Origin: an uncultured Roseovarius sp.
GTDB lineage: Bacteria > Pseudomonadota > Alphaproteobacteria > Rhodobacterales > Rhodobacteraceae
Length of the DNA: 64,000 nucleotides
Reading direction: 5' to 3'
NCBI RefSeq assembly: GCF_947489715.1
Contig: NZ_CANLER010000010.1
Span: 1 to 64,000 of the forward strand
Both the position numbers and the translations under genes were made by a program. The notes under the pieces were generated by a model. The model worked only from the letters and a program-made list of their open reading frames with translations. It ran no database searches and was not told the DNA's origin. Shown piece after piece: positions 1 through 64,000 of the stretch (positions within the stretch are counted from its first letter, which is position 1; each line of letters opens with the position of its first letter).

Positions 1-119
1 TCGCCATCGCCATGGTCGGTATGCCCGTCGCCATCGCCATGGTCGGTATGCCCGTCGCCATCGCCATGGTCGGTATGCCCGTCGCCATCGCCATGGTCGG
101 TATGACCGTCGCCATCGGT
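1..119. repeat. 27-bp tandem repeat coding for a nonapeptide
   Basis: Four 27-bp units lie at 12-38, 39-65, 66-92 and 93-119, with a partial unit at 1-11, so the array continues past the window edge. The first three full units are identical; the fourth differs by a C to A change and at its last base. On the minus strand the unit is in frame with the PA14 gene and encodes DGDGHTDHG-type repeats. Because the unit is a multiple of three, copy-number change would alter protein length without shifting the frame. Confidence 0.95.
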
Positions 120-893
120 TTCAGGTCGTGCGTAGGACAAACTGGAACCACTGATCGGTATACGGGAGAATTCCGTGTCTGGTCCCGCCCACTCCAGCTG
201 AAGGGTTTGGGAACTGGTATTCTCAAGATACAAGATCTTGATTTCGTGCACACCAGCAGCGAGATGCAATTCAAGCACCCCGGAACGAAGACCATCAGGA
301 CCTTTGTTTCTGTTCAGAATAACGCGCGTGCCATCGATAAACAAAGCAGCGCTGTCATCGGACTTAAGGAAGAGTGTGTATGCCCCGCCTTTTTCAACGT
401 TCAGATGACCACTGAAGCGCGCCGCAAAATTGTTGACGGGACCATCTTCGAAAAACGCCTTGCGTGAGCGATAGATGTCCAGTTGATCTACCGCGTTCAC
501 AAAGTCCGGTTTCTTGTAGAAGTTCACTCTACCGATTGAGCTTACCACTTCTGGGAGCAGGAAATACTCTGCTTTTAGGCCGTCGACCTGAGGGGCATCG
601 TGCTCTTCCTCCAGGTGCTTCTGTCTTTCTGCCTCACGCATTTCGGCCAACGCTTTCCGCTTTTCGATAAGCGCTTCCTGCCTCTCTGCGAGGACTTTTT
701 TCTGTTCGGCTCGTTGCTCGGCCAGAGCTTTCTTTCGCTCTGCCGCTGCTTTGCGCGCCGCCTGCTGTTGCATCGCCAACTGCAGCATCAAATTGTACTG
801 TATGGTCCAGACGCTCGGGAAGTACCCGAGTTGTGAGCCCGCTTGCGGACTCGGAAAAAACAATTGAAATGCCCCATGTTGGAGGTTGCTCAT
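1..893 (-). CDS. PA14-domain protein with coiled-coil segment and Asp/Gly/His repeats (3' end outside window)
   Basis: No stop codon occurs before the left edge, so at least 297 residues are encoded and the C-terminus is missing. The start ATG at 893 (MSNLQHGAFQ) has GGGAG about 10 bases upstream. Residues about 35-95 are a charged Ala/Glu/Lys/Arg/Gln stretch, probably a helix or coiled coil (KKALAEQRAEQKK). Residues about 105-245 match a PA14 domain: NNFAARFSGHLNVEKGGAY, then FLKSDDSAALFIDGTRV, then LHLAAGVHEIKILYLE. PA14 is a beta-sandwich that often binds carbohydrate. From about residue 260 the protein becomes tandem nonapeptides of the type DGDGHTDHG. This composition suggests metal binding, but that is inference. 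No signal peptide is obvious. Its place beside polysaccharide genes fits a surface or matrix protein. The domain call is good; function is unknown. Confidence 0.8.
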   Translation of the reverse strand, partial: MSNLQHGAFQLFFPSPQAGSQLGYFPSVWTIQYNLMLQLAMQQQAARKAAAERKKALAEQRAEQKKVLAERQEALIEKRKALAEMREAERQKHLEEEHDAPQVDGLKAEYFLLPEVVSSIGRVNFYKKPDFVNAVDQLDIYRSRKAFFEDGPVNNFAARFSGHLNVEKGGAYTLFLKSDDSAALFIDGTRVILNRNKGPDGLRSGVLELHLAAGVHEIKILYLENTSSQTLQLEWAGPDTEFSRIPISGSSLSYARPETDGDGHTDHGDGDGHTDHGDGDGHTDHGDGDGHTDHGDG

Positions 894-1371
894 GACCGAC
901 GCTCCCGTATTTCATCCCCACTTGCTGTACTCCTTGGTTTACATTCTGGACATTTTTGAGGCTAAGACGCGGCAATAAGGGGCCAGCGCCAGCGTGGCTT
1001 GGTTGGGAAACAGACTACTTCTGATACTGAACAGGGTGCCGAGACGTGGCAAACTTGGTATTAAAATCAGTTACTTGCACAGAACAAAGAGTTGACCGAT
1101 CTGATTTCAATCGAACCGGCCAGCGACGAAAACTGATCTGAGGATACTGCCGTCACCTCTATGTATGGATTCGCTCCACTTTGTACGGGGTGCACACTAG
1201 GGCGAATGACAAATGAGGAGCAATTGAGAAGCGGAAAACAACCAGAAGTTGGCATTTTCCTGCTTAAAATCACCAAAAGCAGCGGGGTTTCCCGCCAATC
1301 GGACCTATTGGGACGCCCGGCTATACCAATGGCCAGCTTTCACTTTTCAAAACCGCAATGAACACTCGGGT
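894..1371. other. Gene-poor stretch upstream of the PA14 gene
   Basis: No convincing coding sequence was found in either direction. Open frames here are short, lack a ribosome binding site and have no recognisable family features. The stretch presumably holds the promoter of the PA14 gene, but no clear -35/-10 pair stands out. Confidence 0.5.
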
Positions 1372-1809
1372 CTACCGATAAAAGCAAAATTCATCTTCCT
1401 GAAGAAGCTCGGCAATCTTTTCTTTCAGAGGTCTTTCCCTGTGTCGTGTGTATCGCGCGGCACTGGGTTGTATCAAAACTTCATCATAGCGCATGACACG
1501 CGGCAATTCCGGGCGAATAGACATCTCGTCTTCTGGAACGATCGAGCTGCCGCGGAGCAGATGGAACAAGCCTTCTCGTGTACCCTTGAGATGTTCAGGA
1601 ACTTGATCGTTCGAGTTTTTTGCAGACATTTCCAGCCAACGGCCCTTTCTGAGCCATGCAATTTGGCCCCCCCAAGATTGGTAATGAACAGCGAATACTG
1701 GCTAAAAAAGGGCGTTGTCGGGCAATTGTTCTGGCTGAGCTGCTGAAATACGGTCGCAGCCTATACGAAAGGTTAGAAAAACACTCAAAAGCAATCGTTT
1801 GAAGCTCAT
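1372..1809 (-). pseudogene. Broken gene for a small exported protein (internal stop at 1702-1704)
   Basis: Reading from ATG 1809 gives a plausible signal peptide (MSFKRLLLSVFLTFRIG, then ISAAQPEQ), then TAG at codon 36. The same frame continues open for 109 more codons to a stop at 1372. The downstream part looks like real protein (GGQIAWLRKGRWLEMSAKNS, later RPLKEKIAELLQEDEFCFYR). The TAG lies directly after a run of six T on the coding strand, and a run of seven G follows about 35 bases later. A one-base loss in the first run plus a one-base gain in the second would also restore one frame, with a different short joining segment. It may be a true nonsense allele, a decayed gene or a base-calling artefact. 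Translation could restart at ATG 1629, giving an 85-residue protein without export signal. The family was not recognised. Confidence 0.5.
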
Positions 1810-2144
1810 TTCGCCAAAACGTCTTGTCGGATTTCGCGAATCCTGTCGGCTTTTCTTTCCCCGTCAAGTTTATGCTTTATCTTGTATACGCCTACCTCTG
1901 CGACACTATATCGTCTTTTTTAAACATTCGCCAAGCTTCTTGTTACGTCACTCAACCTATCCGCGAAATTTACAAGTGCGGCGCATGAAGAAGAGGTCTA
2001 CACTGTGTTGCAAAACGACTTTGAGGCAATCTGAAGCGCAGTAGCCATCGAGTTCCAAGGAAGAAAACCCCAAGGCGATATCTCAAATGAGTAGCCTCCG
2101 AAAGTAGCGAGAAATAGCGCCTTAGCTCTGAGATGGGGCTTTGG
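1810..2144. other. Intergenic stretch without a recognisable gene
   Basis: The stretch lies between the start of the broken exported-protein gene and the 3' end of the GT4 glycosyltransferase. Only short, unsupported open frames were seen, and no clear terminator hairpin follows the glycosyltransferase. Confidence 0.5.
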
Positions 2145-3344
2145 TCAGGACGTTTTCCGAATCAAATCCAGTAATGCGGCTGAATTTTTGCGGATATCAT
2201 GCCTTTCCATCACGCGACGGCGACCTTCCTGACCTAAAGCCTTGAGCTTGGTGGGGCCTGTGCTCAACGCTGCATCCATCGCCTGAGCAATGTTGCCTAC
2301 AGATCCTGCTGGTATGATCCATCCACAGCCGTCGTCGACCAATTCGGGAATGCCAGCAATATAGGTCGAGATCGCCGGGCGACCTAAAGCCAGCGCTTCC
2401 ATGATAACCACCGGCAAGCCTTCGGCAAAGCTGGGCAGCAATAACGCGCGGGCGCGGCTTAGTTCGTCCCGAACGGTTTGATTGTCACGCCATCCAAGCA
2501 GTTTCACATTTTCAGAGAGGCCGTGACGTCTGATCGCTGCTTCGACATCGGCACGGCTTTCCCCGTCACCAATTAGGTTGACACGTATCTCGGGATGCTT
2601 GGCGGCAACCTGCGCTATGGCCTCAACCACCAATGTCTGAGCCTTTTGCTGGCAAAGCCGACCGACGGAAACAAACGGCGCTTCTTTGTTAAAAGGAGCT
2701 TCGCTGGATGCAAACTCTTCCACGTCGATACCGCAGCCAACAATATGCAACTTGTCCCAATGGTCCATCCCCGAAGCGCGAGCAAGTTGCACCCGGCAAT
2801 AATTGGAAATGGCGACAGCAAACCGCGATTCTGCCACTTTCAAACCCAAGGACGACCGGCCCCAATCGACGAATTCATCGGGACCGTGTGCGGTAAAGCT
2901 GTAACCAGGTCCGCCAAGACGATGAGACAGCATGGCGACCGCCGCGGAGTTGGTCGAAAAATGAGTGTGGAGATGCGAAATACCGTCACTATTGGCGCGG
3001 CGTTTCAGCGAGATGGACTCCAGCAGGTAAGCGACATGGGGGATGAATGCGCCGCCGGCGTTCCGCAAAAGACGTAGCCAGGTCGAGATCGCACGGGCCA
3101 TCCCGACAGGATTGGAAATAACCTCTTTGAAGAAATCACGCAGCAATCCCGGAAGTCTTCCGACCAGCAGGTAGAAGGTCCTTTCTTTCTCGGCTATGTC
3201 CTGATCGTCCACCAATGTTTCAGACCACGGGCGTATCGCGTAACGCTTAACCTCGACCCCCTGATCTTCGATCGCGTGGATCTCTCGACGAATGAAAGTG
3301 GTGCTCGTCATTGGGTAGGCGTTCATCAGGTAACCGATGCGCAT
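2145..3344 (-). CDS. Glycosyltransferase, GT4-like (GT-B fold)
   Basis: The protein has 399 residues. The N-terminal Rossmann half begins RIGYLMNAYPMTSTTFIRRE, a start seen in exopolysaccharide glycosyltransferases of the GT4 family. The C-terminal half has the sugar-nucleotide binding segment FVSVGRLCQQKAQTLVVEAI and the E-x7-E element within FAEGLPVVIMEALALG, expected for retaining GT4 enzymes. It probably transfers a sugar from a nucleotide donor to a lipid-linked oligosaccharide at the cytoplasmic face of the inner membrane; donor and acceptor cannot be read from sequence. The start at 3344 has a G-rich stretch upstream and lies 3 bp after the stop of the Gfo/Idh gene at 3348, so the two are co-transcribed. 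It is the last gene of this operon segment. Confidence 0.88.
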   Translation of the reverse strand: MRIGYLMNAYPMTSTTFIRREIHAIEDQGVEVKRYAIRPWSETLVDDQDIAEKERTFYLLVGRLPGLLRDFFKEVISNPVGMARAISTWLRLLRNAGGAFIPHVAYLLESISLKRRANSDGISHLHTHFSTNSAAVAMLSHRLGGPGYSFTAHGPDEFVDWGRSSLGLKVAESRFAVAISNYCRVQLARASGMDHWDKLHIVGCGIDVEEFASSEAPFNKEAPFVSVGRLCQQKAQTLVVEAIAQVAAKHPEIRVNLIGDGESRADVEAAIRRHGLSENVKLLGWRDNQTVRDELSRARALLLPSFAEGLPVVIMEALALGRPAISTYIAGIPELVDDGCGWIIPAGSVGNIAQAMDAALSTGPTKLKALGQEGRRRVMERHDIRKNSAALLDLIRKTS

Positions 3345-3347
3345 TGA

Positions 3348-4421
3348 CTAAGCCCCCCTGCTTTGGCGGCGAGCTTGATCCAGAACCTCTTGCGTGGCCA
3401 ACGACAATTCCAAGGGAATTAAATTGCTTTCATTGCGACCACCTCGGATCAGATTACGAAAATGTTCCAGTATAGGGATGTATTGATCCGATCCATGCGG
3501 GATAAACTTGGCTGCGGTGGCATCGCGAAATCGTTTTATCTTGCGCAGCATGGGGTTTGATTTCAGACGGGATTTAAATCCTGCCTTGGTGGGCCCTAAG
3601 TGGCTTGAGGATCGAACAATGCCTTCCGGACTCATTTGCTGACAAAGCAGAGATTCTGAACCAACAATAGGCGCACCTAATTGCAATATACCATGAGTAC
3701 AGGACAATGCAGCGGTATTGGACATGAGCGCATTCAGCGAAACACTGATCTGGGATGTCGCGCCTGAAACGTGTGAGATACAAACATCCGTGGTTAGATC
3801 GGTACCGTTTTCGTCGAACTGCGCTGCGGCGTGGACAGACTCCGCCGGTCCTAGAAGATGTATGGCCAGCGAAATGCCATAGACACCGCGATCCAATAGC
3901 GCACCACCATCCTGAGGATCATATATTGACGGATAGCCTTCGCGCATAACTGGATAACCGAATGAAAACTGCAGGTGTACCGGTTTGCCGTAGCTTTGGC
4001 TGTTTAGCCTTTCACTAAGCTCAAGATATGAGGGAAGCGCGAGACACCATAGGTTTTCCATGAGCAGGCAGTTTCCAGACCGCGCCGCATTTGCCAAAGT
4101 TTTCGCATCCTTAAGTTTTGTTGCCAGTGGTTTTTCCAGGAGGATGGGTTTGCGTGCCTTAAGCGCGGCGAGACCGTCAGAAACGTGATTGCCAGATTGA
4201 CCGCAAATGTAAACGGCCTCCACGTCAGGCTGTTCTGATAGTTCTTCCGATGAGCCAAAGGACTTTGGCACGTCGAAACCTTTGGCAAACTCGCACGCGC
4301 GACCTTCTGACCTTGAAGCAACGGCATGTACAGTGAAATCTGGTATAGCCGCAAGCGCATGCATCATGCGCGCGGCCATGGCACCGGTACCTACAATGCC
4401 CAATCGAATCGGATCTTTCAT
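3348..4421 (-). CDS. Gfo/Idh/MocA family oxidoreductase
   Basis: The N-terminus carries a dinucleotide-binding motif (IRLGIVGTGAMAARMMHAL), followed by the EKP signature in ILLEKPLATKLKDAK, which places the catalytic Lys region of this family. The C-terminal half fits the substrate-binding alpha/beta domain (DRGVYGISLAIHLLG). Such enzymes oxidise or reduce sugars, often nucleotide-linked ones, with NAD(P). In this setting a role in making a modified sugar is likely but not proven. ATG 4421 (MKDPIRLG) was preferred over 4472 because homology begins there and it avoids overlap with the upstream gene, which ends at 4429. The next upstream gene belongs to the same superfamily, and the two may be an ancient tandem pair or act in sequence. 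Confidence 0.88.
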   Translation of the reverse strand: MKDPIRLGIVGTGAMAARMMHALAAIPDFTVHAVASRSEGRACEFAKGFDVPKSFGSSEELSEQPDVEAVYICGQSGNHVSDGLAALKARKPILLEKPLATKLKDAKTLANAARSGNCLLMENLWCLALPSYLELSERLNSQSYGKPVHLQFSFGYPVMREGYPSIYDPQDGGALLDRGVYGISLAIHLLGPAESVHAAAQFDENGTDLTTDVCISHVSGATSQISVSLNALMSNTAALSCTHGILQLGAPIVGSESLLCQQMSPEGIVRSSSHLGPTKAGFKSRLKSNPMLRKIKRFRDATAAKFIPHGSDQYIPILEHFRNLIRGGRNESNLIPLELSLATQEVLDQARRQSRGA

Positions 4422-4428
4422 GTCACTC

Positions 4429-5562
4429 TTATCCAAGCTTTTGTGCCCAGGGCATAGGTTCCAGTGGGTCACAGCGCGTCGTCATTCGTTGCGCGCCTGT
4501 CGTCTCTTCGGAATCCTGAATAGCCAACGTCACTTCTGTCAAATGCAAGGCAAGGTCAATGGACATGCGCGAAGCTCGCTTTTCTACTAAGGCGTCGGCA
4601 AGCTCAGTCACGCCTAAAGCAAAGTTCATTGAGGCCGAGCCCCATCGTCCCACCTTTGGGTGCGTTTCACCGGGCAGTTTCAAACGTTTTGCAATTGGCG
4701 ATTCCATCAAACGCCGGCGCAGGTTGAAGCGGCGGCGAAACCGAACCTTGGCGGTGTTGTTCCAAGCCTCGTCCAGTTCGATCACGCCACGATCCCCGAC
4801 GATTCGCAGAGAATGGTTATGCGGGCCGATGATTGTGCAGGTCAATCTAGCGACAACCCCGGACTCGAAAAAAAGCGTTGCGACTGAGAAATCAGGTGCG
4901 GGCGCATCAACTGGGAGTAAATCACATACTTGGCGTGACGATGCGGCGACAACGGAGCGGATCGAACCAAAGATCGATATCAACCAGGTCAGGTAGTAGC
5001 CAGCATGCTCCAACGTGCAGCCAACTTCGAATTCGTCACCTGCTGGCCAAGGTGCGCCACTTTCGCTGATCCAATCAGCATAGCGAGCCTGTGGTATGAA
5101 CCCATCATCGAGCTCTGCATATATCGCTCGAACCTTACCGGCGACATTTTCGCGGATGGCCGCACCTACGGTTTGTGCGGCTTCACCAAGAAAGCTACAG
5201 GGCGCAGACGCCAACATCAGGTTACTTTCGCGCGCCTGATCGCAAAGTGTCTTTGCGTCTTTAAGGGTCGTCGCCAACGGCTTTTCGGTATAGACGTGAC
5301 ATCCCGCTTCCAATCCAGCCATGCCAATTTCGAAATGCGACGATGGATTGGTGAGATTGAGCACAATCCCACCTGGACCAATTGCACTGAGTAATTCGTC
5401 CTGTGAGGTAAATGCAGGTTGTTTCCAGAAGGCGCAAAATTGCGCGAGACGTTCGGGGCGACGATCAAAAGCACCAACAAGCTCGAAATTCGTGCCAAGC
5501 TGGATCGACCGCATATAAAGATCGGCCACAAATCCGGTTCCGATGATGCCAACCTTGATCAT
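4429..5562 (-). CDS. Gfo/Idh/MocA family oxidoreductase
   Basis: The protein has 377 residues. It has a nucleotide-binding start (IKVGIIGTGFVADLYMRSIQ) and the EKP element in HVYTEKPLATTLKDAKTL. Its C-terminal part contains GCTLEHAGYYLTWLISIFG, in the position of the family's substrate-binding helix. It is clearly related to, but not nearly identical with, the downstream gene. It is an NAD(P)-dependent sugar dehydrogenase or reductase by family; the substrate is unknown. It is divergent from the GT2 gene that starts near 5755, and about 190 bp between them should hold both promoters. It is the first gene of a three-gene minus-strand run (two dehydrogenases and a GT4 enzyme). Confidence 0.88.
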   Translation of the reverse strand: MIKVGIIGTGFVADLYMRSIQLGTNFELVGAFDRRPERLAQFCAFWKQPAFTSQDELLSAIGPGGIVLNLTNPSSHFEIGMAGLEAGCHVYTEKPLATTLKDAKTLCDQARESNLMLASAPCSFLGEAAQTVGAAIRENVAGKVRAIYAELDDGFIPQARYADWISESGAPWPAGDEFEVGCTLEHAGYYLTWLISIFGSIRSVVAASSRQVCDLLPVDAPAPDFSVATLFFESGVVARLTCTIIGPHNHSLRIVGDRGVIELDEAWNNTAKVRFRRRFNLRRRLMESPIAKRLKLPGETHPKVGRWGSASMNFALGVTELADALVEKRASRMSIDLALHLTEVTLAIQDSEETTGAQRMTTRCDPLEPMPWAQKLG

Positions 5563-5754
5563 GTCGCTTAACTGCCAGTCCCTCTTGTCAGCAATGTGGC
5601 CCTATTAGGAAATCCATGTGTTTGTCTGTGCCTCTGGTGCCGTGGAGGGACGATTTTGTCCATAATATTCTGCACATGGCTGGCTTGATAGTCGACAAAA
5701 CCCCCAAGAAACGGGTAACGGTCAGTGACGACGATCAAGAAATGGGCAGACAGC

Positions 5755-6618
5755 ATGACAGAAGGATCGACAGATCGGGGGAACAAGAAAACCCTGATGA
5801 GTGTGATCATCGCTGCCCGGAATGAAGAAGATTACATTGGCGATTGCCTTGAGGCTTTGCTGGCTCAATCTTCTGAAACGGGCCAGACAGAGACTATTCT
5901 GGCTGCAAATGCATGTACCGACCGGACTGTCGAAGTGGCTGAAAGTTTTCAGGAAAGGTTCGAATCGCGTGGATGGTTATTGCGCATTGTTGAGGTGCCC
6001 GAGCCAGGAAAGGTGAACGCGCTGAACTGGGCAGATAGCATGGCACAAGGTGAAGTGTTGGTATTTCTTGACGCTGATGTGCGTTGCGACCCAGACCTGC
6101 TGATGCAGCTGCGCGAAGTTTTGAAAGTAGATAAGCCCACCTATGCTACAGGGGCGTTGAAGGTCACAAAGGCAAAAAGTTGGGTAACGCGGCGCTATGC
6201 AAGGATTTGGGTTGAGTTACCCTTTGTAAAAGGCGGCGCAGTCGGCGCAGGTCTGTTTGCAGTCAATCGTGCGGGCCGTGCTCGTTGGGATACCTTTCCG
6301 GACATCATTTCGGACGATACATTCGTGCGATTGCAGTTTTCGCCCGAAGAAAGGGTTGAGGTTCCTGCGCGCTACCACTGGCCGATGGTTGAAGGATTTG
6401 GAAATCTGGTTCGGGTGCGTCGGCGACAGGATGACGGCGTCCAGGAAATTCATCAGCTATATCCCGAAATCATAGAAAACGAAGCAAAAGCACCGGTAAC
6501 TAGCAGCCAGCTCGCAGGGCTTTTTTTGAGAATGCCAGTGTCATTTACAATCTACGCATTGGTGCATGTTGCAGTGCGGTTGCGTCGTTCGAAATCGGAT
6601 TGGGCGCGGGGCAGGTGA
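5755..6618 (+). CDS. Glycosyltransferase family 2
   Basis: A GT-A fold is indicated by SVIIAARNEEDYIGDCLEAL near the N-terminus and the metal-binding DxD in VLVFLDADVRCDPDLL. A hydrophobic C-terminal helix (MPVSFTIYALVHVAVRL) suggests membrane attachment. It probably adds a sugar to a growing surface polysaccharide from a nucleotide-sugar donor; specificity is unknown. The start is uncertain: GTG 5725, ATG 5755 and ATG 5797 are all in frame, none has a strong Shine-Dalgarno site, and homology begins just after 5797. The stop at 6618 is 2 bp before the next start, so it is an operon with the sulfotransferase-like gene. Confidence 0.85.
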   Translation: MTEGSTDRGNKKTLMSVIIAARNEEDYIGDCLEALLAQSSETGQTETILAANACTDRTVEVAESFQERFESRGWLLRIVEVPEPGKVNALNWADSMAQGEVLVFLDADVRCDPDLLMQLREVLKVDKPTYATGALKVTKAKSWVTRRYARIWVELPFVKGGAVGAGLFAVNRAGRARWDTFPDIISDDTFVRLQFSPEERVEVPARYHWPMVEGFGNLVRVRRRQDDGVQEIHQLYPEIIENEAKAPVTSSQLAGLFLRMPVSFTIYALVHVAVRLRRSKSDWARGR

Positions 6619-6620
6619 GC

Positions 6621-7424
6621 ATGGAACGACACGTTGTTCTGACCTTGGGACGCAGTGGCAGTAACACCTTGTGCGATATGATGAATCAGAACCCGGCAAT
6701 ACTGAACTTCGGCGAAGTTCTGGGTGAGTGGAATGCCATCCGAAAGGTGCAAAAGGCGCTGCCGTTGGTTCCTCAAGATGACGAAGCATTCTTGGATTGG
6801 GTGCTGTATTCGCGGTCATTCCTCAGGACCGTCAATATGATCCGGTCAGCAAAGAAGACGTTGCAGGGAAAAAGGTCAGCGTCAAAGCCTCTTGGCAACA
6901 TAGAGACTTTCGGGATCAAGGATTTTTCGCTGAACTTCATCAAGTTCGGACTTGAAAGATATCTGGATGCACGTTCCGATTTGAAAATAATCGGGTTGCT
7001 GCGCGAAAACGTCGTTGACCGAATGATTTCCAACGCGATGCTTGGGGCGACAGGAGTGATCAAATCCACGAGCGCGGGCAACGGCAGAACCCTGCGCATT
7101 GATCCGGCGCGCATTTCAGGGCTTCTTTCGGATATCGAGACTGAAAATGCCAATCTCGACGCAATGCTGGCGCGAATCCCTCATGCGCGAAAACATGTGA
7201 TCCGATATGACGATTTGTTCTCGGATCAGGACGGTCGCCACGAAACAATGGCTGGAGTTTTTGAGTTTCTGAACGTGGCCCCAATCCGTACCGAAGAACG
7301 CATGGTCAAAATCATTCGCAAACCTGTGTCAGAGGTGATCGAAAACTTTGAAGATTGCGTTGAGGCTGTACAGGGAACGCCCCACGAGGCTTTATTGAGG
7401 GTAGCGGAGCGTGATGAACCCTAG
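6621..7424 (+). CDS. Sulfotransferase-like P-loop protein
   Basis: The protein has 267 residues. The N-terminal motif HVVLTLGRSGSNTLCDMMN matches the 5'-phosphosulfate-binding loop of bacterial sulfotransferases of the Stf0/PAPS-dependent type. DLKIIGLLRENVVDRMISN fits the 3'-phosphate-binding region. These enzymes move sulfate from PAPS to a hydroxyl of a sugar or lipid. ATG 6621 was chosen over the in-frame TTG at 6600 because AGGTGAGC lies just upstream and homology begins there. It is 2 bp after the GT2 gene, so the two probably modify the same polymer. It converges on the minus-strand GT2 gene ending at 7426, leaving no room for a separate terminator. Sequence similarity to the sulfotransferases at 8396 and 59971 is limited to the loop motif. 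Confidence 0.7.
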   Translation: MERHVVLTLGRSGSNTLCDMMNQNPAILNFGEVLGEWNAIRKVQKALPLVPQDDEAFLDWVLYSRSFLRTVNMIRSAKKTLQGKRSASKPLGNIETFGIKDFSLNFIKFGLERYLDARSDLKIIGLLRENVVDRMISNAMLGATGVIKSTSAGNGRTLRIDPARISGLLSDIETENANLDAMLARIPHARKHVIRYDDLFSDQDGRHETMAGVFEFLNVAPIRTEERMVKIIRKPVSEVIENFEDCVEAVQGTPHEALLRVAERDEP

Positions 7425-7425
7425 C

Positions 7426-8403
7426 TCATTTGTATTCGATCAGCCTGCCGCGCCTGTTCAATAAACGCCGCAGCCAATACTCCAACACACCAGTCATCTC
7501 GGCGAATTTTCCGATTACCAACATGCTCGCTCTTTCCCAAGCGATGCGGTCGCCACCCTCTCGGAACGCAAGTCGCAAAACCTGGAACGGGTAGAGCAGC
7601 AAGAGTACGAAGGCCCAGGGAGTGATCAACCAGGCTGTGAAGAAGATGAAAAGTGGCAGGAAAAGCCCCCAATTGAGAGCCTTGCGGGTTTCCCGAACCC
7701 AATGTCGTTCGGGTGGCAAGCCATGCAGTGCCGCACCTTCGGCGAAGGCGTGGCCAGCTCGCCGGGTGCGTTTCCACCATTGCTGGAAACGTGTCATATC
7801 AGCATCGTGCAGTGTCATTTCATGATCCAGGCGCCAGATTTGCCAGCGCCACGCACGCAGCCGAACGCAAAGTTCGGGCTCTTCACCTGCAATCAGGCTG
7901 GGATCAAAACCTTCGACATCGCTTAGCGCCTCGATCCGCATCAGGGCGTCGCCCCCGCACGAATTCGTCATTCCAATCGGCGTATCCCATTCCCAATCAC
8001 ATAGGCGATTATAAATTGATGCGTCAGGATGGCGCTCGCGCCGCCGACCGAAAGCCACAGCAGCATCGGGGTGCGACATCAGAAAGTCTGCGGCGGTTTT
8101 GACCCAACCCTCCTGCAATTCGCAATCACCGTCTATGAATTGAACAAAATCCACATCACGTTCGGCCTTCAGCGTCTCCAACCCGATATTTCTTGCCCGG
8201 GCAGCAGTGAATGCGTTGGACATATCCAATTCGACGACCTTGGCCCCTGCGCGCTGGGCACGTTCAACACTGTCATCTTCTGATCCAGAGTCGACATATA
8301 CAATATTTTCAATCTGCGCACTGACCGAAGCCAGACAGAGACCCAGTCGGTCGCCTTCGTTGCGGCCGATGATGACCGCGCCTATGGCCGGCTGTCTAGT
8401 CAT
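7426..8403 (-). CDS. Glycosyltransferase family 2, membrane-anchored
   Basis: The protein has 325 residues. The N-terminus (IGAVIIGRNEGDRLGLCLAS) and VDSGSEDDSVERAQRAGA are typical of GT2; VQFIDGDCELQEGW gives the DxD. The C-terminal third is hydrophobic (WGLFLPLFIFFTAWLITPWA and WAFVLLLLYPFQVL), so the enzyme should sit in the inner membrane with its catalytic domain in the cytoplasm. The start ATG 8403 (MTRQPAIG) overlaps the 3' end of the sulfotransferase gene by 8 bp; the longer frame to 8481 lies inside that gene and is rejected. The overlap suggests translational coupling with the upstream sulfotransferase. Donor sugar and acceptor are unknown. Confidence 0.87.
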   Translation of the reverse strand: MTRQPAIGAVIIGRNEGDRLGLCLASVSAQIENIVYVDSGSEDDSVERAQRAGAKVVELDMSNAFTAARARNIGLETLKAERDVDFVQFIDGDCELQEGWVKTAADFLMSHPDAAVAFGRRRERHPDASIYNRLCDWEWDTPIGMTNSCGGDALMRIEALSDVEGFDPSLIAGEEPELCVRLRAWRWQIWRLDHEMTLHDADMTRFQQWWKRTRRAGHAFAEGAALHGLPPERHWVRETRKALNWGLFLPLFIFFTAWLITPWAFVLLLLYPFQVLRLAFREGGDRIAWERASMLVIGKFAEMTGVLEYWLRRLLNRRGRLIEYK

Positions 8404-9244
8404 CGGCAATGAATGGATAGCTGATCCGCAGATCGTCACGATCTGCGAATATTGAACGCAGCTTTTTGAAATCTGCAACAAACAGCGCCTGGATGTCGTT
8501 TCTCAACGCTTCGGATAATTCAGGGCGATCCCGCATCTGGCGCTTTTTCTTCAGCCTGTCACGGATAGATTGCGGTACCAAGGTCCGGCGCAAGGTCGCG
8601 GCAACAGGATTGCTGAAGATCAAGCCATGTAGCGGAAAGCGCCTAATTCGCTCGGCAGAGACGTTGACCTTAGTAAGCTCGTCCGACCAACTAGGCTGCC
8701 CCTTGTAGCCTAAGAAATCACAGACTTTCTCAAGCAATTGTTGCGGGTTTTTTTTCATTGTTTCCAGGTTGAGCACCAAGACGTGGTCGACACCGTAGGC
8801 GTCGACATAAGGGCCAATCTGATCTGCGTAGCACCCATAACTCACGAGTTCCTTATGGTTGGCGAAAGCCTTCTCAATGTCGTCGGACATCACGCCCATG
8901 GTCCATTCGTGGATGTAATGAGAGACCGCGCGAGCTACGGGATCGCGGATCAGGTATATGATTTTGGGGTTGTCGAGCATGTTGCGTATGCGTGGTAATG
9001 CGTCGGGGAGAAGCGGCAGCTTGGTATAGTGAGTGCTGGCCTCACCTTTGATGTCATCTGGTGCGGCGTCTGCGAACAGGTTTTTGTACCAATCTGCACC
9101 CTTGGAATAGATTTCATCGTCAGAGAAAAAATTCGGCTCTTTCGGCGTGGTCATGAAAAAGCCGGGCTGCGCCTCTAACTGTGCGGCAAGCGTACTGGTT
9201 CCGCATTTCATAGCGCCGACTATTATGAAATCCGGTAGTGCCAT
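8396..9244 (-). CDS. PAPS-dependent sulfotransferase domain protein
   Basis: The protein has 282 residues and looks like the classical sulfotransferase domain (heparan sulfate sulfotransferase-like). The 5'-PSB loop is IIVGAMKCGTSTLAAQLEAQ and the 3'-PB region is IYLIRDPVARAVSHYIHEW; PKEPNFFSDDE follows the loop as in bacterial members. It should transfer sulfate from PAPS to a carbohydrate hydroxyl, which would make the locus product a sulfated polysaccharide. The start at 9244 is 3 bp after the stop of the GT2 gene ending at 9248, and the 3' end overlaps the next GT2 gene by 8 bp, so it sits inside a tight operon. Confidence 0.86.
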   Translation of the reverse strand: MALPDFIIVGAMKCGTSTLAAQLEAQPGFFMTTPKEPNFFSDDEIYSKGADWYKNLFADAAPDDIKGEASTHYTKLPLLPDALPRIRNMLDNPKIIYLIRDPVARAVSHYIHEWTMGVMSDDIEKAFANHKELVSYGCYADQIGPYVDAYGVDHVLVLNLETMKKNPQQLLEKVCDFLGYKGQPSWSDELTKVNVSAERIRRFPLHGLIFSNPVAATLRRTLVPQSIRDRLKKKRQMRDRPELSEALRNDIQALFVADFKKLRSIFADRDDLRISYPFIADD

Positions 9245-9247
9245 TGC

Positions 9248-10237
9248 TTATGTCTTTGGTTTGTAGTCATCGCCAAGAGGCGAAAAGAAATTAGTCCACA
9301 GATCGCGATGTTCCTGCTCGTTGCTTGATGGTATCTTCTTACCAGCTAACACGCGCAAGACGGCAATCGCACGTCCGAAAACCCACGCAAGGTTGGCAAG
9401 CAATAATCCGCCTGTACCGTACATCTGATAGAAAAGCCTTGTTCGCGATGCGTAGAAATAGGCTGGCAGGCGTTTTTTCTCTTTGGCGAGCGATTTTACC
9501 GGTCCACTGCCGCCGCGGAAGTGCACGGCGCGTGCCTCTTGGATGTACCGAATGCGCCAACCAGCTTGCCGCGCGCGCCAACAAAATTCTACATCTTCGA
9601 AGTAAAGAAAATACCCTTCGTCCATCAGGCCCACCTGATCGATGACTTCAGCCCTGATTAGAATACACGCAAAACTGGCCCACTCGATCTGATCTGGCTC
9701 GGGCGGCATGTCCAGCGCTACGCGCCGACGTTGCAATAACCGTGTAAGTGGGCCGCTTTCGGCACCGCGAATAATTTCGCTGGTAGGTGATGGAAAGCGA
9801 AAGCAACTGATCTGCTGTTCACCATTGTCATAGTCTATCCTGGGCGCAAACAAACCCGACTTCGGCTCTTTGGACGCTCTGAGCAGTATTTCCTGGGTGA
9901 AGCCCGGTTGCAAAATCGCGTCTGAGTTAAGCAATAGATAGTATTCGGACCGAATCGCTTGCATGCCAAGGTTATGTCCACCGGAAAAACCGGTATTGGT
10001 GGGCGATTGAACGAGGTGAACGTGTTCCGACAGGTTCTGTTCTTCAATCCAGTTGGAAATTTTTACAACCGACCCATCATCAGAAAAATTATCGACTATC
10101 ACGACGTGACCATTGATTTCCGACAAAGTGGCAATGGCAGATTCTGCGCATTGAATGGTAAGATCTGCAGTCTTGTAGTTAATGATCGAAACAACAATCC
10201 TTGCAGTATTTGCTGGTGTATCGGAGGTTTGTTTCAA
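9248..10237 (-). CDS. Glycosyltransferase family 2 (rhamnosyltransferase-like)
   Basis: The protein has 329 residues. Motifs in order are IVVSIINYKTADLTIQCAES, VVIVDNFSDDGS, YLLLNSDAILQPG (DxD region) and EGYFLYFEDVEFCWRARQAG, the ED-x-C/D-W-R element common in WbbL-type rhamnosyltransferases. A hydrophobic segment near the C-terminus may touch the membrane. The start codon is TTG at 10237. It overlaps by 4 bp (TTGA) the stop codon of an upstream, now degenerate gene, which supports this start and suggests the two were once coupled. Rhamnose as donor is only a guess from family resemblance. Confidence 0.86.
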   Translation of the reverse strand: MKQTSDTPANTARIVVSIINYKTADLTIQCAESAIATLSEINGHVVIVDNFSDDGSVVKISNWIEEQNLSEHVHLVQSPTNTGFSGGHNLGMQAIRSEYYLLLNSDAILQPGFTQEILLRASKEPKSGLFAPRIDYDNGEQQISCFRFPSPTSEIIRGAESGPLTRLLQRRRVALDMPPEPDQIEWASFACILIRAEVIDQVGLMDEGYFLYFEDVEFCWRARQAGWRIRYIQEARAVHFRGGSGPVKSLAKEKKRLPAYFYASRTRLFYQMYGTGGLLLANLAWVFGRAIAVLRVLAGKKIPSSNEQEHRDLWTNFFSPLGDDYKPKT

Positions 10238-10682
10238 AGTTTCGATTCCAATTGGCCGTACATCTTTGGAACCGGGCTATGTGCTTCAAGCCAGCTCCTT
10301 TGCCTATCGCTATTAACGAGTTGCCCTGACAAATGAAACATTAGCTTGGCTGTGTCGAACCAAGGGGCCATCTCGCTGCGATTCAATCAAAAAAGTGATC
10401 TTTCAACCACAGATTTAGGAGTGATCGCCGATCACGAAGCTATTGCTCTCATTTCTACGGTGGAAACATACGGGCAAAATCTCGCTGTCATTGTAAGTCA
10501 GCGGATCAAAAGCAATGCCGTTTTCCATTGCATCGATCACCAATTCTTCGCGTTATTTCGGGAATGCGCACCACGAAGGCAAAGATTGGTGCAAATAGTG
10601 CTTTTCCTTACTTCTGTTTGCTTAAATTTTCGCCTAAAGAACACGCAGTTACAGAATTCAACGTAAACAACTGAACTTTCAT
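10234..10682 (-). pseudogene. Degenerate gene at the head of the sulfotransferase/GT2 operon
   Basis: Protein-like segments occur in successive frames on the minus strand. From ATG 10682 comes MKVQLFTLNSVTACSLGENL, a TAA, then in the same frame KALFAPIFAFVVRIPEITR. After a frame change comes DAMENGIAFDPLTYNDSEIL and HRRNESNSFVIGDH. After another change comes PKSVVERSLF, a TGA, then MAPWFDTAKLMFHLSGQL and SWLEAHSPVPKMYGQLESKL, ending in TGA at 10234. That final stop overlaps the next gene's TTG start by 4 bp, as expected if an intact gene once stood here. At least two stops and two frameshifts are needed, so it is not expressed as one protein. The family was not recognised. Confidence 0.5.
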
Positions 10683-10760
10683 AGCGACGCGCAGCTCCCG
10701 TCAAATAATAGACACAAAAAACTGCAAGTAGCGTCCAAAGAATAACTCATACGAGCGGTC

Positions 10761-11858
10761 ATGTCTGGAAACATAAAAATTGCGGTTGTCGGGCTTGGAA
10801 AAATGGGCATCTCCCATTTTTCATTGGTCAACGCACATCCTGATACCGAAACATTTGCCTGTGATGCTACCGGTTTTATGGTCGACATCCTGAACAAGAA
10901 CATTTCGGCCAAAATTTACAAAAAGTACGACGAAATGCTGGATAGGCAGCCTTTGGATGCCGTTGTGATCGCCACGCCCTCACGTTTGCACGGCCCGATG
11001 GTGCGTGCGGCGTTGGAAAAAGGCATTCATGTTTTTTGTGAAAAGCCGTTTTGCCTTGATCCCGCTGAAGCCGAAGAACTTTCCGCGCTGGCGGAAAGCA
11101 AGGGTCTGGTCAATCAGGTTGGATATCACAACCGATATGTCGGTGCGTTCCAGAAGATGAAAGAAATCGTGGACGTTGGCGCGCTGGGGCGGATCACGCA
11201 TATCCTGGCCGAAGCTTATGGCCCTGTCGTGCTACGTCCCAAACGCCAAACTTGGCGAACCCAAAAAGCGGAGGGTGGAGGATGTCTATACGATTATGCG
11301 GCACATCCTTTGAATCTTTTGAACTGGATTTTCGGTGCGCCCGCTAATGTCAGCGGCTCGGTCTTGAACTCGGTTTTCTCTGAAGGAATTGACGACGAGG
11401 TATTCAGCACCTTGCAGTTCAACGATGGTCCAACTGCACAGCTTTCCGTGAACTGGAGTGATGAATCACATCGTAAGATGACCACAAAGATCAGTATGAT
11501 CGGTACAAATGGCCGCATGAATGTGGATAGGCAGGAATGCCAGGTTTATCTGCGCGAGCCTGTTGCTGAATTGCCTGAATACAAGAAAGGTTGGACAGTC
11601 AAATACACGACTGAACTGACAGAAGATCCATGGTTTTATCTTCGTGGCGAAGAGTATTCCGCGCAAATTGATGATTTCATCACTGCTGTACGAGATGATC
11701 GAAAAGGCGCTGGAGAAAACAATTTCCGGTCAGCGGCAATGACCGACCGAACACTGAAACAGATTATGGATGACAGCGTGGGCGTGACACCCGCAAAACC
11801 GCAGAGTTCTGTGAAAAAACCGACTGAGCGCAAACGCGGCTGGTTCGGGCGGTCATAA
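10761..11858 (+). CDS. Gfo/Idh/MocA family oxidoreductase
   Basis: The protein has 365 residues. The nucleotide-binding motif is IKIAVVGLGKMGISHFSLVN and the EKP signature is in HVFCEKPFCLDPAEAEEL. LYDYAAHPLNLLNWIFGAP provides the family His region of the active site. By family it is an NAD(P)-dependent dehydrogenase or reductase acting on a sugar or nucleotide-sugar. It is the first gene of a three-gene operon with an uncharacterised conserved protein and a WecG/TagA-type transferase, so it may make the sugar that the transferase uses. The last 25 residues are basic and low in complexity. The stop codon is followed at once by an ATG that shares one base (TAATG). Confidence 0.88.
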   Translation: MSGNIKIAVVGLGKMGISHFSLVNAHPDTETFACDATGFMVDILNKNISAKIYKKYDEMLDRQPLDAVVIATPSRLHGPMVRAALEKGIHVFCEKPFCLDPAEAEELSALAESKGLVNQVGYHNRYVGAFQKMKEIVDVGALGRITHILAEAYGPVVLRPKRQTWRTQKAEGGGCLYDYAAHPLNLLNWIFGAPANVSGSVLNSVFSEGIDDEVFSTLQFNDGPTAQLSVNWSDESHRKMTTKISMIGTNGRMNVDRQECQVYLREPVAELPEYKKGWTVKYTTELTEDPWFYLRGEEYSAQIDDFITAVRDDRKGAGENNFRSAAMTDRTLKQIMDDSVGVTPAKPQSSVKKPTERKRGWFGRS

Positions 11859-11878
11859 TGATAGGAAAAGAAGCCACA

Positions 11879-12745
11879 ATGGATCGGTTGCTGTTTGGTG
11901 ATAACCAGTTTTTTGGAATCAATCATATGTCCGAGGAGAAAGCGCGCGCGCAGGCAATGCGATTTCAGGAAACCAGCGCTATCATGGACGTTTTGGATAC
12001 AGCATATGATGAGGGCATCAAGACCTTCATGTGCACCACCCATGACCGGATTGCCGAAGTTTGTGAAATTGTGCGTGCCAATCCGGATCGCTACTCGGAC
12101 TTCACCTTTTATCCCTGCATGCCCTATGCGCACAAATACGCTAATGCGGTGACGGACTACGGTATGCTGGGTGCGATTACCCATTTCATGCCGGAAGATG
12201 GGTTTTTGAAAACCGCGCTCAGGGGCGGTGCGGCGCTGGCATCAAAAGACGTGGATGGGATTGCCAAGGTACTGATCGATGCAGAGATGAAAATGTTCAA
12301 GGGTTTGAAAACCCCTGTGATTTTCATGCAGAACGTCTTTACCGATCTGTTGATGGGCATGGGCTTTACGGGTGCGTTTCGCGTGTTCCATGATCACGTC
12401 AAAGAAAAGTACGATGCCGAGCCTGCATTCATCACCATGAACATGCCAATGCTTGTCGATGTGCTAGAGCAAGAGGGGATCAAGAACCCGATTGTCTGTT
12501 CGAACATCAACAAGCTGGGCTTCCGGATGTGCGGTGGTCTGGATTCCTATGTTGAGACGCTACAAAGCGGCCGGGTTCGTGCAATCGCGATGTCAGTCTA
12601 TGCATCTGGGGCGATCTCAGCTGAAGAGGCGATTTCCTGGATTTCAGAATTGCCAAATGTACATTCCATAGTTTTCGGCGCGTCCAGCGCCGGAAACATT
12701 CGTAATACCCGTGACCTTGTTAATCAGTATATGTGGAAGGATTAG
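11879..12745 (+). CDS. Conserved protein of unknown function, polysaccharide-locus associated
   Basis: The protein has 288 residues with an N-terminal signature RLLFGDNQFFGINHMSEEKA and a C-terminal HSIVFGASSAGNIRNTRDLV. Regular alternation of strands and helices and phrases such as VCSNINKLGFRMCGGLD suggest a TIM-barrel-like enzyme, perhaps distantly like aldo-keto reductases; this is inference. It has no signal peptide or membrane segment. It lies between a Gfo/Idh/MocA dehydrogenase and a WecG/TagA/CpsF transferase, and the spacing to the transferase is 3 bp, so it probably acts in sugar conversion for the same polymer. ATG 11879 was preferred for its AGAAG site; the in-frame ATG at 11858 overlaps the upstream stop by one base and would add seven residues. 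Confidence 0.75.
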   Translation: MDRLLFGDNQFFGINHMSEEKARAQAMRFQETSAIMDVLDTAYDEGIKTFMCTTHDRIAEVCEIVRANPDRYSDFTFYPCMPYAHKYANAVTDYGMLGAITHFMPEDGFLKTALRGGAALASKDVDGIAKVLIDAEMKMFKGLKTPVIFMQNVFTDLLMGMGFTGAFRVFHDHVKEKYDAEPAFITMNMPMLVDVLEQEGIKNPIVCSNINKLGFRMCGGLDSYVETLQSGRVRAIAMSVYASGAISAEEAISWISELPNVHSIVFGASSAGNIRNTRDLVNQYMWKD

Positions 12746-12748
12746 AAC

Positions 12749-13582
12749 ATGGAGGGTGGTCTTATTACCGCGCGGAATGACAGCATGATGGCGTCCGATG
12801 CCGACGCGCCCCGCGATGTCGGATACAAGAAGGTTCCGCTGCTGAACGCTTTTGTCCACGATGTGACGATGGACGAGGTGGTGCAGGATTTCACGGAAGG
12901 TCTGATGCTGACGCTGCATGTCGATATGATCATGAAACTTCAAAAGGATCGTGATTTCTACGAGATTTTCAACAAGTTCGATCTAATCACCTGTGACAGC
13001 CAGATCATGTATTTCGCGACGAAATTCATGGGAACGTCTGTAAAAGAACGAGTCTCAGGTTCGGATTACTTCCCCAAGTTCTACATGTATCACAAAAACA
13101 ATCCAGATGTCACGGTTTTCATGTGCGGGGGTAAACCGGGTATCGCGGAAATCGCAGCCCGTAAGATCAACGCCAAGGTCGAGCGTGAATTCATCTGCGG
13201 TACCTACGCACCGTCCTTCGACTATGATCAGAAACCCGAAGAGATCGAACATATAATCGATCTCATCAACGCGTCTGGTGCGACGGTTCTGTTGGTTGGA
13301 TTGGGCGGCGGGCGTCAGGAAAAGTTTATCATCCAGTATCGCGACCGCCTGCCGAATGTTCGCCTCTTCTTACCTTTGGGTGGCACGATTGATTATGAGG
13401 CTGGCACATTCAAACGGCCACCCTCCTGGATCACCGAGGCAGGTCTGGAATGGCTTTACAGACTTGTGAAGGAACCGCGTCAGCGCTGGCACAGATACAT
13501 CGTGCATGAGCCGCCATTCTTGTGGAAAATCCTTCTTCAACGTTTCGGGCTTTACCGCGATCCATTCGCAAAGAAGCAGTAG
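12749..13582 (+). CDS. WecG/TagA/CpsF family glycosyltransferase (GT26)
   Basis: The protein has 277 residues. The family core is visible as VLLVGLGGGRQEKFIIQYRD and the C-terminal block WITEAGLEWLYRLVKEPRQR followed by WHRYI. GT26 enzymes move N-acetylmannosamine, ManNAcA or related sugars onto a polyprenyl-diphosphate-linked acceptor at the inner membrane. The amphipathic C-terminus (PPFLWKILLQRFGLYRDPF) fits membrane association. The start has AAGGA 7 bases upstream. An N-terminal extension of about 20 residues precedes the conserved domain. It is the last gene of the three-gene operon that starts at 10761. The donor sugar is not readable from the sequence. Confidence 0.88.
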   Translation: MEGGLITARNDSMMASDADAPRDVGYKKVPLLNAFVHDVTMDEVVQDFTEGLMLTLHVDMIMKLQKDRDFYEIFNKFDLITCDSQIMYFATKFMGTSVKERVSGSDYFPKFYMYHKNNPDVTVFMCGGKPGIAEIAARKINAKVEREFICGTYAPSFDYDQKPEEIEHIIDLINASGATVLLVGLGGGRQEKFIIQYRDRLPNVRLFLPLGGTIDYEAGTFKRPPSWITEAGLEWLYRLVKEPRQRWHRYIVHEPPFLWKILLQRFGLYRDPFAKKQ

Positions 13583-13973
13583 ACGAACCGATAGGTTTCG
13601 TTCAAGCGGGCTTAACAAAATTGCGACTGCGCCGACTTTGCTAGGTGATGATCCGCCTGAGTTCGATTAGACAATCAATTCTTTTCGCGACAATTTGTGT
13701 TGCCATTCAATAGTATCTGCTTTGCAAGCAGGCTCATTTAACGTGTTTGAAATTTACGGCATTGCGGCCGTAAGTGCTTGTCCGCAAGGGTTTGCATCTC
13801 TCTCCTCCACTTTAGGGCTGTCGGAGTTTAGAGGGTGGTAATCCATCATGAACTCTGAATAATCGTAGTGATAGACCGCTGAGAGTGACTGGTTCAACAA
13901 GATGATTTGAAAATTAAATTGTGCACAGAAATAGAGATTTTAAGTCCTTTACAGATTTTTGTAGGTTTACAGA
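13583..13973. other. Intergenic region upstream of the exported-protein gene
   Basis: About 390 bp hold no supported gene. A weak hairpin (ACGAACC / GGTTTCGT, one bulge) follows the WecG-type gene but lacks a T-run. The A/T-rich part from about 13900 precedes the gene at 13974 and probably carries its promoter. Confidence 0.45.
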
Positions 13974-15551
13974 ATGAAGACTCATTTTTTTGAAGATGCA
14001 TTCAGCACGTTGTTTTCGGCGCTACTTATTGCGGTTTCCGCCGCATGCGCCCACGCGGAGCCTGGTGTGGTTGAGCCTGATGACTTGGTCCCGCTGGGAG
14101 GGCTTTCTTTAACGGCGCCGGATTTCGAACTGCCAGCGCTTTCACCTGAGTTGCCTCTTCTCGATCTGGAAGACAATTCGCCTGAGGCCGGCTTGCTACG
14201 ACAATTCCAAAGAGAGGGGCGCGCTGCCGGGTTCAAGAATGTAATCTATGACAATCGTGATCGAGGGCACTCAAAACCGAAACCGGGCCAGTTTCCGACG
14301 CTCTCGCAACTCGTTATTTCCGATGAGCTTAAGAAGCGTAATCTGGATTACGGGTTGGCTGGGGGGCTCATTGTTCCTGCGATTGTTATCGGCAATTCTT
14401 CAACTGCTCTCACGAAGGGAAAGTACAAACGCAGCCAACCCAGGTTGGCAATGACCACACCGGAGGGTCCGACTAGAGCGTTTCTGACCTACATTACAAA
14501 CCATCTCTATATCTATCCCGAACACCGAGATCACGACAAAGTGGATTTGTTCCCGGCGAACTGGCCTTACATGGTGATCACACAAGGGTCGTCACATTCC
14601 GATCGGCCGTTCATGAGAGCGCTTTTCATGGCCGTAGCAGCGCTGAGTCCGGATACTCAACAAGCGCTACAAGAAAAAAACTTGGTGGCGCCGACGTTGC
14701 AGATGATTTTGCGGCGCAGTCAAAAGGCTATTTATTCACGGGAAGCATATCTTTCGGGTCGAGCCCACCCGACTGTCTTCTCAAAAAAGGACCTCGTGCC
14801 TGAGCGAATGGTGACTTTAGCTTCGTCGCTTAAACCGGAGGAAATTCCTCCGATGATCGTTTTGACGGTCGAAGAAGAAGATTTTGGTTCCGAGGCGGGG
14901 CTTGCTAGTTTGTCGGAAAAGCTTTTTGACACGCCATCTGCAATAGCCCGCGTCTGGCGAGGGTTTGAGTTTTCGAAACGCATGATGGTTTCAGCAGGCA
15001 AAACCGCAGATCCGAACGGACACACCCTTAAATTCTCTTGGGTGCTTCTGCGTGGTGATCCGAACCGCGTCAGAATTGCGCCTATTGGAGAAAGCGGGGC
15101 AAAGGCTGAAATCACTGTCGAATGGCATGACACGCGACAGATTATGCCTTCTCAGAAGCGTCTCACGCACCGAGTGGACATCGGTGTTTTTGCCTGGAAC
15201 GGGTTTCATGACAGTGCCCCGGCCTTGATTTCGATCAGCTTTCCCGGCCATCAGAAACGTGAATACAAGCTGATTCAGGAAATAGGCCCGATGCGACTTT
15301 CGTCGGTTGACTACCGTGCTGCTGAAAGAAACGCAGCATACGATCCATGGATTTACTGGACGGCACCGTGGAAAGACCTCATGGAGTATGATGGTGCTGC
15401 GATCTTGTCCGGCATAAAGCGTGAGATGTCGGAGACCGTTGTCGAACTTTCAGGGCCGAATATGTTACCAAATGGTAAGGCCGTCCAATATACCCTGAAG
15501 GATACAGAAAACCACCGGCTTCTTTCGATGGAGTTTGAAACGGCTCAATAG
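13974..15551 (+). CDS. Exported protein of unknown function with conserved YDNRDRGHS motif
   Basis: The protein has 525 residues with a signal peptide (hydrophobic FSALLIAVSAACAHAEP) and is probably periplasmic. Conserved blocks include VIYDNRDRGHS, AIVIGNSSTALTKGKYKRS, IYPEHRDHDKVDLFPANWPY, VITQGSSHSDRPFMRAL, RRSQKAIYSREAYLSGRAHP and LFDTPSAIARVWRGFEFSKR. Similar block order is recalled from large exported proteins of planctomycetes and some proteobacteria with no assigned function. The segment DPNGHTLKFSWVLLRGDPNR resembles a PKD-like beta-sandwich repeat. It is a single transcription unit between the WecG operon and the convergent CpsD-type kinase gene, so a role in polymer processing is only suggested. 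The upstream AGG at 9 bases from ATG is a weak ribosome site. Confidence 0.78.
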   Translation: MKTHFFEDAFSTLFSALLIAVSAACAHAEPGVVEPDDLVPLGGLSLTAPDFELPALSPELPLLDLEDNSPEAGLLRQFQREGRAAGFKNVIYDNRDRGHSKPKPGQFPTLSQLVISDELKKRNLDYGLAGGLIVPAIVIGNSSTALTKGKYKRSQPRLAMTTPEGPTRAFLTYITNHLYIYPEHRDHDKVDLFPANWPYMVITQGSSHSDRPFMRALFMAVAALSPDTQQALQEKNLVAPTLQMILRRSQKAIYSREAYLSGRAHPTVFSKKDLVPERMVTLASSLKPEEIPPMIVLTVEEEDFGSEAGLASLSEKLFDTPSAIARVWRGFEFSKRMMVSAGKTADPNGHTLKFSWVLLRGDPNRVRIAPIGESGAKAEITVEWHDTRQIMPSQKRLTHRVDIGVFAWNGFHDSAPALISISFPGHQKREYKLIQEIGPMRLSSVDYRAAERNAAYDPWIYWTAPWKDLMEYDGAAILSGIKREMSETVVELSGPNMLPNGKAVQYTLKDTENHRLLSMEFETAQ

Positions 15552-15641
15552 TATTTGGTTTCTTGGGAATACGGGGGTTTTAAGCCCGATTATCTAACTA
15601 CTTCTGTCCCTCCGCTGTCTAGACAACAATAGTATTCGCAC

Positions 15642-16505
15642 TCAGCTATACTCTTTTCCGTATTCCTCGTGTTTGCCCAAATAGCGGCACTTATTCAGGA
15701 TCACTCCCAGTACATTTGTTCGTGCGGCGAGTTCCTGTTCGCATTTATCGATTTCGTCGATCGTTGATTTTTCGGCCTCTGCAACAAGTAGAACGCAATC
15801 GACCTGATCCAGAAACGCCAAAGTATCATCGCCTGCAAAGACAGGTGGCGTATCGAAAATCATTATGTCAGGCTTAAATCGTTCTTCGATACCATCGACG
15901 ACCTTTCCTGCATTTGTGCCTTGAAGCAATTCGGCGGGATTACGAACGGTCGTGCTGTTGGATCCAAAGATTAGGTTCTTTCCATATCGGCGCAAATGCT
16001 CATCAGCCGGGTTTTCGCCTGAAAGTACCCTGGAAAATTGACACTCATCCGTGAGTTTTATGGTTTTGGCTACTGAGGGTCGCCGCATGTCAAGTTCCAG
16101 CAGGATCGTATAAAAATTAGTTTGCCGCGCAAGACTGAAAGCAAGATTGACGCTGGTCAATGTTTTGCCTGCACCTTGAGACGGCGAGACGATGGCAACA
16201 CGCGTCCATTTATTCGCCCGCATCTGATGCAGCATTTTTGTCCGCATTACATCGTATGGCACTGAATCGTGGCTTGATCGAAAGGCGACAATCCGATTTG
16301 CCAAAAGTTGTTTCTCCTTCGGATTGAACGACTCTATCGATTTCCAAATCTCCTCTCGATCGGAAACTGACATGTTCTTGGGCAACACATAAGTATCCAT
16401 TCCTTGTGTGCCTGCCACGGAATCTTCTGCTTTGCCCGCAGGTTTGCCGCTTTGCTCCTGTCGCGCTTGTCGAGCTTTACGAAGGGCTGATTGAATTCGT
16501 TCCAT
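15642..16505 (-). CDS. CpsD/CapB-type tyrosine kinase (BY-kinase catalytic subunit)
   Basis: The protein has 287 residues. It carries the three nucleotide motifs of bacterial tyrosine kinases: Walker A SPSQGAGKTLTSVNLAFSLA, Walker A' LLELDMRRPS and Walker B DIMIFDTPPVF. The C-terminus has a short tyrosine cluster (KCRYLGKHEEYGKEYS), the expected autophosphorylation tail. It has no membrane segment and should be activated by the Wzz-type partner encoded 14 bp upstream at 16520-18079. Together they control chain length and assembly of an exopolysaccharide. The residue PYDVMRTKML before the Walker A motif matches the region that contacts neighbouring subunits in the octameric ring. The start at 16505 has GAGAGG just upstream. 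Confidence 0.9.
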   Translation of the reverse strand: MERIQSALRKARQARQEQSGKPAGKAEDSVAGTQGMDTYVLPKNMSVSDREEIWKSIESFNPKEKQLLANRIVAFRSSHDSVPYDVMRTKMLHQMRANKWTRVAIVSPSQGAGKTLTSVNLAFSLARQTNFYTILLELDMRRPSVAKTIKLTDECQFSRVLSGENPADEHLRRYGKNLIFGSNSTTVRNPAELLQGTNAGKVVDGIEERFKPDIMIFDTPPVFAGDDTLAFLDQVDCVLLVAEAEKSTIDEIDKCEQELAARTNVLGVILNKCRYLGKHEEYGKEYS

Positions 16506-16519
16506 GGTACCTCTCTAAC

Positions 16520-18079
16520 TCAGTTACCAAACCCCTGCCGGAACTGCTTGATCAAATCGGAAATGCCAAATTTATTCAGCACTTTCTCGATCAACAGGTC
16601 CATCGGTAGATAATAAGTATGCAACAAGAACAAAGTGATTGGGATTCCCAAACCGACAACCAACAGCGCAATGAAAATTACGAACCTTCGGAAATTTGCC
16701 TGGCCGCGCGTGCGGATATAAGGAATGGTGACAAATGGTGTGATGCCCAACCTGTTGGTTAAATCCACAGACCGTCTGATTGATGTGTTCAACAACTCGA
16801 TAAGTATCACTACCGCTAGACCTGCAAAAATGCCTCCAGCGGCTCCTGAGAATGCAATCTTTTTACGTTTTGGACTGGTTGGAGCATTCGGTACAGTTGC
16901 CTGTTCTATGACAGTGATACGTTGGCCTCGAGATTGCGCTTCGATCTGGTCGCCGGTACGAGCGGCCGCAAAATCGGCGGTTGCCTGATTATATTGCACA
17001 CGGATGTTGTCGTAGTCGCGTTCAAGCGAACTGAGTGTGATCGCGTTTGCAGGTGTTCGATCGATTGATTCTTCCAACTCTAAAAGTTCAGTCTCAACCG
17101 TCTTTTTCTCTTCGATTAGAAATTCCATCTGGCCGTCCAGATCGGCCAGTTGAACCTCATAAGCCGACATCAATCCGCCACCTGTACTACGCCGCTTCGA
17201 GGCCACTTGATTTTGCGCGGCATCAACCTGCGCCATTAAGGCTTTCACCCTGGGGTTCGTATCGGAATAGAGAACCAGTGCAGAGGCAAGTTGATTGCTC
17301 AATTCCTGAAGGCGCTGCTCTTCGGGGCTAAGTGCCTCGCCAGTCAGTTCGATTTGTCCTGTTCTTTGATAAAGATCCACCAAACGGGTACGACGATCCC
17401 GAAGGCTTGCCAGTTCGCGCTCCATTTGCAGGACCCTTTCCTGCAAGGATGCCTGTCTGTTTCGTCTATAATCCAAGCTATCCGGCAGCGCTCCTTGGTT
17501 ATTGCCTTTGAACTTGAGGATTCTCTGTCCCTGCTCGGCAAGTTCTTCATCAAGTTTTTTAACTTCGTTCCTGAAAAAATCCAGGGTTTGACCTGTTGCC
17601 GAGGTTCTGAGCGTCCTGTTTTGCTGTAGAATAAGCGTCACCAGTTCATTCGCTACCTGCGCTGATTCCGTACCGGTGCTTGCCCGATAAGAAACTGTCA
17701 CGAATGATGCTGCATCGCGTCGGCCTGGCAGAGACATTTTGATACGCTTTCGCATATCAGCAACGATGTCGTCGGTGCTTAACTTTCGCTGGTCCTTATA
17801 AAGGTCAAACTTTCGGGCGATATCCAGAAGGCTTGCGCGTGTCATAACGCGTTGCGATATGATTTCAAGCAATTCCGCGGCGCCTGTTCTTACCGTTGAC
17901 GATGCCAAATCTCCAGGAATCTGCGGTGATTCAACCAGCAACCTAGCTTTGGCCTCGTAACCGGCAGGCAGAGTATAGGCGACGGTCAATCCGAATGCGG
18001 ACAGCGCAGTTGTAACCACGAGAAAGTAGTGAAGTCGTCTAAGAAAAAGAGAGGCGAAGAATTTGAAGTCAAGCATCAT
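16520..18079 (-). CDS. Wzz-type polysaccharide co-polymerase (chain-length determinant)
   Basis: The protein has 519 residues. A transmembrane helix lies near the N-terminus (LHYFLVVTTALSAFGLTVAY), followed by a large periplasmic domain rich in coiled coil (RQASLQERVLQMERELASLR), then the GNVR-like region RDYDNIRVQYNQATADFAAA and further hydrophobic helices (IAFSGAAGGIFAGLAVVILI and FVIFIALLVVGLGIPITLFL). A third C-terminal helix is unusual for simple Wzz proteins but common in the Wzc/EpsF branch. It senses or sets polymer length and activates the CpsD-type kinase encoded next. Its start overlaps the ATPase stop by 4 bp (ATGA), so the three genes are coupled. ATG 18076 is an alternative start one codon later. 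Confidence 0.9.
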   Translation of the reverse strand: MMLDFKFFASLFLRRLHYFLVVTTALSAFGLTVAYTLPAGYEAKARLLVESPQIPGDLASSTVRTGAAELLEIISQRVMTRASLLDIARKFDLYKDQRKLSTDDIVADMRKRIKMSLPGRRDAASFVTVSYRASTGTESAQVANELVTLILQQNRTLRTSATGQTLDFFRNEVKKLDEELAEQGQRILKFKGNNQGALPDSLDYRRNRQASLQERVLQMERELASLRDRRTRLVDLYQRTGQIELTGEALSPEEQRLQELSNQLASALVLYSDTNPRVKALMAQVDAAQNQVASKRRSTGGGLMSAYEVQLADLDGQMEFLIEEKKTVETELLELEESIDRTPANAITLSSLERDYDNIRVQYNQATADFAAARTGDQIEAQSRGQRITVIEQATVPNAPTSPKRKKIAFSGAAGGIFAGLAVVILIELLNTSIRRSVDLTNRLGITPFVTIPYIRTRGQANFRRFVIFIALLVVGLGIPITLFLLHTYYLPMDLLIEKVLNKFGISDLIKQFRQGFGN

Positions 18080-19287
18080 GTGGCTGTCTCATCATTCTGT
18101 CCGGCAGGGGAAGCACCAAAAAACGCTCCATCGCTCAATACTTGCTCAACGGTTAGCAAGGTTACGGTTTTCTGGTTCTTAGCAAAAGCATAAACCATCG
18201 ACAAATCGCAAAGTTGGTTAACAAGACGTGGCACACCATGGGTGTTCTCATGGATCAGCCTGCTGGCACTTTCGGTAAACAGGTTGCGATGCGCACCTGC
18301 TTTTTTAAGTCGGTGTCCAATGTATGCCAAAGTCGTGCTTTCATCCATCGTTTTCAAATGAAAACTTGACGCAACACGTTGCGCAAACTGGCGAAGCTCC
18401 GGTTGTTGAACAATTTCCCGAAGTTCGGGCTGCCCTACGAGTACCAGCTGGAGTAACTCATCCTTGTTTGCGTTGATATTGGTGAACATCCGCAGTTCTT
18501 CTAAAGATTCCTGACTCAGGTTCTGAGCTTCGTCGAAAATAAGAATGACACGATTACCGGCGGCATACTCTCCAATGAGATATTCCTGAAACTGGTCAAA
18601 TAGGTCGACATAGGTGGCTGAATTGTCTGCCGGCTGATCGAGAGCCATCAAAACCCAACGCAATAGTTCCCCCCGCGAACCATGTGCATTTGAGATTAGT
18701 CCCACCTTCACATTCTCATCTAGGTTTTTTAGAAAATGGTGCAACAGGGTCGTTTTTCCGGCGCCAACCTCGCCTGTGATCAATGTAATAGGTGCGCCTG
18801 TCAGTGTGCCGTATTCAAGCATCGTGAAAGCGCGCTGGTGTGCGGGTGACCAGAAAAGAAAATCCGGATCAGGCAGAAGCGTAAACGGACGCTCCTTAAG
18901 CTCGAAGTGTTGGGTATAAATTTCAATCGTACTGTTCATGGGCTTCGTGTAACTCGATTCACGTGCACCTTCCATTGATTTAGCTACAGGTATGCCGCTT
19001 CGATTGCTTGGCATATAAGGCTTCTGGTTCGTTTGATGAACTGTGTCTATGTGCTTTTTTTCTAAAGAAGGTTCTTTTTCAGGTATCGAGCGCACACTTA
19101 AGAAACCAGAAGCTTCCGGCGGTTTGTTGCCTGTACCGCTGTTTTCGGTTGAGGTGGCACGCGCTGGGAGAGCCTTGCGAGTTTCGGAACCTGTTGGTTG
19201 GCAAGGCGCTGAATCAGAGCTTCTAAAAATATTCACCACATCTAGCGGTATTACGGAGTCAAAAGATTTAAAAAACCTGCGACTCAT
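18076..19287 (-). CDS. ExeA-like AAA ATPase of the exopolysaccharide/exosortase type locus
   Basis: The protein has 403 residues. About 110 N-terminal residues are low in complexity; the ATPase follows. It begins FELKERPFTLLPDPDFLFWS and has Walker A ITGEVGAGKTTLLHHFL, Walker B VILIFDEAQNLSQESLEEL and the downstream sensor LQLVLVGQPELREIVQQPEL. This is the ExeA/GspA type of ATPase, regularly found beside Wzz and CpsD genes in PEP-CTERM type loci. Its exact role there is not established. ATG 19287 (MSRRFFKSFD) was chosen because GGAG lies 6 bases upstream; an upstream ATG at 19323 lacks a site. It is the first gene of the ATPase-Wzz-CpsD operon. Confidence 0.88.
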   Translation of the reverse strand: MSRRFFKSFDSVIPLDVVNIFRSSDSAPCQPTGSETRKALPARATSTENSGTGNKPPEASGFLSVRSIPEKEPSLEKKHIDTVHQTNQKPYMPSNRSGIPVAKSMEGARESSYTKPMNSTIEIYTQHFELKERPFTLLPDPDFLFWSPAHQRAFTMLEYGTLTGAPITLITGEVGAGKTTLLHHFLKNLDENVKVGLISNAHGSRGELLRWVLMALDQPADNSATYVDLFDQFQEYLIGEYAAGNRVILIFDEAQNLSQESLEELRMFTNINANKDELLQLVLVGQPELREIVQQPELRQFAQRVASSFHLKTMDESTTLAYIGHRLKKAGAHRNLFTESASRLIHENTHGVPRLVNQLCDLSMVYAFAKNQKTVTLLTVEQVLSDGAFFGASPAGQNDETAT

Positions 19288-19776
19288 ACTTAACTCCAAA
19301 TTCTGGATCCGCGTTTTTACCATACCAATATATTCGGTCTGGAACTCCAGATCGTTTCAAGTGGATTGCTTTGTCCAAAACAAGACAGGGGGGAGGAGAA
19401 ATCATGTTCGGTCCATTTGAAGCTTATGCAGTACTTTTTGGTGAGTGATTCGTGAAAACTGTCAAATTTCTGCCACTATGTTGATTTCGGGCTGCCACAT
19501 TTATTACACAATCCGCCAAATCCGCCCTATTGGTTACATCAGCTACACAATCTTCAATTCAAGATTGATTAATGCAACCCTAGCGCAAGTCTTTGGCCTT
19601 CAGAGAGGAATATGCTTTGAAAGTTGCCGGTTGAATGGTAAGAATTAATTAAATAAAAATATCGGCGAGCTTGTCGACGATAATAATAAAACTTGATATA
19701 ATAGAGCAGAAGTTGTGTGGTCCGTGTTTCGGGCTGTGGGTATGAAACGTGTAAAGATTTAGGGTCGCTGTGTACA
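19288..19776. promoter_or_regulatory. Divergent promoter region between the ATPase operon and the sugar transferase gene
   Basis: About 490 A/T-rich bases separate two divergent units. A perfect inverted repeat, CAATCTT / AAGATTG with a 6-base spacer, lies at 19548-19567 and could be an operator. A sequence identical to the -10 consensus (TATAAT) is at 19697-19702, 75 bases before the sugar transferase start; the best -35 match (TTGTCG) is 20 bases away, longer than ideal. No gene was found in the stretch. Confidence 0.4.
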
Positions 19777-20469
19777 ATGAGCATCCAAGACAATGATTTT
19801 GAAAATAGATTTGCGTTTGCCGAAAAAGTCTCACCGATAACGGGCTTTAGCATTTTGCAAAAAGGCGCTTATAGACATGTATTCAAACGTGTCTTTGACT
19901 GTGCGCTTGTTCTGATCTCTTCACCGATTGTAGTGCCGGTCGTTTTGCTGCTTGCATTGCTTGTGTCGCGGGACGGACATCAACCTTTCTACAAACAATC
20001 GCGTATCGGAAAAAATGACCGCATCTTCACGATGTGGAAGTTGCGCTCGATGGTTCATGATGCGGAAGCGCGACTGGAAAACCATTTGGAAACCAACCAA
20101 AGCGCTCGTGAAGAGTGGGATGAGAAGCAGAAGCTTGCAGATGATCCAAGGATCACATCTGTCGGCCAGCTTCTCCGCAAAACTTCGCTGGATGAGCTTC
20201 CGCAACTTTGGAACGTTCTGATTGGTGATATGAGCATCGTCGGCCCGCGTCCGATGATGCCAGAGCAACGTGACCTGTATCCTGGTCGCTCCTATTATGC
20301 TTTGCGCCCGGGTGTCACTGGTTACTGGCAAATTTCAGACCGCAACAAGTCGACGTTTGCTGCTCGTGCTAAGTTTGACAACCGTTACTATGAGGACGTC
20401 AGCTTTTCCACCGATGTGTCGATCGTGGTTTCCACCGTAGGTGTTGTGCTACGCGGAACTGGTTGCTAA
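19777..20469 (+). CDS. ExoY/WcaJ-type undecaprenyl-phosphate sugar phosphotransferase
   Basis: The protein has 230 residues, the size of the single-helix (ExoY-like) class without the N-terminal multi-helix part. One hydrophobic helix ([20 protein letters not shown]) is followed by the catalytic block [14 protein letters not shown], then [40 protein letters not shown] and [12 protein letters not shown]. It starts repeat-unit assembly by moving a sugar-1-phosphate onto undecaprenyl phosphate at the inner membrane, so it is the committed step of the locus. ATG 19777 was chosen because the longer frame from GTG 19717 adds a Cys-rich segment with no family match; its ribosome site is weak. Confidence 0.9.
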
Positions 20470-20593
20470 ATTTCAACGTAACTGTTGAGTATCGATAACG
20501 TTTGCGATTTCTTCGCAGGCGTTATCTGTTGCTTTGGTGATGCCGCTTACATTTATTGCTATCGGCACAGATATATGAAGGTAGGACATAACC

Positions 20594-23038
20594 ATGCGTC
20601 TGCGACTTCCTGGGTTCCCGGCTCTTTTGCTAACCGCACTTATTGCCCTGTCAGCTTGCGAAAATTCGGAAGAACGTGCACAGCGGCATTTTGAAACGGG
20701 AATGGAATTGCTCGCAGAAGGGGATGTATCCCGCGCGTTGATCGAATTCCGCAACGTCTTCAAATTGAATCCACGCCACAAAGAAGCTCGGATGGCGTAT
20801 GCCCGTACCCAGATGGAAAATGGGCGCCGCGGCGAAGCTTACTCGCAATTTTTGCGCGTCGTAGAGCAATATCCGGAAACTATCGAAGCACGTATTGAGC
20901 TGGCTGAGATGGCAATCGAGCGCAGAGATTGGGATGAAACGAAACGACACGTTGCCACTGCTGTCGAACAGGCACCCGACAATCCACGGGTAAAGGTGGC
21001 TGATACCGCTTTAAAATATACCCAAGCCTTGTCTGATGATAATGCGGTGGCCGTCGAACAAATGGCGCAAACCGCCAAAAAGGCTTTGGAAGAAAACCCG
21101 GATAACTTTATCGCCCGCCGGTTGGTAATCGATTTCTTGCTGAGGAATGAAGACATGGAAGCTGTGCTTCCAGTGATTGATGAGGGGCTCGAACAACAGC
21201 CCGAGAATTACGAACTTCATTCAACGAAACTAAATGTCCTGCTGCGCACAGAGGACAAAGAACAATTGGGCGAAACGCTCAAAAAAATGGTCGAGCTCTT
21301 CCCTGAAGATGAGCTGGCGCGTCAGTACCTAATCGCTTGGTATGTGCAGCAGGGCGACAACAAAGGCGCTGAAGAATTTCTGCGCGAGTTGGCGAGCCGT
21401 ACAGATGCAGAAGATGAAAGCCGCATGGCCGTTGTGCAGTTCCTCAGGATGACAAGTGGTGATGACGCCGCGCGCGAGGAAATCGACCGTTTGGTCGAAA
21501 CGCAAGAGGATCCGACACGCTTCATAGCTATCCAGGCAACGATGCAATTCGACGCTGGCGAGCAAGAAGAAGCCTTGGCCAAACTCGAAAAGCTGGTCGA
21601 TGGTGCGGAGGAACCGAATGACGTCATCAACGACATCAAAATTCTCCTTGCGCGTATGCAATCTTCAACTGGGAATGTGGTCGGTGCCAGAGCTAGGGTT
21701 GAGGAAGTTATCGAAAATGACAACAGTCATGTCGAAGCATTGAAAATGCGCGCCGCTTGGCAGATAGAAGAAGATCTAACGGGTGATGCGATTATCGATT
21801 TACGCACGGCGCTTTCGCAATCTCCGCGAGATCCGGCGATAATGACGCTGATGGCGGCCGCGCATGAGCGCGCGGGAGATCGCGAACTGGCCGGAGAACG
21901 CTTTTCTCTCGCCGTCGAACTCGCCAACCAGGCGCCGCCCGAATCATTGAGATATGCAAACTATTTGATGAAGGATAACCGAATTGAGGCGGCAGAAGCC
22001 GTTTTGGACGAAGCCCTTCTCAAAGCTCCTGATAATCTTGACTTGATCAGAGCTATGGTTGCCCTGCAATTGCAGAATAAAGATTGGAACGAGGTTCAGC
22101 GCATTATCTGGAAACTCCGCTCCATGGAAGCGATAGAAGCGCAAACACTGGCAAATGCGGTTCAGGCAGAGATGCTTCTTCAACAGGACCGTCTGGATGA
22201 TACGATTTCGTATCTGGAAAAACTGTCTGAGGATGAAGATGGCCAACAGGCTTTCGCCGCAATGGTCGAAACACAGGTGCGTGCTGGCAAAATTGATGAT
22301 GCCGTTAAACAAGTGGAAGATCGGTTGGCTGAAAAGCCAGACGATTTCGTACTTCGCCATTTGCGCGCCGGCCTTCATATGGTCAACGACGAACGCGATC
22401 AGGCAGAAACAATCTACCGGGCTTTACTCGAGGATTTGCCGGCCAATGATCGCATTCTTCGTACTTTGTTCAGCCTCCTGATGGCAGATGGCCGTGAAGA
22501 AGATGCTAGGCAACTGGTCGAAGACCAAGCCGCTCTTATTGATGAAAATCCAGAGGCCGTAAACGCCTTGTTCCTTAAGGCGGAAATTCTTGAACGCGAC
22601 AGAGATTTTGATGGCGCAATTGCCATATATGAAGATATGTACGCGAAAGACAGCAATAATATTGTTGTCGCGAATAACCTTGCAAGTCTGATTTCTACCC
22701 ATCGCGATACAGAAGAGAGCTTGAACCGCGCTTATGTGGTCGCGCGTCGTTTGCGCGGCATCGAAGTGCCGGCACTTCAGGATACGTATGGCTGGATTGA
22801 ATTTCGGCGCGGCAATTTTGATGAGGCGGTTATTCACCTTGAGCCTGCTGCCGCTGGCCTTCCAAACGACGCATTGGTTCAATATCATCTAGGTCGCACC
22901 TATCTTGCCCTAGATCGTAACGAAAAAGCAAAAGAGTTGCTTCAGCGCGCTGTAGATATTGCCGGTGATAACCCTCTACCGCAAATCATCGAAGCGCGTA
23001 AAATTCTAGATGGGCTTTCCTCCGACACCAGCGAGTGA
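20594..23038 (+). CDS. TPR-repeat lipoprotein (PrsT-like)
   Basis: The protein has 814 residues. The signal peptide ends in a lipobox (LTALIALSACEN), so the mature protein should be lipid-anchored at Cys22. The rest is almost wholly tetratricopeptide repeats (for example AQRHFETGMELLAEGDVSRA and YHLGRTYLALDRNEKAKELL), an acidic scaffold of about 20 helix pairs. Size, lipobox and place beside a sugar transferase and Wzz/CpsD/ExeA genes match the PrsT-type TPR lipoproteins of PEP-CTERM/exosortase loci, thought to help polymer assembly or export in the periplasm. AGGA lies 9 bases before the ATG. A perfect inverted repeat GTGATCA / TGATCAC (23035-23063) covers the stop codon but has no T-run. 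Confidence 0.88.
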   Translation: MRLRLPGFPALLLTALIALSACENSEERAQRHFETGMELLAEGDVSRALIEFRNVFKLNPRHKEARMAYARTQMENGRRGEAYSQFLRVVEQYPETIEARIELAEMAIERRDWDETKRHVATAVEQAPDNPRVKVADTALKYTQALSDDNAVAVEQMAQTAKKALEENPDNFIARRLVIDFLLRNEDMEAVLPVIDEGLEQQPENYELHSTKLNVLLRTEDKEQLGETLKKMVELFPEDELARQYLIAWYVQQGDNKGAEEFLRELASRTDAEDESRMAVVQFLRMTSGDDAAREEIDRLVETQEDPTRFIAIQATMQFDAGEQEEALAKLEKLVDGAEEPNDVINDIKILLARMQSSTGNVVGARARVEEVIENDNSHVEALKMRAAWQIEEDLTGDAIIDLRTALSQSPRDPAIMTLMAAAHERAGDRELAGERFSLAVELANQAPPESLRYANYLMKDNRIEAAEAVLDEALLKAPDNLDLIRAMVALQLQNKDWNEVQRIIWKLRSMEAIEAQTLANAVQAEMLLQQDRLDDTISYLEKLSEDEDGQQAFAAMVETQVRAGKIDDAVKQVEDRLAEKPDDFVLRHLRAGLHMVNDERDQAETIYRALLEDLPANDRILRTLFSLLMADGREEDARQLVEDQAALIDENPEAVNALFLKAEILERDRDFDGAIAIYEDMYAKDSNNIVVANNLASLISTHRDTEESLNRAYVVARRLRGIEVPALQDTYGWIEFRRGNFDEAVIHLEPAAAGLPNDALVQYHLGRTYLALDRNEKAKELLQRAVDIAGDNPLPQIIEARKILDGLSSDTSE

Positions 23039-23370
23039 TCATCCGGTCATGTGATGTGATCACCAGAACGTCTAAGTTTTGCAGGGAGGGTGTTGTGATT
23101 TGTCCGCAAGCCACCGCAAAGTGCTGGCAATAGCCGAACGACCTTCGGGAATGTTCCTGAAGAGTTGAGAAAATTCTACCGGAGTGGATGGTGACTAGTG
23201 TGAAAATTGCCGCCTAAACTTTTCTGAGCATGAAGGCATTTTGGTGAGTCAGTCTGCGTGATCTTTTGCCCTGATCTCATAAGATGAAAATGATTTTGAA
23301 TGTGATGGATTTCGACGCCTGATTTTGCAGGAGGCTTTCTAGATGCTGCTGCTACATACATTATCGAACA

Positions 23371-23400
23371 CAAAAAAAGAGGGGCCAAAAGGCCCCTCTT
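23371..23400 (-). terminator. Rho-independent terminator of the VPLPA-CTERM gene
   Basis: A 10-bp perfect stem (AAGAGGGGCC / GGCCCCTCTT) with an AAAA loop is followed on the minus strand by a run of seven T. It starts 27 bases after the stop codon at 23428. There is no T-run on the plus side, so it serves the minus-strand gene. Confidence 0.9.
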
Positions 23401-23427
23401 CCAATTCTTTTCGTTAAGCTTGAACGC

Positions 23428-24096
23428 TTAGGCTTTTCTCTTGCGCCGCACTACGGCGAAACCGCCAAGAGCGCTCAGCAGAAGCAAACCACCAGCTGGA
23501 AGCGGAACGATCGAGATACGAAGAACCATATCGTCGAGGTCTGCATCACCTGTGCCATCGCCTAGGAAGGCAAAAACATGCTTTGAATTCTGCTGTTGAT
23601 AGAAGCCGATACTCAAGTCATCGTCAGATTGACCGGCCGCATTATTTTCGATGTCCCCCCGGAAAACACCTCCAGCGCCAAACGACTGAAACACCAGATC
23701 AACCCAGCTTGGGAGGTCAAGGGTTACGATTGAGTCCCCTCTGGAACTGGTCTTGTTGTTCAGAGTTCCGCCGGCTTTGTTAAGCGCAAAGTTTTTAGCG
23801 CTCGCTTCGGCACCGAGATACATGATCCGAATCTTGCTGGCTGCATCGAGCATAAGCCCATTTGTGCCGTCGAAAGTATCGAAAAGGCTCAAAGCGTCAG
23901 TGTCGAACCTTTTAACGGTGTCGCCAACTCCAATTGGAGGAAGGAGCGCAGGACTAAGCGCACCATAATTCGGATTGTGAGGCTTCAATCCCCCTGGTAA
24001 CACATAATCCGTACCGCCGACGATTGAAAGTGATGCTGCGCTTACTGCCGTTGCCATCAACAACGAACTTATTGCAGCGCCTATAGCTAGTTTCAT
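23428..24096 (-). CDS. VPLPA-CTERM sorting domain protein (exported)
   Basis: The protein has 222 residues. ATG 24096 is preceded by GGGAG at 6 bases; the longer frame to 24144 has no site. An N-terminal signal peptide (MKLAIGAAISSLLMATAVSA) is followed by a beta-rich domain with FGAGGVFRGDIENNAAGQSD. The C-terminus is a tripartite sorting signal: VPLPA, a hydrophobic helix (GGLLLLSALGGFAVV) and a basic tail RRKRKA. By family knowledge VPLPA-CTERM proteins are recognised by the exosortase variant XrtD, then cleaved and probably moved to the cell surface. It has its own terminator and lies between the TPR lipoprotein and the export gene, on the opposite strand. No exosortase is encoded in this window. 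It may be a matrix protein co-exported with the polysaccharide. Confidence 0.88.
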   Translation of the reverse strand: MKLAIGAAISSLLMATAVSAASLSIVGGTDYVLPGGLKPHNPNYGALSPALLPPIGVGDTVKRFDTDALSLFDTFDGTNGLMLDAASKIRIMYLGAEASAKNFALNKAGGTLNNKTSSRGDSIVTLDLPSWVDLVFQSFGAGGVFRGDIENNAAGQSDDDLSIGFYQQQNSKHVFAFLGDGTGDADLDDMVLRISIVPLPAGGLLLLSALGGFAVVRRKRKA

Positions 24097-24485
24097 GGTA
24101 AACTCCCACACTATGATAACCGTTTCGACCTTCACCGCCAGCACATGCTAAAATTGGTTCCGTTCGAAATCAGTAATACGTTATATTAAATTGTAGCCTA
24201 ACAAAAGCCACATCTGCGAATATACACGTTAACCGTGTATTTTTACAGGAGTTTTTTGATATCGATGAAAAAGTTATCGGTTCTGATAGCTCGTAGGGCG
24301 CAAATTGATAAAGTTTTGGAGACATTGCGGCCAAACCGCCATTTAGATTTCTAATCTGGAAACAATTGTGATTCGATTTGTCACAGCGATCAGAGGGTCG
24401 TCAATTTTTATAAGAAGATTGAAGGTGAATGAGCGGGAGGTGACTAAAAGCTTAGCTGCATTGTCGTTGAGGGCGCTTTTGTTCC
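24097..24485. other. Intergenic region with a hairpin and a possible tiny ORF
   Basis: A hairpin (ATACACG / CGTGTAT, 5-base loop) followed by TTTT lies at 24222-24244 on the plus strand. Shortly after, an AGGAG at 24247-24251 precedes a 29-codon frame at 24265-24354 (MKKLSVLIARRAQIDKVLET, then LRPNRHLDF). The spacing to ATG is 13 bases; an in-frame TTG at 24256 would be closer. The VPLPA-CTERM gene promoter should also be here. None of this proves a gene. Confidence 0.25.
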
Positions 24486-24683
24486 CTAAAACGAGCGCAA
24501 AAAAGCAAATTTTCCTTCGCTTATATGCTGGCAGATCAACGTGCGAATCAGTACGGAAAAAATTGTTAAAGTTCCAACGCCCACATAGATGAAAATTGCA
24601 GAAATAAGTGGAGCACCCGAGATTAAAACAAAAACACCAGCGACCAAACCAGCAAGTACACTGCAAAAAACAAAGGCAATCAT
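24486..24683 (-). CDS. Small inner-membrane protein
   Basis: A 65-residue frame from ATG 24683, with GGGAG about 11 bases upstream, encodes two hydrophobic helices (MIAFVFCSVLAGLVAGVFVL and SAIFIYVGVGTLTIFSVLI) and a short polar C-terminus. The helix, Gly-rich turn and helix pattern looks like a genuine small membrane protein, and it stands alone on the minus strand between the VPLPA-CTERM gene and the polysaccharide export gene. No family was recognised. A longer frame from 24731 is possible but adds an unlikely N-terminus. Confidence 0.5.
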   Translation of the reverse strand: MIAFVFCSVLAGLVAGVFVLISGAPLISAIFIYVGVGTLTIFSVLIRTLICQHISEGKFAFLRSF

Positions 24684-24980
24684 TTCAGTCAGCTCCCTAT
24701 AAAAGGCTCCCAACCCTGCGCATCCTTCCAATCATCATCGTCTCTTGGGTGCGGCGCGTTTATTTGCCTAAATTGGGGCAAAAGCGTGAATCTATTGTTA
24801 AGTTGCCTTAGAAACGTCCTATTGGTCGTGGATTGCCAAAATTATTGTTGCGTCGCTGGCACGGGTGGCGCAAGAACTGGTTGAAATACTGCAAAAAGCC
24901 AAAAAACTCTTCCGTAACCTTGGATTACAGCCTATTTTTGATGTGAAGCGCTTAAGTATCCCAAAAATCGAGAGTTTAGT

Positions 24981-25601
24981 ATGAAACGCATCATTACAAA
25001 AATTTTTGCAGCTCTTCTGCTCTTACCAATTGTTGGAGCGCCCGCACTTGCGCAGGATAACTACAAGATCAAACCAGGTGATGTCGTTCGCGTTGAAGTG
25101 CTTGAAGATTCTTCCTTGAACCGCGACGTTATCGTTTTGCCAGATGGCCGTATTTCATTTCCACTTGCTGGTCCCGTCAAAGCGGGCGGTCAAAGTGTTG
25201 AGGAAGTGCGCAGCGAGGTAATTGAGAAGTTGGCCTCGAATTTTGCTACTGAGCCGACCGTGTTCGTATCTGTTACCCAGCTGGGCACTCCGACACTGAG
25301 CGGTGGTTCGACGGCTTCCAAGGACACTGAAACCATATATTTCCTTGGCGAAGTTGCCAATCCGGGCGCTTTTGAGATCGAGAGCGGCACGACAATGTTG
25401 CAAGCTTTGGCTTCGGTTGGCGGGTTTTCAAAATTCGCAGCAACCAAACGCATTCAGCTCCGTCGGAAAGACAAATCCAACAAGGAGCAGGTGTACACCG
25501 TAAACTATAAAGCGATCCTACAAGGAAAATCCAGCATCGGAATGACGATCATGGAATCGGGCGACGTGATCATAGTTCCGCAACGAAGACTATTCGAATA
25601 G
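24981..25601 (+). CDS. Wza-like polysaccharide export protein
   Basis: The protein has 206 residues. The signal peptide (IFAALLLLPIVGAPALAQ) has no lipobox Cys, unlike Wza itself. The poly-export domain begins YKIKPGDVVRVEVLEDSSLN and continues VLPDGRISFPLAGPVKAGGQ. An SLBB-type domain follows (IYFLGEVANPGAFEIESGTT, then LQALASVGGFSKFAATKRIQ). It should form the periplasmic and outer-membrane part of the polymer channel. It is short and lacks the C-terminal amphipathic helix of Wza, so the outer-membrane pore may be provided by the beta-barrel encoded 21 bp downstream. The two genes form an operon. Confidence 0.9.
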   Translation: MKRIITKIFAALLLLPIVGAPALAQDNYKIKPGDVVRVEVLEDSSLNRDVIVLPDGRISFPLAGPVKAGGQSVEEVRSEVIEKLASNFATEPTVFVSVTQLGTPTLSGGSTASKDTETIYFLGEVANPGAFEIESGTTMLQALASVGGFSKFAATKRIQLRRKDKSNKEQVYTVNYKAILQGKSSIGMTIMESGDVIIVPQRRLFE

Positions 25602-25622
25602 CCCGACTTTGAGGGGGCAGTA

Positions 25623-27014
25623 TTGGCAAAGCATAAGATTGTTCACGCGGCGGCTGCGAGTGGACTAACTCTCTGTATTCTTCCGGCTCTTGCTGAAGAG
25701 AATCAGGGCGTTGTGATGACGTTTGATTTTGAACAACGCTTCGAAGCTGGCGATAACATTGCCCTTGAAAACCCCGAAGAAGGAAATACCACGCTTTCCA
25801 CGACGTCGTTGACGTTTGGGTTAACGACAGAAACGCACAACCAATCGCTTTCTGTTCTGGCCGGTGCGAAACTGCGTGCCGGAGAAATTCCGTCAGGCAG
25901 TGACATTGAAACAGGCTTTGTTGAGCCGCGGATTTCTTTTTCTTATATGCGCGAAGCTGCCAATTCCGTGCTGGATCTTGATGGTAGCTATCGCCAAAGC
26001 GACATCTCCTTTCAACCAGCGGTATCCGACTTTGCCGACGATGATGGCGTGATCGTCTTGCCACCTGATTTTGAAGATCTTGAAGGATCAGGTACGCGTC
26101 GCAATTATAATTTGAATGCCAGCCTGGAAATCGGTAGGGAAGCTCCCCTTGGGTTTGTTTTCACGGCGAGCACAAGCGGTATTAGTTATGACCAGCAAAC
26201 CGCAGCACTGAGTGATATCGAACGATACTCTGCCGGTATTCGTAGCAATTTCCGCTTTTCAGATGTGACCACTGCTTTTGCCGTTTTCAATTACGACCAT
26301 TACGAAGCCGACGACATACAAAGCACCGAGCGCAATACAAACGCTGTTGAGGTCGGTGTCGCTCAAGAACTTTCAGAGCGTTTTCGCTTCGAAGCCGCAA
26401 TCGGGTTCTCTGAGACCGAAGAAACTCTGTTTCGGGTTTTGGATACAACAACTTCTGGCGTCACGGGGCGGGCCACATTGTCATATGATATGCCGAACGG
26501 CGTCATAACTGGCAATTACGCGACAACTCGTGACCAGGACGGGGCTCGCCATAACGTCAGCGTCGGACGTTCTTACGAATTACCTCGTGGGGAGATTGCT
26601 GTAAGTGTTGGTGCGACGAGCAAAGACAGCGGCGATCCGGCACTGATTGGTAGCGTGGATTATATGCAAGATTTGGCGACGGGTAATTTCAAAGTGGGCA
26701 TTAATCGCAACGTCTCGATCAGTAATGAAGACGAAGAGCGGATCACGACCACTGCTGTGATGGGCTATAACCACGACATCAACAACATCTCTAGTCTTGG
26801 GCTGGACTTCTCTTATGGTTTGTCCGAAGGCAACTCGACAGCTGATGAAACCCTGAGAACGGATGTATCGGCAAGCTATAATCGTGATGTGACAGAAGAC
26901 TGGAAGATTTCTACAGGTGTATCATACCGTGTCCGAGATCAGGATACTTCTGGTAAATCCGATTCCACGTCGATTTTCGTCACGCTCAAACGCGAATTTG
27001 ATTTCTTCCGCTAA
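25623..27014 (+). CDS. Outer-membrane beta-barrel protein of the export locus
   Basis: The protein has 463 residues. The start is TTG, supported by GAGGGGGC just upstream and a signal peptide that begins right after it (HAAAASGLTLCILPALAEE). The mature part shows repeated amphipathic strands of about 10 residues ending in aromatic residues (for example NKDWKISTGVSYRVR-like segments), and the chain ends in FDFFR, with Phe near the C-terminus, as barrels often do. Barrels of this kind sit beside Wza-like export genes in exosortase-type loci and are thought to form the exit pore. No enzymatic motif was seen. Confidence 0.82.
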   Translation: MAKHKIVHAAAASGLTLCILPALAEENQGVVMTFDFEQRFEAGDNIALENPEEGNTTLSTTSLTFGLTTETHNQSLSVLAGAKLRAGEIPSGSDIETGFVEPRISFSYMREAANSVLDLDGSYRQSDISFQPAVSDFADDDGVIVLPPDFEDLEGSGTRRNYNLNASLEIGREAPLGFVFTASTSGISYDQQTAALSDIERYSAGIRSNFRFSDVTTAFAVFNYDHYEADDIQSTERNTNAVEVGVAQELSERFRFEAAIGFSETEETLFRVLDTTTSGVTGRATLSYDMPNGVITGNYATTRDQDGARHNVSVGRSYELPRGEIAVSVGATSKDSGDPALIGSVDYMQDLATGNFKVGINRNVSISNEDEERITTTAVMGYNHDINNISSLGLDFSYGLSEGNSTADETLRTDVSASYNRDVTEDWKISTGVSYRVRDQDTSGKSDSTSIFVTLKREFDFFR

Positions 27015-27086
27015 AATGCATTTGCCGAGCCAGACAAATCAAACATCTGGACGATTTGTGCTGAGTAAAACTGAAAATGCGTTGTC

Positions 27087-27749
27087 ATGAGCTCAAATGT
27101 TAATGCCCGTTTTTTTTGGTCGCCTGTGATTTTTTTTCTTGTACTTAGTTCGACGCTTATCGAATTGGTGTTGCAGGGTGCTGATGCAGGGATATGGGGA
27201 TCAGCACGCCTTAGAATTCTGACCTACCAAAACACAGCTTTCTATCCCGGTTTGTTGGGTGGTTGGATCCCAAACTATGAATTGCAGCCCTACGTTATGT
27301 TCCTCAGCTATGCTGTTGTGCATGGAGGTTTGGTACATCTTGTTGTGAACATGGTGACCCTAATAGCTTTGGGTTCAGCAGTCGTTCGTGATGTGGGAGA
27401 TATTCGGTTTATCTTGATTTATCTGATATCCGCCTTTGCGGGCGCCTGTGTCTTTGCGATACTCACCACGTCGTTTCGACCAATGGTTGGGGCGTCTGGC
27501 GCGCTTTCTGGACTGGCCGGAGCTTTGATTTATTGGAACATTCGATACGCTTTCAGACAGAAAGTCAGTGCGGTACTTAAGATCTCTTCAATATTGTGGC
27601 CGCTTGGAATTCTCCTCATTCTCAATGTGTTGATGTATTATGGGTTTGACAAAAACGTCGCGTGGGAAACGCATCTGGGTGGAACAATCGGCGGATTTGT
27701 TGCGGCAATCTTTATGCGAACAGATGACATGGATGAACCGGTCGACTAG
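27087..27749 (+). CDS. Rhomboid family intramembrane serine protease
   Basis: The protein has 220 residues and about six membrane helices. The rhomboid signature is complete: HGGLVHLVVNM (His79, His84, Asn88), the nucleophile in GASGALSG (Ser137) and the catalytic His196 in WETHLGG. Such enzymes cleave membrane segments of other proteins inside the inner membrane. It follows the beta-barrel gene by 72 bp on the same strand and may be co-transcribed; no strong ribosome site was seen. Rhombosortases, a rhomboid subgroup, process GlyGly-CTERM proteins, but the only sorting-signal protein in this window is of VPLPA type. A link between the two is speculation. Confidence 0.88.
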   Translation: MSSNVNARFFWSPVIFFLVLSSTLIELVLQGADAGIWGSARLRILTYQNTAFYPGLLGGWIPNYELQPYVMFLSYAVVHGGLVHLVVNMVTLIALGSAVVRDVGDIRFILIYLISAFAGACVFAILTTSFRPMVGASGALSGLAGALIYWNIRYAFRQKVSAVLKISSILWPLGILLILNVLMYYGFDKNVAWETHLGGTIGGFVAAIFMRTDDMDEPVD

Positions 27750-27762
27750 CGCTTGCCCGACA

Positions 27763-29145
27763 TTATTCGATGATGACTTCCCCAGCGTTCATGACAGCAT
27801 CCCGGCTAACAACCTCAGCGATTTCTTCATGCCCGACACCAAGCGCAACGCGTAACGCGATGTAGGCATTTGCCAACTCTCGCATATTGGCTGCCAAGGT
27901 CGCTCTGGCGTTTGAGACTGATCGTTCCCGATCAATTAGATCGAGTACAGTTGTATCCCCGCTTTCAACGAGCAAGCGCCGCGTCAAATCCAAGGACCTC
28001 TGGTTCAATTGAACGACCTCTCGCGAAGCTTGTACGGCTTGATTTGAAGCCCTCAGATCCGCTAGCGCTGTCTCAACTTGTTCAACAGCAACCAAGACCG
28101 TGCGCCGCCAAACCAGGTAAGCCTGATGTGCCCGGGATTCAGCCGCATCGACGGATGCAGCTAGCGATGGCTGTGAGAAAACCGGTACCGACAATCCCGC
28201 AACAAAGCTTTCATTCCAGGAACCACTGTTTAGTGGTGCGGTGATCAGGCCACTCAGGCTGAGGCTTGGATAACGAGAAGCTTCAGCGACGCCCACATCC
28301 GATACAGCGGCGGCATAACGGCGTTCGGCGATACGAATGTCAGGCCGCGCCCGCAACAAGTCTGCCGGTACACCCATATTGGAAACGCCGCGCGGCGCAG
28401 GTTGCGAACCTTTGTAACCCAAATCAATTCCCAACTCTCCAACAGGAATGCCCAGTAACGTCGAGATTCTGTTGCGTTGCTGGATTATGTCCGCTGTGAC
28501 TGCGGGGATTTCCGCTTGGGTTTCTGCCACAAGCGCTCGGGCACGCAGAACGTCCAGCTTTGTCGCAGCGCCAGCATCTAGTTGTTTATTCAGATCGCGT
28601 AAGGTTCTTCGACGCGATTGAAGGTCTTGTTGTCTTGTTTCCAGCGTGCGTTGCAGGAAGCGCATGTCGATATAGGCAGTGCCAAGGCTCGACAGCAGTA
28701 ATCTTCGCGCTTCACCCACACCCAATTCGGCGGCCTCTAGCCGTTCGCGTGCTGCTCGTTCGGCCCATTGTGTGCGCCCGCCTAAGCCGAATGATCCGGT
28801 AACGCTTACCTGCGTCGACTCGCCTCCGCGGCTGTTGCCAGTTGCTTCGATCTCACCATTGCCGGTTAAGGCAACGCCGTCCCGCCTGACATTGGCTTCG
28901 GCCTCTCGTACTCGTTCCCGAGCCTCTGCAACGTCCAGATTTCCCTGCATACCCTGATGTACCAAAGCGTTCAGGGTCGAATCGTTGAAATCTGTCCACC
29001 AATGGAGATCGCGCGCACTAGCTTCGCTTACCGGAGCTATAAGCGAATAGCGGTCTGACAAGTTGATTTCGGGCGTTTTGTACATCGGGCCAACAGCGCA
29101 ACCCGACAGGAACAACCCTGCCCCCAGTGTTAGGACAATACGCAT
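27763..29145 (-). CDS. Outer-membrane efflux lipoprotein (NodT/OprM family)
   Basis: The protein has 460 residues with a lipobox (LGAGLFLSGCAVGPMYKTPE) and two TolC-type repeats with long helices (EARERVREAEANVRRDG; LLRARPDIRIAERRYAAAVS). It should be a trimeric outer-membrane channel working with an RND pump and a periplasmic adaptor. Neither partner is encoded next to it, so it probably serves a pump encoded elsewhere or the nearby export system. It converges with the rhomboid gene, 13 bp apart, without a clear terminator between them. No strong Shine-Dalgarno site was seen at the ATG. Confidence 0.88.
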   Translation of the reverse strand: MRIVLTLGAGLFLSGCAVGPMYKTPEINLSDRYSLIAPVSEASARDLHWWTDFNDSTLNALVHQGMQGNLDVAEARERVREAEANVRRDGVALTGNGEIEATGNSRGGESTQVSVTGSFGLGGRTQWAERAARERLEAAELGVGEARRLLLSSLGTAYIDMRFLQRTLETRQQDLQSRRRTLRDLNKQLDAGAATKLDVLRARALVAETQAEIPAVTADIIQQRNRISTLLGIPVGELGIDLGYKGSQPAPRGVSNMGVPADLLRARPDIRIAERRYAAAVSDVGVAEASRYPSLSLSGLITAPLNSGSWNESFVAGLSVPVFSQPSLAASVDAAESRAHQAYLVWRRTVLVAVEQVETALADLRASNQAVQASREVVQLNQRSLDLTRRLLVESGDTTVLDLIDRERSVSNARATLAANMRELANAYIALRVALGVGHEEIAEVVSRDAVMNAGEVIIE

Positions 29146-29578
29146 TGAATCTGCTCTTTTCTGCCTCGGTTGACCCTTTTTAGGCGCATTGTTGCGCTCT
29201 TTTAGTGGGTCTTTGCGCTAAAGTACCAAAATTTAACTCTTCAGTACTGCCAAGGATGTGAATCATGCAGATTTCAGAAGACCTGTTGCCGAGTTGCGTC
29301 AGGTTTTATGAGGAAATGCCAAGAGAAAATTAGAACTTTTACATCGAAAACAATATGTTGTGGATGAACATTGCTGGCTGGGAATATACTGACGGTTCTT
29401 TTGATGGGAGCTCTCGCGATGAATCCAGCGGTGCAACAAAGACTTGAACAAACAATTTTGAATTCTCTGATGTGTGCGAGGGATCGCGAGAGCCAACGCG
29501 CCTTACGTTGTCTGAACACCAGGTTCAATGTCTTTGTGAACCTGAATGGATTCGTCTTTAAATAGAGGATTTTAATGC
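29146..29578. other. Intergenic region between efflux channel and thioredoxin genes
   Basis: About 430 bp contain only short, unsupported open frames. The longest plus-strand one (29371-29565, TTG start) starts like a membrane helix but then shows no protein-like features. The promoter of the minus-strand efflux gene should lie near 29150-29250. Confidence 0.45.
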
Positions 29579-29604
29579 AAAAAGGGCCGCGCAAGGCGGC
29601 CCCC
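29579..29604 (-). terminator. Rho-independent terminator of trxA
   Basis: The stem GGGCCGC / GCGGCCC with a 5-base loop (extended by a neighbouring C:G run) is followed on the minus strand by five T. It lies about 23 bases after the thioredoxin stop codon and probably ends the operon that runs down from tsaE to trxA. Confidence 0.85.
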
Positions 29605-29626
29605 TAAGTCTCGTGAGCGAATTGAA

Positions 29627-29947
29627 CTAAATACTTTCTTCAATCCAGCCCTGCAACGCCGCCTTGGGTGCCGCGCCGGTCTTGTTCGAAACGACTTCGC
29701 CGTTCTTAAAAAGAAACAGTGCAGGGATACCCCGAACACCCATTTGAGATGGCGAATTAGGGTTTTCATCAACATTCACTTTGACGATCTTGACCCTGCC
29801 GTCCATCTCGTTCGACAGTTCTTCCAGTGCGGGGCCAATTTGTTTGCAGGGCCCACACCATTCTGCCCAAAAATCCACCACGACGGGGATGTCGGAATTT
29901 TTAACTTCGGCGTCGAAAGTATCGTCCGTAACGGCAACAGTGGCCAT
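29627..29947 (-). CDS. trxA: Thioredoxin
   Basis: The protein has 106 residues, the usual length. The active site is [16 protein letters not shown], with the WCGPC dithiol; the cis-Pro is in [15 protein letters not shown]. It reduces protein disulfides in the cytoplasm using thioredoxin reductase. ATG 29947 is preferred over the ATG six bases upstream because AGGAG then has an 8-base spacer. It follows addA by about 60 bp and precedes a terminator. The addB-addA-trxA order is common in Rhodobacterales. Confidence 0.97.
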
Positions 29948-30008
29948 GATCATTTCTCCTGAGGGTAATAGCGGTTTGAGCTGAACCTATGTAGACCAAC
30001 GCGGCAGG

Positions 30009-33000
30009 TCAAGATATCTGGGTGTTGATCAAGGCATCTGTCAAAAGATCGTGTGGCAGCAACATAAGCGAGGCCGTGCGCGTCCATAAAATTGCTGTGT
30101 CGATTTTATGGGAAGGATAGATTTTTTGAAGCGCGTGGGCATAGGTGCCCATCTGCCTTAAAATACCGTCTGGTACATCGATCGCGGTTTCAGGAACCAT
30201 AGCATTGGTTTTGAAGTCGACTGCGAGGATGTGATCATCATTAATGATCAGACGATCTATGGTACCGTGAATGCGCGCGCCATTGACTGCGTCCAAATTT
30301 GCGGAAATTGGCACTTCAGCCAGCGTATCTGAAGCGAACAGATGCATAAGTGCTGGTTTTGTCAGTACTTTGGTTGTTTCTGCGATCAGAAGGGAAAGCT
30401 CTTCACCCTCTGCGGCATCCTCACCGTGTGAAAGTAGGCTTCTCGCCGTGTCAGACCACATGGATTGTTCTGCTTGTGGCAGGAATTCCAAAAGGCGGTG
30501 GATTTGTCGACCCCGACGCTTTGCAGCATCCTCATCCAGCCCAAATTCGCCTGAAAGTGCCTTGGCACCCCCCAACTCAGACGGACTCAAGGTTTTTGGA
30601 TCAGGGGTGATCGATGGGGCCGGTGCGCCAAAAAACGCGGGGATCTCCAGATCTTTACTGGGACGGTTTTCGGCAAATTTAATCTCTTTTCCTGCCCAAT
30701 TACCATATTCGATGCGTAGGCCGGTTCCATTCGGGAAATCGTGGGGACGTGCCTCACTGATCTGCATGCCCGCTTCGACTTTCTCGTACCACGTCTCGCC
30801 TTTGGTACCCTTTTCACCTGCCGCGGCGACGATTAACCATTTTTCAGCACGGGTCATTGCCACGTAAAGCAACCGATCACGCTCCGCCATCTGTGCGGCT
30901 TTGGCTTCATCTACTGCTTCTTTGATTTTTTGTGGGGACGCATCTGAACTGGGTCGCCAACATGCTGTACCAGCCGACGCGATAATCTGATCTCGGATCA
31001 CCAGGTTGCGCTTTCCGGTGTCTGGAAGAATAACAATCGGCGCCTCAAGACCTTTGGCTCCATGCACAGTCATCACCCGAATCCTGTTGCCGGCGCTATC
31101 CATCTGTCGTTTGATTTCCAGATCGTCTGTTTCTATCCAGGTCAGAAAACCGGTCAGACTGTCCACGGCTTTTCGCTCATACGCCATCGCCTGTGTGAGA
31201 AGGGCGTCGATACCATCTTCTGCTTCGGAACCCAGCCGTGCCAATAGGTGTTTTCGACCCTGATGGCGGGTCAGAATGCGTTCGATAAGATCATATGGGC
31301 GTAGGAAATCCGCCTTTTGACGTAAATCATTGAGAATACTGATCGTTTCTGGAAAGTCGAACGAACGATTGCGCAATTCAGCCCACAAGTATTTCGACGC
31401 GCGGTCTTGTGCCAAATCGTATAGATCAGCCTCGCTCCAACCAAACAGCGGGGATTTTAGCGCGACCGCCAAGGAATAACTGTCTTCTGGCGTAGCAATG
31501 AAAGACAAAAGATGAGTCAGATCGCGTACAGCGAGTTCCGCGCCGACCTTCAGTCTGTCCGCACCGGCAATTGGCAAATCCAACGCCTTACATTCGCGGA
31601 TAATCTCGTGAAATAAATCGCTTCGACGTTGAACGAGGATCAGGAAATCACCGGGCTGCACCGGTTCTGACGCGTGCTCGCCATCATCCGAAATTTCGCT
31701 TGAGGGAATTGGGTATTCTTCAAGGATCAGCCCATTGATGGCTTTAGCTATTTGCCTGGCCAGCAATATGTCCGGATCGTTGGCTGCTTTGACATCCACT
31801 GGCATGTGCCAGGGTGGCATATCTTCCTTTTCCGGAGGTGCGACATAGGGCCATAGATCCACGCGGCCAGGTAGACAGGATTTATGTGCAATGTGGCTCT
31901 GTTTCGGCGAAAAGCCAGATTTCTCAGATCCTGAGAAGACCTGATCCACTAATGAAAGGACCGCCTGTGACGATCGAAAAGAATGGGCCATCTCTGATTC
32001 TTTAAGCGGTGTACCTACCTCTCTGAGGCGTGTGGCAAATTCGACCTGCATCCGGTCGAATTCATTCGGATCAGCGCCTTGAAAAGAATAGATTGACTGT
32101 TTTTTGTCACCCACGACGAATATGGTTCGCTGCACGTCACCACGCGCACCCTCGCCACTTGTGAACTCCTGAGCGAGGAGTTCAATTACCTGCCATTGAA
32201 CCGGGCTTGTATCTTGCGCTTCGTCAATGAGGATGTGGTCGATACCACCATCAAGCCGAAATAGCACCCATGCGGCGACCTTTGGATTGGTCAACAGATC
32301 GCGGGCACGTAAAATTAGGTCATCGAAATCGAGCAAGCCGCGCAGTTGTTTTGCGGTCTCATAGGCCGGCAGGTAAGTGTGTGCAAAAGCGTGTAAAGCG
32401 TTGGTTTTTCTTACTGCTTCGCAAACAAGACGTGACTCACGCGCTGTTTCGACACGCTGCATCCAAGCTTCAATTTCGGGCATGACTGCGCCAAGAACGG
32501 TTTGGCAACTTTTCGTTGGAAAAGAGCCTATCTTGGCTGAAAACGGATCTTTTGCACCTAACCCTGTTAAAAATACGGATTCTAGAATCGGCAAGGCGCT
32601 GATGTCCAACTTTCCTAGGCTAGAAAGCTTCCGACCAGCTTTTTGGTCATTGGTTCCGCTTGTAAGGAGTGCAGGAACCAGTTGATCAAGAAGGTGGCGC
32701 TCGTTACCGATAAAAACGGAATCTACAACCTTGTCGAGTGTCAGATCAGATGGTTGTCCAAAACCCGCTGTCAGAGCGTGTATGTCGAGTGGTTCAGAAA
32801 ATCTGGTGCGATGGCGAACGATCTCATCCGTCAGTTCGTCAAAGCTTTCACCCGAATAGTGACGGACCACTTCGTACAGCACGGCGGATTCTGGGCCTTC
32901 AGCGATTTCCTCAATAATCTCGGCGCGCAATAGGCTAGCAGTGCGATCATCCATCTCTGTAAATTGCGGACTGACACCAGCCTCGAGTGGGAACCTTCGC

Positions 33001-33392
33001 AGGAGAGCCGCGCAGAAAGAGTGGATTGTCTGAATTTTTAATCCACCAGGCGTTTCGATTGCGCGGGTAAACAAACGACGCGCATCCAACAATCGTTCGG
33101 TAGAAATGGCTCCTGTTAGACCAAGTTTCGTTAGCTCCGCCAATAGCTGATCGCTCGGCAGCATCGCCCATTTACCCAGCCGCTGGAAAAGCCGGTTCTG
33201 CATTTCTCCAGCAGCGGCTTTGGTGTAGGTCAGGCAAAGAATATTCTGAGGATCAACTTCCTCAAGCAGCAGTCTTGCCACGCGGTCAGTCAAGACACGG
33301 GTTTTACCAGAACCAGCGTTTGCCGATAGCCAGGTCGACTTGTCGGGCCGTGCAGCATCGATCTGTCTCTGGGTTGCCTCATCACGATGCAT
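30009..33392 (-). CDS. addA: AddA helicase-nuclease subunit
   Basis: The protein has 1127 residues. A UvrD-type helicase core shows Walker A WLSANAGSGKTRVLTDRVAR near the N-terminus, Walker B DHILIDEAQDTSPVQWQVIE, and the later motifs VGDKKQSIYSFQGADPNEF and IRVMTVHGAKGLEAPIVILP. The C-terminal PD-(D/E)XK nuclease has the ILAVDFKTNAMVP element. With AddB it resects double-strand DNA ends to load RecA and start recombination. The start ATG overlaps the addB stop by one base (TGATG), which indicates translational coupling. The best evidence is the complete set of motifs and the paired gene. Confidence 0.96.
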   Translation of the reverse strand: MHRDEATQRQIDAARPDKSTWLSANAGSGKTRVLTDRVARLLLEEVDPQNILCLTYTKAAAGEMQNRLFQRLGKWAMLPSDQLLAELTKLGLTGAISTERLLDARRLFTRAIETPGGLKIQTIHSFCAALLRRFPLEAGVSPQFTEMDDRTASLLRAEIIEEIAEGPESAVLYEVVRHYSGESFDELTDEIVRHRTRFSEPLDIHALTAGFGQPSDLTLDKVVDSVFIGNERHLLDQLVPALLTSGTNDQKAGRKLSSLGKLDISALPILESVFLTGLGAKDPFSAKIGSFPTKSCQTVLGAVMPEIEAWMQRVETARESRLVCEAVRKTNALHAFAHTYLPAYETAKQLRGLLDFDDLILRARDLLTNPKVAAWVLFRLDGGIDHILIDEAQDTSPVQWQVIELLAQEFTSGEGARGDVQRTIFVVGDKKQSIYSFQGADPNEFDRMQVEFATRLREVGTPLKESEMAHSFRSSQAVLSLVDQVFSGSEKSGFSPKQSHIAHKSCLPGRVDLWPYVAPPEKEDMPPWHMPVDVKAANDPDILLARQIAKAINGLILEEYPIPSSEISDDGEHASEPVQPGDFLILVQRRSDLFHEIIRECKALDLPIAGADRLKVGAELAVRDLTHLLSFIATPEDSYSLAVALKSPLFGWSEADLYDLAQDRASKYLWAELRNRSFDFPETISILNDLRQKADFLRPYDLIERILTRHQGRKHLLARLGSEAEDGIDALLTQAMAYERKAVDSLTGFLTWIETDDLEIKRQMDSAGNRIRVMTVHGAKGLEAPIVILPDTGKRNLVIRDQIIASAGTACWRPSSDASPQKIKEAVDEAKAAQMAERDRLLYVAMTRAEKWLIVAAAGEKGTKGETWYEKVEAGMQISEARPHDFPNGTGLRIEYGNWAGKEIKFAENRPSKDLEIPAFFGAPAPSITPDPKTLSPSELGGAKALSGEFGLDEDAAKRRGRQIHRLLEFLPQAEQSMWSDTARSLLSHGEDAAEGEELSLLIAETTKVLTKPALMHLFASDTLAEVPISANLDAVNGARIHGTIDRLIINDDHILAVDFKTNAMVPETAIDVPDGILRQMGTYAHALQKIYPSHKIDTAILWTRTASLMLLPHDLLTDALINTQIS

Positions 33393-36325
33393 CAGAATTT
33401 AACCTTCACGGGATCATCGGTGATGTCCCATTCGCCAAATCTGGCCAGTTGATCATAGTCGCTGAGGTCGCGCTTGGATTCCATTGCGCGACGCGCGGTA
33501 AAGCCAGTATCGAAATCAAGATACGTAGCAATCAATTCATTGAATTCAGCCCACACACGATTTGGCGGCTCAGCTTCCAGCGGGGCATTCACTTCCTTGC
33601 CACCTGAACCGAGTCCGATGAAAACAGCCCTAACGACTGACGCCGGATTGATGTTTTCAAAGCCGCTACGTTCAGCAATAACCGCTTCAAGCAACAATTG
33701 TTTGTCGAAATGGGCCTGCTGATCCTTACTGGGTGGTGATCCGGTCTTATAGTCGTAGATATGCAAGTTACCGTTTCGGTCGATGTCGATCCGATCAGCT
33801 GTTGCGGACAGTGTGAAATTCAAATCGGGTAGAACCGTTTTGCCCTTCACTTCGAAAGCTGCCGGTTCAGCCAGCTCACGGCGGACGATTTCATTACTGA
33901 CAAACCAGTCTGCAATACGTTCCAACCGTGCCAACCATGTGGCGCGCGCTGCTGCCCATGGAACTTTCTGATCAAGCACCGAAAGGGCGATTTCGATCAG
34001 CCTTTCCTTGGAGCAGTTGGTCATATCCGATTTGCTTTCGCGGATAAATTTCTCCAAGATTTCGTGCAGAATAATGCCGCGCAGCAATGCATCAGGGGCT
34101 TTCATCAGCGGGTCAAGCGGCCGGAGATTCAGAACGTGTTTGCCATAAATTGCGTAGGGGTCACGGATGAGGTGCTTGATTTCAGTTACGGAAAGTTGCT
34201 TGGGGCGGGCAGCGGCGGGTGGGCATGGTGCTGGACGCGATGCGGGATCTGCTTGACCAGGTTCTTCCAGAATTCGAGAAAGAGTTAGCCAATAATTTCC
34301 GCGGGTTTTCATTTCTTCCAGCGCGGCTTCTCCTCCTTGATTGGGGAGGCCACCCAGAAGATTTTTCAAACGGTTTAGCCAGCGGGAAACCACGGTTTCT
34401 GCATCGTCGGAGCGGATGGATCGGGTCAACCACACTTCCGGCGCAGCGACGGCCTGTTGAAAATCATGCGCAGAAAGTCCTACGCGACGTTCAGGCAACA
34501 ATAACCCAACCTGATTTCGCAACGACCGATTAAGCCAGGGATCGGGAGAGGGCGCTTCGGGCCAACTGCCTTCATTCAAGCCTGCCAATATAAGCAAATC
34601 GGCGCCCTGAACGCGCGCTTCTAACGTACCCCAGATCAGAATATTGGGATGTGGGTCAACCGGATTACGAACCTCTTTTTGCGATAAAAGAGCATGGAAA
34701 AGGCTAGCGTAGTCATTTGCATTTATCTTGCCTCCGTACGCGGCCTCACGTCCAAGCTCGTCCATAGCGGCGCATGCTAAACGCCCGGCATCACCATGCC
34801 AAAGCGTGCCAGAACCTTCACACTTGCACCCTTGGGCAATATTCTCAGCAAGGCCCAGATGACTTGCAACGCGCGCTTCTAGACTGTGCTCTTCAGTGGC
34901 GTAGTGGCCTATGAAGTTCACACAGAGCCATTTGACCCATCGTACCGCAATCTCTTCTTCTCGCCCCTCGGCCCAGGCCTTCAGATCATCTACTTCCGGA
35001 TAAGGTGGGCCATTGCGGCGTAAATGTAGCTCCAACTCACGGGTCAAAAGAAGATGCATCCCGCGTTCGGCGCCGCGGTGGGTTAATGGGTGTTTTAGAA
35101 GCGTCAGGAGCAATTCTGCGCTTAGACGCTGACGAAAGAGATCACTGACATGCCTTAGAAAACGGCCCGGGGGTGAGAGATGCAGGGGCGTACCCGCACT
35201 GTCATCTGGTAGGATGTCCCAACGATCAAGCGCAGCAGCTACTTGACGCGTGAGCGTTCTGTCGGGTGTGATCAAAGCGGCGGTCCGCCCTTTTTCCGCA
35301 GCGTCACGCAGACCCATGGCGATAGACAGCGCCTCCTGTCGTGGCGTTGGGGCCTCGACCAAGGTGACATCCTGCATGGCAGTGTTGATGTCATCGAGCT
35401 TTATGCCCTCAGTCAGCCATTGGTCGGTTACCGGTGCGGGCCGGAGGGCCAAAGATATGATCTGGTTTCGCGCATCGTTAAATGGCGTTGTTTGCGACCA
35501 TTTGGGGATATCTGACAAGCATAGATTGAGATTATTAATGAAGCTGTGAAAGCGATATTGAGGATGATCCTCGGCGGGAATGTTGCCATCGAGTGCTGGC
35601 CAAACATGTTCGGGCATATCGAAGTCAAAGCCTGGAAGGATGACGGCCCCTTGTGGCAGTTTAGCAACCGCTTGCATTAACAATTGCGTGGCCCCGCGCG
35701 AGCCGGTCGAACCGGCAATGATGACAGGGTTTTCAGGAGGTTTTTTCTGCCATCGCCTGATCGTTTGTTCAATAACCAGCCTCTGACGCGTTTCGGTGTC
35801 CGGTTGATTATTATCTTCGTCAAAATAGTGTCTAACGATGCTGAGAAATGACTTAATACGCTCCCAATGTCCGGATTGGTCTGTCAAATCAAGTGTCTCA
35901 ATCGCATCGGGTGAAACACCTTCGCCCTGCATTTCATCCATCAATGCCGCTAGGCTATCTGCAAGATCGTAGAGTGAGGAACGCGGTGCGAGATCAGGTT
36001 GACGTTCAAGCAGTGCCGACAAAAGTTGTACCAGTTCGAGGCGTCGGCGGAGGGGCGGAACCGCATCTGGTATATTTGCCAAGCCCCAGTGTTCGCCCAG
36101 ATCAGTGATAAGATTGATGCGCGGCAATAGCATTTGAGGCCCGGCATCAAACAGGTTGCGAATACGTCGGGCCATCCGGCGCGTGTTGACGACCAGTTGA
36201 ATCCGGGCAACTGCATCTGGCGGTTGATCGCGGCTTCGTTCAAGCAAACCGTCTACCAATGCTTTTGGAAAATCGACGCCAATCGGAACGCCGAAAACCC
36301 GAGGGCTGTCGACAGGATCAAACAT
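33392..36325 (-). CDS. addB: AddB helicase-nuclease subunit
   Basis: The protein has 977 residues. It is the alphaproteobacterial type, with no clear Walker A motif at the N-terminus (the region reads IQLVVNTRRMARRIRNLFDA). It keeps helicase-like segments (GADLLILAGLNEGSWPEAPS) and a C-terminal nuclease with NLHIYDYKTGSPPSKDQ. It partners AddA in end resection, probably supplying the second nuclease and sequence-recognition functions. ATG 36325 (MFDPVDSPR) was chosen over the frame start two codons upstream. It overlaps the nucleotidyltransferase gene by 8 bp. The four-Cys iron-sulfur cluster known from Firmicutes AddB was not seen. Confidence 0.94.
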   Translation of the reverse strand: MFDPVDSPRVFGVPIGVDFPKALVDGLLERSRDQPPDAVARIQLVVNTRRMARRIRNLFDAGPQMLLPRINLITDLGEHWGLANIPDAVPPLRRRLELVQLLSALLERQPDLAPRSSLYDLADSLAALMDEMQGEGVSPDAIETLDLTDQSGHWERIKSFLSIVRHYFDEDNNQPDTETRQRLVIEQTIRRWQKKPPENPVIIAGSTGSRGATQLLMQAVAKLPQGAVILPGFDFDMPEHVWPALDGNIPAEDHPQYRFHSFINNLNLCLSDIPKWSQTTPFNDARNQIISLALRPAPVTDQWLTEGIKLDDINTAMQDVTLVEAPTPRQEALSIAMGLRDAAEKGRTAALITPDRTLTRQVAAALDRWDILPDDSAGTPLHLSPPGRFLRHVSDLFRQRLSAELLLTLLKHPLTHRGAERGMHLLLTRELELHLRRNGPPYPEVDDLKAWAEGREEEIAVRWVKWLCVNFIGHYATEEHSLEARVASHLGLAENIAQGCKCEGSGTLWHGDAGRLACAAMDELGREAAYGGKINANDYASLFHALLSQKEVRNPVDPHPNILIWGTLEARVQGADLLILAGLNEGSWPEAPSPDPWLNRSLRNQVGLLLPERRVGLSAHDFQQAVAAPEVWLTRSIRSDDAETVVSRWLNRLKNLLGGLPNQGGEAALEEMKTRGNYWLTLSRILEEPGQADPASRPAPCPPAAARPKQLSVTEIKHLIRDPYAIYGKHVLNLRPLDPLMKAPDALLRGIILHEILEKFIRESKSDMTNCSKERLIEIALSVLDQKVPWAAARATWLARLERIADWFVSNEIVRRELAEPAAFEVKGKTVLPDLNFTLSATADRIDIDRNGNLHIYDYKTGSPPSKDQQAHFDKQLLLEAVIAERSGFENINPASVVRAVFIGLGSGGKEVNAPLEAEPPNRVWAEFNELIATYLDFDTGFTARRAMESKRDLSDYDQLARFGEWDITDDPVKVKF

Positions 36326-37010
36326 CAACATCGTTCAAAAGGCTTTCGGCAAGCGCAATGCTTTCCGGTTGCCCGACATCGCACCAATTTCCGGGGTATT
36401 CCGCTGCGCAGAGTCGACCTTCGGATAGCATTATGTCCCACAATAGATTGAGCGAGAATTTGCGTTGCTCGATAGTTGGTAGCAAATTGGTTTTGATGAT
36501 CTGAAGACCAGAGTAAATCAGCCCAGGACCTCGTGTAGCATGATCATCGCTATCAATGATGAAATCACCCTCACCTTGGTGTCCGAGCGCTTTCGCTTTG
36601 GGAATGCATAGAAGGAGCGCATCCATTTCTTCCTCATGCCATCGATGCGCTAGGTAATTAAGCGGGTTAGGTCCTTGCCAAATCGCATCGGTATTCATGG
36701 TAAAAACAGGATCCGCACCAAGAAAAGACTGCGCCGCCCGCAAGCCCCCTCCGGTCTCAAGGATTTCCGGCTCTTCGCGCGAAAAAGAAACGTTACTTCC
36801 TGAAAGGTGCGCTTCGATCTGATCGGGAAGGTAGTGGAGATTGGTAACGATTCTGGCAGGATTGTAGGCGCGGACCAGGTCCAAGGCATGATCAATGAGT
36901 GGTTTGCCCCCGACATTGATCAGCGGCTTTGGGCAGGTAGCGGTGAGCGACCCCATACGCGTCCCGAAACCGGCTGCAAAGAGCATTACTGAGTTGGGAC
37001 GGTCGCGCAT
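36318..37010 (-). CDS. murU: MurU-like nucleotidyltransferase (MurNAc-1-phosphate uridylyltransferase)
   Basis: The protein has 230 residues. The NTP-transferase signature is VMLFAAGFGTRMGSLTATCP with KPL following, and the metal-binding Asp lies in VFTMNTDAIWQGPNPL. With the kinase encoded upstream it forms an AmgK-MurU pair, which turns recovered N-acetylmuramic acid into UDP-MurNAc in the cytoplasm and so recycles cell wall without fresh synthesis. The gene overlaps amgK by 25 bp if ATG 37010 is used; an ATG at 36986 sharing a base with the amgK stop (TAATG) is also possible. A general sugar-nucleotide role is the alternative. Confidence 0.85.
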   Translation of the reverse strand: MRDRPNSVMLFAAGFGTRMGSLTATCPKPLINVGGKPLIDHALDLVRAYNPARIVTNLHYLPDQIEAHLSGSNVSFSREEPEILETGGGLRAAQSFLGADPVFTMNTDAIWQGPNPLNYLAHRWHEEEMDALLLCIPKAKALGHQGEGDFIIDSDDHATRGPGLIYSGLQIIKTNLLPTIEQRKFSLNLLWDIMLSEGRLCAAEYPGNWCDVGQPESIALAESLLNDVDV

Positions 37011-38011
37011 TTGTCTTTCAGTATTTGAAGTGTTTGTGGCATCGGTTCTGGCAGTTTCGTTTTGATTATCTCAGCGACCTTCGTAAGAGCCGGGTGTGCC
37101 AGATCATGTCGCAGATGCTCCCAGACACGTGGGATCAGGTCAATATAGCTTGATTTGCCGTCTCGTATGCAAAGCCTAGTAAAGACACCCAAGATGCGTA
37201 GATTCCTTTGTGCACCGAGGCAACGATATGCTGATTCAAAATCTTCTGGAATGACGTTGGTGGCAGCGACGTATCGGTTGATCATTTCTCGTTCGATTTC
37301 GTGGGGAACATCGCGTCTCGCATCCTGCAATAGCGAAACGAGATCATATGCTCGATGGCCAAGCATCGCATCCTGAAAATCCAACAAGCCTACACGAGCG
37401 ATGCCCACGCGATCTGGTAACCACAAAAGGTTTTCGGCATGATAGTCGCGTTGTATCAACACGCTGCCATCAGCTACATGATCGGTAAGAACATCGCAGA
37501 TAGCAGTATGAAAATCATGCCGAGCCTCGATTGTCGGTTGCTCAACAGCTGCGGCGTACCAGTCGAATGATAGGATAGCCATATCACTCATAAGTGCTGA
37601 ATCGTAGCTTTCCAAATCTAAGGGTGGCGCGTGTTTGTGCAGATCGATCAGGGCATCTGTTGCTGCCGTATAGAGCGTTTTTTCAAGCGTCGGGTGGTCA
37701 GCGGCGACACGGGTGAATAGCGCATCGCCCAAATCCTCAATCAACAGAAACCCCTGAGCATTATCTTCGGCTAGTATACGCGGTGCGCTGAGGCCGATGC
37801 TCGAAAGATATTTGGCAATGTAAACAAAAGGGCGCACGTCCTCCCCTTTAGCTGGTGGTGCATCCATTAAAACAGCGGTTTCACCGGTTTCGGGCGATGT
37901 CAGTCGGTGATATTTGCGGTTTGAAGCGTCACCTGCCAAGAGTTTCATCTGGGCATCTGCCCATTTTGCCTCAAGCAAGAATGCGCGTGCCAGGCTCGGG
38001 CGATCAGTCAT
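36986..38011 (-). CDS. amgK: AmgK-like anomeric sugar kinase (APH family)
   Basis: The protein has 341 residues. The APH-type kinase motifs are LLAGDASNRKYHRL (nucleotide loop), VLIQRDYHAENLLWLPD (catalytic Asp) and VGLLDFQDAMLGHRAYDLVS (metal-binding Asp). AmgK phosphorylates MurNAc or GlcNAc at the anomeric position. The partner nucleotidyltransferase is encoded directly downstream, and the tsaE gene overlaps upstream by 8 bp. The tsaE-amgK-murU-addB order recurs in Alphaproteobacteria, which supports the assignment over aminoglycoside resistance. Confidence 0.87.
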   Translation of the reverse strand: MTDRPSLARAFLLEAKWADAQMKLLAGDASNRKYHRLTSPETGETAVLMDAPPAKGEDVRPFVYIAKYLSSIGLSAPRILAEDNAQGFLLIEDLGDALFTRVAADHPTLEKTLYTAATDALIDLHKHAPPLDLESYDSALMSDMAILSFDWYAAAVEQPTIEARHDFHTAICDVLTDHVADGSVLIQRDYHAENLLWLPDRVGIARVGLLDFQDAMLGHRAYDLVSLLQDARRDVPHEIEREMINRYVAATNVIPEDFESAYRCLGAQRNLRILGVFTRLCIRDGKSSYIDLIPRVWEHLRHDLAHPALTKVAEIIKTKLPEPMPQTLQILKDKCATVPTQ

Positions 38012-38480
38012 TCAGAACCTTTTTCAGTTTACATTCCCAAGTTGGGTTTTCCCAGATCAGTGTTGCCAACCGTCTATCATCACCGAACGGAGCATCCAAG
38101 CTAACTGTCAGTGCATCCTTAGGTGAATGACCTCCTAAGCGGTCGGGCCATTCGACCAAACAAATTGCGTCTGAGAAAGCTTGGTTCAGGCCTAACTCCT
38201 CAATCTCCGAGAAATTTGAAAGGCGGTAGAGGTCTGCGTGCCAAATCTCACCAATTGAAGTCTCGTAAGTTTGCACGAGGGTAAAAGTTGGTGATGGGAC
38301 ATCTTCGGCAATTTCCATTTGCGATAGGATGAGGCATCGCGAAAAATGGGTTTTTCCTGATCCAACACTGCCTGCCAATAATATGGTATCACCTGGCACA
38401 AGTTGTGTTCCAAGTCCGATCGCAAACCGACAGGTTTCTTCAGGAGTAGCGAGTTCTAACTGGACGGTGCCTTGTACCAT
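38004..38480 (-). CDS. tsaE: tRNA threonylcarbamoyladenosine biosynthesis ATPase TsaE
   Basis: The protein has 158 residues. Walker A is LLAGSVGSGKTHFSRCLI; SPTFTLVQTYE, WHADLYRLSNF and CLVEWPDRLG are the family blocks. TsaE works with TsaB and TsaD to make t6A37 in tRNAs that read ANN codons; the tsaD gene is also in this window at 49969. The product's 3' end overlaps amgK. It follows a PAS-domain gene after 40 bp on the same strand. Confidence 0.96.
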   Translation of the reverse strand: MVQGTVQLELATPEETCRFAIGLGTQLVPGDTILLAGSVGSGKTHFSRCLILSQMEIAEDVPSPTFTLVQTYETSIGEIWHADLYRLSNFSEIEELGLNQAFSDAICLVEWPDRLGGHSPKDALTVSLDAPFGDDRRLATLIWENPTWECKLKKVLND

Positions 38481-38520
38481 ATTGCGACACTACACGCGGC
38501 GCATTTGGCTGCAACAAACA

Positions 38521-40044
38521 TCACGATATGACAGTTTCGATCTTTGGGTTTTCCACTTTCAGACCGACGGGTCTGCATATCAGTGCCGCACCGCCTGCCA
38601 CCGGAACCAATCGACAATGAAGCTGTTCCCCTGACTTGGTATCAATTGTCTCTTCAATTGAGTGCGAAAGTGTCTTGCAGGTGGTTTGTGTTTCGACGGT
38701 CTTCCAGAATTCTGGGTGGGGGAATTTTTGCCTGCAAATTGCAACCAAATCGCGAATGCCGAGCTCGGCAAAGCTGGTATCGGGGTCGACACCGAACATA
38801 TCAGTCCAGGTGGCGTTGCAGAATATCACAACGTTATTCGACGCAATGACCGCAACCGCGTGGTCAAGCTTATCCATCACTGATTGGCGCAGATCATTCT
38901 GTGTCCGGAACCGGCGCGTGAGTGAGATTTCGGCAGTGATATCTTCGAAGAGGAATGCTACAGCACCATCTGGATGAGGCCGCCCGGTGACGCGATACGT
39001 AACACCCGACGGCAGCGACCATGTCTCCTGATAAAGACCGTCCGAAGCCGTTTCAATCATTTCGCTAATCTGTGTCCGCCATTCGGCATAACTTTTGGGC
39101 TCGGGCATCACCTGACGATCCCGGAGATTGTCGAAGAAGCTCATTAGACTGGGTCGCCCGCTCAAAAATTCAGCGGGTAGAGCAGTAAGGTCGACAAGTG
39201 CAGGATTGAAGAGCGCGAGTTGCTGGTTTCGGTCGAAGATGGCTAACCCTGTCGTTAGATTGGCGAATGTTTTTGTCAGGGTCTGAACGAATTCGCGTTG
39301 GGCCGCCTCAGCGTGCACCGCGTCAGTTACATCAATGGCATAATAAAAAAGAAGTTGATCCGTTGCTGTCGTGTGGACGTCAAACCACGTTTGCGCCTCA
39401 CCCAACGGATGGGCGATCGCTATTCGAGCGTTGGCGCGGGTTCCCGGTTCAATGGGCGCATCTATACCATCCAGAATCTTGTCCAACTGTTTTAATAGAA
39501 CCTGTTCACAGACATCATTCTGCCAGACGATCTGACCTTCCTTGTCTGTTTTCCAGATCGGGTAGGGAGCGCCCTTTAAAGCGGCATGGTCCTCGATGAA
39601 TGCAGTTTTCAGATGAAGCGCCTGATGCCTTTCTCCGGGCTGACACGGTACTGGGTCGGTAAGAATGACGCGTGTGATACCTGCATCAGAAGTGATCTTC
39701 ACACTCGCGTTATCCTCTGCCCTATTCGTCGCTGAGTAACTTTGTGTGCTTGTGGTGTCGTCGGGCAGATATTCTGGCAATCCCTCAAAGCGTGTGCCCA
39801 ACCAGTTGCGAAGGTCGGTCCAATCTTCGAACCCGGTCAATATTTCTGCTGCGTTGTAATCATGATCGGCAAGAACGCCATTTTTGAACAAAATGGTGTT
39901 CTCCGAAACAGGCTCGGATGGCAGAGCGGTTTTAGGTTTCTGGCGAATGCCAATGAGAATGCCCGAAACCCATAACACAGTGATCGCCGCCATTACTGAC
40001 ACGGTCAGCAAACCGGCGAGTGACATTATCAAATTTCCATCCAT
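38521..40044 (-). CDS. Membrane-anchored PAS-domain protein without output domain
   Basis: The protein has 507 residues. One N-terminal helix (LIMSLAGLLTVSVMAAITVL) anchors it. Several PAS-like segments follow: YPIWKTDKEGQIVWQNDVCE, LTTGLAIFDRNQQLALFNPA and DKLDHAVAVIASNNVVIFCN with WTDMFGVDPDTSF. The chain ends about 60 residues after the last PAS with no histidine kinase, GGDEF or other output domain. A truncated sensor kinase or a scaffold for another kinase are both possible. ATG 40044 is 10 bases after AGAGGA; the frame start at 40050 is TTG. It is next to regB, but co-regulation is not shown. Confidence 0.82.
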   Translation of the reverse strand: MDGNLIMSLAGLLTVSVMAAITVLWVSGILIGIRQKPKTALPSEPVSENTILFKNGVLADHDYNAAEILTGFEDWTDLRNWLGTRFEGLPEYLPDDTTSTQSYSATNRAEDNASVKITSDAGITRVILTDPVPCQPGERHQALHLKTAFIEDHAALKGAPYPIWKTDKEGQIVWQNDVCEQVLLKQLDKILDGIDAPIEPGTRANARIAIAHPLGEAQTWFDVHTTATDQLLFYYAIDVTDAVHAEAAQREFVQTLTKTFANLTTGLAIFDRNQQLALFNPALVDLTALPAEFLSGRPSLMSFFDNLRDRQVMPEPKSYAEWRTQISEMIETASDGLYQETWSLPSGVTYRVTGRPHPDGAVAFLFEDITAEISLTRRFRTQNDLRQSVMDKLDHAVAVIASNNVVIFCNATWTDMFGVDPDTSFAELGIRDLVAICRQKFPHPEFWKTVETQTTCKTLSHSIEETIDTKSGEQLHCRLVPVAGGAALICRPVGLKVENPKIETVIS

Positions 40045-40133
40045 CGGCAAAAAATCCTCTGCAAGCCGCAGAAGATAGGTTGACCTGACTTGGTTAAAGC
40101 AAAGTTAACTAAGGTAAATGAAGAGCAAATAGC

Positions 40134-41525
40134 TTAAGCGGTAAACGGTTGATTTTGCCCTTCGGGTAGTAAATTCTCGGCTGACATCGCATCTATCATA
40201 TGTCTGGGCCAAACAAGTTCGACGACAGCACCAGACCGGTTGGCACTAAAGCTATCTGAACTGAATGAATCGGATCCGTTTGCAAAGCTCATATCGGCCC
40301 CTGATCGTTCCAACAGGGTTTTGGCAATAAACAGACCTAATCCCATTCCTTCGTATCCGGGTCGTTGCGGATCGTGTGTTGAACGGCGCCGTACAAAAGG
40401 CTCGCCTATACGACCTAGCAGATGTTGTGGGTATCCCTTACCATCATCCATAATACGAAGAGTAATCGTTTTGTCATCCCAACCGCTTTCGATCCAGACG
40501 TTTGCTTGCGCGAAATCTACCGCGTTTTGTACAAGGTTTCGCAAACCGTGAATGATTTCGGGACGGCGCAGGATGATAGGCTGGGATTTTTCATCACCTG
40601 CATCTTGATGAATGTCGAAATTCACCGATTTACCTCGGTCGAGATGTGGCTCGGCAGCCTCTTCTATTACCGACATCAACGGCGCCTTTCGCAGGTGAAG
40701 GTCGTCTTTGCCTGCGCGCCCCATCGACCTGAGGATGTCGCGGCAACGGTCCGCTTGTTCGCGGATCAATAGAGCATCGTCCTGAAGCTCCGGAGCGTCG
40801 TCCAGCTCGTCCGCCAATTCTGAACTTGTTAGCTTGATGGTTGCCAGAGGTGTACCCAACTCGTGTGCAGCAGCAGCTATGACACCACCAAGATCTGTCA
40901 GTTTCTGTTCGCGTGCCAGCGCCATTTGTGTAGCCTCAAGCGCATCGGACATGGCGTGCATTTCGGTAACAATCCACCGGGAATAGACGCCTAAAAAAAT
41001 TACGGAAATTACAATCGCAACCCAGTTTCCGAAGCGAAAGATATCGGGAACGCGCAGAATAAATCCCTGCTCAGTGCGAAGTGGCAGATGAAAATCCATC
41101 AACAATGAAACGATGGCGATGGCGGCAAGACCCAAGAAAAACGTGGAGCGTGAAGATAACGCTGACGCAGCAACCGTTACCGGGCCCACAATCAAAATGG
41201 AAAACGGATTGTTAAGCCCACCGGTCAAATGCAACATCAATCCGAGTTGCAACATATCAAACAGAACAAACAGCATGGTTTCAGTTTCACGCAACCGCTT
41301 GTTTTCTGGGTAAACAAAAAATGCCACAAGGTTACTGAGAACCGAAACGCCAATGACAAGATAACATAACCCAGTTTCAAGATTCAGATTATAAAGCCGC
41401 TCCGCAATAATCAGCGCGGAAACTTGGCCTGCGATTGCCCACCATCTGAGCAAGACCAATGTGCGCAACCGAATCCAATGGCCGCTGTCACGAGATTTGA
41501 GGGGCTCTGAATTTATGTCTGTCAT
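40134..41525 (-). CDS. regB: RegB/PrrB redox sensor histidine kinase
   Basis: The protein has 463 residues with six membrane helices. The quinone-linked signature GGLNNPFS is at 102-109. The H-box is AAAAHELGTPLATIKL with His221, and the redox-active Cys is Cys261 (EQADRCRDILRSMG), the same 40-residue spacing as in Rhodobacter RegB. N-box LRNLVQNAVDFA and G-box GMGLGLFIAKTLLERSGAD complete the kinase. It senses the ubiquinone pool and passes phosphate to RegA to control photosynthesis, respiration and carbon or nitrogen fixation genes. It is divergent from senC-regA, with 90 bp between, the conserved arrangement. Confidence 0.96.
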   Translation of the reverse strand: MTDINSEPLKSRDSGHWIRLRTLVLLRWWAIAGQVSALIIAERLYNLNLETGLCYLVIGVSVLSNLVAFFVYPENKRLRETETMLFVLFDMLQLGLMLHLTGGLNNPFSILIVGPVTVAASALSSRSTFFLGLAAIAIVSLLMDFHLPLRTEQGFILRVPDIFRFGNWVAIVISVIFLGVYSRWIVTEMHAMSDALEATQMALAREQKLTDLGGVIAAAAHELGTPLATIKLTSSELADELDDAPELQDDALLIREQADRCRDILRSMGRAGKDDLHLRKAPLMSVIEEAAEPHLDRGKSVNFDIHQDAGDEKSQPIILRRPEIIHGLRNLVQNAVDFAQANVWIESGWDDKTITLRIMDDGKGYPQHLLGRIGEPFVRRRSTHDPQRPGYEGMGLGLFIAKTLLERSGADMSFANGSDSFSSDSFSANRSGAVVELVWPRHMIDAMSAENLLPEGQNQPFTA

Positions 41526-41615
41526 CTGCGCGCCTTAGTCCCGTTGCGGTTTGGAATTCCGGTGCTAGATATGCCACCGAACTGCACTGCCACCCGACAG
41601 AGTAAGGATTAGATC

Positions 41616-42245
41616 ATGACACGCAATATCGCGATTATCGCCAGCCTTGTGCTTCTTCTGTTGTTGGGGGGTATCTACGCAACTACAAAAATCTTTGCGC
41701 CCGACGACCGTTTTGCTCAATGCCGGTCTTCGATAATCGCAGGTGGACCAGGAGAAATCGGCGGGCCATTCACGCTGGTCAGTGAAACAGGCGAAACGGT
41801 GACCGAAAAAGAGGTTCTCGATAAACCTTCTCTGGTCTATTTCGGTTATACATTCTGCCCAGATGTTTGTCCGATCGATGCCGCCAGAAATGCCGAAGCT
41901 GTAGCCATGCTTGAAGAGCGTGGCACGATTGTAAAACCAATCTTTGTCACGGTTGATCCAAAACGCGATACGCCGGAGGTGGTTGCCGAGTTCACGGATT
42001 ACATGCATCCACGAATGCTTGGCCTAACGGGATCAGAAGAGCAGGTAAAAGCAGCCAGCAGAGCTTATCGAGCATATTTCAAAATTCACGAAGCTAATGA
42101 AGGCGCGGAGGATTTTTATCTGGTTGATCATTCGACGCAGACTTATCTGATGTTGCCCGAGCATGGATTTGTGGAATTTTTCAACCGTGCTGATACCGCT
42201 GAGAAGATGGCAGAGCATGTGCAATGTTTCATCGATGCCAGCTGA
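41616..42245 (+). CDS. senC: SCO1/SenC/PrrC copper protein
   Basis: The protein has 209 residues. A signal anchor (IIASLVLLLLLGGIYATTKI) is followed by a thioredoxin-like domain with the copper-binding YTFCPDVCP (Cys81, Cys85) and His172 in DHSTQTYLM. It delivers copper to cytochrome c oxidase on the periplasmic side and is also linked to RegB signalling in Rhodobacter. It lies first in a senC-regA unit, 75 bp before regA. Confidence 0.95.
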   Translation: MTRNIAIIASLVLLLLLGGIYATTKIFAPDDRFAQCRSSIIAGGPGEIGGPFTLVSETGETVTEKEVLDKPSLVYFGYTFCPDVCPIDAARNAEAVAMLEERGTIVKPIFVTVDPKRDTPEVVAEFTDYMHPRMLGLTGSEEQVKAASRAYRAYFKIHEANEGAEDFYLVDHSTQTYLMLPEHGFVEFFNRADTAEKMAEHVQCFIDAS

Positions 42246-42320
42246 TTATTCTGAGTGTCGTTTGACGTCACTTGCACCGCACGTTACCATTTTTTGACAT
42301 GCGCCGAACAGGAGGGATTT

Positions 42321-42872
42321 ATGGCAGAAGATCTGCGCGAAATTGGCGAGGATAGATCCCTTCTACTTTTGGATGATGACGAGCCGTTCCTGCGGCGGTT
42401 GGCAAAGGCAATGGAAAAACGCGGCTTTTCGGTAGAGACAGCTGGTTCCGTTGCAGCTGGAAAGGCCATTGCTACCGCGCGGCCGCCCGCTTTTGCGGTT
42501 TGCGATTTGCGTCTCGAAGATGGCAACGGGTTGGATGTTGTCGAAGTCATTCGGGAACGCCGCCCAGATAGTCGGGTGGTGGTTCTGACTGGTTATGGTG
42601 CAATTGCTACGGCAGTTGCGGCAGTTAAGATTGGCGCGACAGATTATCTTTCGAAGCCGGCTGATGCGACAGATATCACCAATGCGCTTTTGGCTAGTGG
42701 AGATGAATTACCGCCACCACCGGAAAACCCGATGAGCGCTGACCGAGTGCGTTGGGAACATATTCAACGGGTCTATGAACTCTGCGACAGAAATGTGAGC
42801 GAAACCGCGCGGCGACTGAACATGCATCGCCGCACGCTGCAACGCATTTTGGCTAAGCGTTCACCTCGGTGA
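42321..42872 (+). CDS. regA: RegA/PrrA/ActR response regulator
   Basis: The protein has 183 residues, close to Rhodobacter RegA. The receiver has LLLLDDDEPFLRRLAKAMEK, phospho-acceptor Asp62 in AVCDLRLEDGNGLDVV and Lys112 in DYLSKPADATD. A proline linker (PPPP at 131-134) leads to the Fis-type helix-turn-helix (NVSETARRLNMHRRTLQRIL). It is the DNA-binding partner of RegB. ATG 42321 has GGAGGG 4 bases upstream; the frame reaching to 42255 is rejected. A short perfect inverted repeat (42859-42874) covers the stop codon. Confidence 0.96.
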   Translation: MAEDLREIGEDRSLLLLDDDEPFLRRLAKAMEKRGFSVETAGSVAAGKAIATARPPAFAVCDLRLEDGNGLDVVEVIRERRPDSRVVVLTGYGAIATAVAAVKIGATDYLSKPADATDITNALLASGDELPPPPENPMSADRVRWEHIQRVYELCDRNVSETARRLNMHRRTLQRILAKRSPR

Positions 42873-42924
42873 ACAAGCTCAATTTCGTAGAAATTCGACT
42901 GTTTCAGCCACTATTGCTTTTGCA

Positions 42925-43515
42925 TCAAAGCCTGGCCATCAACTCGGCGTGGCGCTTCAAATAATTTTTGCGCACCTCAATTGGGGCTCTTAGACACAAA
43001 TCTAATCCGTCGATGACTGATTGATCGGGCCTGCCGAAAAAGCGATTGGCCTCGGCCTCGGTAAATCCTGCTATCCGTGTCGCCTCCATCCATGCACTGA
43101 TCTTATCTGCTTTTTTGATCTGCTTTTTGACCGTTATTGGGATCGATGCGGGTAATCCAAAGCGGATATGTATTGCTGCGGTCAGTCGTTGGTCCAGTTC
43201 TCCGTAACCAGGGCCAACAGCGTTTTTTACCGGAGAAATCATATCGCCAATCACGTATTCCGGTGCGTCATGCAGCAACGCTGCCAGACACCATTTAGGC
43301 GGGACTTTGGGATTAAGCCGCACGAATAGATTTTCGACCAGCAGTGAATGCTCGGCGACCGAATAAGCGAAATCACCAAGCGTCTGTCCGTTCCAGCGTG
43401 CTACGAAGGAGAGACCGTGGGCGATATCTTCGATCTCGATATCCACTGGAGTAGGATCCAGAAGATCAAGTCGTCGGCCAGAAAGCATTTTTTGCCATGC
43501 GCGGGGTTTTGGCAT
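42925..43515 (-). CDS. HD-domain hydrolase (YfbR-like)
   Basis: The protein has 196 residues. Metal-binding residues are in YSVAEHSLLVENLFV and the HD motif LAALLHDAPEYVIGDMISPV, typical of YfbR-like 5'-nucleotidases, with a later Asp in KKADKISAWMEATR. It probably dephosphorylates deoxynucleoside monophosphates, but the substrate is not proven. The ATG has GGAG 5 bases upstream. It converges with regA. In related genomes this gene follows the regulatory genes. Confidence 0.88.
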   Translation of the reverse strand: MPKPRAWQKMLSGRRLDLLDPTPVDIEIEDIAHGLSFVARWNGQTLGDFAYSVAEHSLLVENLFVRLNPKVPPKWCLAALLHDAPEYVIGDMISPVKNAVGPGYGELDQRLTAAIHIRFGLPASIPITVKKQIKKADKISAWMEATRIAGFTEAEANRFFGRPDQSVIDGLDLCLRAPIEVRKNYLKRHAELMARL

Positions 43516-43551
43516 GGTATCTCCGTTTGGTTGTGTAAATCACTCGTAGCT

Positions 43552-44454
43552 TCAAGAAGTGTGATTTGCAAAATTTTCCAGAATAGCCAACAAGAGCGGC
43601 GAGTCGTCATGTGCGGCGATGAAATTATATCCTTTGAAGATATCTGATTTCAGTTTTTGGACGTCGCCTATATTTTTTAACCTTTTTGGTTTTCCAGAGA
43701 TGGAATAGACATTGATGCTTGGATCACTCAGCAGATGCGCACTGGGCAGGCATTCGCGGTCATTCCCATGATCTTCGTAGATAAAAACAGAGCCCTCTTT
43801 TAAAGCTCGCTTCCCTCCTTCAAAGGCGGCGATTTCAGCGCCTTCAACGTCTAGTTTGATCAAAGCCGCCGTTCCAGTAGCCAGCAGATTGTCGATTGAA
43901 ATGGTTTCAACCGTTTCGTCAGCGCCCTCGCTTACGCTTGCAATTCGGGCCGACGCGTGACTGAGAGGGACATTGAGGAATTGCATTTTCTGCCCGGACT
44001 TCGCATGAATGGCGCGTTTGTGACGGGTCACATTGGCAAGGTTCACTGTATTCTCTTTCAAAGCGTCAAAAGTTTTCATTGATGCTTCAACGGCGACGAC
44101 TTGCGGGAAATAATGGGCGGCGCGGACTGTCCAATATCCTTTGTTCGCTCCCAGATCACAGAATAAATCCGTGTGTCCTGTGGCAGATTTGATCACCTTT
44201 TCTACCTCAGGCTCATAATCATGATGATACAGCACAAAGCGTGTCCAGTATCCATCATTCAAATAGATTTTGAACGGCGGTTCTCCATTTTGGGTAAGAT
44301 AGACAGCATTTTCGTTATAAAAGATATGTCCCAGGCCACGGGCAAACAGCCCATAAAGGCCACGCGTTATCGACAGGTGAAAGAGACCCATCAATACATG
44401 GTACTGAACACGGGCACCTGTGTTTGAAAATCTGAGTTTGCGGTTCTGCAACAT
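43552..44454 (-). CDS. FkbM family methyltransferase
   Basis: The protein has 300 residues. The SAM-binding motif is LFCDLGANKGYWTVRAAHYF, followed by VVAVEASMKTFDALKENT and the FkbM block ALIKLDVEGAEIAAFEGGKR. FkbM enzymes methylate hydroxyl groups of sugars or polyketides. No partner gene is adjacent, and it sits alone between housekeeping genes, so a surface-sugar role is guessed from the rest of the window. An AGGA site is about 10 bases before the ATG. It is divergent from the small secreted protein gene at 44712. Confidence 0.85.
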   Translation of the reverse strand: MLQNRKLRFSNTGARVQYHVLMGLFHLSITRGLYGLFARGLGHIFYNENAVYLTQNGEPPFKIYLNDGYWTRFVLYHHDYEPEVEKVIKSATGHTDLFCDLGANKGYWTVRAAHYFPQVVAVEASMKTFDALKENTVNLANVTRHKRAIHAKSGQKMQFLNVPLSHASARIASVSEGADETVETISIDNLLATGTAALIKLDVEGAEIAAFEGGKRALKEGSVFIYEDHGNDRECLPSAHLLSDPSINVYSISGKPKRLKNIGDVQKLKSDIFKGYNFIAAHDDSPLLLAILENFANHTS

Positions 44455-44711
44455 GGAAACTGATCCTGACTATTCAAACGCAGTTTGCGTAACCTGCCAT
44501 CAGTACATGTGCAATTGGGCTTCACAGAATAGTGCGAAAGGCGCGATGAAGGGATTTGCCACAATTCGGTCGCATTCTTGCCTCACGATCTGCTGCCATT
44601 TTGTGATCGGGGCTTGAAATACTGGCCTTGAGCGCGGAATAAGCAATGCAGGGGGGCACGTAATCCTCCCTTTGCGTGGTCCCCTGTTTCAGAAAAGAAA
44701 AGGAGCTTGCT

Positions 44712-45032
44712 ATGTACAAGCATCTGTTGGGGACTGGTCTGAGCTTTGGTTTGATAGCGGCATCAATGCCCGCATATGCAGCGAATTGCGCCAAACGTGA
44801 AATGGTCGTCGAGCGACTAAAGTCCCATTATTCAGAAAGTTTTGCCGGTGGTGGCCTTCAAGCTTCGCAATCAACGCAATCGGTCGTCGAAGTCTGGGCT
44901 TCGGAGAAAACAGGCACTTTTACAGTGATCCTGACCACGCCCGAAGGTTTGGCATGCATCGTGGCTACTGGTACGGATTGGCATCAGGCGCATCTACTGA
45001 ATGAGCCTGAGGGCACTGAAAGCTTAAAGTAG
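44712..45032 (+). CDS. Small secreted protein, paralogue of the downstream broken gene
   Basis: The protein has 106 residues. AAGGAG lies 7 bases before ATG 44712. The signal peptide (LLGTGLSFGLIAASMPAYAA) is followed by a small domain with SESFAGGGLQASQS, VVEVWASEKTGTFTVILTTP and ACIVATG. A related sequence (GGLRSNQKLLEIWTSEKTGS) is encoded just downstream at 45196-45503, so this is a tandem pair. Two Cys in the mature protein may form a disulfide. The family was not recognised; a periplasmic role is inferred. Confidence 0.8.
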   Translation: MYKHLLGTGLSFGLIAASMPAYAANCAKREMVVERLKSHYSESFAGGGLQASQSTQSVVEVWASEKTGTFTVILTTPEGLACIVATGTDWHQAHLLNEPEGTESLK

Positions 45033-45065
45033 GCAATGCCCCGCTTTAGGTCGGCGTTGTCTGAT

Positions 45066-45088
45066 GCGTGTTTCCAGCGCAAACACGC
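45066..45088. other. Perfect stem-loop between the paralogous secreted-protein genes
   Basis: GCGTGTTT and AAACACGC pair over 8 bp with a 7-base loop. No T-run follows, so it may be a transcript-end or mRNA-stability structure. A second, smaller inverted repeat (CTCACC / GGTGAG) lies at 45156-45176. Confidence 0.4.
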
Positions 45089-45195
45089 CGTTGTGCTGAG
45101 TTTCCTCGCGTACCGCACCACCGATCTTCATGTCTAAGGTATCGAGAGCGGGCCCCTCACCTGCTGAAATGGTGAGTTCAATGAGGAGCAACACC

Positions 45196-45503
45196 ATGTC
45201 TAGACTTCTTTTTCAGTAGCATTTGCCTTTGGCGCGGTTGCCCTGATGTCGCCTGTTTTGGCGCAAGCCTCAAATTCTATGCCGCGCGATGCCTTGGTGC
45301 GAAAATTTACTAGCAATTACAATGTGCAAATTGAGAGCGGAGGCTTGCGAAGCAATCAGAAACTGCTGGAGATTTGGACGTCCGAAAAGACAGGCAGTTT
45401 TATTGTATTCATCACGCTACCTGATGCGCATAGCTGCATCGTTACGACTGTACAGAATAGGGTTGGTTTCAAAGCCCCAGCCCTAGAAGAGATCACAAGC
45501 TAA
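45196..45503 (+). pseudogene. Frameshifted paralogue of the small secreted protein
   Basis: ATG 45196 has GAGGAG 7 bases upstream and starts MSRLLF, but the frame hits TAG three codons into a T-run. After adding one T to the run of five at 45209-45213 the reading continues as SVAFAFGAVALMSPVLAQAS, a complete signal peptide, and then the mature domain ending at 45503. The mature part is similar to the product of 44712-45032. The frameshift would abolish export; internal ATG 45246 would give a protein without a signal peptide. A true pseudogene, slippage at the T-run, or a sequencing error are all possible. The strong ribosome site argues that the gene was active until recently. Confidence 0.75.
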
Positions 45504-45571
45504 TCCCGCATTGCCGAACAGGTGGTCGAGTGCTATCTGCCTTGAAAACCTATTTTGCAAGGAGCCACGAG

Positions 45572-46966
45572 ATGGCGAAAGACTTCCTGGTCAAAGATAT
45601 CAGTCTAGCCGCATTCGGCCGGAAAGAGCTGGATATTGCGGAAACTGAAATGCCAGGGCTTATGGCTCTGCGCGATGAATATGGTGATGCAAAACCTCTG
45701 AAAGGTGCCCGGATCGCTGGCAGCCTGCACATGACGATTCAGACAGCCGTTCTGATTGAGACGTTGGTTGCGCTAGGCGCCGACGTTCGATGGGCTTCAT
45801 GTAATATTTTCTCAACCCAGGACCATGCAGCGGCAGCAATCGCAGAAAGTGGTACGCCGGTCTTTGCCGTCAAAGGCGAAACTCTAGAAGAATACTGGGA
45901 CTACGCGGATCGTATCTTCCAATTCTCTGAGGGAGGCGCGAACATGATCCTGGATGATGGCGGAGATGCGACGCTTTACATCCTGATTGGCGCACGGGTA
46001 GAGGCGGGCGAAACCGAACTGATCGCGACCCCGACATCGGATGAAGAAGTGGCGCTTTTTGCGCAAATCCGCACGCGCCTGAAAGCAAGTCCAGGCTGGT
46101 TCACCAAACAGCGTGACATGATCAAAGGTGTTTCCGAAGAGACAACCACCGGTGTGCACCGCCTGTATAAAATGGTCGAAGAGGGTCAATTGCCTTTTCC
46201 GGCTATTAACGTCAACGACTCGGTTACGAAATCCAAGTTTGACAACAAATACGGCTGCAAGGAGTCACTTGTGGATGGCATCCGCCGTGCCACAGATACG
46301 ATGATGGCTGGCAAGGTCGCGGTTGTCATGGGGTATGGCGATGTCGGTAAAGGTTCTGCGGCATCGCTGCGTGGCGCCGGTGCCCGTGTGAAAGTGACTG
46401 AGGTTGATCCGATCTGCGCGCTTCAGGCGGCGATGGATGGATTCGAGGTTGTACGGCTTGAAGATGTGGTCGGAGATGCTGATATCTTCATCACAACGAC
46501 CGGCAACAAGGATGTGATCCGCATCGAGCATATGCGCGAGATGAAGGACATGGCGATCGTTGGTAATATTGGCCATTTCGATAATGAAATTCAGGTGGCC
46601 AACTTGAAAAACCATAAATGGACCAACATCAAGGAACAGGTCGACATGATCGAGATGCCGAATGGCAATCGATTGATCCTGCTGTCCGAAGGTCGTCTGT
46701 TGAATCTCGGGAACGCGACCGGCCACCCCAGTTTCGTGATGTCAGCCAGCTTTACCAATCAGGTATTGGCGCAGATTGAGCTTTGGACGAAGGGCGATGA
46801 GTATGACAATAACGTCTTTATTCTGCCCAAACACCTAGATGAAAAAGTCGCGCGCCTGCATCTGGATCGGATCGGCGTTAAGTTGACCGAACTAAGCGCC
46901 GATCAAGCGTCATATATTGGTGTCAAACCAGAGGGTCCTTTCAAGCCCGAACACTATCGCTACTGA
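45572..46966 (+). CDS. ahcY: S-adenosylhomocysteine hydrolase
   Basis: The protein has 464 residues. The NAD-binding loop is [37 protein letters not shown] and the C-terminal PEHYRY are family hallmarks. It splits S-adenosylhomocysteine into adenosine and homocysteine and keeps methyltransferases active. ATG 45572 was chosen because AAGGAG lies 7 bases before it and homology begins there; the frame runs on to 45530. A strong terminator follows at 46993. No SAH riboswitch was recognised upstream. Confidence 0.97.
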
Positions 46967-46992
46967 GCGAGCACGGCTCTGCGAGTAGGATT

Positions 46993-47022
46993 GGCGCGTC
47001 AGACATTCTGACGTGCCTTTTT
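46993..47022 (+). terminator. Rho-independent terminator of ahcY
   Basis: The stem GGCGCGTCAGA / TCTGACGTGCC (11 bp with one G:T pair) has a 3-base loop and is followed by TTTTT. It lies 27 bases after the ahcY stop codon. Confidence 0.92.
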
Positions 47023-47276
47023 CCTAAGATAAAGCCGCCGGATGCTAACGCAAGCCGCAGCAATCGTGAGAGGTTTTTATCGAGAACATATCTTTACTGT
47101 TCAGCTCTGTCAGAAAAGTACCAGTAGGACGGTGTGCCATTGATGGCCGAAGGGGAGAAACATCCAAGTTTTCCCTTTGAGGCAAATACAAGTGTGGTTA
47201 TCGTGTCGCCAGCGCCGCTTGGGGGCTAATTCAGTAAAACAAACCGGTGAGTTGCCGGTCAGGAGGGAGATTATTA

Positions 47277-47618
47277 ATGGGACGACGTGACGATCTGATT
47301 GCGAAATATGCGGATGATTTGCGTGACAAATGTGGCATGGCGCCAGACATGGAATTGCTGACAAAGGTGACCATCGGGTGCGGGCCTGCAATTTACGATG
47401 CTGACGCGTCGACCGTTGCGGCCGGGCAAGATCAAGAATTGGAAACCGTGAAAGACAATTTTCTTGTGAAGAAATTGGGTCTTTCTGATGGACCGCAATT
47501 GATGGATGCAATCAATCAGGTAATCGATACCTACGGTCGTTCTGAGCGCAATAAATACCGCGCAGTAGTCTACTATATGCTGACCAAACATTTTGGCAAA
47601 GAATCCGTCTACGGCTGA
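47277..47618 (+). CDS. DUF2853 family protein
   Basis: The protein has 113 residues with strong family features: GRRDDLIAKYADDLRDKCGM near the N-terminus and YRAVVYYMLTKHFGKESVYG at the C-terminus. It is soluble and mostly helical, and no function is established. ATG 47277 is preceded by AGGAGGGAG, a very strong ribosome site, suggesting high expression. It stands alone, with terminators on both sides. The intergenic stretch before it (47023-47276) shows no other gene. Confidence 0.88.
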   Translation: MGRRDDLIAKYADDLRDKCGMAPDMELLTKVTIGCGPAIYDADASTVAAGQDQELETVKDNFLVKKLGLSDGPQLMDAINQVIDTYGRSERNKYRAVVYYMLTKHFGKESVYG

Positions 47619-47643
47619 TCTTTTGTCGATATTGATATTCGGG

Positions 47644-47670
47644 CGCCCGCCCTTTTTGGTGGGCGTTTTT
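47644..47670 (+). terminator. Rho-independent terminator of the DUF2853 gene
   Basis: CGCCCGCC / GGTGGGCG (8 bp, one G:T pair) with a short T-rich loop is followed by TTTTT. It begins 26 bases after the stop codon. Confidence 0.9.
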
Positions 47671-47714
47671 CGTTTGAATTATTGAGCTTATTTGAAGTTT
47701 ATTCTAAGTACTTG

Positions 47715-47862
47715 TCGTTTGTGAAATCTGCGTATCTGGGGTAGTTTCCGTATGTCAGGCCAGTATGGCCGGAACCTATTCGATATACGCGTGTGGTGTG
47801 TAGGGAGCACGTGGGGTAACGGAGGGTACCGGCGTATTGCCTGTGCCCTCCGTTCGTTTTTT
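47715..47862 (+). ncRNA. Candidate small RNA with its own terminator
   Basis: A second strong terminator (ACGGAGGG / CCCTCCGT, with inner GGC / GCC pairing, then six T at 47857-47862) lies 150 bases after the DUF2853 terminator. No coding sequence lies between the two, so it needs a transcript of its own. The stretch before it contains another hairpin (GGCC / GGCC, 47758-47770). A weak promoter-like pair (TTGTCG about 47713, TATCTG 15 bases later) might start it, but the 5' end is uncertain. The hairpin could instead act as a terminator for the minus-strand DUF1761 gene, though no T-run follows on that side. No known RNA family was recognised. Confidence 0.4.
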
Positions 47863-47866
47863 GCTA

Positions 47867-48262
47867 TCAGAACAGCGTTAGAACCGCCCCGATAATTGCG
47901 CTGCCAAAAGTGATATAGCCCGTGTCGATCAGCGTGAGTTTAAACGGTCGCTCGCTGAAGCCATAACATGTGATTAGCCAAGGACTCGCCAAGAAAAGCC
48001 CGATACCCAGCCCTGAAATCAAACCCTTTCCAAAGCTATCGATACCGCTCAAAGAAAAGATATGCCGCATCATACCAGCCACGATTACGGCCATCGCGAA
48101 CGCAATAACATAGGGTATCGGATTGGATTTATTCGCAGGCTGACCATCTTCACCAACCTCTACACCAGATGCCTCCATCCACGGCTTAGCCAGCTTCATG
48201 TACCAAACGGCGCCAAAAGCATAAGATGCAACAGCAGCTACAATTACGTTCAGAAATTCCAT
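47867..48262 (-). CDS. DUF1761 family membrane protein
   Basis: The protein has 131 residues and about four membrane helices (NVIVAAVASYAFGAVWYMKL, IPYVIAFAMAVIVAGMMRHI, LISGLGIGLFLASPWLITCY, TFGSAIIGAVLTLF). The start-helix WYMKLAKPWMEASG pattern is typical of DUF1761. The function is unknown. ATG 48262 has AGGGG 8 bases upstream; a GTG nine bases further up is a less likely start. Confidence 0.85.
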   Translation of the reverse strand: MEFLNVIVAAVASYAFGAVWYMKLAKPWMEASGVEVGEDGQPANKSNPIPYVIAFAMAVIVAGMMRHIFSLSGIDSFGKGLISGLGIGLFLASPWLITCYGFSERPFKLTLIDTGYITFGSAIIGAVLTLF

Positions 48263-48320
48263 AATTAGCACCCCTATCAGAGTCCTCTTTTGTTTAAACC
48301 GCTTATTTTAAGCCACTCGG

Positions 48321-48740
48321 CTAAGCCGATATACCCGCCATTTCACAAACGATCTGCCATTCGCTTTCTGTCACTGGCTGCACAGACAGGCGGGAATTTC
48401 TGACCAAGACCATTTCGGTCAGGCGTGGGTCGTCTTTGATCATTTCAAGTGTGACTGGATTTTCGACTGAGCAGATGGCTTTGATGTCGACGCATTCCCA
48501 GCGTTCGTCATCTGTGGTGCTGTCAGGATGCGCAAGGGCGATAACCTCGACGATGCCGACAACTGCTTTTTCCGTCTGGCTATGATAGAAGAACCCACGA
48601 TCTCCGATCTGCATCTGCCGCATGAAGTTTCGGGCCTGATAGTTACGCACGCCGTCCCATTCTTCACCGATCTCACCTTTGGCTTGTTGGTTGTCCCAAC
48701 TCCAGGTCGAAGGCTCGGATTTGAAAAGCCAGTATTGCAT
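48321..48740 (-). CDS. EVE domain protein
   Basis: The protein has 139 residues. The EVE domain signature is YWLFKSEPSTWSWDNQQAKG followed by WDGVRNYQARNFMRQMQIGD and FYHSQTEKAVVGIVEV. EVE domains are PUA-like and bind modified bases in DNA or RNA; the target is unknown here. It is the last gene of the tsaD-gpsA-yciI-EVE run, 3 bp after the YciI gene. Confidence 0.92.
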   Translation of the reverse strand: MQYWLFKSEPSTWSWDNQQAKGEIGEEWDGVRNYQARNFMRQMQIGDRGFFYHSQTEKAVVGIVEVIALAHPDSTTDDERWECVDIKAICSVENPVTLEMIKDDPRLTEMVLVRNSRLSVQPVTESEWQIVCEMAGISA

Positions 48741-48743
48741 ATC

Positions 48744-49013
48744 TCAGATTACCTTGTTCCATTCGATAAGTTGAACATCGGCGAAAAGCCCTGCATGAGC
48801 GTAAGGGTCGTTTTCTGCCCAGCGTCGTGCGGTGTCCATGTCAGGAACATCCAGAACGATAAGTGAGCCGCACATTTGCCCATCGTCGTTCAGAAGCGGG
48901 CCTGCTTGGCTGACGACTCCAGTTGCCTTGAGATAGGCGACATGGGCGTCGCGTGTGTCCAATCTGGTTTGCAGGGCGCCCGGTTTGTCACGGGCAATCA
49001 GGGCTATCAGCAT
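48744..49013 (-). CDS. YciI-like protein
   Basis: The protein has 89 residues. It has the YciI fold pattern: LIALIARDKPGALQTRLDTR, HVAYLKATGVVSQAGPLLND and ARRWAENDPYAHAGLFADVQ with the conserved Asp-Pro-Tyr/His region. YciI-like proteins are related to muconolactone isomerase-like barrels, and their role is unclear. The start shares a base with the gpsA stop (TAATG), so it is translationally coupled. Confidence 0.9.
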   Translation of the reverse strand: MLIALIARDKPGALQTRLDTRDAHVAYLKATGVVSQAGPLLNDDGQMCGSLIVLDVPDMDTARRWAENDPYAHAGLFADVQLIEWNKVI

Positions 49014-49972
49014 TATTCTTCCTTAAGTGGTCGTGAAAGCAGCATATCCATCGCTTGCTCCACGCGCAATTTTCCATCTATTAGTGCGACGACGACCTTG
49101 GTGATCGGCATATCAATTTGTATTTCTTCAGCGCGGTCCAACACTGCACTGGCAGTGGTAGCTCCCTCAACAGTAACATTTGGATCGAATTCGTCATTTC
49201 GACCCAAACTTAAGCCAAAACGATAATTCCTTGACTGATCGGATGTGCATGTGAGGGTTAGATCACCGAACCCTGATAATCCAGCAAGTGTATCGGCATC
49301 TGCGCCGAGAGTTGCTGCCATGCGAGACATTTCAGAAAATCCCCTGGTCATAAGTGCGGCACGTGCACTTTCGCCCAGACCCGCACCAATGGCCGCTCCG
49401 CAGGCGATAGCCACAACATTTTTCAAAGCACCTCCTAATTCCGCGCCGATGGTGTCGGTTGTGCGATAGATACGCAGATTTGGCGTTGTCAGAGCAATCT
49501 GAAGTTCCTCACCCGCATCTGAATCTGCGCATGCAAGAGTCAGAGCAGTAGGCAACCCTCTTGCGATATCTTGGGCGAAACTGGGTCCGGTCAGCATCGA
49601 GGGTACGGCAGAGGGAACCAGTTCGGCGATGATCTGCGTGGGACCGAAGCCAGTGCCATGTTCGATACCTTTGCAACATGCAACAAGCTGACAATTGGCA
49701 AAGGCATCTGCGTGCTCCGCCAGAAATCCGCGAAGCTTCTGGGTGGGAACGGCCAGCAAACAAATGGCATTGGACGACATTTCAGGGAAATCTTCTGTGG
49801 GCATCAAGGCACTGGGTAATGTGACACCAGGCAGACGTTGCCGATTTTCCCGCGTCTTCTGCATTTCCAGCACCTGTTTAACACTTCTGGACCAAAGCGT
49901 GACCGAAACTTTGCCGGCAAGCGAAATTGCCATCGCTGTCCCAAACGCACCTGAACCAAACACATAAATCAT
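49013..49972 (-). CDS. gpsA: Glycerol-3-phosphate dehydrogenase [NAD(P)+]
   Basis: The protein has 319 residues. The nucleotide-binding motif is [20 protein letters not shown], and [20 protein letters not shown] carries the conserved Lys. It makes sn-glycerol-3-phosphate from dihydroxyacetone phosphate for phospholipid synthesis. The start overlaps the tsaD stop by 4 bp (ATGA) and the end overlaps the YciI start by one base. Confidence 0.96.
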
Positions 49973-51066
49973 GCTTTGGCCCCTTTTTTACCGCTGCCAA
50001 GCAAAGCCGGCCTTGATCGATCCAGCGGCCAGCGGGGTCGTGCAGCCAAAGTCATGTCGTTGCGTTGGCCAGCCACAAATAGCTCTGCTCCAGCAAAGGC
50101 GATCATCGCAGCATTGTCGGTACAAAGCGCTATTGGTGGTGCGAAGAAAGCCGTACCCGTTTCCTTGCAAATCGTCTCTAACCCAGCGCGAATGGTTTTG
50201 TTTGCCGCGACACCGCCTGCCACCGCAAATCCGGGATTTCTACCGGCGGTTGGCAAATAAATATCAAGTGCACGACGAGTTTTCTCGACCAATACATCCG
50301 TGATGGCTGTCTGAAACCCTGCACAGAGGTTTGCGCGATCAAGCGGCTTTAGACCGCCATTTTCTTTGATTACCTGATCCCGCGTTCGCAGCAATGCTGT
50401 TTTCAAGCCAGAAAAAGACATATCGCAGCCTTCGCGATCAAGGAGCGGTCGTGGAAACTTGTAGGACGCCGGATTACCCAAATCAGCTTCTCGTTCTACT
50501 GCCGGGCCGCCAGGTCGAGGTAACCCAAGCAAGCGGGCCGTTTTGTCAAAGGCCTCGCCGGGCGCATCGTCTATTGTGCCGCCAAGCCTGGTGAAGCTAT
50601 CGCACCCATGAACAATCAGAATTTGGCAATGCCCTCCGGAGACCAACAACATAAGATAGGGATAGGCCACGTTGTCGGTGAGCCGAGGTGTCAGAGCATG
50701 GCCGGCCAAATGGTTCACGGCAATCAGAGGCAAGCCCGTTCCTGCAGAAATGCCCTTGGCGCACATGACGCCCGACATTACACCGCCAATCAGGCCGGGC
50801 CCGGCCGTGACCGCAACCGCATCAAGTGAACCAAAGCTGCAGTCAGCTTCGATCAGAGCCTGTTTTACGCACAAATCCAGTTTTTCTGCATGAGCGCGTG
50901 CTGCGATTTCGGGCACGACGCCGCCAAATGCGCTATGTAGGCCCTCTTGTCCGTAAACGACCGAGGAAAGGATATGGGCGGTTTCGTTCGGCGAAACCCT
51001 CACAACCGCGGCTGCGGTATCGTCACAGCTACTTTCCAGCCCAAGAATTGTCAGCGGCTCTATCAT
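49969..51066 (-). CDS. tsaD: tRNA N6-adenosine threonylcarbamoyltransferase TsaD
   Basis: The protein has 365 residues. [18 protein letters not shown] begins the ASKHA fold, [15 protein letters not shown] and [14 protein letters not shown] supply the metal-binding His residues, and [15 protein letters not shown] follows. It transfers the threonylcarbamoyl group to A37 of tRNA, together with TsaB and TsaE (tsaE is at 38004). It heads the minus-strand operon and is divergent from hemD with 72 bp between. Confidence 0.97.
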
Positions 51067-51138
51067 ATGGCTGCCCGTTGCGTGTTGCCCCTCTGGCAGG
51101 TATCACCGGAAAGGCCTGCAAACAACACCGGAGCTACA

Positions 51139-51870
51139 ATGCTTCCTATGATCCTGATCACCAGACCTGAGGCAGCTGGCGCATTGTTTGCAGATCAACT
51201 TCGAGACAGGCTGGGATGTGGTGCGCATATTGTTTTGTCGCCCTTGATGCGAATTGAGATCGCCGGAAAGCTGCCGGATATAAACGTGTTTGACGCGCTG
51301 ATTTTTACCTCACGTAACGGAGTTGATGCGTTCGCCGCTCAGACTGATCGTCGGGATATTCCATGTTATTGTGTCGGTGAGGCAACCGCGTGTCGCGCGC
51401 AAAAGTACGGAATGAAAGCAGCATCATCCGCTGGCGCGGCAAATGATCTGGTGGCGTATATTGTGTCCAAAAAGGTGAATGGGCGGTACTTACATGTACG
51501 AGGTGAGTATGGTGTCGGCGACGTCGCGGCGCGACTGACAGATGCGGGTATTCTGACCGAAGAAATTGTACTTTATCGGCAAGTTCAGCAACCGCTATCG
51601 GATCAAGCTCGTGATCTGTTGCGGGGCCGAGTTCCGGTTGCACTTCCGCTTTTTTCACCGCGTACCGCGCGAATTTTATTTTCAACTATAAATATGAGTG
51701 CTCCGCTGTCAGTGATTGCTTTGAGCAAAAATGTGGCCAAAGAAGTGCCCGAAGCCTACTTTGAAGTACTTAAAATCGCTGAACGACCGGATGCAAAAGC
51801 GATGATATCAGCGATTGAAGTAATAGTCAGTGAAGCGAAGCTGCTTGAGGCGAGAAATCGGGCACAGTAA
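51139..51870 (+). CDS. hemD: Uroporphyrinogen-III synthase
   Basis: The protein has 243 residues. The family is poorly conserved, but the pattern ILITRPEAAGALFADQL, ALIFTSRNGVDAFA, YLHVRGEYGVGDVAARLTDA and ALPLFSPRTARILFSTI fits HemD. The enzyme closes and flips ring D of hydroxymethylbilane in heme synthesis. The start ATG 51139 has CCGGAG 5 bases upstream; the frame extends back into the tsaD region and was rejected. The downstream mitofilin and hemY genes follow on the same strand, the usual alphaproteobacterial order. Confidence 0.85.
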   Translation: MLPMILITRPEAAGALFADQLRDRLGCGAHIVLSPLMRIEIAGKLPDINVFDALIFTSRNGVDAFAAQTDRRDIPCYCVGEATACRAQKYGMKAASSAGAANDLVAYIVSKKVNGRYLHVRGEYGVGDVAARLTDAGILTEEIVLYRQVQQPLSDQARDLLRGRVPVALPLFSPRTARILFSTINMSAPLSVIALSKNVAKEVPEAYFEVLKIAERPDAKAMISAIEVIVSEAKLLEARNRAQ

Positions 51871-51919
51871 GGTCTTTTAAGATTTATTGGTGTGTAAGAT
51901 TCGAAAAGGGTGGTGGAAG

Positions 51920-53188
51920 TTGGCGAGAAAGAAGAAATCTTCGAAGGATTTGGAAGCTGAAACCGACCAGACTTCGGTGAATGACACAGATGAAACTTCC
52001 ATCGAAGATATGGCTGAACATTCGCCAAATGAAGATGAAAAGCCAACGGATCAAACCAACGCAGGCAGTTCCGAAAGTTTGGAAGAGGTCGACACTCAGG
52101 AGTATCCTGACGAAACCCAAAATCCTGAAGAAGATGAATCGGCTGCTGAAAAACTAGATGATCGTCCTGAGGCCCTCCTAACAGACGATGCTGTTGTCAA
52201 AGCTGAAAATATCGAGCAGGTGAACATTGGTGATCGCGTTACGGCACCTGTTGCTGAGCCAGTAGTTGTCAGGCAGGGCGGTTTCATCCCGATGGTTTTA
52301 GGCGGGATCATGGCGGCGGTGATTGGCTTTGCCGTTGCCCGTTACGTGCTTCCAGAAACAGGTTCAGATGCGGTGCTGTTGACAGAGATTCAACGCAAAC
52401 TGGATCAACAGAGCGATGTTGTTTCAAAAATGAATGAACGCATCGATACCCTTGAATCTGGCAATGACCTGAGCAATCTGGAAGCATCACAGTCAGATAA
52501 TTTGGCGGCTATTTCAGGTCTCTCAGATCGCCTTTCCGAGATCGAGACCCGTCTGGATGAAATCGAAAGCGTTCCTGCGGGAGAAGGTATTTCAGACGCA
52601 GCGTTGGCCGCCTATGAACGACAGTTAAAAGATTTGCGTTCTGAAGTTGACGCTGTGACGGAAAATGCAGCCTTGTTGGAAGAAAATGCACAAAATGCTG
52701 CAAAGGCCACTTTGCGTCGAGCGGCCTTCACACGGATTCAGACCGCGTTAGATGCGGGCGTTGCGTTTGGTGCAGCGGTTACTGACTTGGAAGGGATGGG
52801 CATAAGCATTCCGAGCGTTTTGCAGGAAGCGGCACCCAATGGCGTTGCGTCGCTGGCCGATCTTCAGGAGAGCTTTCCGGATGCAGCAAGGATTGCCTTG
52901 GCTGCGTCGCGCGATGCAACCGATGGAGCCGAAGACGGTGGTCTTACATCTTTCCTGAGAAGCCAACTTGGTGCTAGGTCGTTGCAGCCGCGCGAAGGAA
53001 GTGATCCCGATGCCATACTGTCCCGGGCGGAGGCAGCTGCGCGAGAAGGTCGGTTGACTGACGCGCTAGCGGAAATTGAATCACTACCTGAGGAAGGTCG
53101 TGCTGAGTTGTCCGGTTGGTCAGATCTGGTAGCCCGGCGGCTGGAAGTCGTTGCCGCTGCGCAAAAGCTGGGCGAGAGCCTGAATTGA
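51920..53188 (+). CDS. Alphaproteobacterial mitofilin (Mic60-like) inner-membrane protein
   Basis: The protein has about 422 residues. An acidic N-terminal cytoplasmic region (about 90 residues) is followed by one helix (IPMVLGGIMAAVIGFAVARY), coiled coil (LSDRLSEIETRLDEIES; YERQLKDLRSEVDAVTENA) and a C-terminal domain with ILSRAEAAAREGRLTDALAE and SDLVARRLEVVAAAQ, which matches the mitofilin signature. Bacterial mitofilins shape intracytoplasmic membranes and contact the outer membrane. Placement between hemD and hemY is the standard order. The start is uncertain: TTG 51920 (ARKKKSSKDL) and TTG 51887 are both possible. Confidence 0.85.
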   Translation: MARKKKSSKDLEAETDQTSVNDTDETSIEDMAEHSPNEDEKPTDQTNAGSSESLEEVDTQEYPDETQNPEEDESAAEKLDDRPEALLTDDAVVKAENIEQVNIGDRVTAPVAEPVVVRQGGFIPMVLGGIMAAVIGFAVARYVLPETGSDAVLLTEIQRKLDQQSDVVSKMNERIDTLESGNDLSNLEASQSDNLAAISGLSDRLSEIETRLDEIESVPAGEGISDAALAAYERQLKDLRSEVDAVTENAALLEENAQNAAKATLRRAAFTRIQTALDAGVAFGAAVTDLEGMGISIPSVLQEAAPNGVASLADLQESFPDAARIALAASRDATDGAEDGGLTSFLRSQLGARSLQPREGSDPDAILSRAEAAAREGRLTDALAEIESLPEEGRAELSGWSDLVARRLEVVAAAQKLGESLN

Positions 53189-53207
53189 TACCGAAAGGGC
53201 AAGCGTA

Positions 53208-54686
53208 ATGCTGTGGTCAATTATCAAGATTGTTGTTTTCATTGCCCTTGTTGCGGCGGCTGCTATCGGCGCCGGGTATCTGTTGGAGCTTGACGGTGGC
53301 GTTCGTATCGTCATGGCGGGGCAGGAATTGAACCTGACACCATTGACGGCTGTTATCGCATTGTTGGTTCTGGTCGCTGCGATTTGGGTATTCCTGAAAC
53401 TGGCGTCACTTGTGATTGCAATCCTCAAGTTCATCAACGGTGACGAAACTGCGATCTCGCGGTATTTCGACCGAAATCGTCAACAAAAGGGGTATAAGGC
53501 CCTGTCAGAAGGCATGATGGCGCTGGCCTCGGGCGAAGGCGAGTTGGCAATGGCCAAAGCGAGCCGTGCGGAACGGTATTTGCGTAAGCCAGAACTCACC
53601 AATTTGATCACTGCCCAGGCGGCCGAAATGTCAGGGAATCGCCGCAAGGCTGAAGAGGTTTACAAGCGCCTTTTGACGAATGAAAAGACACGGTTTGTTG
53701 GCGTGCGCGGCATTCTGAAGCAAAAATTGGCAGAGGGCGATACAGATACGGCGCTAAAGCTAGCGGAGACTGCCTTTGCGCTGAAACCCAAGCATGCTGA
53801 GATTCAGGATACTCTTCTGACACTACAGGCCCAAAACGAGGACTGGACTGGTGCGCGCAAGACGCTCAATGCCAAGTTAAAACACGGTAGTCTGCCGCGG
53901 GATGTTCACAAACGGCGGGATGCTGTTCTGGCACTGTCCGAAGCACGCGATGTGTTGGATGAAGGCAAGGACATAGAGGCGAGAGAAGCTGCGATTGAAG
54001 CCAACCGCCTGTCACCAGACCTCATACCGGCGGCGGTACTGGCAGCGCGTGGGTATATTGAGAAGGGTTCCAAGCGATACGCCGTCCGCGTGCTGAAAAA
54101 GGCCTGGGACGCAAGACCGCACCCAGATCTTGCGGCGGTTTTTGCGGAGATCGAACCAGAAGAAACACCGGAAGCGCGTTTGAAGAGGTTCGCCAAGCTC
54201 CTTAAGGTACACCCGGAAAATCGCGAAACCAAACTGTTGGAGGCGGAGCTGCATATTGCTGCAGAAGATTTCCCGGCAGCACGGCGCGCCCTTGGCGATC
54301 TGGCCGCAGTAGACCCGGACGCCCGGGTGCTGACGATCATGGCGGCTGTTGAGCGCGGCGAAGGTGCTTCGGACGCGGTGGTGAAGGGTTGGTTGGCCCG
54401 CGCTCTTTCCGCCCCGCGTGGCCCGCAATGGGTATGTGAAAATTGCCATCACATTCATGCGGAATGGGTGCCCGCCTGCGACAATTGTCAATCCTTCGAT
54501 ACTCTCAGTTGGACCGCGCCACCTGCAGCTTCGGTTAGCAGTTCGACCGGCGTTGAGATGTTGCCGCTGATTGTTGGCTCTATCGAAGATGATGTTTCGG
54601 ATAAAATGCCAGCAGACCCGGAAAACGAAGAGATTCCAGATGCGGAAATACTGGATGAACCGGAATCGGAAACGACCGACAAATAA
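53208..54686 (+). CDS. hemY: HemY-type TPR membrane protein with C-terminal zinc-ribbon-like motif
   Basis: The protein has 492 residues. Two N-terminal helices (IIKIVVFIALVAAAAIGAGY; VIALLVLVAAIWVFLKLASL) are followed by TPR-like helices (SRYFDRNRQQKGYKALSEGM; ELTNLITAQAAEMSGNRRKA). Near the C-terminus comes WVCENCHHIHAEWVPACDNC (Cys410, 413, 424, 427), a CxxC-x10-CxxC metal site like the rubredoxin-type tail of LapB/YciM, followed by an acidic tail. HemY is linked to late heme steps and its exact role is unresolved. It follows the mitofilin gene by 19 bp. Confidence 0.9.
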   Translation: MLWSIIKIVVFIALVAAAAIGAGYLLELDGGVRIVMAGQELNLTPLTAVIALLVLVAAIWVFLKLASLVIAILKFINGDETAISRYFDRNRQQKGYKALSEGMMALASGEGELAMAKASRAERYLRKPELTNLITAQAAEMSGNRRKAEEVYKRLLTNEKTRFVGVRGILKQKLAEGDTDTALKLAETAFALKPKHAEIQDTLLTLQAQNEDWTGARKTLNAKLKHGSLPRDVHKRRDAVLALSEARDVLDEGKDIEAREAAIEANRLSPDLIPAAVLAARGYIEKGSKRYAVRVLKKAWDARPHPDLAAVFAEIEPEETPEARLKRFAKLLKVHPENRETKLLEAELHIAAEDFPAARRALGDLAAVDPDARVLTIMAAVERGEGASDAVVKGWLARALSAPRGPQWVCENCHHIHAEWVPACDNCQSFDTLSWTAPPAASVSSSTGVEMLPLIVGSIEDDVSDKMPADPENEEIPDAEILDEPESETTDK

Positions 54687-54729
54687 TCGGCTCAGCACGC
54701 TAATTCCATTTATTGAACATTGGCCACAG

Positions 54730-54748
54730 GGCGCTGTCCGATAGCGCC
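54730..54748. terminator. Possible shared terminator hairpin
   Basis: GGCGCT / AGCGCC with a 7-base loop lies between the convergent hemY and aminotransferase genes. The following stretch (GTTCTTC) is only weakly T-rich, so this is a tentative call. Confidence 0.35.
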
Positions 54749-54753
54749 GTTCT

Positions 54754-55938
54754 TCAAATACCTGCTTTAATGACCGCTTCCGCCAAAATTGGTACGGTTT
54801 TTGAATTCAAACCGGCGATATTCAGACGGGAATCTCCGACCATATAAATCCCGTAGTCCCGCCGGAGCGATTCGACCTGTTCCGGGGTGGCACCAAGGCG
54901 CGAAAACATTCCGCGATGTTCGGCAAGAAAATCAAAACGATCCGATCCCGACCGTTGCCGTAATTCACGAGCCAGTTGCTCACGAAGTTTCAGCATTCCC
55001 AATCGAACATTTTCAAGTTCTGCCTTCCAGTCAGCGCGCAAGGTGTCGTCATTCATAATCAGGCTGACCAGTCGCGCACCGTGATCTGGTGGGAACGAGT
55101 AATTCTGACGGTTAAGAAATTCCAAGTTTGTTTGGGTGGTTGTTCGCAAGGATTTGTCCTGCAAAACAGCCATCAAAATCCCTGTACGCTCGCGATAGAT
55201 GCCAAAGTTCTTAGAACAACTTGCACCGATCAGTGTCTCGGGCATTTCAGAGGCTACCATGCGCAGCCCGGCGGCATCTTCTTCCAGACCGTCGCCGAAG
55301 CCCTGGTATGCAAGGTCAATCAACGGAATCGCTCCGTTTTGTTGCATCAATGTGATTACCTCTGACCATTGAGCCTGGGTCAGGTTAGCACCGGTTGGAT
55401 TGTGGCAGCAGGCATGCAACAGAACCACGTCGCCGGATCGAATATTGCCTAGATCCTCGATCATTCCCTCAAAGTCGATGGCGCGTGTGTCGTTATTAAA
55501 GTAACGATATTCGGCGATGTTGATGCCGACATAATTGATGATTGACGGATGGTTTGGCCAGGTTGGGGACGATATCCAGATCTTGGTGGAGGGGTTCGCG
55601 AGTTTTACCAGTTCCAATGCTTGGCGGAATGCTCCGGTGCCGCCGGGCGTTGCAACGGCAGCCACGGTTTCTTGCGATACTTTATCACCTAAGACCAATG
55701 CAATCATGGCATCTGAAAAAGCTGGATCACCCGCCAAGCCGACATAGGACTTGGTCTTTTCCTCTTGCCACCATTTTTTCTCTGCCGCTTTGACCGCGCG
55801 CATCACCGGGGTTTCTCCAGCAGCGTTTTTGTACACTCCGACACCCAGATCTATTTTGTCGGTTCTTGTATCACTGCGATACAATTTCATGAGTGTCAGG
55901 ATTTTGTCGGCTGGTTGCGGTTTCAAGGCGTTCAACAT
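54754..55938 (-). CDS. Aromatic amino acid / aspartate aminotransferase
   Basis: The protein has 394 residues. It is a class I PLP aminotransferase of the TyrB/AspC type: KIDLGVGVYKNAAGETPVMR near the N-terminus, LHACCHNPTGANLTQAQW, the PLP-binding Lys in LIGASCSKNFGIYRERTG and the C-terminal MVGDSRLNIAGLNSKTV. It moves amino groups between aromatic amino acids or aspartate and 2-oxoglutarate. TyrB and AspC cannot be told apart here, so no symbol is given. It lies alone, 106 bp upstream of the start of the Dlt-like cluster in map order. Confidence 0.93.
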   Translation of the reverse strand: MLNALKPQPADKILTLMKLYRSDTRTDKIDLGVGVYKNAAGETPVMRAVKAAEKKWWQEEKTKSYVGLAGDPAFSDAMIALVLGDKVSQETVAAVATPGGTGAFRQALELVKLANPSTKIWISSPTWPNHPSIINYVGINIAEYRYFNNDTRAIDFEGMIEDLGNIRSGDVVLLHACCHNPTGANLTQAQWSEVITLMQQNGAIPLIDLAYQGFGDGLEEDAAGLRMVASEMPETLIGASCSKNFGIYRERTGILMAVLQDKSLRTTTQTNLEFLNRQNYSFPPDHGARLVSLIMNDDTLRADWKAELENVRLGMLKLREQLARELRQRSGSDRFDFLAEHRGMFSRLGATPEQVESLRRDYGIYMVGDSRLNIAGLNSKTVPILAEAVIKAGI

Positions 55939-56044
55939 GTTTCAAGTTCCTGAGGTGGTGGGAGCTATTGCGTCAGTTCCAGAGGCAACTGTTGTACTTC
56001 GTAAATCCGGCTAACCAAGTGCGCAAGAACTGCTACACAGCATT

Positions 56045-56161
56045 TCAGAACTGATTGTACGGCGATTCCTGGAGGCCGGGTTCAATGAAAAACAAACAGA
56101 AAATGATGAGCGCAAAAATCACGATGATCTTTAGTATTTCGCGGCGGGAGTTGGTCATCAT
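56045..56161 (-). CDS. DltX-like microprotein (38 residues)
   Basis: The product is a single membrane helix with a short polar N-terminus (MMTNSRREILK), a helix of about 18 residues (IIVIFALIIFCLFFIEP) and a C-terminus GLQESPYNQF. The start overlaps the stop of the MBOAT gene by 4 bp (ATGA), so it is translated by coupling. Known DltX microproteins of Gram-positive dlt operons are about 45 residues, have one helix and end in a YNxF motif; the Tyr is thought to carry the acyl group passed from DltB to DltD. Here YNQF ends the protein. The gene was found by context and is too short to stand out on its own. Identity with DltX is inferred from position and the C-terminal motif. Confidence 0.7.
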   Translation of the reverse strand: MMTNSRREILKIIVIFALIIFCLFFIEPGLQESPYNQF

Positions 56162-57199
56162 GATAAGGGCCCATAATTTGCGAACCAAGATAGGCTGATC
56201 ACAACGACCCAGATAAGGATACGCGCTAGCCAGCGTTTGGTTCTCGTTTCTGGTGGCTCGAAGCTGTTTGCCAAGAGCAAACCATGCGCAATACCCCAAA
56301 CCAGATATCCCAGAGAAAGGTTGTGCCAGATACCCATGAAAACAAATGCGGCAACGGTTGCGAGTTTTGGCGGCACTCCGCGCAGGTTAAGCGGCAGAAA
56401 TATGTATTGAAGCACGAATTGAGCCATCGACCTGTGCCAGCGAGACCAGAAATCTTTGAAAGTCAGCGCTTTCCACGGGTGTTGGAAGTTGACCGGTAGG
56501 CGATATCCAAAAAGCCGGGAAAAGTGTTCCGCAATAAGTGATTGCCCCCAGAACGCCGCAAACAACTGAAGAAAAAAGCAACACCCAAATCATGAAGAAT
56601 ATGCCATGTTCGTAGCGTTCCATAATATTGGAGACGCCTCCGAAAGCTGGTGACAGTAGAACCGCCAACAGGAAGCCCAACAACATCATCCGGTAGTCCC
56701 GAAGGACTGGCTGTTCAAAGTTTCCCTTGCGGTTCTGGTCGCGAAGTAAAGTTCCCGAAAAGACCGGACCGATTACCAGCGCGGGAAGAAAAAACGCGGC
56801 GGGCAGAAGCCAATATGTTTCGCTGATCGGCAGGGTTTTCCTGCTGCTGAGCAATTGTTTGGCCGTCATGAATATGCGGATCGTCGAAAAGGAAATGGTC
56901 AGTGTTGCAACGGGCATCAGTAAGAAGAGTTGGTGAAAATCGACAAACAAAAGATTGAGCAACAGCAGGTAGGGGCCGTATTGCCGCAAGTCCGATTTGC
57001 GTGGAAACTTGTTGAACAACCAGACCATGAATGCAGCTTCCACCACGGTTAGTAATAGAAATACAGCTGCTATCGGAGCGAATATCACGACAGCGGAAAA
57101 ACCTATCACCGTCAGCACGTGGACCGCAGCCGCTCGGGGAAGCGGCAGGCAAATTAACCAAGCTAGAAGAATAAGGATGATGTGAACAAGCGGTTGCAT
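56158..57199 (-). pseudogene. DltB-like MBOAT acyltransferase gene with a frameshift at 56572-56577
   Basis: The first part (57199 downward) encodes multiple helices (LVHIILILLAWLICLPLPRA; YLLLLNLLFVDFHQLFLLMP) and ends in the wrong frame. A second frame continues as FAAFWGQSLIAEHFSRLFGY, FKDFWSRWHRSMAQFVLQYI and VFMGIWHNLSLGYLVWGIAH, the MBOAT core with its conserved His. The slip is in a run of six T on the coding strand; removing one T joins the frames into about 346 residues. MBOAT proteins such as DltB move acyl groups across the inner membrane. Strong coupling to both neighbours argues that the gene is functional and that the extra T may be a sequencing error or a slippage site. Confidence 0.75.
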
Positions 57200-58261
57200 C
57201 TATTCCGTCAACTTCATGATTTCAGACGTAAAAAAGCGTGAATAGATCAAAGCGCCGTAAGTTGAGGCATGGGTGGTGTCTGCAAAACTTTTTGCAAGTT
57301 CAGGACCTACTTCAGTGTCAAACAATCCATAGGGATGGACTAGTGGATATTCTGGAAATGCAGTTTCGATTTCTGCGATTTCTTCTTGTGAGATGCTGGT
57401 GTCGCCAAGGACTGGAAGCAGAACGACAACAACTTTGCTCCCCGCGGCCGTCAAAATCTCAGCCATCTGTCTAAGCTGGTCTACTTCAAAGCTGCGCATG
57501 GGGTCTGATGGTGAAAAGGCCAGATATTCATCCGCCTTCAGTGTCATTTTTTCGCGGCGAAGTTTTTTTTCTTCGCTTTCTTTGAATTCTATGTCGTCAT
57601 GCAAATTGTTGAAATACCAATTCGGACGTGACTGACGATGCAGCGCGTCACCCGTGCATTTATCCAAGGCACCTTTTAGCTTCATTGGCACGTAACGCAT
57701 GCCCGCATAGATATTTGCTTCAAGCTTTTGCAACAAAAGCGCCGGTAGAGATAAATAACCGCTTTCGAGCGTTCTGGGTAGCGCTGTTCCGAAATCGTTC
57801 AGTTTCGCGTTGCGGCGGATTTCAAGCAACGTATCCAGATTGGCGTAGGCGACATTGCGCGTTGGGTTAACCGGAATGTCCCATTGGCGCTGTCGCTCGG
57901 GTTTGAAATTGTACATGAGCTGAAGGAAAACGATCTCGGGCGCGCCGCGGTGCTCCAGGTAGTTTTCGACGGGCGGACGCAGTTGCGTAATCCTAGGAAA
58001 GGTCATCGCAACGCGTTCGATCACGAGATCCTTCCCGGTCTCTTTCTTGATCTGTTGCCGCATATAACCGGGGTCAAAGCCACGACCATAACGGCTTGAG
58101 CCAATAAAAAGCACGTCAGCGGCCGGAGCATCGAGCTCAGCCAATTCGTAAGCACATCTGACCAGATCTGGACCATTGAAAGCTTTGCCCCGAGGGCCAA
58201 AAAAAGCAAGTGATGCTAACAGCAGGATTAGCGCAAATGGCGCGAAATTTAATCTGGCCAT
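57200..58261 (-). CDS. DltD-like SGNH-type protein, membrane-anchored
   Basis: The protein has 353 residues. An N-terminal helix (APFALILLLASLAFFGPRG) anchors it with the domain outside. SGNH elements are VLFIGSSRYGRGFDPGYMR (Ser55 or Ser56) and the C-terminal DTTHASTYGALIYSRF (Asp328, His331). DltD-type proteins accept the acyl group from DltB/DltX and pass it to the final polymer. Its ATG overlaps the ligase stop by 13 bp, and its stop abuts the MBOAT start. The target polymer in this organism is unknown; sulfated or other surface polysaccharides are candidates. Confidence 0.8.
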   Translation of the reverse strand: MARLNFAPFALILLLASLAFFGPRGKAFNGPDLVRCAYELAELDAPAADVLFIGSSRYGRGFDPGYMRQQIKKETGKDLVIERVAMTFPRITQLRPPVENYLEHRGAPEIVFLQLMYNFKPERQRQWDIPVNPTRNVAYANLDTLLEIRRNAKLNDFGTALPRTLESGYLSLPALLLQKLEANIYAGMRYVPMKLKGALDKCTGDALHRQSRPNWYFNNLHDDIEFKESEEKKLRREKMTLKADEYLAFSPSDPMRSFEVDQLRQMAEILTAAGSKVVVVLLPVLGDTSISQEEIAEIETAFPEYPLVHPYGLFDTEVGPELAKSFADTTHASTYGALIYSRFFTSEIMKLTE

Positions 58262-59721
58262 GACATCGCTTTCAGGGCTTTTCGATCAATTTTTCCGTTC
58301 ATATTAGTTGGCATAGCATCAAGACACAAAAACCTGACTGGGTGCATATATTTTGGCAACGCATCATGCAGGCTTTCCATGTCAGAAAAAGGTTTTTCGG
58401 CCTCGTAAGCAATGGCGATCTGCCGATCGTCACCCTCGCCAAGCAGGACTGCGGCTGCAACCTTACATCCGAACACTTTTCGAAACGCTGCTTCGATGTC
58501 CCCCAGTTCAATTCGGTATCCGCGCAGCTTTATCTGGCCATCGTTTCGACCAAGGTATACAAGCTCACCCTCTCGTATGCAGACCAGATCGCCGCTGCGA
58601 TAATAACGATCGCTATCACTTTCAATAAAAGGGCTCGAGCCGGTTTCAGGTTGATACCCTTCAAAAACTTGCGGCCCGGCTAGCAGCAATTCGCCTTCGT
58701 CGCCTTCTTTCGGGCTGGTCGTAACGCCGCCCTCTGTCTCAATTGCAATGCGATTGGAACCAAATGGCGCCCCAAGAGGTACGTTGGCAAGGATCGCGTC
58801 GTCCTGGGAAAATCGCTTGTATGTAAACGCGATTGTTGCCTCTGTGGGACCATAAAGATTGTAGAGCGGCGCGCCATCTACGAGGAAATTTTGGAATGCG
58901 GATGCACTGTCGGATGGAAGCGCTTCACCACAAAAAAGGGCCATTTCCAAGCTGTGGCCGACAGGTTTGTCTCCCTGTCCTTTCGCGACCTGCGACGCCA
59001 ACATGGGTACGGAAAACCAGATATCTATTTTGTTTTTTGCCAGATACGAATGAGGCATCAGCAAATCCATTGGTCGGGCAGGGCAAATCGTACCTCCTGA
59101 ATACAGCGCTAAGAAAATGTCATGCATTGCCAAGTCAAAGCTGAGGTCAAAGAGTTGGCTGAATCGTCGCCCGCTAGGGATGCCAAGCGCGTCAGTGACC
59201 TGCGTTATGTAATGTTCTAGGCATGCATAGTTGACTGGCACCCCCTTGGGATCTCCAGTCGAGCCTGAGGTGAACATGTGATAGGCGATTGCGTTTTCGT
59301 CAGGTATCGTCTGCATCTCAGGCAATCCTTCTGGCGGTAATGGTGCCAGGAAATCACCTAGATCAATTGATTGAACAGACAGGCTTGCGGCCAACTCCTT
59401 GGTGTCAGTGTCGTTGACAATAAGGTCGACGCTCGCGGATGTTAGAATTTTTTCGTGCCTGCTTATCGGTAAGGCAGGATTTAGCGGTACAAAACGGATG
59501 CTTGAGAAGAACGCAGCCAGCACTGCCACATAGGTCTCGATGCGCCTTGTGCTGAGAATTCCCAAAACGCCAACATTGCGATTTCCCAACTCGGCTTGCA
59601 GCGCACGGATACATCCACCAAAAGCTTGGTACGACAGTCCGCTGGCACGCTTGCCCTCAATCGCCAAGCTATCCTTGTTGGCTTCAAATTGCGCCAGGAT
59701 GGATCGATGAAGCGTAGCCAT
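58249..59721 (-). CDS. DltA-like adenylating ligase (AMP-binding enzyme)
   Basis: The protein has 490 residues, the length of stand-alone DltA. Motif A3 is HMFTSGSTGDPKGVPVNY (150-164), A5 YNLYGPTEATIAFT, A7 YRSGD, A8 LGRNDGQIKLRGYRIELGD, and A10 ends in NMNGKIDRKAL with the catalytic Lys477. It should activate a carboxylic acid, most likely an amino acid, as AMP-ester and load it on the carrier protein encoded upstream. Substrate identity is not shown by the sequence; D-alanine is suggested only by the operon. The start ATG 59721 lies inside the long carrier frame. Confidence 0.85.
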   Translation of the reverse strand: MATLHRSILAQFEANKDSLAIEGKRASGLSYQAFGGCIRALQAELGNRNVGVLGILSTRRIETYVAVLAAFFSSIRFVPLNPALPISRHEKILTSASVDLIVNDTDTKELAASLSVQSIDLGDFLAPLPPEGLPEMQTIPDENAIAYHMFTSGSTGDPKGVPVNYACLEHYITQVTDALGIPSGRRFSQLFDLSFDLAMHDIFLALYSGGTICPARPMDLLMPHSYLAKNKIDIWFSVPMLASQVAKGQGDKPVGHSLEMALFCGEALPSDSASAFQNFLVDGAPLYNLYGPTEATIAFTYKRFSQDDAILANVPLGAPFGSNRIAIETEGGVTTSPKEGDEGELLLAGPQVFEGYQPETGSSPFIESDSDRYYRSGDLVCIREGELVYLGRNDGQIKLRGYRIELGDIEAAFRKVFGCKVAAAVLLGEGDDRQIAIAYEAEKPFSDMESLHDALPKYMHPVRFLCLDAMPTNMNGKIDRKALKAMSWPD

Positions 59722-59981
59722 TCGTTTAGAATATCATCTAGAAAGTCAAAGATAGCTCGGGTCGACTGGAAGTAGATCGCGTCATCATCTTCAAGATCTA
59801 CATCAAAGCTTTCGCCGACAGCCATGAAAACTGAAACAAAACTCAGGGAATCCCATTCCCGCGGGTTTCCCATCGTAGATTCCATTGTCACCGGTTGTGA
59901 CAATGTCTGAGATGATGAGGCCGATTTGAGCGCGGTTTCCACCACGTTGCAAACTGCTGCTTCATTGAAATCACCAGTCAT
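59481..59981 (-). CDS. Acyl-carrier protein (DltC-like) with displaced stop
   Basis: ATG 59981 has AGAGGA 7 bases upstream. The phosphopantetheine site is EWDSLSFVSVF with Ser45. A carrier domain would end near residue 85 (IFDFLDDIL), but the frame stays open for a further 240 bases inside the ligase gene. The tail beyond has no protein-like features. Either the carrier carries an odd extension overlapping the ligase, or a base was lost or gained near 59730-59745; a shift by one base would give TAA or TAG just before the ligase ATG. It is upstream of the ligase and should carry the activated acyl group. The 3' end given is the frame end as read. Confidence 0.6.
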   Translation of the reverse strand: MTGDFNEAAVCNVVETALKSASSSQTLSQPVTMESTMGNPREWDSLSFVSVFMAVGESFDVDLEDDDAIYFQSTRAIFDFLDDILNEWLRFIDPSWRNLKPTRIAWRLRASVPADCRTKLLVDVSVRCKPSWEIAMLAFWEFSAQGASRPMWQCWLRSSQASVLYR

Positions 59982-60804
59982 ATTTAAGTCCTCTATCGAC
60001 AACGCGCTGCGCATTTATCAAAGCATCCTGCTCTTGCGGTGCCCATTCTTTCGAATTTGGAATTTGATAGCCAGATGGCTTCTGATTTTGTTTTGATTTA
60101 TCAGCAGCTTTGGGCATTTTATCTGTGCTTGGAAGCTCAAGAAAACCCGCCATTTCAGACCAAAACTGGTCTGGCATAGCTTTGATTGTCTCGAACCGGC
60201 ATATCCGAACGCGATCGGGAAACTCTGACTGAGCATCGGCTAGTAGCAAATTTGTTTCGCGCCACAACCAGATGTTCTTCTCAATAGCGCTCCAATCATC
60301 CCAGGCTGCTTTCTCATCAGATCCACGGCGCGGGCGTATCCTGCCCATAGCGATGAATTTCTCTCTGTCTGAAAGTTCTTTGGATGCGTCGGGCCACCCA
60401 ACAGGCAGAGGATCTTCCCCCAGTATTGTGGTCGATGATCTGACGAACGCGCCACATTCGCGGACGATACCGATCATCCTGCTTTGTGGATTTTGATTCA
60501 GGATCTCGCTCGCGATCGTAGAATTATAGTAGGCCACATCGATTAGACGATTTACGTTTGGCAAAATGGCGAGTTCTGCAAATATTTTAGCATTGCGCTT
60601 CTGGGCAACAATATTTGCTGCCATTTTGGGTTTCCCATAGGCTTGCGCATTTTCAAGATTGATCAATGGCAGCAGAGGCTTTGCACCCTTTTCCGCGCCG
60701 ATATACCCTTCGTGGCATGCTGCTATGCCGTCAACAGAATTAAGTGTCGCCGCGAGGAATGTCGTCGCGGTTCGCCCGGTACTAGCGATGAAATCAAATT
60801 GCAT
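59971..60804 (-). CDS. Sulfotransferase-like P-loop protein
   Basis: The protein has 277 residues. The N-terminus DFIASTGRTATTFLAATLNS has the phosphate-binding loop of sulfotransferase-like proteins, and RMIGIVRECGAFVRSSTTIL fits the 3'-phosphate region. ATG 60804 puts the loop at the N-terminus; the frame reaches ATG 60846, and neither start has a clear ribosome site. It overlaps the carrier start by 11 bp and so heads the Dlt-like operon, which hints that the acylated polymer may also be sulfated. PAPS dependence is not proven. Confidence 0.65.
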   Translation of the reverse strand: MQFDFIASTGRTATTFLAATLNSVDGIAACHEGYIGAEKGAKPLLPLINLENAQAYGKPKMAANIVAQKRNAKIFAELAILPNVNRLIDVAYYNSTIASEILNQNPQSRMIGIVRECGAFVRSSTTILGEDPLPVGWPDASKELSDREKFIAMGRIRPRRGSDEKAAWDDWSAIEKNIWLWRETNLLLADAQSEFPDRVRICRFETIKAMPDQFWSEMAGFLELPSTDKMPKAADKSKQNQKPSGYQIPNSKEWAPQEQDALINAQRVVDRGLKYDW

Positions 60805-60875
60805 GACGACTAAAACAACCAACCTCGAGATGTCGCCCTTATACATTTAGAATTCTGTCAAAAACCAGAAGCATT

Positions 60876-61085
60876 TTAGCCATTTTTGGGAATATCAATC
60901 AGGCTATTTGCCCGGCTATCAAAGTATTGGACCATATGGTTGAATCTATCATCCGCTTGATAGCCTTCCACACCGCTAGACCAAGCGTAATCAAAGTAAA
61001 GCCCGGTCTTGCTCAGACCACCTCGCTCAAGAATGTCTAACCGGTACTTTCGATCGAAAATTACCCTTCGATTAGCTAGCAGCAT
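60876..61085 (-). CDS. Possible small protein of unknown function
   Basis: A 69-codon frame from ATG 61085 overlaps the 3' end of the GGDEF-EAL gene by 14 bp. It encodes a polar sequence with many aromatic residues (RVIFDRKYRLDILERGGLSK; GLYFDYAWSSGVEGYQADDR). No ribosome site was seen. It may be a real small gene or the remnant of a longer one. No function is suggested. Confidence 0.3.
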   Translation of the reverse strand: MLLANRRVIFDRKYRLDILERGGLSKTGLYFDYAWSSGVEGYQADDRFNHMVQYFDSRANSLIDIPKNG

Positions 61086-63078
61086 TTGGTTTAGGGTAAT
61101 CCCGAATTTGAAACGCGTTTGCCAAAGCCTTTTCTGGCAACTCCGGACGCCCATAGAAAAACCCTTGGGCCCGACGTGCCCCCAGGTCAAAGACAATTTC
61201 CGCCTGCAACTGCGTTTCAATACCTTCAACGACGATTTCAAGTTCGAGATTTTTTGCGATCTCGAAGACCGATGCCAACATGAGCTTCGCTTTCGAAGAA
61301 GTCTCTAGCTCTTCAACAAGAGAGCGATCCACCTTCAATTCGTCTGCGACCATCGCGCGCAGATAAGCCAAGGAGGAAAACCCTGTTCCAAAATCGTCGA
61401 TCGAGATCTTGCAACCCAGCCTTTTGAGGCCAAGAATAATGATCTTGGCGTGCTCCCAGTCCCGCATTTCGGTGCTTTCGGTGATCTCGAGTGTCAGGAG
61501 ATCGGGGCGAAGATCCGATCTCCACAAGGCGTGTTCTACGGTTTTGATAATTTTCCGCGAACTGAAATGAAGCGCCGATAAATTTACGCTGACTGCGAAG
61601 TCAGTGTTGTGCTGTTCATTCCAATCTGCAATTAGCCTCGCAGCTTGATTCAACACGAATGTGTCGACCCCAATGACAAGGCCGCTTTCTTCGGCCAACA
61701 AGATAAAGTCGCCAGGATTGACCAACTTTCCATTGCGTCGCCAGCGAACGAGGGCTTCGAAGCCGTAAGGTTCTCCGTTCGGTAAGAGCACTTTTGGTTG
61801 AAGATGCACTTCCAGATCGCCTGTTGAGATCGCTTTGGGTAGTTCTTCCAACATGGCGCGTCGCTCAAGAAAACGCTGTTCGAGTTCCAAGTCGTAAACC
61901 GTGAAGCAGTTTCGTCCGTTCGCCTTCGATGCGTAGAGGGCAAAATCCGTTACGCGTGAAAGATCATCCACAGATGCGGACATGGCCCCTTTGACTTGGG
62001 TTGTCGTGGCAAGCCCGATGCTGATGCTGAATTCGATTGTTTCGCCGTCAAAGATAAGTGGGGAAGCCACCTCTGAAATCAAGTGTTCGCAAAGAGTTTT
62101 GAGAACGCCGATGTCATCCGTCGGTGTAACGATGGCAAATTCATCGCCTCCAAGCCGTGCAGCAAATCCGCCGTTGTCGCGGGCTGATTTCCTCAATACA
62201 TGCCCAACACGTTGCAAGACGGCATCTCCGGCTGCATGACCAAATGTGTCGTTAACAGTTTTGAACTCGTCTAGATCGATGGAAAGTAATGCGACTGGTG
62301 TACGATTCTTTTCAAGCATACGTTGAAGGCGTTCCTGAAACTGGACGCGGTTCGGGAGCTCCGTTAAGGGATCGAAAAAAGCCAGAAATTCGACACGTTT
62401 CTCGGCCCGTTCGCGCGCACGACGCCCCAGAACCTCAAGGCGCAGTAACACCAGCGCAATGCCGCCAACCATGGTCAGCCCAGCCAGAGATCCAAGCATG
62501 ATTACTTGCTGTTTCTTGACAACCTTGGTTTGGATGTACATTACGTCGTCCGCATGTCGGCGCATTTCATCGAGCATTTGAACCAATTTGCTACGGGCGT
62601 TTTCAGACGCAAAAAGCAAATCGACAAAGAAGCCCGCAAGATCGGCATAGTCATTCGCAATCGCACCATCGGCGAGCTCAACTATCTCCTCTAGAGCCTC
62701 AAGAGATGCAGTGCCGTTTTCAAAGGCACGATCCTTTTTTAGAATACGCCTGAGATGGTCTGTGCGGACGTAGATGACATCTGCGGCCTCACGAAATGCC
62801 ATGTCTAACTCTGGCGTCACATTATTCGCATTCAAGGCTCTTTGCGTGGCAAGTATCAGCCTTTGAATGTCACTGATAGCGACATAGCCGTTGCGAATCT
62901 GACGATCTTCGAAGACGGCGTGGGTCCTGCCGAGCTGAGTAACGACAGACTGCGTGTAGAGTCCGGCTCCCACACAAAGAACCATAAGAAATCCAATAGA
63001 GGCAAAAAAGCCGATGCTCGAAGACAGTGCATCGAGGATCTTTTGATGCCGGATATTTTTCCCAGCAAAGCTTGGCAT
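61072..63078 (-). CDS. Membrane-bound GGDEF-EAL protein (c-di-GMP turnover)
   Basis: The protein has 668 residues. Two membrane helices (SIGFFASIGFLMVLCVGAGL; IMLGSLAGLTMVGGIALVLL) flank a periplasmic helical sensor. The GGDEF domain keeps RLGGDEFAIV, and the EAL domain keeps GFEALVRW, TLEITEST, IDDFGTGFSSLAYLRAM and VVEGIET, so both activities are possible on motif grounds. ATG 63078 (MPSFAGKN) is preferred over TTG 63123 because it avoids overlap with the upstream gene. The partner periplasmic protein is 7 bp upstream. c-di-GMP often controls exopolysaccharide production, which fits the window. Confidence 0.9.
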   Translation of the reverse strand: MPSFAGKNIRHQKILDALSSSIGFFASIGFLMVLCVGAGLYTQSVVTQLGRTHAVFEDRQIRNGYVAISDIQRLILATQRALNANNVTPELDMAFREAADVIYVRTDHLRRILKKDRAFENGTASLEALEEIVELADGAIANDYADLAGFFVDLLFASENARSKLVQMLDEMRRHADDVMYIQTKVVKKQQVIMLGSLAGLTMVGGIALVLLRLEVLGRRARERAEKRVEFLAFFDPLTELPNRVQFQERLQRMLEKNRTPVALLSIDLDEFKTVNDTFGHAAGDAVLQRVGHVLRKSARDNGGFAARLGGDEFAIVTPTDDIGVLKTLCEHLISEVASPLIFDGETIEFSISIGLATTTQVKGAMSASVDDLSRVTDFALYASKANGRNCFTVYDLELEQRFLERRAMLEELPKAISTGDLEVHLQPKVLLPNGEPYGFEALVRWRRNGKLVNPGDFILLAEESGLVIGVDTFVLNQAARLIADWNEQHNTDFAVSVNLSALHFSSRKIIKTVEHALWRSDLRPDLLTLEITESTEMRDWEHAKIIILGLKRLGCKISIDDFGTGFSSLAYLRAMVADELKVDRSLVEELETSSKAKLMLASVFEIAKNLELEIVVEGIETQLQAEIVFDLGARRAQGFFYGRPELPEKALANAFQIRDYPKPNAAS

Positions 63079-63085
63079 TGGTGTA

Positions 63086-63595
63086 TTAGTTGCCTGCTTC
63101 GATACGGGCCGCCATCCAAACAAAGTTCGATTCAGATGTCAGAGAAGATGTGGCGAATGTTTCCGCATCAATGACGAATTGTATAGGGCCACGGGCGCGT
63201 CGGCTGTGTGCCCGACCATCGACTCGGGTGGCAACAAGAATATCAACTGAATTGATGAGCTCTTGAGACATCGTCGTCTTGTAGTCGTTTTCTGCAGTTA
63301 CGAGAATGGAGGCGGCGCGGTCCAGCCCGTGCGCGGACAGGATTTCAGACAATAGAACACCCTCAAACTTAGCGGGTTCCTCTCGCCAAGGAGTTTTTGT
63401 CGTGAGGCTGTAAGTGGCGAATTTTTCAAGCTCTGAAGGAGTGTAACTAGTTTCGCTACCATCGTGACTGACAATAATCAGTGTCGCCTTGGTATGATTG
63501 ATTGGGTCGAGTTCCGCGGGGACGGGCGTGCCGGCCAGAGCAGGTTGCATCAGCATTGAAAGTGTCGCTATTGCTGCAATTATAGTTGAGCGCAT
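63086..63595 (-). CDS. Exported protein with molybdopterin-oxidoreductase-like fold
   Basis: The protein has 169 residues. GAGGA 9 bases before ATG 63595 was the reason to choose it over ATG 63610. The signal peptide (MRSTIIAAIATLSMLMQPALA) is followed by a small domain with SYTPSELEKFATYSLTTKTP, KFEGVLLSEILSAHGLDRAA and ESNFVWMAARIEAGN. The pattern resembles the molybdopterin-binding oxidoreductase domain but lacks obvious cofactor-binding residues. It probably senses or binds a ligand in the periplasm and feeds the GGDEF-EAL protein. Confidence 0.75.
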   Translation of the reverse strand: MRSTIIAAIATLSMLMQPALAGTPVPAELDPINHTKATLIIVSHDGSETSYTPSELEKFATYSLTTKTPWREEPAKFEGVLLSEILSAHGLDRAASILVTAENDYKTTMSQELINSVDILVATRVDGRAHSRRARGPIQFVIDAETFATSSLTSESNFVWMAARIEAGN

Positions 63596-64000
63596 GAGTA
63601 ATTTCCTCATTGATGTCCAGGACAGTACTCAACGATACGAAACTGCTGTTAATCGTTGGTTTTAAGCGGGCAGATCTGATTCAGAAAAAACGCACAATTC
63701 GTCTAAACTGTGATGCGGCGCCGCAATGCAAAATGAGGTAACTTCAAATATACCGTTTTTCCGATCATGCTAACGCTTTTAGTGAGCTGTGTCTGACGTC
63801 TGCACGTGTTGGAGGAAATTGTGGGTTTAGCTGTCCGTCATCAAACGCTCGGATGTTGTCAGACAAATTCGAACTAATCTGACGGTGCCCGTTTTCCCTG
63901 TGGCGCCAAAGATGATGCAACCTTTGGGGGAAATTAAACGAAAAAGGAGCTCGCAAAGCTTACCCCACGCTTACCCACACAAAAAGGGCTGCGCAGCAGA
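63596..64000. other. Intergenic region at the right edge
   Basis: About 400 bp without a supported gene. Short frames occur, including a minus-strand one that enters from the right edge and ends near 63939, but none has family features. The promoter of the exported-protein and GGDEF-EAL pair should be near 63620-63720. Confidence 0.4.
63958..63978. repeat. Short direct repeat at right edge
   Basis: GCTTACCCCAC (63958-63968) and GCTTACCCAC (63969-63978) stand head to tail. They may be iterons, a regulator site, or the end of a mobile element beyond the window; the sequence seen is too short to decide. Confidence 0.4.

Follow-up and report, generated by a model that had tools for sequence, protein, structure and literature searches.

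The Gram-positive dlt operon, which encodes DltA, DltB, DltC, DltD and DltX, is responsible for the D-alanylation of teichoic acids. A preliminary description of a 64,000-nucleotide stretch of DNA from an uncultured Roseovarius sp. (hereafter, the window) proposed a complete operon of the same five genes, including a DltX-like microprotein with a YNxF tail, in this Gram-negative bacterium. The locus raises the question of whether a Dlt-like acylation operon exists here, of what it consists, and whether it is intact.

Organization and conservation of the operon

The five proposed kinds of part were confirmed by ORFs and sequence matches, on the minus strand, in the order and at the positions claimed, and with overlaps. 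A sixth, sulfotransferase-like gene just upstream of the carrier gene and overlapping it had been left out. The features are as follows:

59971 to 60846, minus strand, sulfotransferase-like gene (291 aa), first gene of the operon (alignment, PF13469, AlphaFold and Foldseek)
59481 to 59981, minus strand, carrier protein with its Ser in a WDSL motif; conservation extends to near 59721, and the frame overruns the ligase gene
58249 to 59721, minus strand, DltA-like adenylating ligase, 490 aa (TIGR01734, profile, alignment)
57200 to 58261, minus strand, SGNH protein with an N-terminal helix and a predicted DltD-like fold (alignment, structure model, PDB matches)
56387 to 57199, minus strand, MBOAT, N-terminal part (ORF and tblastn)
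56158 to 56565, minus strand, MBOAT, C-terminal part in another frame, with the RWHRSM and IWHNLS histidines (PF03062)
56045 to 56161, minus strand, one-helix microprotein, 38 aa, with the C-terminus SPYNQF (ORF, alignment, tail count)

The claim that the operon is complete did not hold, as the MBOAT gene lies in two frames and the carrier gene is without its stop.

Fifteen relatives were collected, one from a genome of the same family and 14 from named contigs, mostly labelled Alphaproteobacteria or groups within them. The sulfotransferase-like gene, the carrier gene and the DltA-like ligase gene come first in all 15 loci showing the upstream part, the window included, with the SGNH protein, the DltB-like MBOAT and a short one-helix ORF further downstream. 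Aurantiacibacter odishensis KCTC 23981 and Qipengyuania vesicularis are among the relatives in which the operon is intact. This is a real, conserved operon and a rare Gram-negative counterpart of dlt; it is larger than first noted and incomplete in the window genome. Two of the relatives, L030 and L031, were near copies in the ligase tree, and the L033 fragment looked alike by eye. This group is labelled Alphaproteobacteria and Bryobacterales, and L032 is labelled Acidimicrobiia; such labels of metagenome-assembled genomes may be wrong, and no wide host range is to be read from them.

In the genus, the ligase matched 6 of 84 genomes at 1e-40, including the window genome itself; the other five matches had 31–36% identity, and four of them were long NRPS-like frames (1,100–3,880 aa). 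For the remaining match (G062, 538 aa), the ORFs of 60 aa or longer within 4.2 kb included none that was evidently an MBOAT or a sulfotransferase. The family and class searches with the ligase returned 9 of 394 and 4 of 385 genomes at 1e-60, respectively, and the matches beyond the window genome, G138 and G358 were mostly frames of 1,229–1,330 aa. No such operon was seen at L024, L026, L027 and L028 among ORFs of at least 150 aa, judged by eye from the first 60 residues. A scan of the collection of genome contigs with only the window ligase yielded no relative. In plasmids, the SGNH protein found nothing, and the MBOAT of L023 hit 113 records, none of which reached 60% identity or covered 80% of the query. 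Searches of an open-licence collection without most subscription journals turned up no description of this operon.

Ligase and carrier protein

The ligase profile matched DltA structures (E value, 4.1e-91), with some NRPS adenylation domains matching equally well or better. The window ligase itself matched the DltA model TIGR01734 (E value, 1.7e-60; 205 bits) and NF003417 (212 bits) without reaching their cut-offs of 560 and 476 bits, and its best model was the amino-acid adenylation model TIGR01733 (E value, 6.2e-79), at 266 bits below the cut-off of 317. It keeps the equivalents of the A10 Lys and of the Asp binding the amino group, and this Asp for the alpha-amino group is kept in 15/15 ligases. 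In a comparison of the binding pocket with that of one DltA, as suggested in the preliminary description, the window ligase differs at 4 of 10 positions; the pocket has a His where this DltA has Met. The ligases fall into two clades (97/97 and 93/94) in a tree where a very long branch makes the placement of the DltA row uninformative.

The carrier Ser is kept in 15/15 loci. In the window, 121 residues follow WDS, against 40–42 in 14/14 relatives, and the carrier frame thus extends to 59481. There is no stop at the ligase start, and the overrun into the ligase gene amounts to approximately 79 residues.

MBOAT gene

The first MBOAT frame (57199–56387) departs from the conserved frame before its stop at 56387, and the C-terminal part, which holds the two conserved histidines and matches PF03062 (E value, 2e-16), lies in a second frame (56565–56158). 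The frame change was visible by tblastn with four relatives. The nearest relative, L042, gave the tightest bounds, matching the first frame down to 56546 and the second from 56574, and the site is a T-rich stretch. The frame is unbroken in all 13 full-length relatives, and a programmed frameshift is thought unlikely because these have single frames. No second MBOAT of the same kind was found in the window genome: at E 0.001, PF03062 matched, apart from the MBOAT of the operon, only a 543-aa frame on contig C1.

The MBOAT alignment comprised 14 rows, L032 and L033 having been dropped because they are cut by contig ends. H256 and H293 are invariant, and no row has a fused Tyr tail at the C-terminus. 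The profile matched DltB structures (6bug; E value, 1.5e-28). The DltB model TIGR04091 matched 14/14 members at E values up to 0.01; the L042 MBOAT, at 79.8 bits, and the window C-terminal part, at 66.4 bits, lie below the equivalog cut-off of 375. With its two histidines, DltB profile and free C-terminus, the protein is predicted to be an MBOAT of the DltB type.

SGNH protein

Alignment of the SGNH proteins revealed the motifs G54-x-S56 and D328-x-x-H331 together with invariant Cys36 and Cys202. Ser56 and His331 are also invariant, and Asp328 is nearly so, being Asn in L034. The sequence profile had no match to DltD and nothing below E 0.5 among PDB sequences; the best Pfam matches were weak (PF19040, SGNH, 0.012; ALGX, 0.0032). 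The nine best PDB matches of the structure model (pLDDT 89.2) by Foldseek were all DltD chains, at low query-normalised TM scores of 0.34–0.44. The modelled DltD fold and the Ser-Asp-His residues point to a putative DltD-type protein.

Microprotein

The microprotein ORF (approximately 36–47 codons) follows the MBOAT gene in all 15 loci that reach it, including L034, where the gene order is different; the 16th locus, L032, ends inside the MBOAT. Conservation of this short ORF, whose failure had been set beforehand as a refutation, was thus confirmed. Its start overlaps the MBOAT stop as ATGA in 13 of the 14 tabulated loci, the window included. All 15 proteins end in PYxxF or PYxxY, and of the 3,293 ORFs with 25 aa or more across the 16 loci, only these 15 have this tail, one per locus; chance is therefore excluded.

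In the alignment of 14 rows, from which L033 was left out, the Tyr and the preceding Pro are present in 14/14, and the last residue is Phe in 12 and Tyr in two. The YNxF signature first proposed proved right in its Tyr but too narrow: 7/14 rows have Asn after the Tyr, and what is conserved is PYxx[FY]. None of the 14 has the first Phe of FXYXXF, the DltX motif given in PMC12148441. DltX family models matched 0/14 microproteins in Pfam and 0/14 in NCBIfam at E values up to 10, a search in which the HMMER filters drop most weak matches.

Each of the 14 rows has one hydrophobic helix, with 1–3 Lys/Arg before it and 0–1 after it. Judged by these counts, the sequences are consistent with a C-terminus outside the membrane; 2/14 rows (L039 and L034) carry a net negative charge ahead of the helix, against a simple positive-inside reading. 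A single helix, a near-C-terminal Tyr, a C-terminus probably outside and a gene in one operon with those of an MBOAT and an SGNH protein make the microprotein a candidate DltX-type shuttle.

Sulfotransferase-like gene and a second operon

The sulfotransferase-like gene was present in all 15 loci in view. The loop STGRTAT and an R-x7-S pair (R129, S137) are invariant in the 15 proteins, and we take these to be the 5' loop and R-x7-S motifs of PAPS-dependent sulfotransferases. PF13469 matched 14/15 members at E values up to 1; the best value was 2.9e-9, and the match of the window member, at 0.016, fell below the cut-off. The 26 Foldseek matches of the AlphaFold model (pLDDT 82.6) at E ≤ 0.001 were all sulfotransferases (best, 4.4e-6; TM 0.37–0.48), and the best PDB sequence match of the profile, CurM, was not significant (E value, 0.054). 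The modelled fold and the two motifs suggest a PAPS-dependent sulfotransferase, which is probably cytoplasmic.

A different Dlt-like operon was found in G358, a genome of the same family (locus L025). It has the same kinds of part as the window operon in a different gene order: SGNH protein, microprotein, MBOAT, ligase, carrier and sulfotransferase. Its microprotein has the canonical tail FRYQNF, its sulfotransferase is NoeE-like (2.8e-18, below the cut-off), its MBOAT is closer to the DltB model (2.6e-50), and its ligase is 38% identical to the window ligase over 382 residues. A family search with this ligase matched 4 of 295 genomes at 1e-80; in the three genomes besides G358 the matches lay in frames of 1,229–1,267 aa. 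The L025 MBOAT found 34 plasmid records, all below 60% identity.

Comparison with known systems

The window operon resembles the Gram-positive dlt operon in its five kinds of part, in its DltA-like ligase, DltB-profile MBOAT and SGNH protein of predicted DltD fold, and in a one-helix microprotein with Tyr as the fourth residue from the C-terminus. It differs in its additional sulfotransferase-like gene, its Gram-negative hosts, its microprotein tail, and its ligases, which are only 23–27% identical to the one DltA compared. As the DltA and DltB cut-offs are not reached and the DltX model does not match, profile scores would place the operon outside Dlt systems in the strict sense. The Dlt-like reading nevertheless stands for the architecture and probably, given the DltA, DltB and DltD matches, the carrier Ser and the Tyr, for the chemistry, but not for completeness in this genome.

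D-alanylation-type genes are also described, in PMC5541007 and PMC9410548, for the Gram-negative Dickeya/Pectobacterium (dlt) and Bordetella (dra), with an acceptor that is probably LPS or unidentified; the likeness to the window operon lies in the kind of genes described, and the descriptions consulted make no mention of a sulfotransferase. PatA/PatB and AlgI-type acetylation shares an MBOAT–SGNH pair with an acyl-Tyr shuttle, and PMC12148441 attributes the acyl-Tyr mechanism to PatA and DltX. Unlike the window operon, these systems have an MBOAT with a fused Tyr motif, use acyl-CoA as the donor and do without a carrier protein.

Proposed function and alternative explanations

We consider it likely that the locus encodes a Dlt-like system for aminoacyl transfer in Gram-negative bacteria, that it belongs to a subfamily to which no name could be assigned, and that the window copy is probably decaying. 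By analogy with Dlt, we infer the acyl group, its acceptor, each reaction step and the role of sulfation. The ligase would adenylate an alpha-amino acid and load it onto the carrier; the MBOAT would move the aminoacyl group across the membrane to the near-C-terminal Tyr of the microprotein; and the DltD-like SGNH protein would accept the group from the microprotein and esterify a surface glycan. An acceptor polymer other than teichoic acid, as first proposed, is a reasonable inference. The sulfotransferase-like enzyme would probably sulfate the precursor of the same glycan or the carrier-bound group, and the final polymer would carry amino-acid ester and sulfate together.

The split MBOAT and the carrier read-through mean that the pathway may be dead in the window genome. 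There is about an even chance that the operon is a relic here, performing no acyl transfer, although the intact relatives would do so. Two separate anomalies, set against relatives that all have an unbroken MBOAT and a normal carrier end, favor this, as does the lack of a second such MBOAT. However, none of the ligase, SGNH protein, sulfotransferase-like gene and microprotein is truncated, and each retains its catalytic or conserved residues, so that any decay would be recent; the tailed carrier may still function, and a sequencing or assembly error is possible in the T-rich stretch. That the split MBOAT is such an error, and the operon works in the organism, is plausible at somewhat under even chances. 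The position of the frame change, the intact appearance of the remaining genes, carrier excepted, and an assembly rated 99.92% complete in 40 contigs speak for it, but the carrier anomaly is a second change of a different kind.

Transfer of an acetyl or other fatty-acyl group, of the PatA/AlgI kind, is very improbable. Other MBOAT–SGNH pathways use acyl-CoA, according to PMC12148441, whereas here the best ligase model, though below its cut-off, is one of amino-acid adenylation, the alpha-amino Asp and a carrier gene are each found in 15/15, and the MBOATs, which match DltB, carry no Tyr tail as a fusion. It is unlikely that the sulfotransferase-like gene is unrelated to the acyl pathway and merely shares its promoter: a relative (E value, 2.2e-49) lies in a sugar-biosynthesis-like cluster of G579 in which no MBOAT was recognised, but the gene adjoins the carrier gene in 15/15 loci across both ligase clades, and a sulfotransferase of another kind belongs to the different operon L025.

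CurM-type sulfotransferases have carrier-bound hydroxyacyl chains as their substrates. It is conceivable, though rather doubtful, that the sulfotransferase acts likewise on the carrier-bound aminoacyl group, and that a sulfated amino acid is exported, making the surface more negative or zwitterionic rather than more positive, which would be an inverted-charge form of D-alanylation with at least two origins in the family.

Under the aminoacyl-transfer reading, an acyl-Tyr microprotein that stands free, as DltX does in Gram-positive bacteria, would occur in a conserved Gram-negative operon as well. Its short ORF, easily overlooked in annotation, is recognisable by position and tail, and a tail differing from the published FXYXXF offers a test of what the shuttle truly requires. 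That a sulfotransferase accompanies each of two different Dlt-like operons points to a surface polymer bearing sulfate as well as amino-acid ester, and cultured relatives allow a direct search for it.

Gene content and condition of the operon

The preliminary description placed a complete Dlt-like operon with a DltX-like microprotein on the minus strand of the window. Analysis of this region identified the following genes:

60846-59971, minus strand, sulfotransferase-like protein (291 aa), first gene in operon order
59981-59481, minus strand, carrier with a WDSL serine (DltC counterpart), its frame reading into the ligase gene
59721-58249, minus strand, adenylating ligase (490 aa; DltA counterpart; Pfam AMP-binding, E value 2.3e-50)
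58261-57200, minus strand, SGNH protein (353 aa; DltD counterpart)
57199-56387, minus strand, MBOAT, first frame (DltB counterpart)
56565-56158, minus strand, MBOAT, conserved C-terminal part in the other frame (Pfam MBOAT, E value 2e-16, C-terminal part only)
56161-56045, minus strand, one-helix microprotein (38 aa; DltX counterpart), ending SPYNQF
55938-54754, class I/II aminotransferase, after the microprotein

All five Dlt-type parts were thus present on the minus strand, but the operon was not complete, as the MBOAT was split between two frames and the carrier had no stop at the ligase start. When the MBOATs of four related loci (L042, L036, L040, and L041) were used as tblastn queries, the match switched frame; L042, the nearest query, bounded the change best: it matched the first frame as far as 56546 and the second frame starting at 56574, a T-rich stretch. 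The MBOAT frame was unbroken in all 13 full-length relatives (L023, L029, L030, L031, and L034–L042), a number that excludes L032 and L033, whose MBOATs are cut by contig ends. The window carrier had 121 residues after WDS, compared with 40–42 in 14/14 relatives, and its frame, with no stop near the ligase start, read approximately 79 residues into the ligase gene. Because two different anomalies are present, recent decay is somewhat more likely than sequencing error as their cause, and the pathway may be non-functional in the genome from which the window comes. Elsewhere in that genome, PF03062 gave only one other match at an E value threshold of 0.001, on contig C1.

A GGDEF-EAL protein and a small unassigned protein that looked secreted by eye lie directly upstream on the same strand (61072-63610), and control of the operon by c-di-GMP is conceivable. 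No counterpart of the aminotransferase was seen at the equivalent place when the ORF lists of the relatives were read.

Distribution of the operon

A ligase search detected no close ligase in the rest of the 84 genus genomes, with five weaker matches, and an SGNH relative was found at 1e-5 in two of 394 family genomes, the window's own included. The second, G138, carried the whole operon (locus L023), with a 36-aa ORF ending APYVGF. A single scan of the genome collection, limited by pattern and baited with an alignment of the L023 MBOAT and the C-terminal part of the window MBOAT, matched 60 stretches. Of these, 14 encode relatives, a number that is a lower bound given the limited pattern. The 14 were Tateyamaria, Qipengyuania, Aurantiacibacter, Hellea, Parasphingopyxis, Sulfitobacter, a Bugula symbiont, Hyphomicrobiales, Erythrobacteraceae, an Alcanivoracaceae MAG, plus four MAG contigs whose labels are broad or doubtful. 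Near-identical operon copies (L030 and L031) were labelled Alphaproteobacteria and Bryobacterales, and L032 was labelled Acidimicrobiia; the odd labels of L030–L033 are possibly binning errors.

MBOAT alone served as bait, leaving the remaining operon genes unselected, and the sulfotransferase-like gene, carrier, and ligase occurred in that order in all 15 loci with the upstream part in view, window included. At 1e-15, the sulfotransferase-like protein profile matched 3 of 367 class genomes (the window's own, G138, and G579), and no MBOAT was recognised in the cluster around the G579 gene (L046, 5303-6142); therefore, the operon is rare and patchy. By eye, the G579 surroundings resemble a biosynthesis cluster for nonulosonic acid or a similar sugar.

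A microprotein with a diverged tail

The short ORF with a conserved tail that was sought after MBOAT in related operons was found in 15 of 16 loci. Listing every ORF of 25 aa or longer in these loci gave 3,293, of which 15 had a PYxx[FY] ending, each being the microprotein, one per locus; the sole locus without it, L032, ends inside the MBOAT. In 13 of the 14 loci tabulated, the stop codon of the MBOAT and the start codon of the microprotein overlapped (ATGA); L038 had GTGA or a later ATG. In an alignment of 14 rows (L033 left out), Pro-Tyr was invariant. The YNxF tail proposed in the preliminary description held for its Tyr (14/14), but Asn followed in only seven rows, and the last residue was Phe in 12 and Tyr in two. 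Compared with the published DltX-type motif FXYXXF (PMC12148441), all 14 rows were without the first Phe. DltX family models (Pfam and NCBIfam) matched none of the 14 microproteins. Each row had one hydrophobic stretch, with 1–3 Lys/Arg before it and 0–1 after it; this excess before the stretch fits a C-terminus located outside, although the net charge before the helix was negative in L039 and L034.

Ligase, MBOAT, and SGNH protein

The ligase profile (15 rows) gave E values of about 4e-91 for the DltA structures 3dhv and 3fcc and scored equally well or better against several amino-acid NRPS proteins. The operon ligases were 23–27% identical to one DltA (L. oris). Placed by motif, the ten-residue pocket was DLHFLCLIAK for the window and six of its nine clade-mates; the remaining three (L042, L035, and L039) differed slightly, and the five rows of the other clade had D(F/V)H(I/V)(I/M)NTVAK. 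In the comparison with DltA proposed earlier, the L. oris pocket, DLMVLCTVAK, was like that of the window at six of ten positions and differed at four. All 15 ligases kept the Lys and the Asp that serves the amino group, and a His occupied position 239 in every row; this pattern favours a substrate that is an alpha-amino acid, perhaps of small size.

The MBOAT profile matched the DltB structure 6bug (1.5e-28), and TIGR04091 matched 14/14 MBOAT members; the score of the first was 79.8 bits, below the cut-off of 375. By sequence, the SGNH protein showed only weak SGNH (best 0.012) and ALGX (0.0032) matches and no DltD profile match. The nine best PDB matches of its structure model (pLDDT 89.2) were DltD chains (E values, 5e-6 to 2e-3; query-normalised TM, 0.34–0.44), with PatB at rank 33. 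Ser56 and His331 were invariant in the alignment, as were Cys36 and Cys202 (15/15 rows), a pair that hints at an oxidising compartment and perhaps a disulfide.

The sulfotransferase-like gene and a parallel operon

PF13469 (Sulfotransfer_3) matched 14 of 15 members at E values up to 1 (best 2.9e-9; window member 0.016). With the predicted structure (pLDDT 82.6), Foldseek returned 26 matches at E values of 0.001 or less, all sulfotransferases (TM 0.37–0.48), tyrosylprotein sulfotransferases on top and CurM tenth. STGRTAT and the R129/S137 pair were invariant in 15 rows. Because no leader or membrane helix was seen in the predicted structure, the protein is expected to act in the cytoplasm, the compartment that contains PAPS.

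A parallel operon was found in locus L025 of G358, a genome of the same family:

7274-12768, minus strand, whole operon
stop at 11392, minus strand, SGNH protein
11395-11246, minus strand, microprotein (49 aa), ending FRYQNF
minus strand, DltB-like MBOAT (TIGR04091, 2.6e-50, below cut-off)
minus strand, ligase, carrier, and NoeE-like sulfotransferase

In contrast to the window operon, it has the canonical tail, a different gene order, and a sulfotransferase of another kind. No other free-standing match to its ligase was detected at 1e-80 in 295 family genomes. Thin as the evidence from a single case is, it indicates that a sulfotransferase beside Dlt-like genes is not peculiar to one lineage.

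Proposed mechanism

Strictly, this is not a Dlt system, as the four defining features tested were not found. By analogy, it nevertheless operates like one in all likelihood, and intact members most likely do so as follows. An amino acid would be loaded onto the carrier, the MBOAT would transfer the aminoacyl group across the membrane onto the Tyr of the microprotein, and from there it would pass to the SGNH serine and on to a surface glycan. Sulfation would target this same polymer, a precursor of it, or the group being carried. Gram-negative Dlt-type loci are described in Dickeya, Pectobacterium, and Bordetella (PMC5541007; PMC9410548), and this kind of system is therefore already known; what is new here is the diverged microprotein tail together with the constant sulfotransferase-like gene.
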